Below the pieces are notes generated by a model. It was given only the letters and a program-made list of their open reading frames with translations. It searched no databases and had not been told where the DNA came from. From assembly GCA_015499995.1 (NCBI GenBank), contig JADNRV010000235.1:1-64000 (forward strand): a stretch of DNA of 64,000 nt, written 5' to 3'. The translations under genes and the position numbers were made by a program. This document shows, piece by piece, positions 1 through 64,000 of this stretch (position 1 is the stretch's first letter; every line of letters starts with the position of its first letter). The DNA is from Flammula alnicola. Its lineage: Eukaryota > Basidiomycota > Agaricomycetes > Agaricales > Strophariaceae.

Positions 1-876
1 AAGGAGTTATAGCACCCGGTGTCATGATTTAAAGAAGATACTGTCGGTCCAAGACGACAGAAGATACAATGTTGGCAAAAGTTTGAAATCGGATGCGAAT
101 CCCCAGGCATCAAAAGACATGTCCAGAAAACAAAGCACCAAGAGATCGAGATACTGTATAGATATCTAGCCTAACCAGAAATCCTGAATTCGAAGTGAGG
201 TCTTTGTTGCCGAATAATATTGCGCGAGTCGCTTGTGGTTTATCGATAGATCTTTCCCGAACTGGTACAGAATCCTCGAAAATTGGAGCGAAAGTACATC
301 ACGATCAGGCCAGGACCCAGACTCTTCCGAGCCCCGAGTAAGATCATAACATGCATGCAAGTTGTCAGAAAATGGAATCTATCCAACAACGGGCAGTATG
401 CACCGCGCTGGATTTAGTCTTGCAGCTTACAGCGCGCAATTATATGCCTAACTTGACAGAGGTCAGCCAGAACATCCAAGAACAAAAGGGTGTACTTTTC
501 CAGGTTTTTGCTGTCCGAACTGCGCAAATTTTGAGTCAAAATTTGCAATGGCAGTTTTGGATGCTTATGAAAAAGATAAAAAAAATAAGACTGAGAGAGA
601 GGCTAACGGGAATCAATGTCGGTGGTCCATGTTTTGTCAGAAGGAGCCAAATAAGTTCAAGTTGACTAGCGCATTGTCGTGAACCTTTAAATCGTCTCGG
701 ATTCGGAAGAAACTTTTCAAGCTGCCTGAGTTCGAGTCACGTGTAGATCGGAGTTACGCGGCCCGAGCCGATGGAATCATGGATATCGCGCCGACAACTA
801 TTGAGAACGATCTTTGCGCTCGGGTGACGCGGAACCGCTGGCCATACCTCGTCCTTATACACCTCATTCATTAGCT
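1..876. other. no supported gene
   Basis: Left edge of the window up to the start codon of the GID9-type gene. Open frames here are short, contain no recognisable motif and are not extended by plausible splice sites. The segment probably holds the promoter and 5' leader of the downstream gene, but I see no clear core element. Confidence 0.5.
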
Positions 877-2466
877 ATGGAAAGCAAACTGAACTTGGAA
901 GGAATTATGCTCTTTGAGCAACCTTTTGCCAGAGTGAGTATTTAGGAGCTCGATTCCTTTGTCAGGGCGCACTCACGAGAATGACTGGGGGCAGGTTCCA
1001 TATGAGAATTATCGCAAGGTGTTTCGTACATCCCAGAAGAATGTAGAACGCGAGCTCGGTGGCGTACAAACCACAGCAAACGAGCTGGTCACTCGCTCCT
1101 CTAATGGCAGTCTATCATCCGAAGACGCCCTCAAGTCCATCGACAACATGATTGGAAGGGTCGAGAACCTGAAACGAAAGGTGTGATACAATAACTCGTG
1201 ATCACACCACGTATGAATGCTCATTCGAAACATAGCTGTCTGACTTACACGAAACGGCGGGAAAGCCCACCCAAGATGTTATGCGAGAGCGCCTGCATCA
1301 CCTTGCCACTGTCGAATCTCTGCAGACCACAAACCAACCCGAGTTCTCAAGATGGGCTGACATTCGCCTGGATAGGTGGCTTGTGGACTGGTGCCTGAGA
1401 GCAGGAAAGGAGAAGTCGGCGAGAAGCATCGCTAAGGAGAAAGGCATTGAGGTATACCGGAGCCGTTATCTTGATGTCCTGCAATGATCTCATCATAATA
1501 TTTACAGACACTTGTTGATATCGAACTTTTCTCAGACATACGCCGGATAGAGGAGGCATTGGCGCGACATAGTTGTACCGAAGCTCTTGCCTGGTGCAGT
1601 GAAAACAAGACTGCGCTTCGGAAAATCAAGGTACGACATCATTGTATGTTTTTTTTTTACCTCCACTGTGACTTACCTTATGCTGTTATTCGCTCTCAGA
1701 GTACTTTGGAATTCGACCTCAGGATGCAAGAATATATCGAGCTTTCCAGAGCCCGAAAGACTTTAGAAGCAATTGCCTATTCAAAGAAATACCTTATCCC
1801 GTGGCAGGATACCCACATTGCTCAGATCCAACAATTGTCAGCCTTGTTGGCGTTTCCGTCAAATACATCATGTGGTCCCTACAAGGTATGTTATATCGAG
1901 AAAAGAATCCCCGAGCACATTACTAAACCCTACTCGACTTTTTATAGCGGTTATACGACCCCTCTCGGTGGAACACTCTCGCTAAATCGTTCCGTCTCGC
2001 GATCTACAACCTTAACACATTATCAACGGAGCCGCTACTTCATCTCGCGTTATATGCTGGTCTTGTTGCATTGAAATTGCCCGCATGCTTCGATCATGCA
2101 ACTAAAAATGTCGATTGTCCGGTGTGTGATGGAGAATCTGGCCCGGGTTCACAACCATTGGGACTTGGAAAGCTTGCAGGGGAAGTCCCATATAGTCACC
2201 ACGCGAACTCCACGATAGTTTGTCGGATAAGTGGGAAGATCATGGATGAAGATAATATGCCAATGGCGTTTCCGGATGGCCATGTGTATTCTCGAGAGGT
2301 ACGTTCCTGGATTCCAGGTAGAACCGCGTCATTCCAACGATTACTGACAAATTTGCTATCCCAGGCGCTGGAAGACATGGCGGCAAGGAACGGCGGAATT
2401 GTAACCTGTCCGCGGACAGGAAAATCAATCCCTTTCCATGAACTAAAAAAAGTGTTTATATCATAA
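877..2466 (+). CDS. fyv10: GID/CTLH E3 ubiquitin ligase subunit (GID9/FYV10/MAEA type)
   Basis: RING-like subunit of the GID/CTLH ubiquitin ligase, which in yeast marks gluconeogenic enzymes for degradation when glucose returns. About 400 residues in seven exons. The start at 877 gives MESKLNLEGIMLFEQ, then a phase-0 intron (934-994) leads to the family hallmark VPYENYRKVFRTSQKN. A LisH helix pair (WLVDWCLRAG.KEKSARSIAKEKG) lies near 1375-1450, the CTLH region (DIELFSDIRRIEEALARHSC) near 1515-1740, a CRA-type helical stretch follows, and the C-terminus carries the degenerate RING: CPVCDGES, CRISGKIM, MPMAFPDGHVYS and CPRTGK. Order and length fit the family. Exon boundaries between 1180 and 1290 are the least certain. 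Confidence 0.9.
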
Positions 2467-3058
2467 GTTTGGCCCGACCACCCCGCGTAATTCATTTGTA
2501 TATTGTACTCGTGTAACAAGTTCGTGTAAACCATCAAAACCGTGTTGTACAGCTCCAGGAAAAAAAATTAACCTCGCAAGTCGGACAGCGTGCGTCCGAA
2601 CTTCGAGTTCAATACCACGCTGCGTAGACATCATGGTCAATTGACAGATTGTATTTATACTTTGTGGGTGAGCTCGAGGTTTGTACCAAGTAATTCTAAA
2701 AGTACTATGAAAACCGCTCGCCAGCCAATATAAGTATCAAAGTCAAGTAGCATCGCCTCTACTGCGTGTATCATAAATATCGCCAATGTAGTTGTCATTT
2801 TCACTAGTACTAGAGCTATCTTAGTTAAGAGTTCTAATTTCCACCAGGTTCGGAGCCAAAGCCAGGTCCGTCAAAGAGGATCATGCCGAACAGTTGTTGC
2901 ATGTTGCTTATCTCATTTCTGATGCCTCCGATCCAATACCGTCACTCTCCATCCTGTTCAGCACACTCCTCACACTCCTTTCACCTGCTTCTGCCGATAA
3001 GTTTCTCCTAGACATAAATTCTGCGAGAAATTTCTTGGAGTGACTAGAAATCAGCCAC
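2467..3058. other. intergenic, no gene seen
   Basis: About 590 bp between the GID9-type gene and the kinase gene, both on the plus strand. It should contain the terminator of the first and the promoter of the second. No conserved frame, repeat or RNA gene was recognised. Confidence 0.5.
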
Positions 3059-4364
3059 ATGCCACCCGTGACACCCGTACAAGCAACACTCGATGACTTC
3101 GAACTTGGTGAAGAAGTTGCATGGGGATCTCTGGCCACGGTAATGTCCTCCGCCGTCCCGAGTCTGTCTTATGACTGTTCATTCAGGCAAATTGCATAGA
3201 TAATAGACGCTGTGTACAAAAAGAACAAGAAGCATTATGCATTGAAAGTCCTGAACAAGGCGCAATTAGTAAAGAAGAAGGTCATTCGTTCTGCCCTTGT
3301 TGAAAAGGACGCGTTGATCGCGTTGGGTACAAGACCGAAGATACACCCCGGAGTTGTCCGTCTGCATCATTGTTTCCAAGACTCTACACATCTATGTGAG
3401 TGCTCAAGTTCGCCAATTGGGGGCAATCTAGAGCGCTCATATTCAGATTTCGCCCTGGATTTGGCTACTAATGGCGACTTGAAGGTCTTGGTTCAGAAGC
3501 TGGGCTCGATATCCCTTAACTGTGCAAGATATTATACCGCCCAACTAGTCGATGCAGTACAGTATCTCCATGAATCAGGGGTAGCTCATCGTGATATTAA
3601 ACCGGAGAATATCCTCCTCGACAATGAGATGCGGATCATGCTGGCTGATTTTGGGTGTGCCTATATTGGATCAGACATGGAAAGTAAGTCGTTTGGTAAC
3701 TGTGACCCTCGCTTATCTTTACCACCTTGAGAATCTAGCCCCAAGAACGAACACGTTCGTAGGTACGGCAGCCTATATTTCACCAGAACTATTGGCGAGA
3801 TCAGAAGCAAACCCGACAAGGTACTCGCCAGCTTTAAAAACTTTGCTTTGACATTTTGGCTGACTAAAGATAATCAGTCCTGACTTATGGGCAGTCGGAT
3901 GCAGTCTGTTCTTCTTCCTATTTGGCACCTCTCCATTTACGGCCGCAACGGATTATCTCACGATGAAACGGGTGAGGGCTCTGGATTATTCACTACCTCA
4001 AGAATGTGATAAGGATGCAGCCGATCTAATTAAACATCTCCTGGTGCGCTCTTTCGAGGATAAGCTCAATGAATAGTCAATGTCTGACGCCGAGTACCAG
4101 GTACTTGACCCACTTGACCGGCTTGGTGTACCGCCCAAGTCATCACCTGAGGCTCTCCGCCAACATCCTTTTTTTGTCGGTGACAAAACTTCCACCCCTG
4201 AAAATGATGCATCGCGGAAAGCCTGGTTGGTCATTGACTGGGAAATTCTCTGGACTGCTCCTGCTCCTGAAATTGAGGTGGGACCTTATCGTTCGCGACC
4301 TCAAGAATTACCTCCAGACGACCTCTGGGCAAGTTTCGAAAGCCTTCATGTCGGAAGCGATTGA
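3059..4364 (+). CDS. PDK1-like AGC protein kinase, short form
   Basis: Serine/threonine kinase most like 3-phosphoinositide-dependent kinase 1, which phosphorylates the activation loop of other AGC kinases. Start at 3059 (MPPVTPVQATLDDFELGEEV), about 345 residues, several short introns (for example 3140-3199 and 4044-4100). Visible core residues: ATP-binding lysine in YALKVLNK, catalytic HRDIKPEN, metal-binding DFG in LADFGCAY, the PDK1-style activation segment TFVGTAAYISPE, PDLWAVGC, and the C-lobe ending VLDPLDRLGVPP.. RQHPFF. The glycine loop is unusual: AWGSLA stands where GxGSxS is expected. After the catalytic domain only about 45 residues follow, so there is no PH domain. PDK1 paralogues with altered loops are plausible in mushrooms; assignment to the PDK1 group is firm at family level, in vivo role is inference. 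Confidence 0.86.
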
Positions 4365-5456
4365 GGAACATTTTTCATAACTATCTCTCTTTTTCCACTT
4401 CTCTCGGACCCTTGGTTTCTTGTACGCCGAATAGAAATCGAGATTCGTTGGCATGTGTCGAATACCCACGAGATTTACATGGGACGACGTCAGACAGTAG
4501 ATACCACCACGCGGCGCAATGGCGATTCGGTTCCGTGGGCCCTAGGCTTCTTCTCGGATAGGTCCTAATCCTTGTCATGCCTGACCTTTGGGTTTACTCA
4601 CGCAAGGCAAGATAGATAGGAAGAGTTGTAGACAACGACCCGAATTCTGTATTCCACGCGCTGCGCAAGTTCTAATAATAAATTATCTCCTCCCCTTAGA
4701 ATGACGCGCTTAATTTTTGGACTTGAAAATGTTTTGAGTTCCAAATCCATTTGTCCCATAAGTGACTTAACATTTGACAAGTACAAGTGTGGCTCTTATC
4801 AATAAAGGCTACATCGTCTTCTCATCTACATTCATTCATGATTCACGCCTCCGTTAACGTTCAAGATAACATGGCCCCATGACCGAATCTTGATTGTTCT
4901 ACGGATTGCTCGCATCACAATCTCATCCATTGCTTATCAATTTATTATAATCCCTTCCGTCCTACTCGTACCCAGCGAATTGACTTCCACCTTTCACTTC
5001 CCACTCCAACCGCTTAATTGACAAAGCAATCACAGCTAGAACTCTCGAAAGCTTGCGAAAAGCCTGCAAAGTTTCTTCCCGACGTCGTGCTCACTGCTCA
5101 GTGTATCTGATTACTGCGCATTAGAGAAGATATGTGAATTTCGCCATAAAATATCAAGGAGGTATCTTTTGTGACTCCCACGTTCCATATTTTGGTGCTC
5201 GAAGTCCACTCGAAGCAAGTTGAAGCTGAGGTAAAATATTAGACGACTGCAAGATTTGAAATTGAATTCGGGATAGGGTCCACCACGTGGTTCCAGTGTG
5301 TACATGCTTACATAACAACCACATGCATGCTTTTCCCCACCACATCCAGAACTTCGTCTAGAATCAGATGCCTGTCCCCAACCTTTTGTCCAATGCATTC
5401 ACCGCTTTAAACTTTTTGCGAAGTAATAAGTCTTGGTCTCTTCCTTCTTATCTGCC
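4365..5456. other. intergenic, no gene seen
   Basis: About 1.1 kb between two plus-strand genes. Small open frames on the minus strand (around 5111-5398) lack family motifs and codon bias. Probably terminator plus promoter of the PAQR gene. Confidence 0.45.
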
Positions 5457-6806
5457 ATGTCCCCGCAAGTCCGGCAAAGATTGAGGCCAAAACGCAAACA
5501 CTATGAACCATCCCACCCGGCCCAAAAAGCAAAGTCGACGACGATGACGGTACACTGGGACGAGCTCGAGGAATGGCAGAAGGATAATGAGTACATTACC
5601 CATGGATACAGACGGTACTTTTTGCGACGTGCTCGTTCATGCGTCTGGCTAACCTGAAACGATGAATACAGCCTGCAATACAGCTGGAGAGGCTGCTTCA
5701 CCTCTGTCTTTGCATGTATGGGATTTCAAATACTCTTTTTGCCTTTCTATTTCTCACGTACGCGTAGACTTGCACAACGAAACAAGTGAATGCTGCGCTT
5801 TTTTTTTTGCGAAGTTACACGATGACTAAATGCCATACGACCACTAGTCAACATCCACTCTCATTTATGGGGTGCTTTTTTGTTTGTGTATTTTCTGGCA
5901 ACCTACTATCCGCACTATGTGGAATTCCATTCCACGACAACTTGGAAGGACGCTGCAGTAATTGGCTTATTTTTGTTCTCTGCAATTTTATGCCTCGCGG
6001 CCAGTGCTTTCTATCATACATCGGGTTGTCACTCCAAAGAGGTCAGGAACCAGCATGTTCCTCACTTCCGCTCAACTGATACTTTGCATTTAAAATACCA
6101 GGTCACCTCGCATTGCCATGCATATGATTATTCCGGAATCATTATTCTCATTGTTGGATCGTTTTTTCCATCCATTTACTACGGCTTCTACTGCCATTCC
6201 CACATCCAGAAACTGTACCTCGCGGCAATGACGTCGGCTGGTTTAGGTGTGTTTTTCCTGATCATGATCATCTTATATTATGATCGTCATGCTAACGGAA
6301 AAATATGTAGGCGCAGCATATATTGTTCTCAACCCGGAGTATGCTAAGCCTACCCATCGAGGCGCTCGAACAACGGTTTTCATTGCACTTGGATTGGGTG
6401 CAATTGTACCGGTGACGCACATGTTCCTGACTCACGACTTTTATGAACTCGTCACGGAGATGGGCATCACCTGGCTGTTGATTTCAGGCGCATTATACAT
6501 CGGGGGCGCATTGCTCTAGTATGTAACATTCATTTTGCTTGTTTCATGACCCCATGATTTTCTTGATGCTCCTCTCATTCGTTAATGAACCCCATCCCGT
6601 CTAACCTTTGTTTCCCCTTTCTCCGCTGTAGTGCGAACCGCATTCCAGAGCGACTGGCACCCGGGCGTTTTGATTATTTCATGGCTTCGCATCAAATCTT
6701 TCACGTTTGCGTCGTTCTGGCAGCATTGGCTCATTATCAAGGCGTGTTGACATGCCTACAATACCGAATGTCGCAACCGGTTTGCGGACAATACGCCACA
6801 ACATAG
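5457..6806 (+). CDS. PAQR / adiponectin-receptor-like seven-helix membrane protein (IZH type)
   Basis: Member of the progestin and adipoQ receptor family; fungal IZH proteins are implicated in zinc and lipid homeostasis and the family fold resembles a ceramidase with a zinc site. Start at 5457 (MSPQVRQRLRPKRKH); an in-frame TTG at 5433 is rejected. About 330 residues in at least six exons. The cytosolic N-terminus ends in ITHGYRR/LQYSW, followed by the family signature HNETINIHSHLWGA, then seven hydrophobic helices. Zinc ligands are visible: the histidine in SAFYHTSGCHS and the paired histidines in SHQIFHVCVV before ALAHYQGVL. Short cytoplasmic C-terminus. All diagnostic motifs are intact, so it is likely active. 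Whether it is a receptor or a hydrolase cannot be read from sequence. Confidence 0.9.
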
Positions 6807-7962
6807 AACTCCATGCTGTAGAAATTGGGACCATATTTTTCTTGCTTTTCATACCCATTTTGTGAGTCCTGTTCCTAATACATTCTCCTTTCTTTAAAAC
6901 GCAATTCCTAATTGTTTTTCGTGCCTCATTTCAGATAATCCATTTTGCTGGACTGATGTTATACATCTAGATTTTTTGCTCCGTTGAATGAAGATATTCT
7001 GGGATCTTGAAGTACAGCATGCTAAGGCTTTGGGCTCAGCATTCATGACGAAAAAAAATCGCGTGACCGGCCTCTCTCGTAGTGGTGCTTCTTTTTCCAC
7101 CGTCAAACACTCCGTCTGCTACTTTTAGACGAATGTTGACACGCAGCTTCTCGCACACCACGAGCTGTTGCGCGTCAAGAATCCAGGTGCGATCCGACGT
7201 GGGATTTGCTATGTAGCTTTCAAGGTTGTAATGTGTCCCTGCTGGTTACATGATGTCTGCGGATGATAACCTCTTCGTATGTCAGCATCAATCAGTTCCA
7301 ACAAGCCTTTCAGGTCATCGCCGTAACAAGACAAAGCTTAGGAATCGGGGGATCTGATGGCAAGAGATCCACACTGAATCTGATCGTCCACGTTTGTGGG
7401 TTTCCCATTCGCGGAAACAGTCAGGGTCCAGCTATCGCCAGCAAATAATCTTCAACAAAAAAAGTACCAAATCCCGAGAAAACAGGCGACAGCGTGCACA
7501 GGCCCTGAGTATATTTTTCCCAACTTGTGGCAACTCAATCTGCATTGTCAGCTACTCGGAACGACCACACGCATGAAACGCGATTCACTTTGAACAGGTT
7601 GTAGACGCAGCTCTTGGCCTGGACGGTTCTGGCATGAGCTTGACAAGCGGCACCCAGCACGTGGAAGAAGCCGTGGTTGAGATACTTTCCGAAGTTGTGT
7701 GACCTGTTGCGTTGTTCATTTCGGGACCGACCTTTTTTGAAAAATCCCAACTACAGATCTCAGAGATAAATGGAAAAAAAGAAACGCGAGCTCCTGAAGA
7801 CGCCGCAAGATCCTCGACCGCCTGCCCGATAGGCAAGAAGAATTTCGATTCCGCTTCCGTAAAGGCTGCATGACCGAAATGAGATGCATGGTTTTGCCGG
7901 GTACCGCTGACGATCTATGATTTTCCTTTCCTCCGGGTTTCTGTGCCATGCACCTCCAGGCG
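6807..7962. other. intergenic, promoter region of the P450 gene
   Basis: About 1.15 kb with no supported gene. Small frames at 7263-7593 (+) and 7535-8014 (-) have no recognisable domains. The right end carries a TATA box (listed separately). Confidence 0.45.
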
Positions 7963-7969
7963 TATAAAA
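7963..7969 (+). promoter_or_regulatory. TATA box upstream of the P450 gene
   Basis: TATAAAA lies 110 bp before the start codon at 8079 and is followed by a pyrimidine-containing stretch suitable for transcription initiation at about 7995-8010. Position and sequence fit a fungal core promoter. Confidence 0.6.
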
Positions 7970-8078
7970 TGGCGCTCTTCGATTCGTGTCATTATACCCC
8001 GACTGGACCTGCACATATTATAAGTCCCTCACGAGTTCCAAGGCTTCCCCGACCGAGATTTCTCCCCATCTCCTCGAC

Positions 8079-10111
8079 ATGCCTTACAGCGTAGGCCTAC
8101 AGTCTGCGGCCACTGCCTTTCTCTCCGCGGGGTTCGCAACTCAATTCACAGTCGCTGTAATAGTGTTTCTTGGGATTGTTCTTATCACTTCTGCCTTGCA
8201 GAAAGAAGGTGTTGATGCACCCAAATTTTTGCCTGGTTACTCTCTCTTCCATATCATTCCCTTCTTCCGCAAACGATACGACTTTTTAAACTGGGGTTTT
8301 GATGCCACTGGCCAAAATGTCTTCCAATTCCAATTATTAAGAGTACGTCTATCCCTCTCCGGCTCTTTATTGTCGGTGCCGGTGCCATAACTGATGTTTC
8401 TGTCTTTTCTTTCTCACTATAGAATACGGTCGTTGTGGTTTCCGGTGAGACCGCACGGGAGACGTTCTTTACCGCAAAAGGCCTGGATCTTACTGAAGGC
8501 TTCAAGATTCTCTCTGGCGCTGTACGCAATCCCCGCCTTTACTATTCTTAACCTTTTCTTCTAACCCCCTTCGTCATGGGCAGATTCCCATGGTACGCGG
8601 CGTCACGTCTGACTTGCAGACACGGAGGATATCGTTGATACACAAGCGTCTCGCCAATGTCCAGAGGAATTTGCCTCTGTCGTCGCGTGAGTACCCCGCG
8701 CTATGCGTTCATCTGTTATCGCCCGCTAAGTCCTTCTCTTCTAGTAATCCCGTACCTCCTGGAAGACACTCGAAAAATGATGGAGGGCTGGGGGTCGTCA
8801 GGGAAATTCGATCCGTTTGATAAAGTCTACGAAGTCAGTGTGGCCGTCTATTATCGTCGCCTATTCCCAATCTGAAATATTTTTCTTGAATATACAGCTC
8901 GTCTTCCAATTGACTATCCGCAGCTTGTCCTGTGCAGAAATTTCTGATGATCCTGCTCGCGTCGCACGGCTTAAAAAACTTTATGACACACTCGACACTG
9001 GAACGACACCTGCGACTGTTCTTATCCCATGGCTTCCCACACCAGCAATGATTCAGAAGCTCTGGGCAACCAAGGACATTTATGAAATCGTCATCCAGGC
9101 CATCAATGACAGAGAAAGCAGCGGGATTTCGCGAAATGATACTCTCCAGATGCTTTTAGATTTTGGTGACGAGAAGCTCGTGGTCGTGGGGGTAAGTTCT
9201 AAAAATCTCATCGGCGGCGTTCCCACCAGAATGTTGAACTGACCAAATTCCATGTGTACAGTTCATCATGGGACTCTTGATTGCCGGGGCCAGAGCCACT
9301 GGGACGACAGGTGAGTATTACCATGTCTTTCCCGAGATATCAGGAATCCATTCGCTGACTGTATGTGCTTACCCTACCAGCATCGTGGCTCATCACATAC
9401 CTGGAGGACATCCAGAGTGGCGATCGAAAGCGGCTGCAGAGATTGAGTCTCTGCTCGCGTCCAAATCGTATTCACTAGAAAACTCCGAGTCTCCTACAAA
9501 TGAATCGCCCACGTCTCCTATATCTCCCTTCTCTTTGTCGTCTCTCGCTGCCCGGCTCAGCGCGATTCCGCTTGAGGCCTGGGAGAACGAAACACCTATC
9601 TTGGACGCCCTTATCCGGGAGACAACTCGCGTGGCGCAACCTCACACTGCTATGAGGCGGAATCTCGGCCCAGAACTCTACATCAACAACAAAATAATTC
9701 CTACCGGAGCCTATGTTATATATCCCTTTAGTGATGTCCATCTTGACCCGAGCTCTACCCCGATCCTTGGAAATTCGACCCAGGAAGGAAAGAAGTCACA
9801 CATGTTCCCTTTGGATATGTCGGATGGGGTGGAGGTCAGTTTATTCGTTATTCTGATTGTTATCTGTCTATCTAACTTACCTTTTCTTAACTCTCCTTAG
9901 GAAAAACCGTCTGCCTCGGAACACGCCTCGCTAAAGTCGAGCTTAAACTGCTCACAGCCATGTTCGTCCTCGGCTTCCGGCATTCCGTTGTGGATAAGAT
10001 GGGAGAGCCCTCGAATCCACTCCCCGTCCCCAATTGGAATGACATCCTTCTTGCCGACCACCCGCTGGGTCCTTCAACTTGAAGTACGAGCGAACCTCTG
10101 TGCCACTATAA
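8079..10111 (+). CDS. cytochrome P450, reading frame interrupted near the haem loop
   Basis: Membrane-anchored haem monooxygenase, about 560 residues in eight or more exons. Start at 8079 (MPYSVGLQSAATAFL), N-terminal anchor FTVAVIVFLGIVLITSAL. The I-helix reads GLLIAGARATGTT, the K-helix has the ExxR motif in LIRETTR, followed by PHTAMRRNL and GAYVIYPFSDVHLD. At about 9748 one base is missing: the frame then must shift to give PELYPDPWKFDPGR (the PERF region) and GYVGWGGG, which splices by a phase-1 intron (9835-9900, GTCAGT..TTAG) to KTVCLGTRLAKVELKLL containing the haem cysteine. Without the shift the haem loop is lost. So either this is a recent pseudogene allele or there is a sequencing error. 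Substrate and subfamily cannot be told. Confidence 0.85.
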
Positions 10112-10723
10112 CCTTCACACTCTACTCTCATCTTGTCATTATTGCTCATATATCTTTTATTGTTATCTCCTTATTCTTGGGGTTTCCTGTTCCTCAGTCT
10201 TTTTATGACTGGCCTTTCATCACTCACCTTCTCTTTCATTTCTTTGATATATATCATCCCCCAATCACGATGTGCTAAAGGACGGGGAGACATAGATATT
10301 TATGATTATATCTATCCTCGTACAAGGTACGCATAACAGATTATGATATATGTATTCGTAGATGTAGCACAACTAGTCTGGAAGGCTGCTCGGCTGCTAA
10401 CACGCTCCGCGTGTAAAATATTCCACCACCCACATAGACAGCATGTAATTATTCTCCCTTTGTATCGTATATACGTAGAGGATCCAAATGCAGGCGCAAT
10501 ACAGGAATGATGTTCGACACTAGATGAATGGACGGAGATCTTAAGACCTGGAAATATGCTGAGATTGGGGTAGAAGTAATCACTCGACAAGAGATGGATC
10601 TACGTAATATCAGTTCATCTGTCTTCTAAGATTATTAAATGTAGACTTACTGATTCACCGGACGGCTGCGACAACGAATGCGGAAGCGAGGCATGTACAT
10701 GCCTTGACGAGATCGACTCGAAA
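10112..10723. other. intergenic between convergent genes
   Basis: About 610 bp between the 3' ends of the P450 (+) and RRG9 (-) genes. It should hold both terminators. AT-rich in places; no gene, repeat or structured RNA recognised. Confidence 0.5.
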
Positions 10724-11407
10724 TCACTGAAACGTAAATGTGTCTGCTGGGGAGATCCCGTGCGGACCCCGTTCGTCTGAATTTGTATCGTCCTTCGACG
10801 ACATCCTTTTCCCAACCCGAGACAGTTTTTTCAACTCCCGCACATTCGAGGTCTCGAACTGCTCCTTGGTCGCCCTCTCCTTCACGAATATTTGCTTTTC
10901 TTTCCTCTCTTTGATGGCCATCGTGGTCCGCTTCTCGGCGCTGGGTTGCCATTTGCTCTTCAAGATGCGACGTACTGCTTCAGGACTGATTTTAAATTTT
11001 TCTGCCAGCACAGCCGAGTTAAATTGTTCGGGTTCTGCACGGTTCAACTGGCGAAGTGCGTCCATGGCCTCGCGCGACAGCTTTCGTGGCGGAGACCAGC
11101 CTTCGGGGAAGGACTTGCGAAGAGTGTCTCGGTGAGCTTTGTACTCGTGAGGAGTTGGCTTCCCAGAGGGTCGTCTGAGATGAGGTGGAGGCGAATTAGG
11201 GTTTCCTCCATTCACGATTTCGCTATCTTCTGAGAGATCTATGACAGCATCATCGTCCTCGAGAATGGACCGAGGCCGTGGAACTCCTGCCAGTTGCCAC
11301 TTGTTGGTCCCCGCCAGAAATGCCGAATCGGAGTAATACCGAGCTGTAGCGCTCCTTGTACATGTTTGAGGAATTCCAAAGGAGGTAGATCGCATCCAGG
11401 ACGCCAT
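10724..11407 (-). CDS. RRG9: RRG9 / neugrin-like mitochondrial protein
   Basis: Homologue of yeast 'required for respiratory growth 9' and vertebrate neugrin, mitochondrial proteins needed for maintenance of mitochondrial gene expression and DNA. A single exon of 227 residues starts at 11407. The N-terminus (MASWMRSTSFGIPQTCTRS) is rich in Arg and Ser with no acidic residue for the first 27 residues, as expected of a mitochondrial presequence. The family core lies near residues 110-155: KLSREAMDALRQLNR, then FNSAVLAEKFKISPEAVRR and ILKSKWQPS, matching the neugrin helix-turn-helix. The basic C-terminus is low complexity. The start codon is only 50 bp from the edge of the Harbinger element, so its promoter is displaced or supplied by the transposon. 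Confidence 0.87.
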   Translation of the reverse strand: MASWMRSTSFGIPQTCTRSATARYYSDSAFLAGTNKWQLAGVPRPRSILEDDDAVIDLSEDSEIVNGGNPNSPPPHLRRPSGKPTPHEYKAHRDTLRKSFPEGWSPPRKLSREAMDALRQLNRAEPEQFNSAVLAEKFKISPEAVRRILKSKWQPSAEKRTTMAIKERKEKQIFVKERATKEQFETSNVRELKKLSRVGKRMSSKDDTNSDERGPHGISPADTFTFQ

Positions 11408-11454
11408 GAAGGAAACAGAAACAGAACCAAGGTGCTAGTGGATGAATTTCAAAA

Positions 11455-11457
11455 AAT
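11455..11457. repeat. target site duplication, left (AAT)
   Basis: AAT immediately before the left TIR, matched by AAT at 14291-14293 after the right TIR. Three bases is the usual Harbinger duplication length. Confidence 0.75.
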
Positions 11458-11537
11458 AGAGAGGTTGCGCAATAGCCACAGACAGCCACGAAGCCACGTG
11501 GTGGCGTATTTGTGTTGCGCAAACAAACACAGCCACC
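11458..11537 (+). repeat. Harbinger left terminal inverted repeat
   Basis: 80 bp that pair with 14221-14290 at high identity; the left copy carries 10 extra bases (11473-11482) that look like a local duplication of the GCCACAGACAGCCAC stretch. Two copies of the palindrome TTGCGCAA and one CCACGTGG occur inside, likely transposase or Myb-protein binding sites (inference). Confidence 0.9.
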
Positions 11538-11667
11538 AGCGCGCATCGTCTGGTCAGCGTTTACTTATCGCTCGTTCTTGCCATGATCCCCAGTGCGATC
11601 TTCGTTTGTTCATTACGGCTATAATCACATCAATACCACCGCACTCAGTACATACTCGGATCTTTGA

Positions 11668-12903
11668 ATGGAATCCCAAATCCTCGCTGATGCCCTCGAA
11701 TTTGATGAGCTTCTTACCGAGATATTACACACCCAAGATCAGGAATTCCTTTCACAAGCTGGAAGTCTACGTCCAGGAGGAAAAATAGGTCTCAATGAGC
11801 TGGGTGATGCAGTGTGGTTAGAACAATTTAGGTGAGTTTCACCAAAATATTAGGTTACTGTGGCTTTTTAACACCCGGCTATTAGATTCACACGCGAGGA
11901 GGTACATCAGCTTGCCGATGTGCTTGATCTACCACCCCAGATCGAGTGCATGGAAAACAGGATTTCAGAAGACAGAATAACAGCTCTATGTATGCTGCTC
12001 CGACGTCTTGCATATCCTACTCGCTTGGTGGATGTGGAAATGCAATTTGGATGGGAAAGATCTCGGTTTTCCCGGATTACACACGCAGTGGCCCTCCTCT
12101 TGTGGAAACGATGGAAACATCTGCTTCGTTTTGATCCTACACGTCTCATACCAACCAAACTGGCAGAGTTTGCCCAAATTATCCACGCAAAAGGTGCACC
12201 ACTTGAATTTGTTGCAGGATTTATCGACGGAACACTACAGAAGAACGCACGCCCTATCCGCAATCAACGACTTGTATTCAATGGCTGGAAACGCATGCAT
12301 TGCCTCAAATACCATGCTGTCCTTTCTCCTGATGGTCTTGTCATTCATGTTTATGGACCTGTTGATGGTCGGCGCCATGACGAGACCGTTTACAAGGAGT
12401 CAGGATTGGCTGATCTACTCGACAAACATTTTTGGACACCAGCAGGTGAAGCACTCTATATCTATGGCGATCCAGCATATAATGTTGGTCCCCACATTCT
12501 TTCACCGTACAAAGGTCCTGCCGTCACACCAGAGCAACAGTATTTCAACTCCAGGATGAGCCATGTCCGAGAGCCTGTCGAATGGATCTTCAAAGAAGTC
12601 GCCCAACAATTTACTTTTCTTGACTTCTCCCGTTCCCAAAAAATCCTTCTCACACCATGTGCCCTCTACTACATGATTGCTTTGCTTCTTTGCAATGCCC
12701 ACACCATTCTCCACCATCCCCAAATCCCTCAGTTCTTTTTGTGTGTTCCCCCTACGTTACAGGAGTATTTTACCGGTGAACCAGTCAACGATGCAGAATT
12801 AGATTCATGGTGTATGTCTGCCCCATGGGTAGAGAGTTTGGTGCCCGTTGATGATGACAGCAACAATGAAAACTTAGATAATATGGATAGCGCACAAAAA
12901 TAG
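11668..12903 (+). CDS. PIF/Harbinger transposase (DDE_Tnp_4, HARBI1-like)
   Basis: RNase H-fold transposase that cuts and inserts the element. 393 residues, one 54-bp intron (11832-11885). The start at 11668 (MESQILADALEFDEL) is chosen because splicing joins it in frame to FTREEVHQLADVLDLP. The N-terminal helix-turn-helix region (MQFGWERSRFSRITHAV) is followed by the catalytic domain with D169 in GFIDGT, D250 in YGDPAYNV and E287 in REPVEWIF, plus the Harbinger signature GRRHDETVY and FNSRMSHVR. All three catalytic residues are present and no stop interrupts the frame. It faces the Myb-like gene tail to tail, 18 bp apart. Confidence 0.92.
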
Positions 12904-12921
12904 TTATAATGAATTCAAAAT

Positions 12922-14170
12922 CTACGATGATGGAGGAAGTTTCTGGAGAAGAGTAGCAAACATCATACGGTAAAGCTCAGCTTGTTCGTGACTCTCCTTA
13001 GCTCGAGCCTCTGCCTCCAATCGACGAATTTCAGAATCACGTTCCATTTGAACACGCATAGCATCTGCCAATGCATTGATTCCATCCGAGATATGGGCAA
13101 ACCCATTGAGCAACTGTTGCTGCCGCTGCTCATCAAGTCGTCGGGCTTCAGCTAGACGTTGCTCAGTTGCAGTATGATGATCGTTGAGAGCTTTCTCAAT
13201 CACATTGTTTGCAGCGCAACGCCGCTTACCTGCCGGTCGAAGATTTTCCTTGTCAGAAGAACCCACAGTAGGTGAATGTACACGTCTGGAGTGTGTTATG
13301 AGTAAAGAAAAAGAAAAAAGAAAAAATGAATGAGCGCACTTTTGTGGTTGCTCCCTTTGCCCCCTCTTTTCACGCCAAGTTGCTCCATCAAGTTGTGAAA
13401 TGTCGGATAATGTTTGCCGCGGAACGACGCCCATCATCGCAGCATCTCGGAGCTCAAGAGCTGCCTGCTGTTCTTTATCAGCTTTATTCTTGACTCCTGT
13501 AGCCTTGCCTTCCTTTTCAGATGCTTGAACGTCCACAAGTGCGGCTATGTTGGTCATATTCTGGGCAATAAACAACTATCAGCAAAGCATAAGATAGTAT
13601 AGAACATGTAAACGCACCTCAAGATGCTCATCAACCTGTTCGTCGGTTCCAGTCTTTTGCAGTGAACGTGTTTCGGCCTTCTATAACCAGAGTTTAGATG
13701 AATCAGTACTGATTGAAGCCAGCAACAAACACCAAGCCTGTACTTACCTTGTGAGCCTCTAGCAGCTTCTTGAAACGAGCACGGCAGGCAGGACCACTCC
13801 GCTGAATGGCTGAGCCAAGAGTGATGCTGTCTTCGAACAGGCATTGCGCAAGATGATCCCAAGCATCTTGAGCAGGTTTGCCGCGTGGCTCGAGAAAAGG
13901 CCGAAGCTTCAAAGCCTCAGATGCAAGGAAGCGGTCTTGCCACGGTAGCCAGAGTGGACTTCGCGCATTTTTTGCTTGCTTCAGATGAAGGGCAGAGTCG
14001 GCAGGAGGTTGCTCGTCGGCCTCGGAAGGTTCTGTGTTCCACTGTTGAGTTTCAGGTTGAACGGGGCTCGGAACCTCGTCTTCATCCTCAGGAAGACTCC
14101 CAGTCTCACACTGCCATTTAGGAGACTTCGGGCGAGCTTTGATTTGCCGTTTCTTTCGTGGCTTTCCCAT
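12922..14170 (-). CDS. Harbinger-associated Myb/SANT-like DNA-binding protein
   Basis: Second gene of the transposon; in other PIF/Harbinger elements such a protein binds TIRs and helps import the transposase into the nucleus. Four exons start at 14170 (MGKPRKKRQIKARPK, a basic nuclear-targeting stretch), then an acidic linker, then a trihelix-type region (LWLPWQDRFLASEALKLRP, WDHLAQCLFED, CRARFKKLLEAHK). Downstream exons join as KAETRSLQKTGTDEQ and NMTNIAALVDVQASEKEG, and the last exon is a long coiled coil rich in Arg, Glu and Gln (LAEARRLDEQRQQQLL, IRRLEAEARAKESHEQAE). Introns are 50-70 bp with good consensus. No host homologue is obvious, and boundaries of the small second exon are moderately certain. 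Confidence 0.82.
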
Positions 14171-14220
14171 AAAATGTGTAAAGATAGTGAGACGACCGAA
14201 ATGGGCGGACGCGTCATTGC

Positions 14221-14290
14221 GGTGGCTATGTTTGTTTGCGCAACGCAAATATGCCACCACGTGGCTTCGTGGCTGTTGCGCAACCTCTCT
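14221..14290 (-). repeat. Harbinger right terminal inverted repeat
   Basis: 70 bp, reverse complement of the left TIR except for the 10-bp difference and a few transitions. Ends in CCTCTCT followed by the AAT duplication at 14291-14293. Confidence 0.9.
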
Positions 14291-14465
14291 AATAGCGTAT
14301 GGGTCACATTCCCGGCAAAAGCCGCAGCCCAATTCGGTCGATACAGGGTAAAGCACTTATAGTTATCACTTCTCATTTGTCTCTTATCCTCTTTCATTCT
14401 TTCGATTTTTCTTTGTGGGACGAGGCTTATATTAGCTAGAATCATTCACTCTTGTCACGATCGGA

Positions 14466-15259
14466 ATGGCTGACCTTACAGACCCTAGTATCAGCGAAGG
14501 TGCGTCGCTTGCCTTATTGCAATGTCTCGTATGTTCAGCGTCGAGGCGCAGTCTCGTGGGCTCTGCTACATCATTCTAAAGCAATCGCGGTGTCTTCAAA
14601 ACGATCTGACAAATTTTCTATATAGCTTACCTTGAAGTTCGTAATGATAAATCCGAGACCAACTGGCTTCTGCTTGACTACGAGTCCGACCGATCCGACA
14701 AGCTGAAGATCGCGCAAACGGGTACAGGAGGCTTATCTGAGCTCAAGGAAGCGCTGGATGACTCCAAGGCGTCGTATGCCTATGTCCGTGTTTCCTATTC
14801 AAACGACAAGGAATCTACACGCGAGAAGTTTATACTTGTGGTCCGTCTCCGATTTGCCATTAGGCTCGCTTCGCTTGCCCCCTAATGTGTGCCTTTGATT
14901 CTTCTGTGACAGGTGTGGATTGGGCCATATTGTAAAGTAATGAGGAAAGCTAAGGTGAGCATTGTCGTGCGACAGAACATGCATCCATTTTCCGCGCGGT
15001 TCCCATAGAGATCCTCACTTGAAACTGACTCCGCCGCACACCTCACAGATCTCCGTACATGCTGCCGACGTCAAGAATGTCCTTCGTGTGTACTCGATTG
15101 AAGTCCCCGCCCGCGAGAAAGACGACCTGAACGAGGATCCAATTGTAGTTCGATTACGGAAGGTACATACGCATTTCATCCGCCGGTTAAATGCTTAATG
15201 GGATTGCCTCTCCTGCCTCTTTTCAATAGGCCGGAGGTGCAAGTTATGACGGCGTTTAA
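14466..15259 (+). CDS. coactosin-like actin-binding protein (ADF-H domain)
   Basis: Small F-actin-binding protein of the ADF/cofilin fold, cytosolic and actin-associated. Start at 14466 (MADLTDPSISE, then spliced to AYLEVRNDKSETNW by a phase-1 intron). About 145 residues in five exons. Hallmarks include WLLLDYES, GTGGLSELKEALDDSKASY, YVRVSYSNDKESTREKFIL, VVWIGPYCKVMRKAK, SVHAADVKNVLRVYSIEV and the coactosin C-terminus RLRKAGGASYDGV, which separates it from cofilin and twinfilin. The gene is complete. It was probably divergent from RRG9 with a shared promoter before the Harbinger insertion. Confidence 0.92.
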
Positions 15260-15454
15260 TGAGGAATATTGCAGAGGAATGTACATACCCGAATGGAAAG
15301 CAAGGCAAATTCTTGTGTCACTCTTTTTTCAAAACGGCTGATGCTCCGAGATGCTTCAAAGTTCAAACACTTGTAAAATTTCAGGGGTATAAATCCTGTC
15401 CACAGTTGCTCCTGCGAGGACCCTGGGCCTCCACACTTTCCCGCGTAGGTTGGC

Positions 15455-16430
15455 TTAAATAAACTTCTTCAGGGATTCTATGCCCTCTTCCTCAAGCCTC
15501 ATGCCCATCCACTCTGACATCGGCTTCGCACCAAGCTTCTTCTCATAGAAATCGATGGACGGCTGGTTCCACTACATTGCCGCAAGGGATCAGAAGTGTA
15601 ATGGAATGCGTCACGAATCTCCTCATGTTCCAAGTTAACCATGAAACAAACTCACCTTGAGGACGGACCAATCAAGTCGGGCGCAATTCTTCAAAAAGAA
15701 AAGGCAAGAAGTCAGTGACACTTATTCTAGGGTCTTCGGACAAACATGTGAAGGACATCAAGCAAGGGATGCTATGCACCGTACCTTTTCCTGTGCGATC
15801 TTGCCCAGATGACCAAAGAGAGCTTTCCCGGCTCCTAGCGATCTATGCTCGGGTTTCACGTACAGATCTTCAAGCTTATAAATTTCGCAAGGTGTCAGCA
15901 TGAGGAAGGATATTGATCCAAATGGCAGACAGGGTCCGTCGATTTGTTTTGCGCGACGCATTGTTTCGCTTTGCAACTTACATATAAACCAGGTCTTCCG
16001 GTCCATGTGGAATAGTTGAAGAAATACAGAGCCAAGCCAATGGGTTCGCCAGAAGTTTCAGCGGTCCCGGTGAACGCAAGAAGAGCATGGGCAAACGGCG
16101 TTTCGAATAAGTTCTTGCGAAGCTATTCAAGTTCATCAGACTCGGAAGGATCCAGAAGGTCGAGAACTGTCACCAGCCCATATGTAATTTAACATACAAG
16201 CTCGGGTGTAGCCTTGACTGATTCAGGTTCTTTTTCATACGTCGCCTAGGAGCTGAAGTGTTGGCTGAAGTGCGCCGCAATCGACGATACGGGTAAACTC
16301 ACGAGATCGATAATCAATTGCAAGATGGTGTCCTGCAATACCATAAAATCAGGCCCCCCGAATCATGGATTAACAGTGCGCCTACCACATCATCTTTAGT
16401 TGCCTGCCTAATATAAAATGCAGGAGCCAT
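15455..16430 (-). CDS. GNAT N-acetyltransferase, diamine/thialysine acetyltransferase (SSAT) type
   Basis: Acetyl-CoA-dependent transferase of the spermidine/spermine or thialysine acetyltransferase group. Start at 16430 (MAPAFYIRQATKDDV), stop at 15455. Several small exons give ILQLIIDLATYEKEPESVK, ATPEL joined to LRKNLFETPFAHALLA, GEPIGLALYFFNYSTWTG, then RPGLYLEDLYVKPEHR. The acetyl-CoA loop is RSLGAGKALFGHLGK (R/QxxGxG/A variant), followed by LDWSVLKWNQPSIDFYEKK and GAKPMSEWMGMRLE, the family C-terminus. About 170 residues, as usual. An in-frame TAG near 16130 lies inside the intron after ATPEL. Exact substrate cannot be read; polyamine or small amine is the family-based guess. Confidence 0.87.
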
Positions 16431-16633
16431 TTAGAATAAAGTACTGAGCAAGCCTGACTCGATTACTGAGTTACTTGGAAAGGTTACTAATACGCGGTGG
16501 CTGAATTTAAATGTTTTGTATGCATATGTTTGTTTCTGAACCTTATTGCACTTTTCATCCTCATCAGCTACGACAACGGCCATAACCCTTTGCTCACGTC
16601 CAGAGGTTTCCCCGATCCACGACCTAAACGACC

Positions 16634-17334
16634 ATGGACCCCGCAAAATTGGCAAAACTTCAAGCCGCAGCGGCGGCAAACAGGATCGGTGAGCTTTTCG
16701 TCTTTTACGTGCAGTCTTTGCCGTTGTAGTTTTACCATGGGGCTCAATCCAATTCTCGTCGCGAATCTATGGAGTTCAGGTGGAAAGGGAACTGTGCGCC
16801 GAAAAATTGTCCGGAAAACTAAGCCCTCTGCGGCTCAGGACGACAAAAAGCTGCAAGGAGCCCTCAAAAAGCTGAACGTGCAGCCGATTCCCGGTGTCGA
16901 GGAGGTTAACATGTTCAGGGAGGATGGAAACGTGCTTCACTTCACAGCACCAAAAGGTGAGGTTTTGGCACGACGTTGAACGGCGTCTGGTCACGTTTCC
17001 AAGGCGCCATAAATCTATTTGTGCTGGGGATGGGCTCGCTGATTAATGTGCATGATTTTCCCTAGTACACGCCGCTATATCCGCAAACACCTTTGCCATC
17101 TATGGCACCGGACACGTGAAGGAGCTCACAGAACTCGTTCCCGGCATTTTGAACCAACTCGGTCCCGACTCGTTGGCTTCGCTGCGCAAGCTCGCGGAGT
17201 CTTACCAGGCCATCCAACAAGGCCAGCAGAGGCAACCTGCAGGAGCGGCGGAGGAGGAGGATGACGATGATGTCCCTGACCTCGTGGAGAACTTTGACGT
17301 CGATGCTGCTGACGCCAAGGCGAGCCTTGACTGA
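16634..17334 (+). CDS. EGD1: nascent polypeptide-associated complex subunit beta
   Basis: Beta subunit of NAC (BTF3 in animals), which binds ribosomes near the exit tunnel and shields nascent chains. Start at 16634 ([19 protein letters not shown]), with the ribosome-contacting motif RRKIVRKTK and then the NAC domain ([71 protein letters not shown]). The C-terminus is acidic ([17 protein letters not shown]), typical of the family. About 155 residues, three exons, complete. Highly expressed housekeeping gene; codon use looks correspondingly biased to C-ending codons. Confidence 0.95.
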
Positions 17335-19873
17335 TTGGTCTCAACCTACTGTGGGGATATAGGAGGATCTCATTGAAGGTGGGGGGGAGTGTGTTGTGTA
17401 GTGCGGATAGGGATCAAAAGAAGCGAGGCGATGGGTTTCCCTTTTCTCTCTTGCCCATTCTATGTTTCGCGTCGTCTTGTTCCAAAACTTTCGATCTGCA
17501 GATCGCGTCGTTCTATGAGTTGCCAGCCCCACCCATGGCAAGCTGTTTTCCGAATTCTATGCTTTCGCTTTGTCTTACCACGCTCTCGCACGAATGCTCA
17601 TTTACTCTTCAATCTTCTTCGAACGCGTATTTCGAATGATTGAATGTTCAGATTCATTTGGCCGATAAGTTCTCAACTAACATCTTTTTCACTCTCAAGC
17701 AGCATGTCACCTTAAACTGTGAGCCATTTATTTTGGATTCATCTATTTTCTGATCCTCTCTGGTATCTTCAGAACTTTAAGCACGGCATCGTCGGCCCAC
17801 TCTGCCTCCGAATTTTTACCGTCAAAGTGTCAAGTGTAGTTCGCCTACCTGATTCTACAAGTATGTTTGTCAACGAAGAACTATCCACAGTGTCGTTTTT
17901 TCTACTATTCTGGTTCTTGGTCTGGTCATTTTCATTTTCGCCTTTTTTCAAGATTGCTTGACTTTCACGCCGATTTATAAAATCGGCAATCGGCATGAAG
18001 TCCTCATTCCCGATCGCCTCGATTCCGACTTATTTTCTCATTGTCTGCTATCGATTCCATCTTCTTTTCCTGTATGGTAAGCTGCTCGTTATTTTGATTT
18101 CGACGTTATGGCCTGATCTTCCTTCTTTTTTTTTTGGCCAGTCACAGTTGTGTACACTTTGACAAAAACACCCACAGAATTGTGATTTTCTCTACATGTC
18201 TGGCAACTCGAGCAGCGCACAAACGTCGGCCATACATATGACCTTTCGGCCAGCCCCTTGACTCTGGTCCGTGGTTCTCTGTCTAACCACGCCCTTGCCG
18301 CGATCGTTCGTCCACGGTTGGTTTTTTTCTGATGCCTGTTATCGGCGGCTACAATTCGTTTTTTGAACCTGTTCCTCTCTACTGATAATTTAAAGCGCAC
18401 ATGGCCTTGTTGATAGTTCCGGATTCAAAAAACACTTCTTCTGGGGGTCATCCAACTATACATTCTGAATAGAAAGGTGGTGTGGCGTACTTCATTCGAT
18501 GCATATCATTGTCTATATCGAGACGCTTTCTTTTTTTGCAGACGCACAAGGCTTGACCATCGCGGGAGAATAGCCCCACCAAGTGTACCTGACACGTCGA
18601 ACCTACCATTTCATCGGACCATGCCTTTCTGACGCGGATAACTTTGGCGTTCATGAATTCAAAATGTGCCCCTTGCCAGGGATTTGGTCCGATGTTGCTC
18701 TTTACAGATACCCCGCTATCCGAACAGTGCATTCTCTCACGAGAACGCAAACTTGATATCAGCAGGATTTGTTTTACTCTTCCATTGGATATAAGAAGTA
18801 CGTATCTTTTTCTGGGAAGGCATTTGGAATCAGATAAACATGCTATTGAAAGCCTGTGACTTTTCTCAAGATTTGACGGACCATATTATTCGACGGCCCC
18901 ACGGTATGGCTAATGGATTCAGCACAACCCAGGATTTCTGATTTGATGGATAGCAGTCAGTGCTCGATCAACATTCGCCGCGATTCATAAAAATGAAATT
19001 TAGCCATAGTAAGGTACCTTTCTAGGTTTTCCGCGACGAGTCGTTCCTGATTGGTGACTTGGGCACGGATCAATGAATTCATTACCTTCATTTTCGTGAG
19101 CCTCTAAGAGCTGTGATTGTGCTTGCTTCTATCTCAAAGTTTTGGTCTACACCTTCGCTAAAACACGTTCACAGCGGATTACATCCTCTCCACAAATAAA
19201 TTCACAAGGAATCCGGATCTCGCCAGTGCTATTACGATATTACTTGCGGCGAGATGAGGCCAGGATGAACGGACTACACTGCGTTTTCCGAAGGAAAGCA
19301 TTCGGTCGCCGACTTCACGTGAAACTGATCCCGTTCCTCGCTCCATGGCCAGCAGAAGCAAAATTTTGATAATGCTTCCGAATCGAACTTTTTGGAGTTC
19401 ACACAATTAATTCAACCTCCACACTCTCGCGAGCTTGCACACGACGTAACAGCTGTACCCCACAAGTTCTGTTTCCCATCGGCATTTACTAAAAGCTTAT
19501 AGAGATTCGGAACAGATATCTATCCACATCAATTGCGAGTTCCACATGTAGGCCCGCGCGTTCGAGAAGATATGTAGCATATGTCCTCAGTACCGCCGAA
19601 AGACGTCGACGGTTCATGAATATAAGCCACAAATGCATTTGGCAGCTTTGCCGTATGATTGATACTCTCTTCTTCTTCTATCCCAACAGCCCTTGAATGC
19701 TTAGGTCAATCGTCTGACCCAACGGTTCTCCGAGGCCGTACGCTACTCGTAATTTATTGATAACATGAATAGGTTCGCGGTGAATCATAAGTCGCTTATA
19801 ATGATTCTGATAGACTTCAGGATGGTACTCTACAATAAAATAATATATTAGATTACACGCTCTACGTTATAAT
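17335..19873. other. 2.5-kb gap without a supported gene
   Basis: Between EGD1 (+) and the 3' end of the LIM gene (-), so a convergent arrangement that does not need promoters. All frames are short and lack domain motifs. No TIRs, tRNA boxes or tandem repeats were seen. A non-coding transcript or decayed transposon is possible but unsupported. Confidence 0.4.
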
Positions 19874-22800
19874 TCATATTTCATTCCGCAACATGATGCT
19901 GAAGCAGTTTTCGCAATATGGTTGATCGTCCCGTTGGAAGAATGATGGATCTTCAAATGGTTTATCACAGCTCTAGAAGAACCACACAAGGTTAGAAAAA
20001 CACAACGGGTCAAAATTGCGTGGAAACTGTACTCACGGCACACACGAAACAACCCCAGCACCACTTTCCACCGAGAGCCTCGACGGCCTCGTCGTTATCC
20101 CGGATGGATCTCTTACACCGCTTGCATTTGGGAAGCCTCAGGCGAACATGACAAGCTTCGCAATATGGGTGTCCTTTATACACTGTGAATCCTTCGAACT
20201 CGCCATCTCCGCTCAATGCAAGCTCTCCTGGAATCAAAAGACGGCTCATTAACATTAAATTGACAATGAGACAAAATCGCCAAACCTTTGGAATCTGTGG
20301 GAAGCCCGCCAGATGGTGAAAGGAACGGATCGCCACATTCGGCACAGAAGAAATGTTGTGTGTGATATGCCCTCTTCCCCAGGGCAGGATCGTCCAGACT
20401 GATGAATTGCTCCTCGATGATGGCCGTCTTGCATGAGTAACATCTCGGTGCAAAGTTCTGTTTGGAATCAGACATTGAGACCGAGTAACGTACATCGGAA
20501 AATAGGACTCACTTCGTGGTAATCTAAATGGCAGTATGGCCGCCCTTCATGCTCATACGAACTCACATGTTCGAGCAATTCGTTGCACACTGTACACTTG
20601 AAACATGCTGGATGATACCTCTGGCCCATGGCGCTTACAATACGGCCAATGATCGACCCATGACATCCGCCACAAACAAGTCCGCCTGGCCGTGGCTGGC
20701 CAAAGTTCTGCCCAATCTGAGATTGAGATTGCGGTGAGGGCCCTTGCTGCCTTCCCTGCCCACGGTGGTTCGCACTATTACCGTTGGGGCCGGAGATGTT
20801 GATACTTGGCCCACTATGGTGGTCGTTGAAGTCAGGCCCAGAGACACTGACACCAGGAATGTCATAAACCTGAATTTTAGGTGCTTCATTGGCTGCGAAT
20901 CGTTGTTTTCTTGGAGATCCTTCCGAGTCGACGTGGATCATAGGAACGTCCACATTAATGATAGGGACGTTGTTTCCCATTTGCGGCGTAGAGTTTACAT
21001 TGATCATTGGAATCGACGCACGTTGGGGCGCGGAATCGACTTGAATCATTGGGACGTTTGCCCTCGATGGCGAACCAACATTGATCCTTGGAATCCTTCG
21101 ACGTTCGTGGTCACTTTCTTCCTCCAGTTTAGGTATATCCGCCATTTTTTCTCTACCTCCAATAGGATGAGGGGATTCGATGCCTACAGTAGGCGGTGGT
21201 GCAGGAGTCTGAGGTTGATGTCGGTGATTATTGAATGGAGCATGGTTTAGCTGGTTAGAAAAATCAGAATGTGAGCCTGCTTGGTTCTGTTGGCTTTGAT
21301 TTTGACCACGTCCGAACGAAGAAAGTTGTACATGCGCATTGGAAGTATCATACACCTGGCTTTGAGGTCGTCTTTGTCTCGGCGAGTCAGTTCCTTGGTC
21401 AACGGGAACAGTAGGCGCAGAGTATAAAGACCGACGGCGCGCCAGCTGCTCAGAGATCCGACTATCCGCTGCAGTAGATGAAGGATGGGCTTGATCTTGT
21501 GGGCGTCCTTGTGGCTGAGGAAGTTCCCTTCTCAGCGTGTACCCTCCAGCAGGACCAGGAGAAGGCGTTCGGATGACCGTGGCGCGCGGAGGCGGGTCGT
21601 CCAGATTCAAGTTGGCTCTGCTGTAACTATGGATGCCTTTATCGCCTTGGTTTGGTCTGGCAGAAAATTCGGACGAAGGAGTGGTAGCAGAATGTGGCCT
21701 CGAGTCGAAGTACCCTGTACTTTCATCCGCGACAGATCCAGGGGTCCTGGGCAGACGAGGCAGATCCACAGGCCATGCACCAGAGCTCGGCCACGCACCA
21801 GAGCTCGCCACCGAACCACGACTGTCGCTCCGCGTTCCGTTGCCATTGATCTTCATAGCCGTGAACTTCGTATCCAGATCGTCTTGGCCTTGGCCCCGAC
21901 CTTGCCTCGCATAGTGTTCCTCCTCATCATAGCTATCATGCTTCAGCGGAGCGCTCTTCAGCCTGGGCCCTGCTCGCACTTTCTTATCCGCACCTGCAGC
22001 TGGCACTTCACGCACCATGGCTGGTGGCTGCGGTAGTCCGGCGCCAGCACCTCGGAATCTGTGGTCTGGTTCAGGATCTCTATCCCATTCTCGCTCTCGA
22101 TACCCTCGTTGCCTTTCAGCACCGGCAGTAGCAGGACGACGCGGCTGACGGTGCTCCGCCTCGTCCTCGTCTTCATAGTCATCGCTGTACTGCGTTCCAG
22201 AGCCCGCACGCCGATTCGGAGGAGGTGGCATGTTGCGGATACCATACTGCGGGCTCGAAGCCTGCCTGAAATCACGTCCATCCCAGTCTCTCTCTCCTCT
22301 AGCTCCAGCTCCTCGCTCCTTTGATTTTCGGATACCAACAACGCCCTTTCGTGTTTTCTTCCACTCGATTTCGCTTTCTTCCTCGTCTTCTTCCTCTTCC
22401 GAGTCATCATAAGCCAGCCTGATGTCTTCCTCATCCTCATACCCCCTCCGCCGCCGCCTCTCGCCACTAACGAACGCCGACCCAGGTCTGCGCACCCTAT
22501 CCACCTCGCTGGGCTCGCGTCTATGCCTTACAACATCCCGCTCCTCAAAAGCGCTCCTCGACCGCTCATGCTTGCGCATCTCAACCGGCTCGCGGACGAC
22601 CCTCTTCGAGTTCTTCGGCGTCCTCTCTTCCTCCTCCTCCGCTCGGCTCCGAAGCTTGGGTCGCAGTTTCGGCTTTGCGACAGGAGCAGGCTCTCTCTCG
22701 CCGCCTTTCCTTGGTTTATTATTGCCGATGGGAGTAATGTCCGTGTATGCGGTATATGGATCGACCTTGGTTTTGGGCCTCAGGACTTTCTTCTTTGGGG

Positions 22801-24868
22801 TCTCTTCCTCTGGCTCGTATGCGGCGTATCTGGAGCGTGAAAGAGCACGCTGTTGGCGTTCGCTGTATTGGCGACCGTGGGTAGCAGCGTAACGATGAAC
22901 ATGTTCGTCTTCCTCGGTTTCTTCCTCCTCTTCTTCCTCGTCCTCCTCATCCTCGTCTTCGTCTTCCTCGGTTTCTTCGTCTTCTTCAGTCTCTTCTTCG
23001 TCTTCCTCTGGTTGAGGTTGACGAGCATGCCCTCTAGCATTATAACTGGCAGGAGCTCGACTGTGCGCATACTGCGACACTTGTTGCTGATACCCCGGAT
23101 ATCTCTGCTGAACTGGGCTTATCGGCTGCGCATAACTCGCACTAGCGCCGTGGTTTTGCTGCTGATACTGAGCAGCGACGTTCGCAGGCGCCTGTGCTGC
23201 AGCAGGCGATGGAGGCGGTGCACCTGACTTCTTCTTGAGCTTGCCTTTACCCTTCGCTGGAGCAGCAGCAGCAGCAGCAGGGGGTGCAGATGGGACTGCA
23301 GCCTGTGGAGCTGGCTGTGGCTTTGGCTTGGGATGAGGCTCGGAGACCATTCCTGCTGCATACCCCCATGCAGGAGCGGGCATCTCAGGGATCGTCCGTT
23401 TCCACATTGGAGTGAATTTCTTGGCAGGAGCATTGGACGTCGAGGAACTGGTATCATTCGTCGTGCTCGTCGTTGTCGCGTTAGAGGTGGCCGATGACGT
23501 ATTGTTTACGGTTTTTACACTTCCAGGCGTCGTCGGTGTAATAACATTTCCTGAAGAACCCCGTGGGGTATTCCATGACGTCGCAGGTGCACTTTCCTTG
23601 ACTGGGCTGCTCGACTCTGAATTTGGCTGCGACTGGAACCGTGGTGGGCTCGGTCTCCTCTTCGGTGGCACAATGCCCGAAGAGTCCGAATTTGAGCCGA
23701 TAGCGTAACTCGATGTCCTTGAAAGACCAACAATCTCAGTGGCCTTTCTTTCAGATAAAGCAAGAGGAGCAGGCAGCGGAGATTTAGTTGGGCTCGGAGA
23801 ACGCTTCTGCGTAAGCCAGGCTGGACCTGATGATGATGCTGTAGAGAACGCCGAGCTCGTGGCACTACCTAGCGAAGGGACAATTGCGGAAGAGCCATGC
23901 GGAAGTTTACCTAAATCAATTGTTGCCCGTTTATTATTATTACTTGACGTCGTTGGAGTGGGTAACGGCCGACTACGGGTCGGAGAAGGTGTCTTCGAAG
24001 ACTGGGGGACGACGGTCTGTATAGGTTGCACAGAGAAAGGTCTGCTCGATGCCGGCGTCGTCGTATTTGCGGTAGGAAGGGTCGACCCACGTTGTGGGGT
24101 ATTTATTGGAGGCAAGACAGGCGGCTTTGCGTTTGCTCCGGGTGATGGTTGAGGGAGTGGCCGTCGCCCTGGGGTTTGAGGTGCTTGAGTTTGAGGCGCT
24201 TGAGTTTGAGGCGCTTGAGGTATTTGAGGGGGAATTTGTGCTTGGGCGGCCTGCGCCTGTTGTGCTAAAGTAGCTGAAAGGGCTACGGGTGGCGGTTTAG
24301 ACGCTGGTAACCTCCAAGAAGATCCGGACGAGCTCGTGGGCAAGGCAGATGCAGTCTGGTTGGAAAAGGACGACAACAGCACGTTGGGTATTTGACTCTG
24401 TGGTTGCAGTTGTGGTTGTGATTGATACGCCTGCTGGACGTGCTGCTGGACGGGATATTGTGACGGTGGTTGTGGTTGGGAGTATGGCACTTGAGATGAA
24501 GCGTAAGGTGTCTGGGACAGCGGGTAAGATGTCTGCGGTTGTGCAAATGGGGTCTGAGCCGTAATGTAAGGAGTTTGAGATGGCTGGTATGGGGTTTGTG
24601 GCGGGGCATATGGGGTCTGGCTCAGCGCATACGGTGGTTGCACGGGAGCCTGAACATATTGTTGTTGAGTAAACTGGAAACCTTGCGACTGAAGAGGCTG
24701 TTGGGGTTGCTGAACCGTATAGGTTGGATGCCTTTGCAGATGCGGTTGTGGTTGTGGTTTCCCCAGCTGTTGGTAGATATTCTGAGGCTGCTGGAATACT
24801 GGCGAGTACTGCTGCTGCTGCTGAACAGGCTGACCCTGCCCCTGATAATATCCTTGGTTGTGTGTCAT
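19874..24868 (-). CDS. large Pro/Gln-rich protein with three C-terminal LIM domains
   Basis: About 1,590-residue scaffold-like protein; fungal relatives with C-terminal LIM domains (paxillin-like Pxl1 type) act in polarity, septation and Rho signalling, which is inference here. Start at 24868 (MTHNQGYYQGQGQPVQQQ); upstream in-frame TTG codons lie past an intron-like acceptor and are rejected. The first exon (to about 20515) encodes a disordered region: Gln-rich start, repeats of SQTPYxP near residues 90-160, Ala/Pro stretches, a Glu/Asp run at about 22900-23000, and basic segments. LIM1 is CGGCHGS..YHPACFKCTVC..YCHLDYHE, LIM2 CYSCKTA..HFFCAECGD..GHPYCEACH, LIM3 CKRCKRS..CWGCFVCA/SCDKPFEDPS..YCENCF. 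All zinc ligands are present. The last intron boundary near 20040 and the stop at 19874 were derived by splicing. Confidence 0.9.
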
Positions 24869-25778
24869 AGTTAACGCCTCTGTAATAAAGATATCAGCTT
24901 CAGTAACAAGGTTTCTCGATAATATAAGTACCAAGATAAGCCCCTGTTATCTGCGACGATGCGCTAGTAGAAAGTGGTTCAAGTCAGATTACGGCAACTT
25001 GAACCACTGCGCGAGAGATTCGAACGCGATCTCATCGATCAGTCACGTGGACGGTGCCTTGCGGTCACCACATCGCAAAAAGCCCAAAATAGACAACTCG
25101 ATAGTCTCGAGCTTTCCTTTTCCTTTCAACGTCATCAGTGCTATAAGTACGGTCCACGGACCAAGCTACGGTAATAATGCCACTAAATTCTTCTGCTCAA
25201 AAAACGTCCGAATCCTTCTACCATTTATCTCGTTTCACACCAATGTTGACATTCAAGGGCTGTTACGACAGATTTGTCTTGGGAGGTTGAGCCATGAATG
25301 CAGAAACGGGAGTCGTCCTCGGTGAGCGTATGTAGATGCTTTTTTTATCACGAGTGATAAAGATAAATTCCGAGTTACTAATGAAATCTCTTTCTCACAG
25401 CTCGAAGGGGTTGTACGAGTACTGACCAGGGGAGTTGCATCCGGCTGGTTGCACAGAAAGATGCTGCACAGCCTGCACGATGCGAGGCGACGCGTCCGCA
25501 GTCTGTAAGTACTTTACAATCCATCTGTACTGCGACAAGTCGGCGTCTTTGTCAAATCACGTGGGCTTTATTTGCAGGGGTGGCGATGTTCGAGTCCTAG
25601 AAGTGGAACAGTTTCGAAGCTGCCATCGTCAAAGATGCTCCAACCTACGTTTACTCCGCATCACATCCACCTCCACCACCCCACCCCCCTAATTGCTTCC
25701 AGCCAAATCCCCGCTCTTTTCTCCCTTTGTTCCACCCAACTCAAAACTTTGTCTAATTCTGAGACCTGAAAGGCGGGC
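24869..25778. other. divergent intergenic region (LIM gene / HtrL-like gene)
   Basis: About 900 bp between two divergent start codons, so it should contain both promoters. A short ATG frame at 25293 (MNAETGVVL) could splice at 25319 to a 25400-25500 exon, but neither frame gives a recognisable protein. One strong hairpin is listed separately. Confidence 0.45.
24973..25008. repeat. perfect 12-bp inverted repeat with 12-base loop
   Basis: AGTGGTTCAAGT at 24973-24984 and its exact reverse complement at 24997-25008. It lies about 105 bp upstream of the LIM gene start codon on the minus strand, in its promoter or 5' leader. Could be a binding site for a dimeric regulator or an RNA hairpin; function unknown. 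Confidence 0.8.
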
Positions 25779-27119
25779 ATGGCGTTGGAAGGGGTTCGGA
25801 GCTGGGCATGGCGTCCGTGCTTTCGCTTTCGACAATTCATAATCGTCCTCCTGGCTGTGGTACTGCTCAGCTTCTTCTTCATCGCGAATGTCGCGCTGCA
25901 GGATATATCTGAGACAACCATTTCCCTGGAGCGGGCTCATGACCCCGAGAGTAATGGCCTGGCCGAACACGCCTTGTCAACAGGCAACTCGGCAAGCAAC
26001 ACCACAGCGCGCATTCTCCTCGTGTCGGCCATGTTTCCCCTCCCAAAATCGAAACATTCCAAGGAGGATTATGCATATTGGATTTCCAAGTTCCTTCAAC
26101 CTGTCACAACCGATGTCTACTTTTATACGCCGCCAGACTTCGCGCCGACAGTCCGGCAAGCACGGGGACGCGGTTTGTCAATAACCATAGACACGAATTA
26201 CACTTCGCCTTTCGATATCCCACCACTAAAGGGCTTGGAAGACAAATACACAAAAATGTATAGCCAAGATAGAGAGAGTTTCCGCCACTCTTCCGAACTC
26301 TACGCCATATGGAACGCGAAACCCTTCCTTTTGGACACCGCCGTGAAAGCCCTGGCGGAGAAAGGCGAAGTGTATGATTATGCGTTTTGGAATGATGCTG
26401 GAAGTTTTCGCGAAGACCATCGATATACAGAATGGCCAGACCCACGGAGAGTCGATCAGATTTGGCAGAAAGGCAGCGAATTGACGGGAATGAAGAAAGA
26501 TGAACTCTTGTTTTTCCCTTTGACTGGCCTGCCAGATTCGAAGATGAAATATTGGACGGAGGACATGGGCCCTGTTGATTATGAAGTCAGTGAAGGTATG
26601 AACCCACCTTTTCATGGAGAATTATGTTTATAACTTTTCGCTCAAGGATCTTTCTTCGGAGGGACGCCAAACACTGTATCATGGTGGAAGCGCACCTTTT
26701 ACGCTTACCATGACTATTACCTCTCGCTCGGACTATTCGTAGGAAAGGACCAAACGCTCATCAACGCCCTCTTCCTCCTATTCCCCGAGCGTTTCATTAC
26801 AGTCTGGTATCACGACCCCAACTCTCCCGCGCATGCCGGGCTCATCCCGTACTTCGACGCAGGTTACTTGGGCGCCTGTGGGGCCGAGTGGTTTTATTAC
26901 CAGTTTTGGCTATCAGGGCGTTCGACGCGCGACGCGATGAGAGAGTCGTGGATTAGCGCATTGCCGTCACGGTGGGTTAACTGGGAGTGGTGGAAGAATC
27001 GACAGACGTGCCGCTTGACGGGTGTCTTGGCTTTGAAGGATGTTCTGCAAGGGCATCTTGGGAAGAAGTGGAAACCGCCTGTGAGGACTATTGTAGTTCC
27101 CGGCATCGAGTCGGAATGA
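25779..27119 (+). CDS. type II membrane protein of the HtrL/YibB-like family, putative glycosyltransferase-related
   Basis: About 435 residues in two exons (intron about 26596-26646, phase 1). Start at 25779 (MALEGVRSWAWRPCFRFRQ); a single N-terminal helix FIIVLLAVVLLSFFFIANVA gives a type II topology with a lumenal catalytic part. Domain patterns: ARILLVSAMFPL, YAYWISKFLQPVTTDVYFY, ELYAIWNAKPFLLDTAVKA, YDYAFWNDAGSFREDHRY, then FFGGTPNTVSWWKRTFYAY, GKDQTLINALFLLFPERF and LGACGAEWFYYQFWL. The NDAGSF segment occupies the place of the DxD-like site in HtrL-type proteins. Glycan transfer in the Golgi is plausible by family fold, but no enzyme of this group is well characterised. Confidence 0.82.
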
Positions 27120-27228
27120 CAGTCCCGACCTGGGATGTTGCAAAGCACCAGTGTATTGTATCTGTTATACCTATGGACCTAAATCGGAAGTCATTGTGTA
27201 TATTGTGAATTGTGGCGCATCTTGGCGC

Positions 27229-27236
27229 ATCTCAGG
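27229..27236 (+). repeat. 8-bp target site duplication, left
   Basis: ATCTCAGG, repeated exactly at 28159-28166 on the other side of the MITE. Confidence 0.88.
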
Positions 27237-28158
27237 AGGACCCCGGGCAATGGGAGGGGAGGCCAGATCCTGGAAAGGCACTTTTTGTCCGGACATAGGT
27301 TTCGCCAATTTGTCCGGATTGCGCCTGGCCTCCCCAAAATTTCCAAAATTTGTCCGGACCTCCATTCCTAGCCTATTTTTCGCCAAAATTTGTCCGGATC
27401 GGCAGAATCTGGCCTTTCTAGGGCTTAAAATCGCTGCAGACAAGGCAGGGGATCTCAGAAATGCAGGAAACGAGGGATTAAACCATCCAAATAACACTGA
27501 GAAACACTAGCTACGATAGATAGGCTACTTGTATTCAACTTAGTACGTAGCGGCACCTAATCTTCACCATCAGAATTTCGGTGACCTTGCTTTCGTGAAA
27601 GCTTTAACGCTGCATGCAGTTGCTTGTCAGCCTTTTGTAGGGTGTGGAATCGATTTAAATCCTCAGGCAAGAGCTCGAGAATAGAGCCCTGTTGCTGAGG
27701 CGATTCCTTGTAGTCAAGGAGCGTCAGGAAATTGATCGAGGAGAACAGTAGAAATTGACGGGTTTTTTGGATAGATTACACCCAAAGTAGAGCAGTGTCA
27801 ATGACTCAGATTCCCTCATGCAAAATTTCAATAAAATAAAATAATATACAAGCCCAAACATGAGAAGAGCAAGCATCTGAAAAAGGTATAAATTTATGTA
27901 GCAAGACATGCTCGAACTCGAGAGGCTTGGATATGCCCACCTCGATACCTGGCAGTGAACCGGTACACCATGGCTGACTTAATGTCCGGATTGTGGACCT
28001 AACTATATTCTGAGACAGAATTTCTGTCCGGACACACGCTCCTGGCCGTTTCAAAATTTGGGTCGATTTTGTCCGGATTGGCTGCCGGCCTTTTTCAAAT
28101 TTTTTGAAAAATCTGTCCGGATGGGTGTCAGGCCGCACCTGTCATTGCCCGGGGTCCT
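27237..28158. mobile_element. hAT-type MITE, 922 bp
   Basis: Perfect 16-bp terminal inverted repeats (AGGACCCCGGGCAATG at 27237-27252 and its complement at 28143-28158) flanked by a perfect 8-bp direct repeat ATCTCAGG (27229-27236 and 28159-28166). Eight-base duplications are diagnostic of hAT insertions. No transposase is encoded. Eight TGTCCGGA motifs are clustered near the two ends: 27286, 27311, 27351, 27391 and 27983, 28025, 28070, 28114, spaced mostly 40-45 bp; TCCGGA is palindromic, so these are likely transposase-binding sites. Confidence 0.9.
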
Positions 28159-28166
28159 ATCTCAGG
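28159..28166 (+). repeat. 8-bp target site duplication, right
   Basis: ATCTCAGG, exact copy of 27229-27236. Confidence 0.88.
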
Positions 28167-28230
28167 CTGGTTCCAGGGTCTTTGTTTGGCAAATTACAGT
28201 TAGACAAATATTCAAGGGATACGAGCCATG

Positions 28231-28268
28231 TCTCCAGTACTCCCAACACCTCTCCAGTACTCAACACC
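28231..28268 (+). repeat. short tandem duplication
   Basis: Two adjacent near-identical units: 28231-28250 (TCTCCAGTACTCCCAACACC) and 28251-28268 (same, two bases shorter). It lies just upstream of the start codon at 28289 and so in the 5' leader or core promoter of that gene. Confidence 0.75.
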
Positions 28269-28288
28269 TCCTTCGTCAGCCCGACTCT

Positions 28289-29053
28289 ATGGAAAGCACA
28301 GCCCCTAACACGGAGTTATCTTCTGTCGCTGCCTCCTCGAGCCCGACGCCCGGCCAAGGAATGAATCTGACGAACGCCGAACCACCTTCGGAAAGGCAGA
28401 ACGCCAAAAGCCCGCGCATGGAACGGCCACTTGCGGAGATCATCTCGGAGCAGTTTCCCCCGTTCGATGCCGAGTCTCTTATTGTGAACCCGTTCCAGGA
28501 TGAAGCGGGTAGAGATGCCAAGTTTGAGGAAGGTGATTTGCAGCATATATGCTTGCCGCACTGGTATTTTCGAGGCATAGAACGCATATATGCACTTTTT
28601 TTTTTCGCTCCCTCTACCTCAAATTGGTGACGTTAACGTTTCTGACAGACTGCCTCCTGATATCTAGAGCTCAGCGCCAGGTTGCTCAATGCCATTCTCA
28701 TGACACACGCGTGGGCCGCCAGCCGGCCAAAGCACGAAGCCACGATCGAAAGCCGAAAACTCGAAGACGAAATATCCCAAATAATGGAGACAGAGAGACA
28801 ACAAGGCATGTGCACACCAACACCCTCCTCTTCCTCGTTCTACCGCGTCGGGATCGTCGGTATGCTTGCTTCGTTCTGCACTGGACACACTTCCTCGCCA
28901 TGCTCTTCACGACCTTTATATGCTGAACTTGGCTCATATTCCCTGCTCTCCATTTTGTTTTTCGTCATTCTAGAGCAAACACGCGAGAAGCTGGGCGAGT
29001 TTGTGCGAAGGATGAAGACGGCCTTAGCAGCACTCATTGGCACTCCATTCTGA
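28289..29053 (+). CDS. unknown coiled-coil protein
   Basis: Not recognised. Start at 28289 (MESTAPNTELSSVAASS), about 150-165 residues in three exons. The N-terminal 50 residues are Ser/Pro-rich and probably disordered; then MERPLAEIISEQFPPFD, a phase-1 intron (about 28532-28669), and a helical region: ELSARLLNAILMTHAWAAS, IESRKLEDEISQIMETERQ, EQTREKLGEFVRRMKTALA, LIGTPF at the end. Skipping a GC..AG intron with donor GCATGT near 28806 gives one unbroken coiled coil; a GT donor near 28859 would instead add a Pro/Ser insert. Predicted soluble. Its promoter is next to the hAT MITE. Confidence 0.65.
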
Positions 29054-30267
29054 TTCTGGGTGCTACCTTACTTGCCCGTGTACTGAGCGCTTTTTTTCCA
29101 CTTGCATTTCTCAGAATTCTTTTGCTGTATTCTAGCTCTGGTGCAAAGTAACTTTCTGTTCGGAATTATGATATCGTCCGACTACCCGCACACTTCTCGG
29201 CGCGCTTGACTCCTATACTCTACTTCCTTTTGAATCGAGGCTCAGTACTGGCCCCAGAGAAGTCTTGTGTCAGCGTGCGACACGGGCGGGGATCGTGATT
29301 ATCGCTCGCCTATTCCCATCTACACATAGGCGCTCGTTTCAAAAGTGGCTTTACTTGGGTACTAACCCCACGACTGTGAGATAGGCGCTCATGAAAGCGC
29401 TTATGATTCTCTCCTGCATGTGGTTGCAATTTATTCTTTGTCCGTTAATCACGCCTCATTACAATGTCTGACATGTTTTACGTCCGTCCAGAGTTGCTGT
29501 TTTAATTGCAGGTTCATTAACTTCCAGAGGCGTTTCTAGATTGCAAGGCGACAAGCTGACGGCAAAAATGTACGCAAATTAGATACTCTGGTCCATGTTG
29601 CCTCCCACCAATGATAGCGCATGCTGTGTAGATTAGTGCGTCCCTTCGGGAAAACCTGTGCTACTTGATATGGAACATCCATGTCCCGCCACACAGCTGA
29701 TCAAAAGATTACTTGTCAACATGTAATTATGGCTCCAGAGTAAGTAGATATCTTATACAAATCTTACAATATGTCTGCAGTTACAAAGACAGGGTAATCG
29801 AAGCGATTTTAAAACGTTATGCAACCATTTGACAGCCTGCACGGACAAGTCACGGTTTCTTCCCATGCGATATTCTGTGCCAGTACTTATTCCAGTCAGT
29901 CGTCAACTAATTATATTTAGGCTGTGCAATTAAAAACAGCCTTGGTTCGCTCGTGTGCCCCGAGGCGCCCTTACAGTCCTCACCGCCTTGACGTGGAAGT
30001 AATCCGATTACCATCGATTCCAGCCATTCTGAGTGTGCTCGGCTATATCCAGGTATGATCTTTTTCCGCGTGCTTTGCATATACTCATAGTACGCTTCCA
30101 GTTGCAGCCATGTATCTTCCACTGCTGGTTATATACCAAGCCATCCGTGCTCCCAAATTTTCCATTTCACCACATTTTATGCTTGCCTATCCCAAAGGCA
30201 TCCGATTATCTTCGTCGATTCCCATCAGCGCTCGCATCTCTCAATAACACTGCTATTTGTGCTCAGC
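29054..30267. other. intergenic, no gene seen
   Basis: 1.2 kb between two plus-strand genes. The sequence ATAGGCGCTC occurs twice (about 29329 and 29382). A TTATATA stretch near 30128 may be the TATA element of the downstream WT-A gene. No coding signal. Confidence 0.45.
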
Positions 30268-32880
30268 ATGCCAACATATTCCGCTTGGTTTGGAACATCT
30301 GATCCCTCTGTTATGGAGGAGCCTACAGACATTGGTGTGTCTCGACGTTCTCAGAGCATCTATGCTAGGGTACTCCCGAGATCTTTCAACCCTCGGAGAA
30401 TGGAAACATTACCGTTACCATTACACACTGCCCCCAGGCTGAGTGGATCGTCGCCTTCGTCGTCTTCACACCCACGGGAACAACACTCGGTTGAAAGTAA
30501 TTATCCCCGAGGAGATTACGGACCCAACCGCTATTCTACCTGCGAAACGGTTGTAGCTCCCTTGAATTCCCCAACAATCGGTTGTACACCTTCACCACCC
30601 AGTTCAAGTTCAAGCGGGACACACGAAACGATCGATATTCCCACGCGTCCTGATATTTCGAAAGAAATCGATGATCTTATCGGGGTAACCTCGTATGAAT
30701 ACGAGAGATATGAGCGATCGGTTAAAACGTGAGTTAAATTCCTTCAAGTGATATTATACTGCAACCTGAATCGAGCTACGTAACTCCAGAGAGAAATATT
30801 TCTGGGACGGATATGCCATTAACCCACTGGAGGTAGACTTTTCGCGGTACGTCCATCAGTACTGGAGTTAGCGTCGAAAATCCTGGGCAGATGGCTAATT
30901 CATCCTGATTGCAGACCGAAAGCACCTAACCGGTGGAAATATTTTGTCCACCCCGATGGCGGGCTCTACTTTCTTAATGAATCATGGGTACGACACTGCT
31001 TCTGAATCTTAGTAAGAGAGATCCCTGAAATAGTCTTGCAGCCAATACCTATCCTCACTGACATATACGTGTACGAATCCGTTGACAGAAATCGTCTGGA
31101 AGGTTATATCAAAAGTATCTTCCAATATATCAAGAAATACGGGGTGAGGCTACCTTCGGACGATGTATGCCTTGTTCTTGAATTTAGACAATCTGGTCGA
31201 TGCGGATACTATTTCGTCGACCATACAACACGATGTCTCTTTTGGCTAGAAGAATTTGATGCAATGACGTTTTTAGATCACGTCAGAGTACAGTTCACGC
31301 CTTCGCTTGTCGGTGAGTCTTATTTAAGCTTCGCCAATGATGTTGGTTGATTGAATGTTATTCTCGTAGGCCACGAAATGAAATCCTTATATTGGTTCGT
31401 CTAAATATCCAATGAATTCAGCTCGGAAATTGATCGAAATATTCTACGGGCCTGATATTTATAGGTTACACAATGAATACTTTCCTGAGGTTCGACCTTT
31501 CCCCGGTGGCGCTTCGTCGGAGCTCAAAGATATCCTCATTCACGCTGTTGGAGGTCAGGCTTGTCGCTTGAATAGCATACGAATCTACTCTTAAGTTGGA
31601 CTTTAGATTCATTGACATCTCCATCGAATACTGCACCTTATAGCCTGGACGTTCTTGAGAAAATGCTTGCATTAGTAAATGATATTCAGCGTATGTGCAT
31701 CACGTTCGACACCTTTGGTCCGACTCTGACGCTGATTAATCTCTAGATTCAAATGCTTGTGCGGCCGGGTCTGCAACTATCATGTGTGAGGACGATTTCA
31801 TTCTGCCGGATTTTCCGTCGCACTAATTGTTATGCCTTTGAAGACCGATTATTGCATAACTTTTGTAAGAACAGGACCCATAATCTCTCGGAGGCTATTT
31901 TCTCACCAGAAGGTTAGATCACGAGCGACTCCTCCATCTGCACGGAGAAAAAGCCGCCCGCCTTAATATAGATCAGTCAATCCACCCTGAAAGGGAAAGG
32001 ACCCCGATGATTAGAATACTGTCACCCTTTTTGTTGTTCGGACCAGAGGTCCATCTTCGCAAACTGCAAGAAATATCCGTAGACTCCCTTGTCCGTAAAC
32101 ATGACTGGGGCGCAATGTTAGCAGAACTTACGGAAGAGTGGAAGGATATCACACTATATGTAAGTACGGAATTGAACCACTCTCTTTTCTTTCCAGTACT
32201 GATTGTGGCCTCTTACTTAGGCTACAGTCTTGCTGAATGCAAATGTTGCCTTCCTTGCTATACAGAGTGTAGATAGCTCTGCACCACCCGGTGGCCGGTC
32301 CGGCCAACAAAGAGCTAGCTATTTTTCGATAGTGACCGCTATCGGGGCTATCGTTCTCGGACTACTTCTAGTACGACAACATAATACAAGCTTGAATGTT
32401 TGTTGATTTACCATTGCCCTTCCCCAGCGTCTGATGACATTTCTATTTTTAGAGTGCATTCCTTGCAAACCGTAGTGCATCAGTTTTGGGCTTGGAAACT
32501 CTCTCTTTGATGTACAGTTTGCCCTATGCTCTGCTAATGTGGGGGTACGTGGTATATAATTACTTGACTCAGTTCTACCGCTTACTTGACATCCAAATTT
32601 TATTAGAATGGTTTCGTTCCTGGTCGCATTTTCGTTAATGTCCTTCGCCTCCCACGACATTCTTACAATTTGCATGATGTCGCTCACCTGTTTTATCCTC
32701 GGTCTCCTCATATTATGGAATATCTCCGTGTCGTATGAGGATAAACCTTTTTGGTTCCCTTGGATATTACGGAAGTTGGCGCCGAAGCACAAGGAGGGAA
32801 TCCTGGCAGGGAAAGGGAGATTAAGGTCGGAACTCTCTCTCATCTCAGCTACACGTTCCGGAAAATCAGTAGCCTCATAA
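30268..32880 (+). CDS. WT-A: WW-like modules plus multispan membrane protein
   Basis: Founder of the family described here as WT; function unknown. Start at 30268 (MPTYSAWFGTSDPSVMEEP), about 650 residues in about ten exons. Residues 1-155 are Ser/Pro-rich. The first WW-like module is APNRWKYFVHPDGGLYFLN (30926-30986), lacking the second Trp; the second is CGYYFVDHTTRCLFWLEEF (about 31201-31260), which matches strands 2-3 of WW domains. Next come the family motifs HEMKSLYW, LKDILIHAVGG and GEKAARLNIDQSIHPE, then FGPEVHLRKLQEISVDSLV. The C-terminal half has hydrophobic spans VLNANVAFLAIQSV, SYFSIVTAIGAIVLGLLLV, LSLMYSLPYALLMWGMVSF and CMMSLTCFILGLLILWNI, and a basic tail. The most diverged copy and the only one on the plus strand. 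Confidence 0.78.
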
Positions 32881-33390
32881 ATTCTATTTCGTTTATTACA
32901 AAATTGGTAAAACTTACGTTACTCGGGCTTATGTATCCTCTGTATATCTTATCTTATTACAGTACTTTGGTGTCGAACTATGCTGTACGCCTTGAAGTGT
33001 GTACTGAGTACATGAAAAATAATTCCCTTGCTAAATAAGGGTCTTTGGGATGGAAAATTCTGACCTCACAGTACTCAAGTACAACCACCTGCAAGTATTG
33101 GTAAATTACGGGTATACCATAATACCTGGGTACAGGAATCTTAATCCTACTTCGGATTTAGGCGAGCGCAGTGCCTTGCCAAGGGAAACGTGACCTTGTC
33201 AGAAACTCCCACGTTTACAACTTCAAGCCACGTCTGAGGTCTTCGTCGTCAAACGCGTTCTCTAAAGACTATCGGCGCTCGTCCAAGGATTGGCTTTATA
33301 TCTTTCTCTTAATATCGTATTCGCCATTCGGTTTCCTTGGCCTTCCACAATACTCCATTTTAGAGAGCTTCCCCTTGACAAGTTGCGAGC
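32881..33390. other. intergenic, no gene seen
   Basis: About 510 bp containing the terminator of WT-A and the promoter of COP1. No element recognised. Confidence 0.5.
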
Positions 33391-36300
33391 ATGTCTGTTA
33401 TGCTCACAAAATTCGAATCTAAAAGCAACCGCGTAAAGGGTATGTCACTCTCAAGTCCTTTTGACCGTTTAGAGTGTTCATTATCAAGTTCAAGGCCTTG
33501 CATTTCATCCAACCCAACCCCTTCTTGCGGCGGCACTTCACAATGGCAGCGTACAGTTGTGGAACTATCGTATGGGTGTATTGGTTGACAGATTCGAGGA
33601 ACATGAAGGTGCGTTGCTCACAGTTTGGCACATGCATCTGAGGCCTTATGCATTTATCAGGACCTGTGAGAGCTGTTGCGATCCATCCCAGTCGAGCCTT
33701 ATTGGCCACCGGAGGAGATGATTATAAAATCAAGGTCTGGGGTGAGCGGAATTTTATTGCTATACCCCCTTGATCTGACGAGCGACATAGACATTCGACC
33801 TCAGAACCGTCGCTGCCTCTTTACGTTACACGGGCATCTGGATTATGTGCGGACTGTTCAATTTCACCATGAGATGCCCTGGATCGTAAGTGTCAACAAC
33901 GCGAAACGCTCATCCAAAATCTGACATACTTATCAGCTTTCATGTTCGGACGATCAAACCATTCGCATTTGGAACAGTACATCGCGTCAATGCATCGCTG
34001 TCCTCACAGGTCACTCCCACTACGTGATGTCTGCCCAGTTCCATCCGAAAGAAGATCTCATCGTCTCAGCTTCTATGGATCAAACTGTTCGCGTATGGGA
34101 TATTTCGGGGCTGCGCAAAGGCTCGCCAAATTCGGGAGGCCCAGGGGGCTCAAGCGGCGGCGGACCAGGAAACTACGAGACATTTGACACCTTCTCCACC
34201 GTCAAGCACGTCCTGGAGGGACACGATCGCGGAGTCAACTTCGCCACATTCCACCCCACTCTCCCGCTTATTCTCTCGGCCGGAGATGACCGTGTCATTA
34301 AGATCTGGCGAATGAGCGAAACCAAAGCGTGGGAGGTCGATTCATGCCGTGGTCACTTCAACAATGTCTCCAGCGCCCTCTTCCACCCTAAACATGAGCT
34401 AATCGTGTCTTGTGGTGAAGACAAAACTGTTAGGGTGTGGGACTTGGCCAAGCGAACCGCTATCCAGACATTCAGGAGAGAGCAGGACCGATTCTGGGTG
34501 CTCGCCGCTCACCCGAACCTCAATCTTTTTGCTGCTGGACACGATAGTGGTTTGATTGTTTTCAAGCTCGAGCGTGAACGACCCGCCTTCTCCGTTTTCC
34601 AGGACACGCTCTACTATGTTCGCGACAAATATGTCCGCTCATATGATTTCAACACTGGCGCCGATATTGGCTTGCTCAGCGTTCGCAAATTCGGAAGCCC
34701 CTATGTTCCGCCTCGAACACTCAGCTTTAACCCTGCTGAGAGGGCCGTCATCCTAACCATCAACTCCGACAATGGCTTGTATGAATTGACCAACCTTCCT
34801 CAACAAGCTCAAGGTGAATTGAAGGATTCGAGCGTAGATGGAAAAAAAGGAGCAGGACAGAGTGCGATCTTTGTGGCGAGGAACAGGTTTGCTGTTCTTA
34901 ACAAGGCAACCCAGGTTGGTCCGATTGCCTGGTATGCCGTTCAAGACGAAGAAAACTGATTATTATGCCTGCTCAGCTCATTGAAGTTCGCGACTTATCG
35001 AATTCCGTCGTGAAATCGATCAAGCCCCCGGTCCAGACCAACGAGATTTTCTATGGTGGAACTGCCTGCCTCATCCTCAGCTCTCCTACTGCCGTGGTCT
35101 TGTACGACATTCAGCAACAAAAGACCGTCGCCGAGATCAACAGTCCTCCTGTGAAGTATGTTGTTTGGAGCAATGATTCTTCGTTGGTTGCCTTGATGAG
35201 CAAGCACAGTGAGTCTTTTTTTGAGGTTGTTTTTGGTGACGGAGAATATGTCAATGAATGCTTCTCTTCGCAGCTATTACAATCGCCAACAAGAATTTCT
35301 CTCAACATAGCTTGATCCATGAGACCATTCGCATCAAATCAGGAGCTTGGGACGATGCTGGTGTATTCATCTACTCCACATTAAACCATGTCAAGTATTG
35401 TCTGGCTCAAGGGTGAGTTTTTCTAGAAATCAATTTATAGCCAACATTAAAATGTATTTTAACAGTGACCACGGTGTGATCTGCACGCTGGACAATCCCG
35501 TCTACTTGACGCGCGTTAAAGGCAAAACTGTTCACTGTCTCGATCGCTCTGCCCGCCCTCGTACCATCACATTTGACCCGACAGAGTATAGATTTAAATT
35601 GGCTCTCCTCAAGAATAACTACGAAGAGATGCTCTACATTATCAAGACCTCAACGCTGCTCGGTCAAAGTATCATCGCATATCTACAGCAGAAAGGTTTC
35701 CCTGAGGTGAGAGTGCGTTATATGCGCAATTCCGTCTCATTGTTGAATTATTTTCATAGATCGCCTTGCACTTCGTCCAAGATACCAACACCAGGTTCGA
35801 GCTTGCAATTGAATGCGGAAATCTCGATGTCGCGATGGAGACTGCAAAGACGATCAACCGTCCAGAGTGCTGGGAAAGGCTTGCGCAGCAGGCGTTGAAG
35901 CAGGGCAACCACAAGGTCTGTCAATGACGTCCTTACCCTAATTATGTTTAATTTACACCAGAGTCAAGATCGTCGAAAAAGCATACCAACAAACCAAGAA
36001 CTTCGACAAACTCTCCTTCTTGTACCTTGCTACAGGCAGTACAGATAAGCTGTCGAAGATGCAGAAGATTGCCGATGCACGCGGTGACCCCATGTCGCGT
36101 TTCCATAATGCGTTGTATGCTGGAGATGTCGAGGGAAGAATATCTGTGTTGAGAGATGTTGGACTGCGTGAGTGCTTCTGTCGTCGTCTAAACGCTTGAT
36201 TTAAACAATGGTATCATCAGATCCTTTGGCGTATCTAACTGCCAAGACCAACGGCCTTGACGATCTTGCTGCAGAAATTCTGGAAGCAGCTGGCTTGACG

Positions 36301-37757
36301 GAGGCAGATGTTGACGATATTCCATCCTTCGGAACTTCGACGTTGAAACCTCCACCGATCATCACGCCTACCACCGACCTCTTGTGGCCCTCTTTGTCGA
36401 CCGGCGAGAGCTTCTTCGATCGTGCTTTGGTCAATGGCCAACTGGAAGGCGGAGTTGAGCCTGCCTATGTCAATGGTGATGCTGCTGCTGCTGCCGGGCA
36501 TTCGGCGTTGGACGCTTGGGCGAAGGAGGAAGAAGCTCAAGAAGATATCAATCCTGAAGAAGGTGGCTGGGAGCTTGATGCTGACGGTGGAGAGTTCCAG
36601 GATGCAGTTGAGGGTGAGGAAGTTGTGGTCGATGTCGAGGAGGAGCTTGGTGCAGGAGCTACACCCGGACCCAGCGAAACGGATCTTTGGGTCAGGAACT
36701 CTCCATTGGCGGTTGATCATGTTGCTGCAGGCTCGTTTGAGACGTCCATGCAGGTAAGTTCTCCTCTTTTTACTAGACAAGGTTGTATCTTATTAATGGC
36801 ACGCTTGTTAAGCTTCTTAACCGTCAATTCGGTGTCATCAATTTCGCTCTCCTCAAGCCCTTGTTCTTGTCAATATACCGCTCATCACATACATACCTCT
36901 CTCCCTATGCCTCACTGCCACCTTTGAAGCTCCATGTCCGACGTAACCCAAGCGAGACAGCGCCCAGTCGCGTGCTGCCAGTTGCTGCTCGTTCTCTCCA
37001 ATCAATTCGCTCGGAACTTGCAGAAGGATACCGCTTTGTTTCTGGGAATAAGCTGACAGAAGCCCAGAGTACTTTCCGCTCTGTCCTACAGGCTCTTTTG
37101 TTGGTCGTTCTCTCTTCAGACGAGGAAGCCAAGCAAGTCCGTGTTTATCTTTGCCCCAACATATATTCCTTTGCTGACTCACTTGTAGTGGCGAGAAACT
37201 GTGACGGCTGCCCGTGAATATTTGCTCGGAGTGTCTATCGAGCTTGAGCGGAGAAGGGTTGTCGAAGCGGAGCCTGATAACCTTACACGACAGCTTGAGC
37301 TGGCCGCCTACTTCACACAATGTCAGCTTCAGCCTCCTCACATGCAGATTGCACTGCGAAGCGCGATTACTGCCTTTGCCAGAGCCAACAACCAAGCGCA
37401 CGCTGCTAGATTCGCGAAGCGTCTCCTTGAATTGAAGCCTGACCCTAAAATTGTCGGCCAGGTATCTAAACTTCTTCCTTTTTTCCCGCCTTCTTTTATT
37501 GACGCCGTCTTCAGGCCCGGCAACGCATCGCTGCTGGCGATCGAAACCCTCGTAACGCGGTGGAAATCTCCTACGACGAATTCAGCCCCTTCGAAATCTG
37601 CGCGGCTACGTATACGCCCATATACAAGGGTTCGCCATCCGTCCACTGCCCATATACCGACGCAGCTTTCCTGCCTCAATTCAGGGGAACCCTGGACCCC
37701 CTCACCCAGCTGACAGAAATCGGTGCTGCTGCGTCTGGTTTACCAGCTTCGTGGTGA
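33391..37757 (+). CDS. COP1: coatomer subunit alpha
   Basis: Alpha-COP of the COPI coat, which drives Golgi-to-ER retrograde transport and binds dilysine cargo. Start at 33391 ([17 protein letters not shown]), about 1,200 residues in a dozen or more exons. N-terminal WD40 propeller repeats include [86 protein letters not shown] and [16 protein letters not shown]. Then [23 protein letters not shown], the second propeller, the alpha-solenoid ([38 protein letters not shown]), the acidic linker ([12 protein letters not shown]) and the C-terminal domain binding epsilon-COP, ending [17 protein letters not shown]. Order, length and motifs match the family; the copy appears intact. Confidence 0.94.
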
Positions 37758-37861
37758 GGTGGACGTCATTTCATAGTTTAGAGCTTTCGATGAGGAGGAT
37801 TTGTTTGTGTACCAAAAAAATCGATTTATTTTCTCTGCTTCCTAATCAAGATTTGTTGTCC

Positions 37862-37869
37862 TTTGAGAC
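37862..37869 (+). repeat. 8-bp target duplication of outer hAT element, left
   Basis: TTTGAGAC, repeated exactly at 40358-40365. Confidence 0.87.
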
Positions 37870-40357
37870 TAGTGTTGTCGCCGAGGCGAGGCGAGGCGAG
37901 GCGAGGTGGACAACTCGAATCAACTCGAAATTTCGAGTTATGTCGAGTTGTGCCTCGAGCCAACTCGCGAGGTCGGTAATTGCCGTGATCTCGTTTCCAT
38001 CCAATAAGATGGCAGAGATAACCGAGTTTTGATCTCACTGCAGGTAGTGATGTTGGCTCAACCTCGCCATCTCGCCACACCAGGCCTCGCCACCTGGCGA
38101 TCGCCGGGTGGCGATCAAGAATTTCAAAAATGGGGTGGCGAGAGGTGGCGAGAGGTCCTGGTATAGACAGGGTTTAGCAGTCAATTTCTTACCAATTAAA
38201 CTAAAGACCTCCACCACTAGCACTTTTCTGGCCATCTCGCACTCCAAACCGATGTTATACATGATTTTATCTTGATTTTATCCGCTTCGGCTGCTCTGGC
38301 GAAGGCCTTTTTTGATCCCAGTTTGATGCCATCACTCGGCATGGTCCTCGTCAAGGTGGATTCCCCACGATCATGCCCTTGTCGCGCCCTTGAATCATTT
38401 TAAAAGATAACTTCACAGTACAATACACAGGCAATGGTCTGCGCGGAAATTTCCCGCGGGCGACGGTGCAAGCAGACTGAGGGCCAGCCTAAAGGTGACC
38501 AACAGTTTGATCTGGAAGCAACTCACGTTTTTAAATCTCAGTCGGCTGACGAGCACTGAGCGTAGGCTGCCTGCAATCTCGGCTAACGGCCTGTAGGCAG
38601 CTTGAAGGTCGATTAGTACGCACTATACCGCATTTGGTAAATTCTCCGAAACTACAATCCTGGTCTATTCACGAAAATGAGCATAAAAGAGCAATATTTA
38701 TTGCACCTGTAGGGTGTATGTACCACGAGAACAGGAGGAAAATAGCAACAGGGACATAATGTAACATAAATAATGGTAAGACTAGCAACTTCCAGCGAAG
38801 ATAAACCAAACCGGTTCCTTCGAAGGCGGTGCCGTGACGTGGCGACGTGGCACCGCTCACGAATGACCTCTCGCCATTGCTTGAATGCATTTCTATAGAA
38901 GGATGAGATGGGATATGGGACCTCTATGTATCGTAAACAGGAGTAATGAAAGAACTTACACTGGGGTGGATGTCTTCGATGACCATAATTGAAGGTCGTC
39001 CGAGTCTGATTGGGGCCAAAAGTGATGCCGTTGGAGGTCAGAAGAGAGGGCTGAAGGCTACTCAAGTGGGGAGGAAGGAGGGAAGGACTGGCAGTGGAAA
39101 GCGAGGGGAGGAGGCAGTCCGAGGTGAAGGGCTTGTGCGTTGGTTGAAGTTCAACATGGGGGGAAGAGGACAAGCATTGCTGGCAGTCACAGCGTGATGT
39201 GAAGGCGGAAATTCTCTAAGTCCACAAGCGACGCGCTGCCCGGAGCTAGCCGTGCATGGGAACGGCAGTCTGTAGGCAGAGTACAAGCAGATATACAAGA
39301 TACCCATAAGCACAGTACGTAGGTGATGTGCTGGCAGTGCTTGCTAGCAACCAGTGGTTTAAATACGCGAGAAGCTTGTAGGTCAATTTACGCTCTGCTT
39401 GGAGGCTAGCTTACAGGTCACCTACAAGTTGCACGGCCTACGGGTGACCTGCGCGTGAACCATTGGCTGTGTACCAATAACTAACCTCAGATTGTCAAAT
39501 TTCCGCGTTTTGACTCTCGCCACTCGCCAGCACTCGCCACTTTCCCACGCCATATGACTCGCCGTGACGGCGATTGGCGAAAGGTTTTAGAGGTTCGGCC
39601 ATCGCCACTAACTGCAGGCGACCGTAGATTAGGATGCTACTGTAGGCTACTGTGAATTAAAGCAATGTAGACTAGATAAATGCAACGACAGAGAGAGCAG
39701 ATTAGCAGGTTAGGATTCTGAATGCATATTCTGAATCAATTAATTGCGTTATTCAAAATTTCCAGGGGCCATAAGCTCGTCAGCAAATTCCATGAGTCGA
39801 CTCAGTCAACGGTCGATCGTGTTTGCAATTCAATTAAGTTAGATCTTTGACAAATGAAAATTTCTGGGATTGGTACGTACTCCGAGAACTTGAGGACTTG
39901 AAGAACCTCAAGACTTGATGAGGGAACAATACCCGCCACCTCGTACCTAGCCAATTCGCACTTGACAATGGCTTTATCTTCTGCAAGTTCTTGACTCTTT
40001 CTGGCAGGTAGCTGTGCAGCAGTTTCTTGACAAAGCGATGTTTGTGGGATGGTTCGTGACGGTGAATACGTCGTAGTTTTAAAATATCAAGAAATGTATT
40101 CAATAACATAATGTACATTAGCGGGTACGAATCGTGTGCAACAAGTGGAAGGCGCAATGGCTTGAACGCAACGAGACCGTCGAGACGCACTCAGGTCCGG
40201 TGCGCGGCCGCATCACGTGAGAGCTCTGATGCCACCTCGTGTCAACTCGTCGAGGTACCTCGAGGCAACTCGTTGCCAACGAGTTGATACGAGTTGCCCT
40301 GATTTCGAGGCGAGTCGAGTTCCAACTCGAGGTCAACTCGCCTCGACGACAACACTA
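37870..40357. mobile_element. outer hAT-type non-autonomous element, split by a second element
   Basis: 2488 bp between TIRs that begin TAGTGTTGTCG (37870-37890 against 40337-40357, one mismatch in 21) and the 8-bp duplication TTTGAGAC. Without the nested insert and its duplication it is about 914 bp. Subterminal parts are full of CAACTCG/CGAGTTG motifs, and the left TIR runs into a CGAGG microsatellite (about 37882-37906). No transposase frame. Located 112 bp past the COP1 stop codon, possibly inside its 3' UTR. Confidence 0.88.
38045..39610. mobile_element. inner hAT-type element nested in the outer one
   Basis: 1566 bp flanked by the exact 8-bp duplication ACTGCAGG (38037-38044 and 39611-39618). 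Imperfect TIRs begin TAGTGATGTTGGC on the left and, on the complementary strand, TAGTGGCGATGGC on the right (15 of 20 match). Subterminal regions are rich in CTCGCCA/TGGCGAG motifs at both ends. Frames inside (38652-39173 on the minus strand, for example) show no transposase motif, so it appears non-autonomous. Confidence 0.82.
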
Positions 40358-40365
40358 TTTGAGAC
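40358..40365 (+). repeat. 8-bp target duplication of outer hAT element, right
   Basis: TTTGAGAC, exact copy of 37862-37869. Confidence 0.87.
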
Positions 40366-40646
40366 TCTACTACTTACCTTGCGTTTGTGGAAGAAAAACT
40401 CAGGCGTAGATCATGGTCATGTCACATGTGATGCTTGCCGTAATTGGTCCGTATGAGTCGCGGCCCGAGACAGTAGACTCGAACTTGAACAAAACCATTT
40501 GCAGCCATTTGCTCCTCCACATTGATCTTGTTGTTTTTATCTTTCTGTATAAATTTCTTATATCTTCGGTCTGCAGAACGACTTCTAAAAGCTTCATCTC
40601 TCTCGGTTAATGGTCATTCTGAGTGCCTAGACTTGGAAATTGACTT

Positions 40647-42491
40647 ATGGGAGTGAACGGATTCACACCCTTCCTTCAGAAGATTTGGTAAAGACTTCAT
40701 TGTTTTACTTTGCCTTACTCTGACATATTTATTTAGCCCAGCTGTTCTGAAGAAGCTTCCCAACCGACTTGAAGCACTTCAAGGGAAAAGGATTGTGATG
40801 TAAGCGTTCGTCGTATTTCTTGAAGCGCGTCGGGCTCTGACTGCAAATATCCTCAGCGATGGAACCCTCATAACTCAAAGATTCCACTATATGTCACAGG
40901 AGCACCCACATAGACATGTTCTTGGTTGGTACAGACTTGCTCAAGAGTTGAACAGGAGCGATGTCTCTGCGATCTGCGTGTTTGACGGCAAAGAGCGTGC
41001 CCCGGCAAAGGCCAACGAGGCGAGTCTGGAAATCCTTGCCATTGTATCTTGTGTATAACCCACTGTAGACTAAACGAAGACGCGAAATACACCAATTATC
41101 GGTCGCTAGAGGGTCAATCGAAGACGACCGTTTTGAACGACTCCACGACCTGAAAGCCAGCATGGACCATTTGCAAACTCTCGACCTCACAAAAAGACAG
41201 GAAGTCGTGAAAATTCTCAAGGATTCTAAATTCGGAGTAGATGATGGCTCATCTACCCTCCTGCAAGAGCAAGAACTCGTTGTGAGTGAAGAGGCCGAAA
41301 AGGCGGTAGCCGCTGAACTGCCATCGGCACTCCCACCTACGGAAATCCCCACCACACCGCCTCTCGTAAATCCGTCTAATTAATCTCTCCTACAAGTTTG
41401 ATATTAATTACTATCGTCCCAAAGGAAATACCAACAAGTCTGCTAGTGACCCCGGATTACCTCGCCACTCTCCTCAAATCTCTAAACCTCAGCTACAAAG
41501 TTACCATCGCGAAGCTTGTCTCGCTTTCCACAGAAACTGCCGCAAAACCCCCAGAGGCAGTTGTAAGGATACCACCTGAGGAAGAACGTGCAGAAAAAAT
41601 CATGACCAAGGACCAGTACCAACTCACGGTCCAGGAGGGCAAAATCTGGAACGAACTTGCTGCCTCGTTGGAAACACCTACCCTTGAATTGCCTGCAGTC
41701 ACTGCGGAAGAAGTTGACGCTTTATTGGGGAAAAGTTATGACATGGCTACGTCCTTTCAACGACGCAACAATTCGCCAACTGCGCAGACCTATAGCGAGT
41801 CCAAAGAGATCCTGAGGGCTATGGGTATCCCATGCATCGAAGCTCTTGGTGCTGTAGAGGCCGAAGCCCTTGCTTCGTCCATGGTCTTGAAAGGATTTGC
41901 GGACTACGTCGCAAGCGAAGACACGGTGCGCATGTGTCGTCACTAAAAGTCGACTAACTCATCTTTCCTTTCTTCCTATAGGACGTTCTCGTGTATGAGG
42001 CTCCTATGATCAGGAACCTCACTGGTCACGAACCTCTTCTTGTGATATCCGGAGCAGACGTCCGAACTGAACTCGGCCTGGACCGTAAATCCTACGTGGA
42101 TTTTGCTTTGCTTCTCGGAACCGATTTCTCCCAACGAATAAAGAACATGGGGCCCGTTCGCGCTTATGACTTCATCAAGAAATATGGGTCCATCGAACAT
42201 ATCCTAGACGTCATCGAATCCCAGCCAAAATATGAACTCAAGCTCCCTCGGAAAGCCTATCTCGCTCAAGTCCAGATTGCCCGACTGGTCTTTGATACTT
42301 TGCCTCCATTACCGCCTTCGGAATTGATGCAACCCATCGAGACGAATATTAAGCAAGCCATGAAGGTGCTGCAACACTATGACTTGGGATATTTCCTATT
42401 GGAAGATCATCTTGAATTCTGGGATTACAGCGGCGCCTATGGTGCTGCTTTAGGCGGCAATGCTTTTGGAGACGACCCTCGCGATATATAA
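40647..42491 (+). CDS. Rad2/XPG-family nuclease, FEN1-like but divergent
   Basis: Structure-specific nuclease of the FEN1/XPG superfamily. Start at 40647 (MGVNGFTPFLQKI), about 510 residues. The N-region shows LQGKRIVIDGTLITQRFHY and VSAICVFDGKERAPAKANE, including the metal-binding aspartates. The next intron seems to be GC..AG (donor GCGAGT near 41020, acceptor CTGTAG near 41067), leading to TKRRREIHQL. A long central linker (DRFERLHDLKASMDHLQ to LETPTLELPAVTAEE) is much larger than in FEN1. The I-region is GIPCIEALGAVEAEALASS followed by ADYVASEDT/DVLVYEAP, retaining ExE and DxD, and the H3TH is LLLGTDFSQRIKNMGPVRA. No PCNA-binding box at the end (AFGDDPRDI). A fungal PIN-like nuclease; substrate unknown, possibly mitochondrial or repair-related. 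Confidence 0.83.
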
Positions 42492-44275
42492 GCATTCATT
42501 CATCGACCTTATTAGACCAACCTTCATAAAACCAACTGAAACGATTTGCAGGAACATCCTGCCTATCAGTCTCAGGTCCTGGCAAGGCGGTAGTACCATA
42601 CCAAGGGAGGCTCGCCCATTGACCTTGTTTGTATAACTCTGTCGTTGAACCAGATCATCTCATTTACTTATCTTCAGAATTACATATACCCTTGGTAGGA
42701 CATTTCAGAAGACCAGAAATCGCGATTGCTTAGTGCATACAAGTATTTTGCAGGACTCCGACTCTAATGTGATCTACTGTAATCGTGGTGGATTGGGGTG
42801 TTCAACGAATACTTCTCGAGACTACTAGAGCTGTATGTTACACAGCACATACGATTTTAAAGAGGGCAAGTTTGTTGAAGCATCAGGTGTCTACAGTTAT
42901 CACCGCCAGTGCGAGTCGCTACGAGGCTACAGAGCAGGCTGGGAAGCATCAACCGGCAAACCCTGACAAACCCCTTTAGTCACTCCTGCGGCAGGAGTGA
43001 CTAAAGGGGTTTGTCGGGCTGCGTGACAGCGTCGGCGCTTACTGCGTCGGTACAACGACGACTGCGGGACACAGCAATTGAAAGCAAAATGAAACCTGCC
43101 GACCTTCACTTGCGGCCCTCACCTGTGAGGCTCCTATTTAATGTAATTACAATGCCCTGCTCGGTCCTCGTTCGCGTAGTTATTGCGTACGCAGTCGTCT
43201 TTGGTCCTCGATGGCCGAGGAAAGTGAAGCCCGGCGGGCTGCCAGTGCCCAAGCATGGCACAAGCCTCAAGGCCGGCTGTCCGCTATTCGCTAAGGTTGC
43301 GGCCTGAGGTGCATGTCATGACATGCATGAAACACTGCCTCGGATAAAAGTGTTCCTCCGGAGAATGGATGCAGCATACTTCATCCAATCAAAATCTGCT
43401 CAGCAGGATCCGAGAACTTCATATGCCAATCCTACACCCTTCGACGCCACCGGACTCGGTGTATGGAGAGAAAAATGCAGAAACATCGCTCAACGTGCTA
43501 CAGGATGAATGACCGTTCCAGAATATAATTAATCGACCAGAATAGCTCTGCATTTTTTTTGCGAGGCCGGATGGGTGATCTCATTGACAGATTGTTCGAA
43601 CGCCGAAGGCGGGCCAATGCCAAAAACTTCAAAAATCTCTGTTGAGAGGTTTCCACCGAGCTTGTATGCTTGTACTCGAGTATGTATACATTAATTAATG
43701 CCGGAGTGCACAGCGGACTGGTTCTGTCGAATACAAATCGTATGATTAATGCATAGCTTCTTCGGGAAGGTTTATATAGCTTGGTGCTTACTGTAACGTA
43801 ACTACATATTTGTTGTTTGTACATATGGGTGCACTAGAAGTGCAGAAAACCAGGTCCAAACTGTCTTGAAGACAGCGAGAAATTCGTGAAGCACACAGTA
43901 GTAAATGTCGCGACTGCATGAAAGCACTTGAAATTTCGGTTGCTATTATACATGGTATGAACTTGTAAGGTTATATGTACAACTGGTTCCACTACTTACT
44001 CGTTATCGATACATCTACTCATCGTAATTATTGCTACAAGACCAGACTTCTAATTTAATGAGCACGCGCACTTCTCTAGAATTGAAAGGAGAGGTTCAAA
44101 TCACCAGGGTCACGGTTACGCAGAACCACGGACAGTCTGCGGTTCCTGGATCATTGGACGAGCAGTGCGCGGGGCATCCCGAGCTTCGGGTATCCGCCAT
44201 CACTAAAAGATCTGTGTGGTGGTTGCGTTGTGCGGGAAACCCGGCTCAGAGTAAGAAGTCTATAGGGCCGACAGT
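42492..44275. other. intergenic between convergent genes
   Basis: About 1.8 kb between the nuclease gene (+) and WT-B (-), so both 3' ends point in. The only clear structure is the 51-base palindrome at 42965-43015. Frames at 43011-43307 and 43323-43508 have no family signals. Confidence 0.45.
42965..43015. repeat. 51-base perfect palindromic hairpin
   Basis: A 25-base arm starting GACAAACCCCTTTAGTCACT is followed by a single G and its exact reverse complement. Such a nearly loop-free hairpin is rare by chance. Candidates are the fused termini of a tiny MITE, a fold-back junction left by repair, or an RNA hairpin. No target duplication was found around it. Confidence 0.85.
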
Positions 44276-46075
44276 CTAAACGACTGAGGCTTCGTCTTTC
44301 TCAGAGTTGAATCTGGGCTTCCAAACGGAGAACGATGGTTTGCGCAGCTGGGTGGGTGACGTGGCGAAATGGACGGAGAGGAGGACGCAAACGATGAGAA
44401 ATGTGAAGAAAGCGGCTTGAGGAAGGTATACGTGGGTCAAAAGAGTCGTAGCCCATTGTAAAAAGAAAGCGAGGAGCGCCCAGAGGAAGAGCGATCTGGG
44501 AAGGGCGAACGCGAACGCAACGCCTTGGAACTTGAGATAGCGAGAGCAAACGACATCGAGATATTCGTGGCCAGAGCTAGCGCCAGATTTGTCGAGCTCC
44601 TCATGGCGGTGGATGAGCAGTGCGGAAATCAAGAGGCTGAGACTAGCCAATGTGGCTGAAGTATATGCCAGCGCGGGTAAAACAGGAAGGAAAAAGCAAA
44701 AAATGTGGAGACTAGACTAGAAGATTAGAATTCTGTCATGGAGCAGATACCGAATGAATTGCTTACGCAAGTAGTCCTGCGGAGCCAATGATGGTTTTTT
44801 GCCAGCCTCCGATGCAATAACTCATGAAAGAGTCCCAATCGCTACCGTAGACAAACTGATCTACAAAAAGCTTGTCCAGCCGCTTGCAATACTTCTCAGA
44901 TATCCCGAGAGTCAAAAACGAGAAGACGGGCTTTGTCCATTGAATTTCTTCAATATCGTCGACGAGGATCGAGGTATCCCGTGAGAGACGGGATTGCTCC
45001 TGTCCATAGTGTGTTTCATATCTATTGTACACTAAGAAAAAGTCAGAATGATAGTGTCTCCATAAAACACCGCCTTAGCTTACTTATTAAGCCCCAAAGT
45101 CGGGCGACAATTGCCACCGTGTGGCCGTCATGAATACGATCTCGTGAAGCTGTGAGGAGATTAAGAAATTTTTCGGTTGCTGTGGCATCGTAAGGGAACG
45201 TCGATAAAGAGGACGTAAGATTATCTGACACCGAGATAGGGTCAGTTAGGACTAAGAATGGTAAGCGATTGGATAAGACTAACCGGCAAGTCCGTGAGAG
45301 AAAACGAGGATGAGGTCGTCAATGCACTTTTGGGGCAAACCGCCAATGTGCATGCAGAAATTTTCGATGTGAGACCAGTATTGGGTCTCCAACAGCAATT
45401 CTATAAGAAAAATCAGACTTTGTTACTCTGATTTGATTTCGAGTCAAACTTACTCAAATGTGAAGGAGAAACTACAGGAAGGAGTCCAAGCTCATCGGTC
45501 TCATCTCGACTGAGCCAGAATACGGTTTGAGTGGCACTATCGGCCAGATAGTAATTGCAATCTTCATCCTCCAATTGCAAGAACAGCTCCATGTCGTTTG
45601 TCAGGGCGAGGCCCTGTTCAGAAGCCTGCTTTTCGACTTCTGCTGCCCAATAGCAGATTTGCTCCGCAAACTCTGGGGCATATAGGTAACACTCTGTGAC
45701 AACGCGCAATCCCGCGTCCCTGTAAAAGTATAGCTTTCCTTCGGGGTGTACGGAAGCGGACCACTGCGGTGGCAGATACGTGGGTCTAAATGAAGCAGCG
45801 GGTTGAACACATGGACAGAGCGCGGACACCAGACATTTGCTCACGAGGCATCTCGAGAGGACGTGAACATTCCTGGCTCTACCATGGTGTTCGCCCGCTG
45901 AACTCTGGAGGAAATTGAGCATCCATTCATTGTAGACAGACTGAAAAACGTACTTGATCTGGACATCGTATCTCCCAGTGGATTGTGGCACGATTGGGCG
46001 AAGGGAACCCGATGGAACTGAAGATTTGGTAGATGATGCTATAACGATTTCGACTTGTTCTGAGTATGTGTCCAT
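44276..46075 (-). CDS. WT-B: diverged WW-like/multispan membrane protein
   Basis: Start at 46075 (MDTYSEQVEIVIASSTKSS), stop at 44276, roughly 440 residues. The first WW-like module is LPPQWSASVHPEGKLYFYR, then VTECYLYAPEFAEQICYW; the second is CNYYLADSATQTVFWLSRD. Following family landmarks: ELLLETQYWSHIENFCMH, KCIDDLILVFSHGLA, EQSRLSRDTSILVDDIEEI and FLTLGISEKYCKRLDKLF where D and E have HLRTLQ..WVD. Membrane spans: ASLSLLISALLIH, FAFALPRSLFLWALLAFFL and AAFFTFLIVCVLLSVHFA. The N-terminal disordered part is much shorter than in D and E. The start codon is 484 bp from that of AP1 on the other strand, so the two likely share a promoter. Function unknown. Confidence 0.74.
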
Positions 46076-46559
46076 GTCAAAAGAGACGAAAGTAAAGGAA
46101 ATCTGAGAAGCGAGGGGAGGTGGGAGTGTCACTTCTTTGGCTGAGACTTATAAGTAGTTGCGTGAAGGCCAACAACCTTCCAAATGGCAATAAGGCTGTC
46201 CCGTGACAATCGCGTGACATTCTATTATATTTTGGCGTTACTACGCACCGCTTGGTCACACAGCCTCAGGCCAGTGTATGTAGGCTTTGCAAACTCATCT
46301 GCGAGCGGAAGCCTTTTCTGCGGAACAGGCAATGCTTTGTCCAGAGGATGTCCTTTCACCCAGACACTAGGCTGTTGATGCCAACCTCAAGCTCTCGCAT
46401 TGGTTACTGGACTGCTCGGGGCCCGGCCCAGCTTTCCACCAAGTTCCACGAGGCTCAAGGTCACGTTCAGGTATGGTGTTATCCGACCAAGAATCGGAGT
46501 AGAAACGCATAAACGCATAAGTGGGATCTATCGATTACCGACTTCGAGCATTCGTTATC

Positions 46560-47201
46560 ATGTCCGATCCTACAGAAAATACGAATGAGGAGACTCTACT
46601 TGGGTGAGTAATTACATGTCAAGAGCAAACGTGATCAATGATATTGCTATTCACTAGAGCGCCTAGCAGTGCAGAGAATAAAGTTGTTGCCAATTTGGAA
46701 CATGGTGAGCGTGGGCGCACAATGTAGGTTTATCACATTAAAGTGTTGGCCCCCGCAGAGAGCAGTGACTTTCAGGGTTCTGGGGCCAGTCCAACGGAGG
46801 AGACGGTCAAAGACGGCCCTCAAGTTGCATCCTCAGAGCCCGTGGTGGCTGGTATAGAAACCTCAAGTTTGGACGACCCTATCACAGCTGAAGGTTCCAA
46901 TCCTAGTACGCTGACAGTCATCACAATTAAATTTTATATGAACTAATATGCCCTGACTTTTTCCCTTGTTAGACGCCGACTCGGGTGACGGTGGCGAAGA
47001 TAATGACTTTGAGGACGGTGATGAGGAAGAAGAAGAGGATGAACAAGATTCAGATGATGACTTTCCACGATTCGAGGAGTAGGTCTATTTTTTTCCCGTG
47101 TTCGCCGATTCCCTAATATCATTTTCTTCAGCAGACCTCGAGGGCGTATAGTTGGTCCTGTATCAGGACAGAGACCTCCGCCGAAACCTAAACCCAAATA
47201 A
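46560..47201 (+). CDS. AP1: small acidic protein with basic PRG tail
   Basis: Member of the family called AP here; no known homologue recognised. Start at 46560 (MSDPTENTNEETLLG), about 136 residues in five exons. The N-terminal two thirds are Ser/Thr/Glu-rich, then an acidic stretch (ADSGDGGEDNDFEDGDEEE, then EDEQDSDDDFPRFE). A phase-2 intron follows and the last exon encodes the basic tail RPRGRIVGPVSGQRPPPKP. The acidic exon begins in phase 1, as in AP2-AP4. No signal peptide or membrane span, so probably cytosolic or nuclear. Divergent from WT-B. Confidence 0.72.
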
Positions 47202-49165
47202 TTTTCCCTTCTAACAGTCTCCACCAGAATGTAACCCTCTTTCTGGCTGCGTCTCCAATAGAAGACTTGCGCTGTCAAACGAAAATCCTTGTCACTACCT
47301 GTATTAGGTTCCTCGAAGCACCACTCCGAGAACAACAAATTTAAAGAATGTCATCGGACTACACCCATTCAGAACTAACCGGTTCCAAGAAAGGCGCTGC
47401 GCGAGAAGATACGTAGACCCGACCGTCAACAACGAAGATTTAACAATCCGCGAGTCCGTGTACTCTCCGTGCTCTAGTCCGACACGTCATTGACAAGTTC
47501 GTGCCGTCGGACACCTCTCGAGCGGCCTACCCGCAAGCAATGATCCGGGCATAAATAAGGTTTTGGGAAGTTTCAATGCAAGTTGTACACAGCCCTTGCT
47601 CTCGCGTGGACCCTGCGGTGTGTTATATTAGCCATTCCGCTGGTAGCTCCGGCGACTGACGTATTGGCTTTTTAGTAAAGGTCGGCGCCCACAGCTCTCC
47701 GTACTTGTCCGCTTTTAGAAGAAAACTTGAGTGTCAATGATTGACATTTCTGCCCACCGCTCGGTAGCGCGAATCAAGCGCTGATTACCTAGTTCGTCGG
47801 TCGAATCGGTGTCCCAATGACTTGTCTACCCTTCACGCTATCCATCAGCACGGCCTTTACGCTTTTTTTGACAGTCAAATCATGTAATCCCGCATCACTG
47901 ACCTCGCATGCTTGCATCGCAACTGTGTCTTAGGGAGTCAGATGAGCCATTGCCGTGGCAGTACTCCCTGGTTGAGGCGGCGAGGCAAGTGTCGAATATA
48001 AAGATATCACTTGCTATCCCATTTTAATGGATATCCCGCAATGACCCCTCGGAACATGTTACTGATGGTGTTAAGTATCACTGTCAGTTGAGCTACGCGC
48101 ACACGCGCACAGCACAAAAACCGGTATGTCGGCATTTTGCTGTATCTTCTTGATCAAGTATATCGTTAACATGCTATTCAATCCGACAACGAACAGACAA
48201 CGACGTAAGTTATCATTACGTTTGCCGTACACCGCCCGTTCGCGTTCTCCACTCACTTCCCTCCAACTTGAAGCGCCCTGTGTACCTGTCGACGACCAGC
48301 CAGGATATACTTAATCAATGGCAATGTGCACACTGCTCCAGCAGTACTGCCTGCCAGCAGATCACGACAGGTATGACTTCGATCAATCAATATAGCTAAG
48401 TAGCCAAGTCATGTACTTACGCCTAGTTCATAGATGAAATCATTTAAGTGAGATGCCAATTCTGACTGTACAGGCTTCACAGACACCAACTAAAGGCTAT
48501 ACTTGGCAAGATTCTACACCATGTATTGATTGGCCAATGTTGATTCCACGCCACGTTTAGTCTTATTTGAAGGCACTAGGATAGTCCCAAATTATCGACA
48601 CCGGTTTCCCATGTAGCTGGTGCTCACATGCGCTCACAATTCAATTCATAGAAGATGGCGTGCTTACATGGCGTAAATACCTCCTTGGAGGACGCCCGAG
48701 CCCCAGGCTATTTTTGGTCGAGGTATAGCTGTATATGGGTACTTCAGTCTGGGAGCTCAGCAGGAAAAGGCTCGCCTTTCGCATCATATGTCATTGTGGT
48801 CTTTGGGAGGACTAAGGAACATTCCCGAGGCTTCTAATATCTGGTAAATCCCTCAGCTGATCTCGTTATTTTCTTATCAGCCGCTTGTGCTGTCTTAATT
48901 CAACTTTAATTGACCCAGCAATTGTTCATCTTAACGGCACCCTATTTTTATCTCAGGTGTGCGGGCGTCTATACGAGGGTATACAGCAACAGCCCCACTC
49001 AATATAGCATTTGTGGGCCGTGCATTTGTAACACTTGAGGCTGAAGGAGGGGTATAAGAATGCCGAGAAGGGTTATAAGGCCTGCACCCACAATTCAAGC
49101 TTGTTACATCCCATTCACGCACACACTCACTCACCACTACTCGCCCATACGCACCACCATACTAG
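47202..49165. other. about 2 kb without a supported gene
   Basis: Between AP1 and AP2, both plus strand. Short frames only (for example 48126-48314); I saw no remnant of WT or AP genes, no TIRs and no RNA gene. The ATG-proximal 120 bp before AP2 should hold its promoter. Confidence 0.4.
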
Positions 49166-49594
49166 ATGGCTAGCAAAATATCCGAAGCTATCGTATCCAA
49201 AGTCAAGTCAGTGTCTATTTCCAGCTTTCCTCGTATGTTGTGATTCATGAATCCATTTCATCTTTTCACACATTCACCGGGCGCCTTATACAGGAGCGTT
49301 GTTGCTCCATTCCAGCTAGGTTTAGGCACCGAGCCCCTCCAACCATCCGGAGGAAGGTAAAAATCATACCAAGTTTCCCCGTATGCGGCTTTATTGATCA
49401 AATTATTGCTCTGAATAGTGCAACAGATCCTGCAAGTACGGAGCCTGAAGTTCCTACGTATGCTTATTGTTGGTATTCGTCAAAAAGCAGCAGCGATTTT
49501 GACTTTTCTCTCTAGGTATCGCCCTCGAGGCCCTCCTAAGAAACCTACGCAGGGAACTAAACCCGTGAAACCGCGTCCAGGAAACGGAAATTAG
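49166..49594 (+). CDS. AP2: minimal member of the acidic/PRG-tail family
   Basis: About 58 residues by the splicing that fits the family: exon 1 MASKISEAIVSKVK, a short second exon SVVAPFQL, a phase-1 junction into DPASTEPEVPT, then the conserved phase-2 intron and the tail YRPRGPPKKPTQGTKPVKP ending GNGN. The acidic run is almost lost. The second-exon donor (GTTTAG at about 49320) is weak; another choice near 49356 breaks the frame. Recognised as family only from exon phases and the PRG tail, so it could be decaying. Confidence 0.5.
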
Positions 49595-50260
49595 TTCTAT
49601 TTCGTCAAACCAGAGTGCCTGCAGAGTTAACCGTCTGGAAGAATAATTGAATGATCTTTGCTGGAATACTCGATCGTCGAGTTGGACTATGACCTGCAAT
49701 TGCAAATAGACTGTCGGGCACAATCTTTGGAAAATAAATCTGCCGAAGACGATGTAATGTTACTCTATCACAGCAGTTCGAATAAGAGACGTGATAATAT
49801 ATATCGTCCACGACAACACACTGGACTGTTTTCGAAATGCTAAAGAATCGCATACCAATGCGGTTAACTTAGTGCCGGAAGATCCAACTTGAAATAAATG
49901 AAAATGAGCCTTCAATGCTTCAGGAGACTTGATGTGGCCTGGAGGGTGTGAGTTATACTAGTTCCTTTGACGCAGGCCGTCTGTATTGAATTGGGATAGA
50001 ATTAAGATTAAATACCATGATGACTATTAGATGATGGTGCTTTATATTGTCAGCCAAACATCTAAAGTCTTCAGAACTGGTTCCTGTTCTTTCAGGGAAA
50101 GCTTCTGACTAAACGGCCGAGACCTTCTCATCCGACATCTCAAATTGTGGCTTCGTTCAGAAAAAGGTAGGTAGCCTCCAAAGTTTGCCAATTATTGTAG
50201 CTTTGGGCTTTTGTAAAGCTCGACGCCGCTGTTTTGGTTAGCGTGTCGTCCCACTGATAT

Positions 50261-51130
50261 CTACCCGAAAAAGTGGAGGAAAACTCCTGCAGAGATTGTC
50301 GGTTCCGACGCACGGTTTCTCTGGCTCGAATCATTGTCGTTGGGATCAGGTTTAGGTTCGAAACTTGATTTGTCGACCTCTCCTTTCACGACAAAGTACT
50401 TGTTCCAGGCACACCATGCAACTGGATGGAGACGATGGCGCACAAAGACATGACCAGCACTCGGGTTGAAACGTCAGATCCTTGGAAGCACATGAAGCAA
50501 AAAGCGACAAGAAAGGACACCATACTGCAATTTATTACTTCTGAATATGCAAAAAGCTTGGAACCACATACCCCCACATCAGGGAAATGTAGGGCAAGCT
50601 GTAGGATGCGACGATCGTGGCAGTTATTCATGAATAGTACCTGAGACATTGTTGGATTAGGTGAATTAAGGCTAAAGTTTTGGAGCATGTACGAACCACG
50701 CCACATCGCGGTTCTGCCGGACTAAAAGCAGACAGAGGACGATGCTTCCAATACTGAAAACAATCGAAACATAGCTGGAAATCTGCGCAGGCGATTGGAG
50801 GTCGACGGTCGGGATGGCGAGTAATGCGACGTTGGCGTTTAGCATTACTGTCGCCTAGATGGGAGGAAAGCATCATTCACATAGCTTGTGATCGAATGAA
50901 ATAGATACGAGCAAAATCAGTTGCTGCCAGTCTTCCTTTGTTTTCTTCATCGACTGGCCCCAAATCCATTCCTGCAATATGCGGCCCACCCACATTCTTT
51001 GCAATATTTTTTCAAGCATGTCTGACGTCCGTCTATCTTTCTCGTAGACCTTCGGACAGTATGGTCGTATGTTCCCTGGAATTTTCCGGATCTAGTCGAG
51101 AAGATAGATTGACAGGTTTTCCTATCGTGC
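50261..51130 (-). pseudogene. WT-C: decayed WW-like/multispan membrane gene
   Basis: Pieces align in order with WT-D/E: LEKILQRMWVGRILQEWIW and QSMKKTKEDWQQLILL (about 50900-51020), MLNANVALLAIPTVDLQSP, ISSYVSIVFSIGSIVLCLL (about 50730-50845), SYSLPYISLMWG (about 50580), then MVSFLVAFCFMCFQGSDVS with VLVMSLCAIVS. The last span loses frame near 50400: the hydrophobic WCAW continuation lies in another frame. The HPxLGLE segment, both WW-like modules and the N-terminus are missing. No start codon fits, so it is a truncated pseudogene. Confidence 0.75.
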
Positions 51131-51914
51131 CTTGTTTATTTCTTCACCAGCGACAGCTTGAGTTCAATGTAGACCACAGCAGCACCAACTTCTCCACGAA
51201 TGTCGCGAATACATCCTGTATGAGGGGCATTTTGAGGATCGAGAGCAGAAGTCTATAAATTGCAATGATTCGTTTCCGTATATGTAAGGCCATTACGGGC
51301 TAGTCAGGGTGAAAGAATGGGGCATCTGGAGGAATCCATGTGTGCCCGGAGGAGTTCCGCCTCCAGAATTGTGGCATAGAGGGTTGGCAAAGTGCTGAGG
51401 CGAGCAAAGCTGCATATGTCTGTCAGGAAATGTCCGCAAACTTTAACTGATATCGACCTACCATCGTCTGGGATGAGTTATTAGAGCTTTAATCCTTCAC
51501 AAAGTATGGACTGAGAGTCGAGCATTTCTGGCGGCGTACGGTTCCGAGTCGTGTGAAACGGTTGCAGGACTAGCGGGCCGATTCTGCCGTCTCTGAGCTT
51601 GAGCGCTTCATCCAGCGATCAGAAAATTTGATAGGATTGCGGAATCAGGCTAGGATATTGATTGGCGAAAAAAATCTGTCCATTTCTTTGAAATCTCTCT
51701 TTTTCTCTCCCTTTTCCTTCCTTTTCCCTTCTTTTTCCTCTTTCGGATACCCAGTAGTATGGTGGGAGAACCATCCAGCGCGGGTATTGTTTGAAATATT
51801 TACCATCTCATTCACACAACAAGAAGGAAATATAAAAGACTTCTTATCAGTCTTACTATGTAACATCTGAATCAAGTACCAGTGTCGGCAATTTAGTATA
51901 CTACATTCAAAGTT
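51131..51914. other. no gene seen, possible decayed remnant
   Basis: Between the WT-C fragments and the 3' end of WT-D. Could once have held the 5' part of WT-C, but I could not align any WW-like module here. A pyrimidine-rich stretch runs from about 51685 to 51745. Confidence 0.4.
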
Positions 51915-54726
51915 TCAAACAACAGTTGTCTTCTGCGAGTCATACAAATATCGTCGTATTTTGAGGAGTGCAGAAAATTTCCAACGGCCGTCAGAGAGTT
52001 CAGCCTTTTCCTCTTTCTCTTCTGAATTTTGCCAACTTTCGTCATCAGACCCATGAGAGTATTTACTCTCGCTGTAGCCTCCGCCTTTCCCCCATGATGT
52101 ATACACCCACCAAGAGAGAAACACAATTGGAATACATGAAGATCCAACAATGATACGTTGCGATCCGCTTGAATTTTGGAAGCAAACGAAGCAGAAGGCT
52201 GCGAGGAAGAAGGCCACACTATGATAAGCAAGGCAGTTGATTAGCTGGCTGAATAGAGCAATAGGAGATTCTATCACATACCCCCACAGAAGGAGCGCGT
52301 AGGGCAAACCATATAGAATAGCCAAAGTTTCTAGGCCGAGCCGAGGATGAACTCGATTTGATAAGTATTGTTGCTGTAGAAGGTCAATTATGTCAATGTG
52401 AGAGCAAGCATCGAACATGAGTACTAACCACATCGCCCGCATCTCTCAATGGCCGACTAGTCTGCTTTACTAGCAGCAATCCGAGTACAATGCTTCCAAC
52501 ATAAGCAGCGATAGATAAATAGCAGGAGATTTGCGCTGGCACTCTATCGGAACCTTGATTGATATTAAGGCTTTGGATTGCCAAAAACCCAATATTGGCA
52601 TTCAACATTACTGAACCCTGGATGAATTAGAAACACAATGAGGTCAGAAGGAGGTACTCAATGATGCTCACTAAGAGAATATATCCTTTCCATTCTGTGG
52701 CCAGTCTCTTAAATAGTTGTTCCCATTCAGGTTTGTAAGCCACTTGATCCACCCACAATTGCTGCAGCGTCTTCAAATGGATATCCGGTGCCAAAAAAAG
52801 CAGAATGGAAAGCGACTTAAAGACCCAAGTGCGTCGTTCATTGGCGGGGCCATACACTGATTGGTCACGAGATAGACGGGCGTGTGCCTCTCCAGCATAG
52901 TTCCAGAATTTCGAGGAAGCTAAGATTGGATGTTAGTTATTTGCAGCTTCATAAGTAATGCGGGAATTGTTCGTCGCACCGAAGATATACATGACTCGTG
53001 CTGATACTAAATATTAGCGTCGAGGTTGAAGAAAGGCACAGGGTATATGTTTACCAATGAGACTCATGGCACCAACACAATTGCTATGGACACTCTCTAT
53101 ACAATTCAAGTTGACGATCACAAACTCGGAAAGCTGGGGATACAGATAACTCACTTTCTAGGCTGGTCGTCAAATCCAAGATCTTATACAAGTCTTTCAA
53201 CACGTATGGAGAGGTTGAGGCTGATGGTGATGTTAAGCCCTCTGCAAAGATGGTCAATATATATGATAAAGCTGAGAGACAAAGAAAAATATTCTACCTC
53301 CAACAAAGTGAAGAACAACGTCTCTCAGCTCTTCAACCAGCGACAACGACACAGCCAAGGAGTGTGGATATAGATTAAGATGGTACCTATAGAAATGGGA
53401 AAGGTATTTTAGTGATGCAGCACGGAACGAGATGCGACATGATCTACCAGTATTGTGCTTCAACGTGGTGTCCTGCCCGGGGTGCCACGCATTAGGAGAG
53501 ATAGATAACTTAGAGGTTGAATAAATAACTTACGAAGACGTCCAGGAGTATCAATGCACAAGTCATGAGCGTCATAGGTATCGAGAAAAAAGACGGCCCT
53601 AGCTTGATGATTTACGTAGTAGTAATTCCTCTGAATATCACCATCCTTGAGATACCATAGATTGTAAACAAGCTCAGCGCCTTCGGGAAGAGCAATCCCG
53701 TTCTCTAAAACGAAGTCCGCGATCATACCTAGATCCTCTATCGCTTGGTCGAGAACTTTGGCACTATAGACATCAGCATCGGTATAGACCCTCTAATGGA
53801 TGCATTGTAAGAGTCAAATTACTTGCGAGGAAAATTCTATGCCCCGGCTAACCTGTGCTTTGTGGTAGAAGTAACGCCCGCCTTCGGGATGAACATATTC
53901 TGACCACCCTTGCGGAGGAGTTGGCCTTCGGAGACACGTAGTCATTATCAGTACTAGATAATTAACCATGAACTGCGACCGAACTCACTGAACCAGAGGC
54001 GAAGTAAGAATTTCGACCACGTCAGTATTTGTGCCAGTGCTGAGCTTACTGTTTAAAGACAAATTATTAAACAAAGCGGGATGAATTGAGGCAAATTTAC
54101 GATTCTTACTAAGATCTGCTTTGTGGGTCATAACGTTGAGTGCCGTCAGGCATCATTGGTTTAATGCGAGAATATGCAAAGTAACAAGGGATCTGTGAAC
54201 TCTGAGGTTCCTCCGTGACGACGTAGCCTTCTTCGATTTCCAAACCAGCGGACTGTTCAGAGCCAATGTGCTGCAAAGGCGGATCATCAAAAGTAATGGA
54301 GAGGTGATTCACAGATCCCGATGGACTTGAATTGCAATGCGACGAGATTGCCCAGGAATCAGTATGAAACCCTTGAGATAGTGGGTATACGGAGTATGCA
54401 ACGCCTTCGAGAGGGACAATTTCGCCGTCCTGGGTTGCTTTATAAGGTGTCGCCGGGCCCCCAGAGAGGGTCGAGTGAGATGAATACTTGTCGTCATTTA
54501 TTGCGGAGCCTATCATGGCCGATGGTCTTTCGGGTTTCGATGCCTTCAGAGACGAAGGGGCATGTTTGTTGAGCAAAGATGCTTGGAGGGGAGACCAAGA
54601 AAATGCCAGTCGCTGGAGAAGTTTCGCAACCGCCTTCGTTAACAGTGACAAGGGTCGCTTCAACAGTGCTAAAGCAATCGTTCGACAAGCCATAAACACA
54701 TGTCGTAGCTGCCGAATCGCAGCCAT
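51915..54726 (-). CDS. WT-D: WW-like modules plus multispan membrane protein
   Basis: About 700 residues in ten or more exons. Start at 54726 (MAAIRQLRHVFMACRTIAL) chosen by alignment with WT-E; an ATG at 54864 in the same frame is possible. The amphipathic N-terminus (LLTKAVAKLLQRLAF) resembles that of E; a disordered region with the shared motif VPLEGVAYSVYPLS follows. Module 1 is PPQGWSEYVHPEGGRYFYH then RVYTDADVYSAKVLDQ; module 2 is NYYYVNHQARAVFFLDTYD. Then VEAQYW, LYPHSLAVSLSLVEELRDV, VVLHFVGG, HLKTLQQLWVDQVAYKPEW. Membrane spans: VMLNANIGFLAIQSL, ISCYLSIAAYVGSIVLGLL, LETLAILYGLPYALLLWG, VAFFLAAFCFVCFQNSSGS and IPIVFLSWWVYTSW. Charged tail. Complete; unknown function. Confidence 0.8.
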
Positions 54727-55462
54727 GGCCAGACAAAGAATTAGCCTTAGACCAAAGAAAATGGGATAGTCAGAAAGGGAATTGTTGTTCGCGACTATTT
54801 GAGGGAAACATAATCTTCTCAAGTCGAAGCACAGTTGAGGCGTGTTGTTGCCCCTCGGAGTCATAAAACCGAGAATAGGAGTTCTTTGGCGTATCTGAGC
54901 CTGGAAGACTGCGCGAAGTTGATGTACGGAGAGTTAGCAGGACGTGGGATGGCCGCTCATGACCATGAGGAGGGTCTCGTGAGATAACGGGGAATTGACC
55001 CTATTTCCTTTAGGCACGGTTGTTGCTCGCAGAAATTGTCCTGGCGTTAGATTGGCATTCGTTGGCATATTTGGGTCGAAGGCAGTGTGCATCGAACGCG
55101 CAAAACAGCCCCGTACCCTAACTGTATAATAAAAACTTTTTCCCAGTACAGGCATACCTGGACAGGGTGGAAAATTACGCACGATGTCTAGTCCTTGTAT
55201 GCGGTTTCTGCGTCATCATTACGCGAATCCCGGGTTACAGTCAAAGCCCTGGATAAATGTGATAATACAATAGATGGTGTCGTTTCCAGATCGATAAGTT
55301 AAACACTAGATAATACAGAAGAGTGGTATACGCGTCTCCACACCTGTGGACGAGGGTATATGTTTCCTTCCCTATCCATTACATTCGTTACATTGGTCGT
55401 GCCGGTCGTTGTCGTGGTACATTTGTCGCTGTACATTTTCCCTTCAAAATAAGAGTGCTCCA
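54727..55462. other. intergenic (or 5' part of WT-D)
   Basis: About 740 bp between WT-D and the 3' end of WT-E, both minus strand. The frame from WT-D continues upstream to an ATG at 54864; beyond that nothing is supported. Confidence 0.45.
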
Positions 55463-58400
55463 TCAAACCGCTGTCTGCCCGGAGTCATATGACCCTCGAC
55501 GAATGCTCAGAATGACAGGCAAGTTCCAAAGTCTGTTGAGAAGTGTATGCTTGGCTTGTTCTTTCTCGTCTGGTTCTTGCGAGGCTACAGCTTCAGACTC
55601 TTCTAGTTGTTCTAGTTGATCCTCGTAAGCCAGGCGGCGGTCGTCTTCGTCTTGATCGTGCTTCTTCTCCCATGAAGTGTAAATACACCAGACGATGAGG
55701 ACGGCAACCGCGGCACACAGCGATCCAACGAGACTGCGACTCCCAGTGTTTGAGCCTTGGAAACACACAAAGCAGAAGGCGGCGATGAAGGCGACCGTCC
55801 TGTTGTCAGGAAATGAAATGAATCATTCGAGCCGACAGGAGGGAAACGAGGAACACATACCCCCACATGAGCAGAGCGTATGGTAGACTGTATAATATAG
55901 CTAGCGTCTCCAAACCCAGATGAGGGTGGCTTCGCTCACGCAAGAATTGTTGCTAAGGTCCGTGATTCAGTGCTGCATCACCCAGACACTGAGAAATATC
56001 CACGTACCACGTCATCAGCGGTTTCTCGGCTTTTGGTCCGATTTTGTCTCATTAAGAGCAAGCCCAGGATAATGCTGCCGGTGTCGGCGAACACTGAGAG
56101 GTAACTCGCTATTTGTGCGGGTGATCTGTAGTTCGGATTCAAGTGGGTGTCGACACTTTGAATGGCCAAGAATCCCACGTTGGACGTCAACATAACGGTA
56201 GCCTACATATAAAGAAGATTTCAAACCGGGAAAAGTACAAGACTCCAAAAAGGATACTCACGAAGAAAATGAATTCCTGCCACTCGTCGTTCATCTTTTT
56301 CATTGACTGCATCCAAACCGAATGGTGCATGATCCCATCCACCCACATCTTTTGCAAGGTTCGCAGATGAACGTCTGGAGCCGAGAAAAGGACAAAGGAA
56401 ATGGTCTTGATGAGCCAGGTTCGTCGATTGAGAGGGTCACCGAAGACCGAAAAATCACGCTCTATGCGCGCGAACGATTCTCCATGGAAGTTGAGAAACC
56501 TCGAATGATCTGCACAAAAATGAATAAGCACATATAAGAATACGACGCAAGAACTGGACCTACAGAAGACGTACATCTGTCGCGCTAGCATGATAGTGTT
56601 AGCAGCTTCGCTTACACGAATCCCAGAGTTCTACTTACCGAAAAGGCTCATAGATCCAACACAGTCCGGTCCGACATTTTCTGAATGGAAATGAGCCATC
56701 TGAGAACACTTGAAAGGAACACCAAAATCTCACTTTCCAACTCGCCCGTCAATCCCAGAATTTTGAATAAGTCGTCCAGAGTATAGGATGCAGTCGAAAA
56801 TGGTGACGTCATGGTATCTATAGAGAAATTTTAAGAAGCGAGAAAAGTACAGACACCATAACAATCATACCTCCAATAAAATGGAGAAGGATATCTCTTA
56901 ACTCGGAAACCATACTAGTGGATAACTCTAAACTGGAGGGGTACAACTGGACAAAGTACCTTGACGAACAGATACTGTAAATGTTCGGAGCAATTGCAAA
57001 GTAGAGAGAGATCCCTCACCAGTATTGAGCTTGGATTTCATATCCTATACAAAAAGGCTCGTCAGTTAAGGAAACCTTCTTCAGGATAAGAGCTACCAAG
57101 ATGCAGGTCAGTTTTTGCGCCTTTGACCTCCCAGGTCGAGCCCATATCTGAAGTATCGAAGGTGTCCAAGAAGAAAATGGCCCGCTCGTCATGGTCGACA
57201 TAATAGTAAGTGCACTCGAAACCACCCGAGTCCTTCTTGTAACCAACATCGATCATACGTACCCAGTTATCGGGAAGGGATTTGCCTATTGGGATGCTGT
57301 TCTCAAGTCTTTCGATAACATCCACCATTTGTTCAAGAATCGAGGGATCGTAGATATCAGCATCCGTATAAACCTTCTAAGAGACAGATAATAGTTGAGT
57401 AGCGACTCGTTCTAGAGAACTGCAAGTAGACCTTTTCCGGGTGATAGAAGTAACGAGCCCCTTCAGGGTGAGCGTATCTGATCCAACCGGGGGGTGGCAC
57501 AGGTCTACCGACAATAGCCGTCAGGTAACGAAAACACTGGATTAGACAGAATAAAACGTACTTGTTGAAGACTGAAGTTAACGGTTCGATATACTTGTAA
57601 GTGTATTGTTTTCGTCTAAATAAAAATATAGTTAATAACAATCTAAAACAATTTGCTAGGATAATTATCTCACATTTTGGTCCGTCGTTCATACCGTTTA
57701 GTCTGTTCCGGCACCACAGGCGTAATGCCACTGTCTTCATTGATCGAGGATTGACCTGAAGGAAGGGGAATGACCTCCGCAGTAATGTTGCTCAAAGAAT
57801 TGCCTTCGACGGTTTCTTCGGTTATGCGCTGGTTGTACGATTGTGGTGACGAGGCTCTGGAAGCTAATGGAATGTGAAGGCTCGTTTGACTGATATGTCC
57901 GGGAGAATTGACTTCGATTGGAGAGGTAACTTCAATAACGGGTGATGGAGAACGACGATGAGAGCGAGGAGGAGAGCGATGTCGTGATGGATGTACATCG
58001 TATGGGTGAAGAAGGTCTGGCGCTGAAGTGGAGTATTGGCGACGTGGTCTAAAGTGGACAGGACGGTGGCGGGTAGGATGAAATGCATCCAGTTCAAATG
58101 TCGAACCGGCGGCTGAGTGAGAATAGTTGGATTCTGGATGGCGCGTTGACCGTGATGCATTACGACTGTGAATCGAGAGATTCTGCCCTGATCTTATTGA
58201 GGAACGTGAAGTGTTGCGAATTCCGCCAGACGAGAATGGGTAAAGGGAAGGCAACACTCCTTCGAGAGAAATAGTGTCGCCGGTTCGTGTGATGGTGTAC
58301 GCCACAGAGCTTTGTTGGGTGTCTAACTGGGATGCCTGCTCCTTCAAATCTTCCTTGACTTGGGGTTCTTCCTTTGAGCTTGTCGGTTGACCCCCCTGCG

Positions 58401-58587
58401 ACGATGACGGTGGTCTTTCGATTCTTTTCCCCCCGAATCTCAATCTTGAGCGGAAAATAGACGCCAAAAAGGCCAATCGTCGAAGAATCCTTCCAAGCGC
58501 CTGTTGTATAAGGCCTGGCTTCATAATCCGCGACAGGAGCCTGCGAATACCAAGGAGGAGTTGCGAGAGCAGCGAGGCTGTAGACAT
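55463..58587 (-). CDS. WT-E: largest WW-like/multispan membrane protein
   Basis: About 800 residues. Start at 58587 (MSTASLLSQLLLGIRRLLS); an upstream in-frame TTG is rejected. Amphipathic helix (IQQALGRILRRLAFLASIF), then a long Ser/Arg/Pro-rich disordered part with ISLEGVLPSLYPFSS, which parallels WT-D. Module 1 is PPPGWIRYAHPEGARYFYH with KVYTDADIYDPSILEQ; module 2 is CTYYYVDHDERAIFFLDTF. Then YEIQAQYW, MVSELRDILLHFIGG, FLNFHGESFARIERDF and HLRTLQKMWVDGIMHHSVW. Spans: VMLTSNVGFLAIQSV, IASYLSVFADTGSIILGLL, LETLAILYSLPYALLMWG, VAFIAAFCFVCFQGSNTGS and VGSLCAAVAVLIVWCIYTSW. The tail is acidic then basic. Closest to WT-D and WT-C. Unknown function. Confidence 0.82.
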
Positions 58588-59877
58588 GTCGAAGGCAACC
58601 AATGCTCAAGACACAGCGCGGGGGACTGCAGCGAAAAGGGTGTGGCGCTGTGCAGAAATATTGAGGGTATTGGCATAAGAGTATTTTTTGACAGCTTCTC
58701 GGGGCTGTGGTAAAAGTCCTCAAGGCCTCATGGCCGTAGCCGGGCCGCCTTATTAACCCCGTAGACATCTCGAGGGCAGGCCCATAGACGACTCGATCCG
58801 TACTTATCCAATCTGTATCTGTAAATGGCTCAGTTCAGTTAAAGTAAAACATGCTCACCTTTCCTTTTAGAAGTTTTCAAGTGCTCAACGCGGGTCATCT
58901 CGAAATTGAGAGCTGAGAGTCGTGCCAAGGAGTCAGGAGTTGTGGCTGAGTTCAAAGCTGTTCAGTGTTGACCCATCATGAGGCACGTGATAGACGCTTC
59001 ACGACCACTCAGACGCCTGTTCCGTACTGGGCGCTTGGCGCCAACTTGAAGGGACTTCAATGGGGACTACTTTCAAAACTTAATTGTTTATTGTGAAAAT
59101 TTTATCATGATGGAATTGTGTTGTAGGCTTTGCAATTGGTTTACATACACCTCTACTGTACTTAGTACTAATATCTTAGTATATACTTAGGCTTCAACTC
59201 GAAATAGAAAATTATTATGGAGCTCAGTATGCAGAGATAGACGTTAGTGTAACTGTGGTTCACAGACTACAGTGACGCTGCAGGACAGAATCGTAAGAGC
59301 TAAAATATAAATAAGTAGATGGTGACCAGTAGATGGTACAGCCTAGTATTTTTATACCCTATGCATTCGCAGGTATAAATCCAGCATCTTGTAGCTTGCA
59401 GATGTAATATAGTCTGTCTCCCCCCCAGTCCCTCGTCCCATTATTTAGAATGGTCATAAGCTAACTTCCTGCAGATAACAGTGTTACATGCATATTCCGG
59501 TCAAAAAGACGAAGACTAGACGAGCGAGTTCATTAATTGTCAAAGTAAAGTATTATATGGCACTGGTACAGATGTGCATCATTGCAGTGTTGCAGCGTGC
59601 CTTCGAACATTGATCATCCTTCAATAAGTACCTGTCAAGCGAGGTGCCGTTTTCCCATCCCACGCATCTTTAGGCGCCCAATTGGGGTCACGTTTCCTAT
59701 CATTTAAAAGCCTCCAGAACCTCCGGACAAGGTCTCATTAAACCATCACCACCTGAGAATACCGAACATCTCTTCTCACTTATTATTGCTCTGAGGTATA
59801 GTAGTCTTGCCACGGTTCCTCCTCACGCTAGCTAGGTCGAACTGACTCCAACTCTGCAGAAAAAGACACCTGATAGA
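58588..59877. other. divergent intergenic region (WT-E / AP3)
   Basis: 1.3 kb between divergent start codons, therefore two promoters. Its right end holds the block shared with the AP4 promoter (listed separately). A TTTAAA stretch at 59703-59708 may be the core element for AP3. Otherwise nothing recognised. Confidence 0.5.
59658..59698 (+). promoter_or_regulatory. conserved upstream block of AP3
   Basis: Contains TCCCACGCAT, GGCGCC and ATTGGGGTCACGTTTCCT in this order, 180 bp before the AP3 start codon. The same three parts in the same order precede AP4 (60845-60888). ATTGG is the CCAAT-box complement and GTCACG contains a CACG core, so these are plausible factor sites. Confidence 0.6.
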
Positions 59878-60512
59878 ATGCCTATCGATAACATGCCGAC
59901 GAATGACATAGTCGCCCGCTCCGATATCATCGTCGACCAAGAGTCTCTGAAGGAAGGAAACCAGACAACCACAATCTCGGCCACAATGACAAGCGTGGAA
60001 ACCTCCATTGTCAATGGCATTGGTCGAGACGCTGAGTTCCATGTCACCACTACGCATGTGGCGAGTGTGACCGTGGCGATACCAGGTCCGTGTGCTTATC
60101 TGTCTTCCTTGAGCGGTAACTGGACTGACTCATCATATCGTAGCCACATTAGCCAAATCCGAAGAGGAAGACGATGACGACGATTCAGATGAAGGCGACT
60201 CAGAGGAGGACAGTGAGAGTAGCGAAAGCGAAGAAGAAATACCCCAGTGGAAAGGGTATGTTTCTGCCCAAGTTTCCCCTTTGCGCTTACTTGACCTGGG
60301 TTTGACATCTACCATCCAGCGGTCTTCCCCGTGCCCAGTTAAAGAGTGGAGTCAGTGGAAACAAATCCAAAGACCCAAAGGCCACAAGGAAGGACTCGAA
60401 ATCTGCAGATGCGGACTCTTCAAAGACCAAAGTATCTAAGTCGAAGGAGTCAAAGCCGAAGGAGTCTGGGTCCAAGGTGGAGAAGCCAGCGGTGGGGTCG
60501 TCCAAGTCTTAG
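59878..60512 (+). CDS. AP3: small acidic protein with basic GLPRAQ tail
   Basis: About 169 residues in three exons, start at 59878 (MPIDNMPTNDIVARSDIIV). The first 70 residues are Thr/Ser/Val-rich. After a phase-1 intron comes the acidic exon (LAKSEEEDDDDDSDEGDSE, SESSESEEEIPQWKG) ending with Trp-Lys-Gly, then a phase-2 intron and the tail GLPRAQLKSGVSGNKSK, continuing as a Lys/Ser-rich region with repeats of KSKESKPKES. The WxGGLPRAQ junction is shared with AP4. No secretion signal. Highly charged, probably disordered, nuclear or nucleic-acid-binding at a guess. Confidence 0.74.
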
Positions 60513-60844
60513 AGGCATGGGTTATTTACCAGTCGTGACCGGGATTAATGACGCCTGGGCCTGCCCATTCGATACCCTTGTAACTTGTTCTCGAGCTGTC
60601 CAATTTTCTCATAGTTCATTCATTGCCTTTTAATTCCGAACGGAAACAAGGAATCGTAAGCACAGCTCTCTCACTAGCAGCATAGATTCCCCGAGTAGAA
60701 GTCTCTGCGATCTAAAGATACCAGAGGAAGATTAGACACGCCTCGCCTTAGGCCTATGATCACGGAACACCATGCGAAGTTCCGCGTGGCTGGGTGGGAC
60801 TTGCCTAGCCAAAGAGCGAACTTTGACATGTTAAGGAACGGCGA

Positions 60845-60888
60845 TCCCACGCATTGATCCTCGGGCGCCTAGCATTGGTCACGTTCCT
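60845..60888 (+). promoter_or_regulatory. conserved upstream block of AP4
   Basis: TCCCACGCAT, GGGCGCCT and ATTGGTCACGTTCCT, matching the AP3 block. A TATAAA at 60907-60912 follows, 117 bp before the AP4 start codon. Confidence 0.6.
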
Positions 60889-61028
60889 GAATAGGCGCAG
60901 ACAAAGTATAAAGACCGGAAAGGGGGAATAAAGTGAAGCCCCATCGCTCCACATTACCACCGTCATTGCCATTCGAAGACAACTCCAAGCAGCACTTCCT
61001 ACTTGATCTGCTCCGCCAGAAATTCGCC

Positions 61029-61490
61029 ATGAACACATCTCTCAAGGACGGCACCTCAAAGGAGGAGACCAAGCCTACGTCGGGCTCTGCAACGACGATG
61101 ACTAAAGAGGCTGCAGCGGCCACCGGTGTTGGAAATAAACAAACTGCCGGTAAGATCCCTTTCGATAATGCTATCATCAGTTTTGGTTGAGTCCTCGAAT
61201 AGCAGCAGTCCGTGATGATAGCACGCGCAAGGAGGCTACCAAGAACCATGAACCCGAGGTCGACGAGGAAGAGGAAGGGGACGGCGAGGACGAGGACGAG
61301 GATGAGGACGAGGAAGAGGATGATGGCGATGAGGAGGAGGAAGAGGAGGATGTCGATGCACCTAAGTGGGAAGGGTACGTTTTCACATCTTCATGCCTTC
61401 TTGACACGAATTTCTTACACGTTGTTCAGGGGTTTGCCTCGTGCTCAAGTTAAGCGCCCCGTCGTTGGACCCAAGCCCATAAAACGATAA
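61029..61490 (+). CDS. AP4: small acidic protein with basic GLPRAQ tail
   Basis: About 116 residues in three exons, start at 61029 (MNTSLKDGTSKEETKPTSG); an in-frame GTG at 60933 is rejected. Phase-1 intron into AVRDDSTRKEATKNHEPEV, then about 40 residues almost wholly Glu and Asp (61254-61350) closing in DAPKWEG, a phase-2 intron, and the basic tail GLPRAQVKRPVVGPKPIKR. Tandem neighbour of AP3, with matching exon phases, junction motif and promoter block, so a local duplicate. No membrane span or signal peptide. Confidence 0.76.
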
Positions 61491-61771
61491 ATCAAGAGCT
61501 AACTATAAGCGGCCACCAAGTAGTCTGGAAAGATTTCGTGGTGGTATGATTCCTTGCGTATTGCGGTTTCGATTCATTTATTTCGTATTATCCATAAAAT
61601 ATGTTTTTTCTAATTATAAAGTTCCTCAGTATTGGATCCATCACTGAAAGATTTTTGATGCCAAACACCACAAACACCAGAAGAACATTAATACACACCC
61701 TATATTCACGATCCTCGAACGCCATCTTCATCCATAGAGTAGGTACAACGTTGCATCCCAGAACCAATCCA

Positions 61772-62865
61772 CTACCCCCTTCTCCTAGCTTTTGGTGTCC
61801 AGCTTTCGGTATCCGAGACGGGTCGTGAAGGCCATGTAGGAATCGGTGTTTCCTTCTTGACATTCCCTGCCTCCTCGCCTTGTCTTTGGACGCGTTGCTC
61901 TGGTATTTGTTCCGTTAATGACTTCTGAGCACTTTCAACAGAAGGCAACGTAAACGTCGCAGATGTTCTAGTTTTCCGTGGAGTTGCAGGAGTCAGGAAA
62001 GTCGGGGGTAAGACTTTCGTTGCCTCTGTTGTGCTGCTTGACCCAGAGCTGATACTTTGGTCCGCACGAGCGGGAGTAATAGATGGAAGTGGAGATGCTT
62101 GTGTTGATGGTGCAGGAGTAGTTGTCTTTCCCGCAGGTTCTTGCAGCAACGTTTTGCTCCTAGACTCTGCTGCATCGTCCAAGGCTCGTTGGGCATCTTG
62201 TTGCCGTATCCGCAGCATCTCCTCTGTTTCTGCCCGGTCTCGTGCTTCGATCATGGCTACGTTCGCCGACAAGCGTTGCTGCCGTGCCATGTCCGCTTGG
62301 AGTTCCTGCAGAGCCATACTGAACACTGGCAGGAATATGTATACAAGAAGACCATTCGACGAACCTCTAAAGTAGGTGCGTTGTTCCGTGTATGAGTGAG
62401 CCACGCTGACCATTGGACTGTGCACATGTATCGAGGATTAGTGGTTTTGAGGGAATGGTTTACAAGAGGCGCCCACACGTACTCGGGAGCCGTTTTCCAC
62501 CACCAATATATTTCCACACATCCTCAGGATCATCATATTGTACAGTACGTTTTGTGCGACTTGGATCTAATAAAAATAAGTGAAAATGAGGAATGTAAAT
62601 TGAAATGTCGACTTCGAATGGGATAAAACTTGAATACGAACCATTTGGTGACCTTGTTTCGAAGAATTTATTCCCTAGAAATTGAACGATGAACATTAAA
62701 CATATCAGTATGTTACTGATATGCACACCTTCCAAGTCTCTGCCCACATACCGGACCTAGAAAACAAAAGACTATATAAGTTTTGAGCTCGTGTACGGGG
62801 AAGGAGAAGAACAAGATACTCACCGGAGTCCGGATGGCGTTCCAAATCCTGGATAGAAAAGACAT
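61772..62865 (-). CDS. NDUFAF2: complex I assembly factor NDUFAF2 (mimitin, NDUFA12 paralogue)
   Basis: Mitochondrial matrix factor for NADH:ubiquinone oxidoreductase assembly. Start at 62865 (MSFLSRIWNAIRTP), followed by small exons: VRYVGRDLEG, NKFFETRSPN, then DPSRTKRTVQYDDPEDVWK and YIGGGKRLP, IQWSAWLTHTRNNAPTLE, ELQADMARQQRL. The segment from RTKR to the Pro-Thr-x-Glu-Glu-Leu end is the family core (NDUFA12/NDUFAF2 fold). A predicted helical stretch (AMIEARDRAETEEMLRIR) and a Ser/Thr/Pro-rich tail to RRRG add about 150 residues beyond the core; NDUFA12 itself lacks such a tail, which favours the assembly-factor assignment. N-terminal basic residues fit mitochondrial import. Confidence 0.87.
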
Positions 62866-63149
62866 TACTTTACGCGACTCCAGGCGTGTATTCGATATAT
62901 AATTATACGTGAGTATGCAAAGCAAGCCTTAAGGATATCAGAACTGGTGTGGTCGTCGTTGAAGACGTTGAGCTGACGTCCCGACATTGAACCGTGACCA
63001 TTTACGTCAGCACAGCAAATTTCGAACCCACCAATAGGAAATCATGGATATCATGTCAATATCTCCTCCAGAGAAAAGAGAAGAAAACGTTTAGTCCTAT
63101 GGAAATACAGCGTCTATCTCACTACAAAACGCAACGTCAATGAAAGAAA
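62866..63149. other. short intergenic region
   Basis: 284 bp between the NDUFAF2 start and the RPN3 stop, both minus strand. Contains the NDUFAF2 promoter; no distinct motif seen. Confidence 0.5.
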
Positions 63150-64000
63150 TTAGAAATCGCCACCGAGGTCGTCATCATCCAAATCCCCATCTTGGATCTC
63201 CTTGGCCAACTCCTTCTCTCTTTCCCTAGCGCCCTCAGCAGCAGCAAGCTCTTTCCGATGAGCGTTAAGCGGGTATCGCATGGCCTGGAAAAAAAAACGA
63301 CATTTATATAAGCGCATTGGAACAGAAAAGCAAGTAGCAGACAACGACGCACCTTCACACTCTGGTTGTGCAGATCCAAGCAAAACGCAATACGGCGTCC
63401 AAACACCTCACTGACTTCAGGTCCGTAGGCATTCTTCTGCGTCCCACACTCCATCCATCCCTTCTCGTGCACGATCCTGCCCTCGATGACACCGTCTCGG
63501 ATAGCCTTGCCCACGATGTACTCAGCGTCCTCCTCCGAGTCCAGGTTGAGCTTGACACAGATGTCGCGCAGGGAGATGCGCGAGTACGACAGGGAGAGCC
63601 TCCGGATGCCTGTCTTGATGACGTTTTGGCGGAGACGGATGATGAGGGTGTAGATGTTGTCTTCTTCGAATTGAGCGGCGTGCTTGGACAGGGTAGTTTG
63701 GAATTGAGCGAGAGAGCCCGTTCGAACGGCTGTCCAAAGAATTACGGGTTATTAAGAAAGAAAAAATATTTGTGCGAATTAGGGCATGCCTTTGACTATT
63801 TCGAAATAGGCGTTCAGAGCTTTCTCCAGCACTGGATGTCTGAACAAGGTTCGATCCGGGATATCGCCCATGAGCAACTCGACAACTACGAAGTATTTAT
63901 GCACCGCTTGATAGAAGCCTGGCGCTGTCTTCGCAGGTGGGGCGCGTCGGATCGCCTGCTGCAAGTTGGTATGTGCTTCGGTGTAGTTGAGCTGCACGGC
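63150..64000 (-). CDS. RPN3: 26S proteasome regulatory subunit RPN3 (PSMD3), C-terminal part
   Basis: PCI-domain subunit of the proteasome lid. The stop is at 63150; the gene continues beyond the right edge, so the 5' part is missing. Exons visible: YTEAHTNLQQAIRRAPP, GFYQAVHKYFVVVELLMGD, IPDRTLFRHPVLEKALNAY, then AVRTGSLAQFQTTLSKHAA and LIIRLRQNVIKTGIRRLSL, the winged-helix part SRISLRDICVKLNLDSEED, VEGRIVHEKGWM-like region, FCLDLHNQSVK, and the end AMRYPLNAHRKELAAAEGA followed by an acidic tail LDDDDLGGDF. These match RPN3 in order and content. The frame is open throughout what can be seen. Confidence 0.93.

Follow-up and report, generated by a model that had tools for sequence, protein, structure and literature searches.

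A tandem, birth-and-death gene cluster in Flammula alnicola interleaves an Agaricomycete-wide family of WW-like membrane proteins with a small companion family

We describe a tandem gene cluster from Flammula alnicola, evolving by birth and death, in which members of an Agaricomycete-wide family (WT) are interleaved with members of a small companion family (AP). The window, i.e. the whole stretch of DNA analysed, comprises the first 64,000 bases of the 73,206-base contig C152, in an assembly of 74.4 Mb and 861 contigs. A preliminary description had proposed two interleaved gene families here, and the order and strands that it gave hold: WT-B (minus), AP1 (plus), AP2 (plus), WT-C (minus), WT-D (minus), WT-E (minus), AP3 (plus) and AP4 (plus). 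Both proposed head-to-head pairs are present, with start-to-start distances of 485 bp for WT-B/AP1 and 1,291 bp for WT-E/AP3. As had also been stated, we found no housekeeping gene inside the block; none of the 10 other block ORFs submitted to Pfam gave a match. For the flanks, 20 ORFs were submitted out of the 80 (≥120 aa) listed outside the block. Pfam matches identified pieces of the COPI alpha subunit at 33.9–36.9 kb, weak matches to XPG/5′-3′ exonuclease at 41.4–42.5 kb, a PCI/Rpn3 gene at 63.1–63.7 kb and, directly beyond the end of the window, ribophorin II. A further family member, WT-A (634 aa, 13 exons; 30,268–32,880, plus strand), sits outside the block, beyond the COPA gene.

Spliced gene models came from a small gene finder based on dynamic programming, together with manual building. 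Since contig C756 aligns with most of the second half of the window at 94–98% identity, we take it to be the sister haplotype of the dikaryon, which allows a strain comparison within one genome. WT-A, WT-B and WT-D are intact on C756, with no stops and all splice sites kept; WT-E also has no stops, and one of its introns is GC-AG, with a GC donor. WT-A, WT-D and WT-E have all 12 of 12 intron positions in common, in equal phases, although this agreement is partly circular, because in these three genes a number of small exons, as well as the final ones, were set by hand by mutual comparison. The NCBI protein for the WT-D allele, P0033, agrees closely with our model, and the NCBI proteins of the D and E copies on C756 fit the model structure, splice details aside. 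We conclude that the WT and AP genes appear to be real.

WT-D (701 aa, 13 exons; 51,915–54,726, minus strand), WT-E (817 aa, 13 exons; 55,463–58,587, minus strand; allele P0001, 93% identical) and WT-B (490 aa, 7 exons; 44,276–46,075, minus strand), the most divergent WT copy, are open genes, as is WT-A. WT-C (50,386–51,022, limits approximate, minus strand), which had been counted among the WT genes, is instead a decayed remnant of the membrane part alone: in both haplotypes its pieces shift frame and contain stops, and no WW piece matched it.

The claim that WT proteins combine two WW-like folds with a membrane domain is borne out by AlphaFold2 models of two family members, from Pholiota (pLDDT 86.6) and Pleurotus (pLDDT 85.2). 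Each model has a pair of WW-like sheets of three strands, separated by a helix; a helical region comes next, and then four long helices. Sequence and models together show a predicted architecture of disordered N-terminus, WW-like tandem, helical region, four membrane helices and short tail. In WT-E, on the minus strand, the exon at 57,432–57,504 encodes the core of the first WW-like module (PPGW...HPEGARYFYH) and that at 57,097–57,376 the linker helix together with the second (YYYVDH...FF); exons within 55,463–56,509 encode TM1–TM4 and the putatively cytosolic tail, which ends in Thr-Ala-Val. The predicted outer loops are short (about 13 and 3 residues), which would place most of the WT mass on the opposite side of the membrane; we take that side to be cytosolic because the TM2–TM3 loop is basic. 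The TM1 region is polar and is among the most conserved stretches of the protein. Val is the final residue in 93 of the 120 relatives listed, and 54 of the 120, related rows and hence not independent cases, end in [ST]-x-[VIL], a pattern expected in 3% by composition. Ends of this type function as ligands of PDZ domains or as signals for ER exit.

The two WW-like modules differ in which signature residues they retain. WW1 overlays on Nedd4L WW3 over 29 columns with an rmsd of 1.7 and has the three-strand WW fold; it carries the first (fold) Trp in 116 of 117 members, with Ala or Ser in 94 of 117 at the position of the second (ligand) Trp. WW2 lacks a conserved first Trp among 119 aligned members. 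The groove residues occur in WW2 only (Tyr129 in 118, Tyr130 in 113 and His134 in 112 of 119), and seven residues past the His there is Trp (60 of 118) or Phe (55 of 118), 115 of 118 together. The WW consensus is taken here to set the equivalence of Trp positions between the modules, and neither module of WT contains both signature Trp residues. In WT-B, the WW2 His is replaced by Ser, so that the groove His is lost. The scores of WT-E (15.2 bits), WT-B (12.7) and P0033 (18.6) for the Pfam WW family PF00397 fall below its cut-off of 26.9 bits, and 38 of 64 members give some match to it (E up to 10; best 3.2e-5). As expected from such low scores, the Pfam WW profile matched ordinary WW genes in the Flammula genome and no WT gene. 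In PDB sequence searches the only matches were weak ones to WW domains (best E 0.09) or due to chance, and a viral fold library gave no match at E 0.001. Weak Pfam matches to RseC_MucC (24 of 64 members), Yip1 (12 of 64) and SLATT_5 (6 of 64) gave no clear assignment and were set aside.

The AP proteins had been characterised as small and acidic, then basic. This description fits AP1, AP3 and AP4, but not AP2. AP1 (132 aa, 5 exons; 46,560–47,201, plus strand; allele intact) consists of an acidic tract, FPRF, PRG and a proline/lysine tail. AP3 (160 aa, 3 exons; 59,878–60,512, plus strand) has an acidic tract, IPQWKGGLPRAQLK and a K/S-rich tail; the first intron of its NCBI allele, P0121, is spliced differently from our model. 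AP4 (116 aa, 3 exons; 61,029–61,490, plus strand), whose allele is intact with in-frame length changes, has an acidic tract, APKWEGGLPRAQVK and a short basic tail. AP2 (49,166–49,594, plus strand) is a weak model without an acidic tract, containing 5 D/E and 17 K/R in 95 aa. Its last exon, encoding VPTY-RPRG and a basic tail, is common to both haplotypes; its N-terminus is uncertain because the first-intron donor is lost in the sister haplotype.

AP3 and AP4 are certainly similar to each other (none of 5000 shuffles matched their score) and share W-(K/E)-G-G-L-P-R-A-Q-(L/V)-K, which spans a phase-2 intron. AP1 and AP2 probably also belong to the family, with uncorrected shuffle p values of 0.003 to 0.09. 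The acidic exon of AP1, AP3 and AP4 is preceded by a phase-1 intron and followed by a phase-2 intron, and the last phase-2 intron is common to AP1, AP2 and AP3/AP4. Beside this last intron every AP has a hydrophobic-P-x-aromatic motif (FPRF, VPTY, IPQW and APKW), which in AP2 is cut by the phase-2 intron itself. Acidic tracts and K-rich tails in AP1, AP3 and AP4, together with a sub-threshold match of AP4 to prothymosin (E 0.14), would suit nuclear, acidic chaperone-like or regulatory proteins that act on chromatin rather than on WT. However, the prothymosin match is far under the cut-off, and a nuclear role leaves the conserved aromatic motif and the shared last intron unexplained; we consider it unlikely.

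Our tentative preference, held with less than even confidence, is for a proposal in which the birth-and-death cluster encodes AP proteins that bind WW2 of WT, with linkage preserving matched pairs. WT would sit in the membrane with its WW modules and tail facing the cytosol. WW1 would be structural, and WW2 alone would offer a peptide groove, with Tyr-Tyr, His and an aromatic residue at the usual spacing, so that a membrane-anchored protein would carry a peptide-binding site on its cytosolic side. The disordered AP proteins would bind in this groove through their hydrophobic-P-x-aromatic motif and be brought to the membrane, where the acidic tract and basic tail might recruit or shield other partners. 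With the genes for ligand and receptor linked, matched pairs would stay together through duplications. The specific interaction predicted is thus that of AP as a ligand of WW2. According to PMC6744271, the motif's Tyr depends on the WW His, and KIBRA WW2, which has Ile in place of the beta3 Trp, accepts motifs that depart from Psi-P-x-Y. PPxY is absent from all four AP proteins, which counts against a role as WW ligands, as does the Ser in place of the WW2 His in WT-B, and exact Psi-P-x-Y occurs in AP2 alone (VPTY). The loose hydrophobic-P-x-aromatic pattern is found three times in AP2 and also in WT-B, WT-D and WT-E.

The preliminary description had the two families expanding together. This stands for at least one event, the copying of a WT-E/AP3 block to contig C212, and joint movement rests on that one duplication. 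Positions 55,418–60,862 of the window correspond to C212:26,080–31,277, where a WT-E and an AP3 copy lie head to head inside a repeat, at 72–88% identity, and the block ends fall near the limits of the E and AP3 genes. At C312:215,814–216,281 and C212:4,101–4,527, the two repeat flanks of the block adjoin without it, which shows that E and AP3 were duplicated together and that their copy went into the repeat as one block. Genome searches with AP1, AP3 and AP4 placed AP solely at the main cluster and the C212 pair; elsewhere they gave weak low-complexity matches. A whole-genome search with the WT-E core matched C152, C756 and C212 only, its 59 exon matches being a lower bound.

The same observations have to be weighed against hitchhiking, in which WT and AP would be functionally unrelated, their interleaving being only the outcome of segmental duplications and transposons that reshuffled this stretch. 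That the copied block starts and stops near the two genes, and that AP is placed only at two WT loci, argue against this. However, the C212 copy is a single block within a repeat, and an additional E, the insert of 8.7 kb and further indels set the haplotypes apart. WT relics consisting of exon 1 only, at C212:126.4–127.1 kb and C655:14.3–15.0 kb, have no AP within the 2 kb read. Moreover, WT is widespread and AP has been found here alone. Hitchhiking is a substantial possibility, rated only just behind our preferred proposal and likewise short of probable. Two further observations count against AP–WT pairing: WT-A and WT-D have no AP neighbour, and the head-to-head linkage of WT-E and AP3, across the divergent intergenic region at 58,588–59,877, is interrupted in the sister haplotype. 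On C756 this region contains a transposon-like insert some 8.7 kb long, which has inverted ends (TAAGGTCTAACATGG) and a direct repeat of 8 bases and is presumably a hAT-type transposon; four of its ORFs gave no Pfam match.

A comparison of copy number between haplotypes, suggested in the preliminary description, revealed a doubled WT-E on C756, the frame of the extra copy being broken by two stops in a projection, one of which is also visible in the whole-genome WT-E search. Between the haplotypes, WT copies have been gained and lost and have decayed.

The allelic pairs also allow an estimate of selection. Allelic dN/dS was 0.13 for WT-A, 0.04 for WT-B, 0.26 for WT-D and 0.28 for WT-E. In a simple binomial test with gapped codons dropped, neutrality was rejected in the purifying direction for all four pairs (p from 1e-9 to 7e-5), and none of the four gave any sign of diversifying selection. 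For the AP genes, allelic dN/dS was 0.29 for AP1 and 0.11 for AP2 (4 differences each), 0.56 for AP3 (3 differences) and 0.85 for AP4 (23 differences); neutrality was kept for the alleles of AP1 (p 0.22, on 4 differences only) and AP4 (p 0.55). Comparison of AP3 with the C212 copy gave a dN/dS of 0.32 (p 0.0009). We conclude, from these substitution patterns, that the WT genes and AP3 are evidently under purifying selection.

These values bear on the suggestion that the families form a self/non-self (incompatibility) recognition system, which found no support in the analysis. Differences in copy number between the two haplotypes would fit such a system, as would an allelic dS at WT-E (0.10) about twice that at WT-A, WT-B and WT-D (0.02–0.05). 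However, dN/dS is below 1 in every allelic WT pair, with neutrality rejected toward purifying selection, the predicted outer loops are short, and Pfam gave no recognised incompatibility domain. We regard a recognition role as very improbable.

Searches of public proteins returned 378 WT relatives at E 0.001 or better, so that WT is neither lineage-specific nor unknown to the databases, as the preliminary description had suggested it might be. Named relatives among the 120 listed are all Agaricomycetes, which we take to represent Agaricales, Polyporales and one member of the Boletales. Of 21 species with at least two rows among the 120, 15 have two on contigs of equal length, and hence probably on one and the same contig, and consecutive locus tags occur in Agrocybe chaxingu (g928/g929) and in Psilocybe cf. 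subviscida (008038/008039 and 007314/007315). A rapid tree built from 123 rows followed fungal lineages, with many recent species-level duplications. WT-D groups with Pholiota molesta, separate from WT-E, suggesting that the D/E split predates Flammula; WT-A and WT-B are long branches of unsure placement.

Searches for AP relatives had a different outcome. With the full AP alignment, 7989 candidates were scored and the AP3 allele P0121 of the same genome was recovered; three unrelated-looking acidic proteins also appeared (E 0.3–0.9), acidic words having swamped the search. The tail-only alignment gave 2 candidates, and P0121 alone was again recovered. Protein searches returned AP3 only of the four AP genes on C756, indicating that annotation misses AP-type genes, so that absence elsewhere is weak evidence. 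The many species with WT and no AP found suggest that WT needs no AP, unless annotation missed it. An AP-tail pattern was discarded as a detector for lack of specificity: it had 16 genome matches, 5 of them being AP3 and AP4, the alleles of these two and the copy on C212, against 17 for a reversed control. When 183 kb were scanned for P-x-aromatic preceded by an acidic tract, a motif derived from these same AP sequences, the only matches were AP1, AP3 and AP4, the alleles of these genes and the copy on C212.

WT, which occurs in many Agaricomycetes and combines a WW tandem with a four-helix membrane domain, lends itself well to functional study. If the AP proteins are WT ligands, as we tentatively propose, the cluster would encode an intracellular, linked ligand–receptor system in which groove and peptide are predicted at residue level.

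Among known proteins, the WT family corresponds to a public family of Agaricomycete proteins annotated 'WW domain-containing protein', with at most 66% identity over the core outside Flammula. That family exists in annotation names only; full-text searches of the literature gave no description of it, and we found no Pfam or NCBIfam family for it. A match to NINJ1, which has two membrane helices, covers part of the WT membrane domain only (model residues 314–442) and has an E-value of 3.9.

The order and packing of the four helices, with a long first helix that is highly conserved in WT, resemble Orai/CRAC channels. WT might accordingly be an Orai-like oligomeric pore or channel, its TM1 lining the pore and its WW tandem controlling it, with AP as ligand or modulator. 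However, in a register taken from the first aligned residues, the Orai filter Glu is missing from TM1, where WT has Ile (113 of 119) followed by Gln (98 of 119). The basic TM1 extension of Orai is likewise missing, with Glu328 in 109 of 119, Gln330 in 92 of 118 and Glu331 in 92 of 118 members, and WT has the WW tandem and helical region in addition. The Orai family PF07856 gave no match at E 1 when the genome was searched exon by exon; it was not among the families listed for WT-E, WT-B and P0033, nor, for the other 63 members, among the matches listed (25 of 61 families). We consider a pore of this kind improbable. Its fuller form, in which WT is a new Orai-like pore family and fast-changing AP proteins dock on WW2, is more doubtful still: docking through the hydrophobic-P-x-aromatic motif would open, close or cluster the pore, and ligand and pore genes would be inherited and duplicated as linked pairs. 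If the membrane part were a pore, fungi would gain a peptide-controlled channel family.

A close likeness to the predicted cytosolic part is in KIBRA, MAGI, SAV1 and ITCH, which like WT have two adjacent WW folds with a helix-bearing linker; KIBRA WW2, like one of the WT modules, is without the usual beta3 Trp, and WW1 of WT superposes on WW domains of solved structure. WT differs from these WW tandem proteins in that the diagnostic Trp pair is divided between the modules, in scoring below the Pfam WW cut-off in the members with scores shown, and in the fusion of its WW tandem to a four-helix membrane domain.

The two alleles of WT-E, a gene encoding two WW-like modules and a four-helix membrane domain, differ by a dS of 0.10 (window 55463-58587 compared with C756, the contig carrying the sister haplotype), about twice that of the alleles of its paralogues WT-A, WT-B and WT-D (0.02-0.05). 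This higher divergence may reflect gene conversion or exchange between paralogues. On C756, an 8.7-kb insert (C756:127770-136430) separates WT-E from AP3, the gene for a small acidic-then-basic protein; it is marked by an 8-base direct repeat (GGCCATAG) and by inverted ends, and four of its ORFs, compared with Pfam, gave no match. Haplotype alignment also revealed a segment of ~2.5 kb (window 37870-40358) that is missing from C756, the longest ORF of which has no Pfam match. By its domain content, a 343-aa open frame at window 11872-12900 (+ strand; DDE transposase domain PF13359, Pfam E 2.3e-23) is a predicted DNA transposon gene, with housekeeping genes around it.

A degenerate remnant of WT exon 1, interrupted by a stop codon in frame, lies on two further contigs of the assembly: within C212:125800-127800, ~98 kb from the copy of the E-AP3 pair on that contig, and at C655:14323-15001.

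Among the WT relatives listed, which are related to one another, valine is the last residue in 93 of 120, and 54 of 120 end in [ST]-x-[VIL], against ~3% by chance. Judged from these sequences, a free C-terminus is conserved in the WT relatives. As for known families, Pfam gave sub-threshold matches to SLATT_5, a 2TM effector, for six of 64 WT family members (best E 0.0012).
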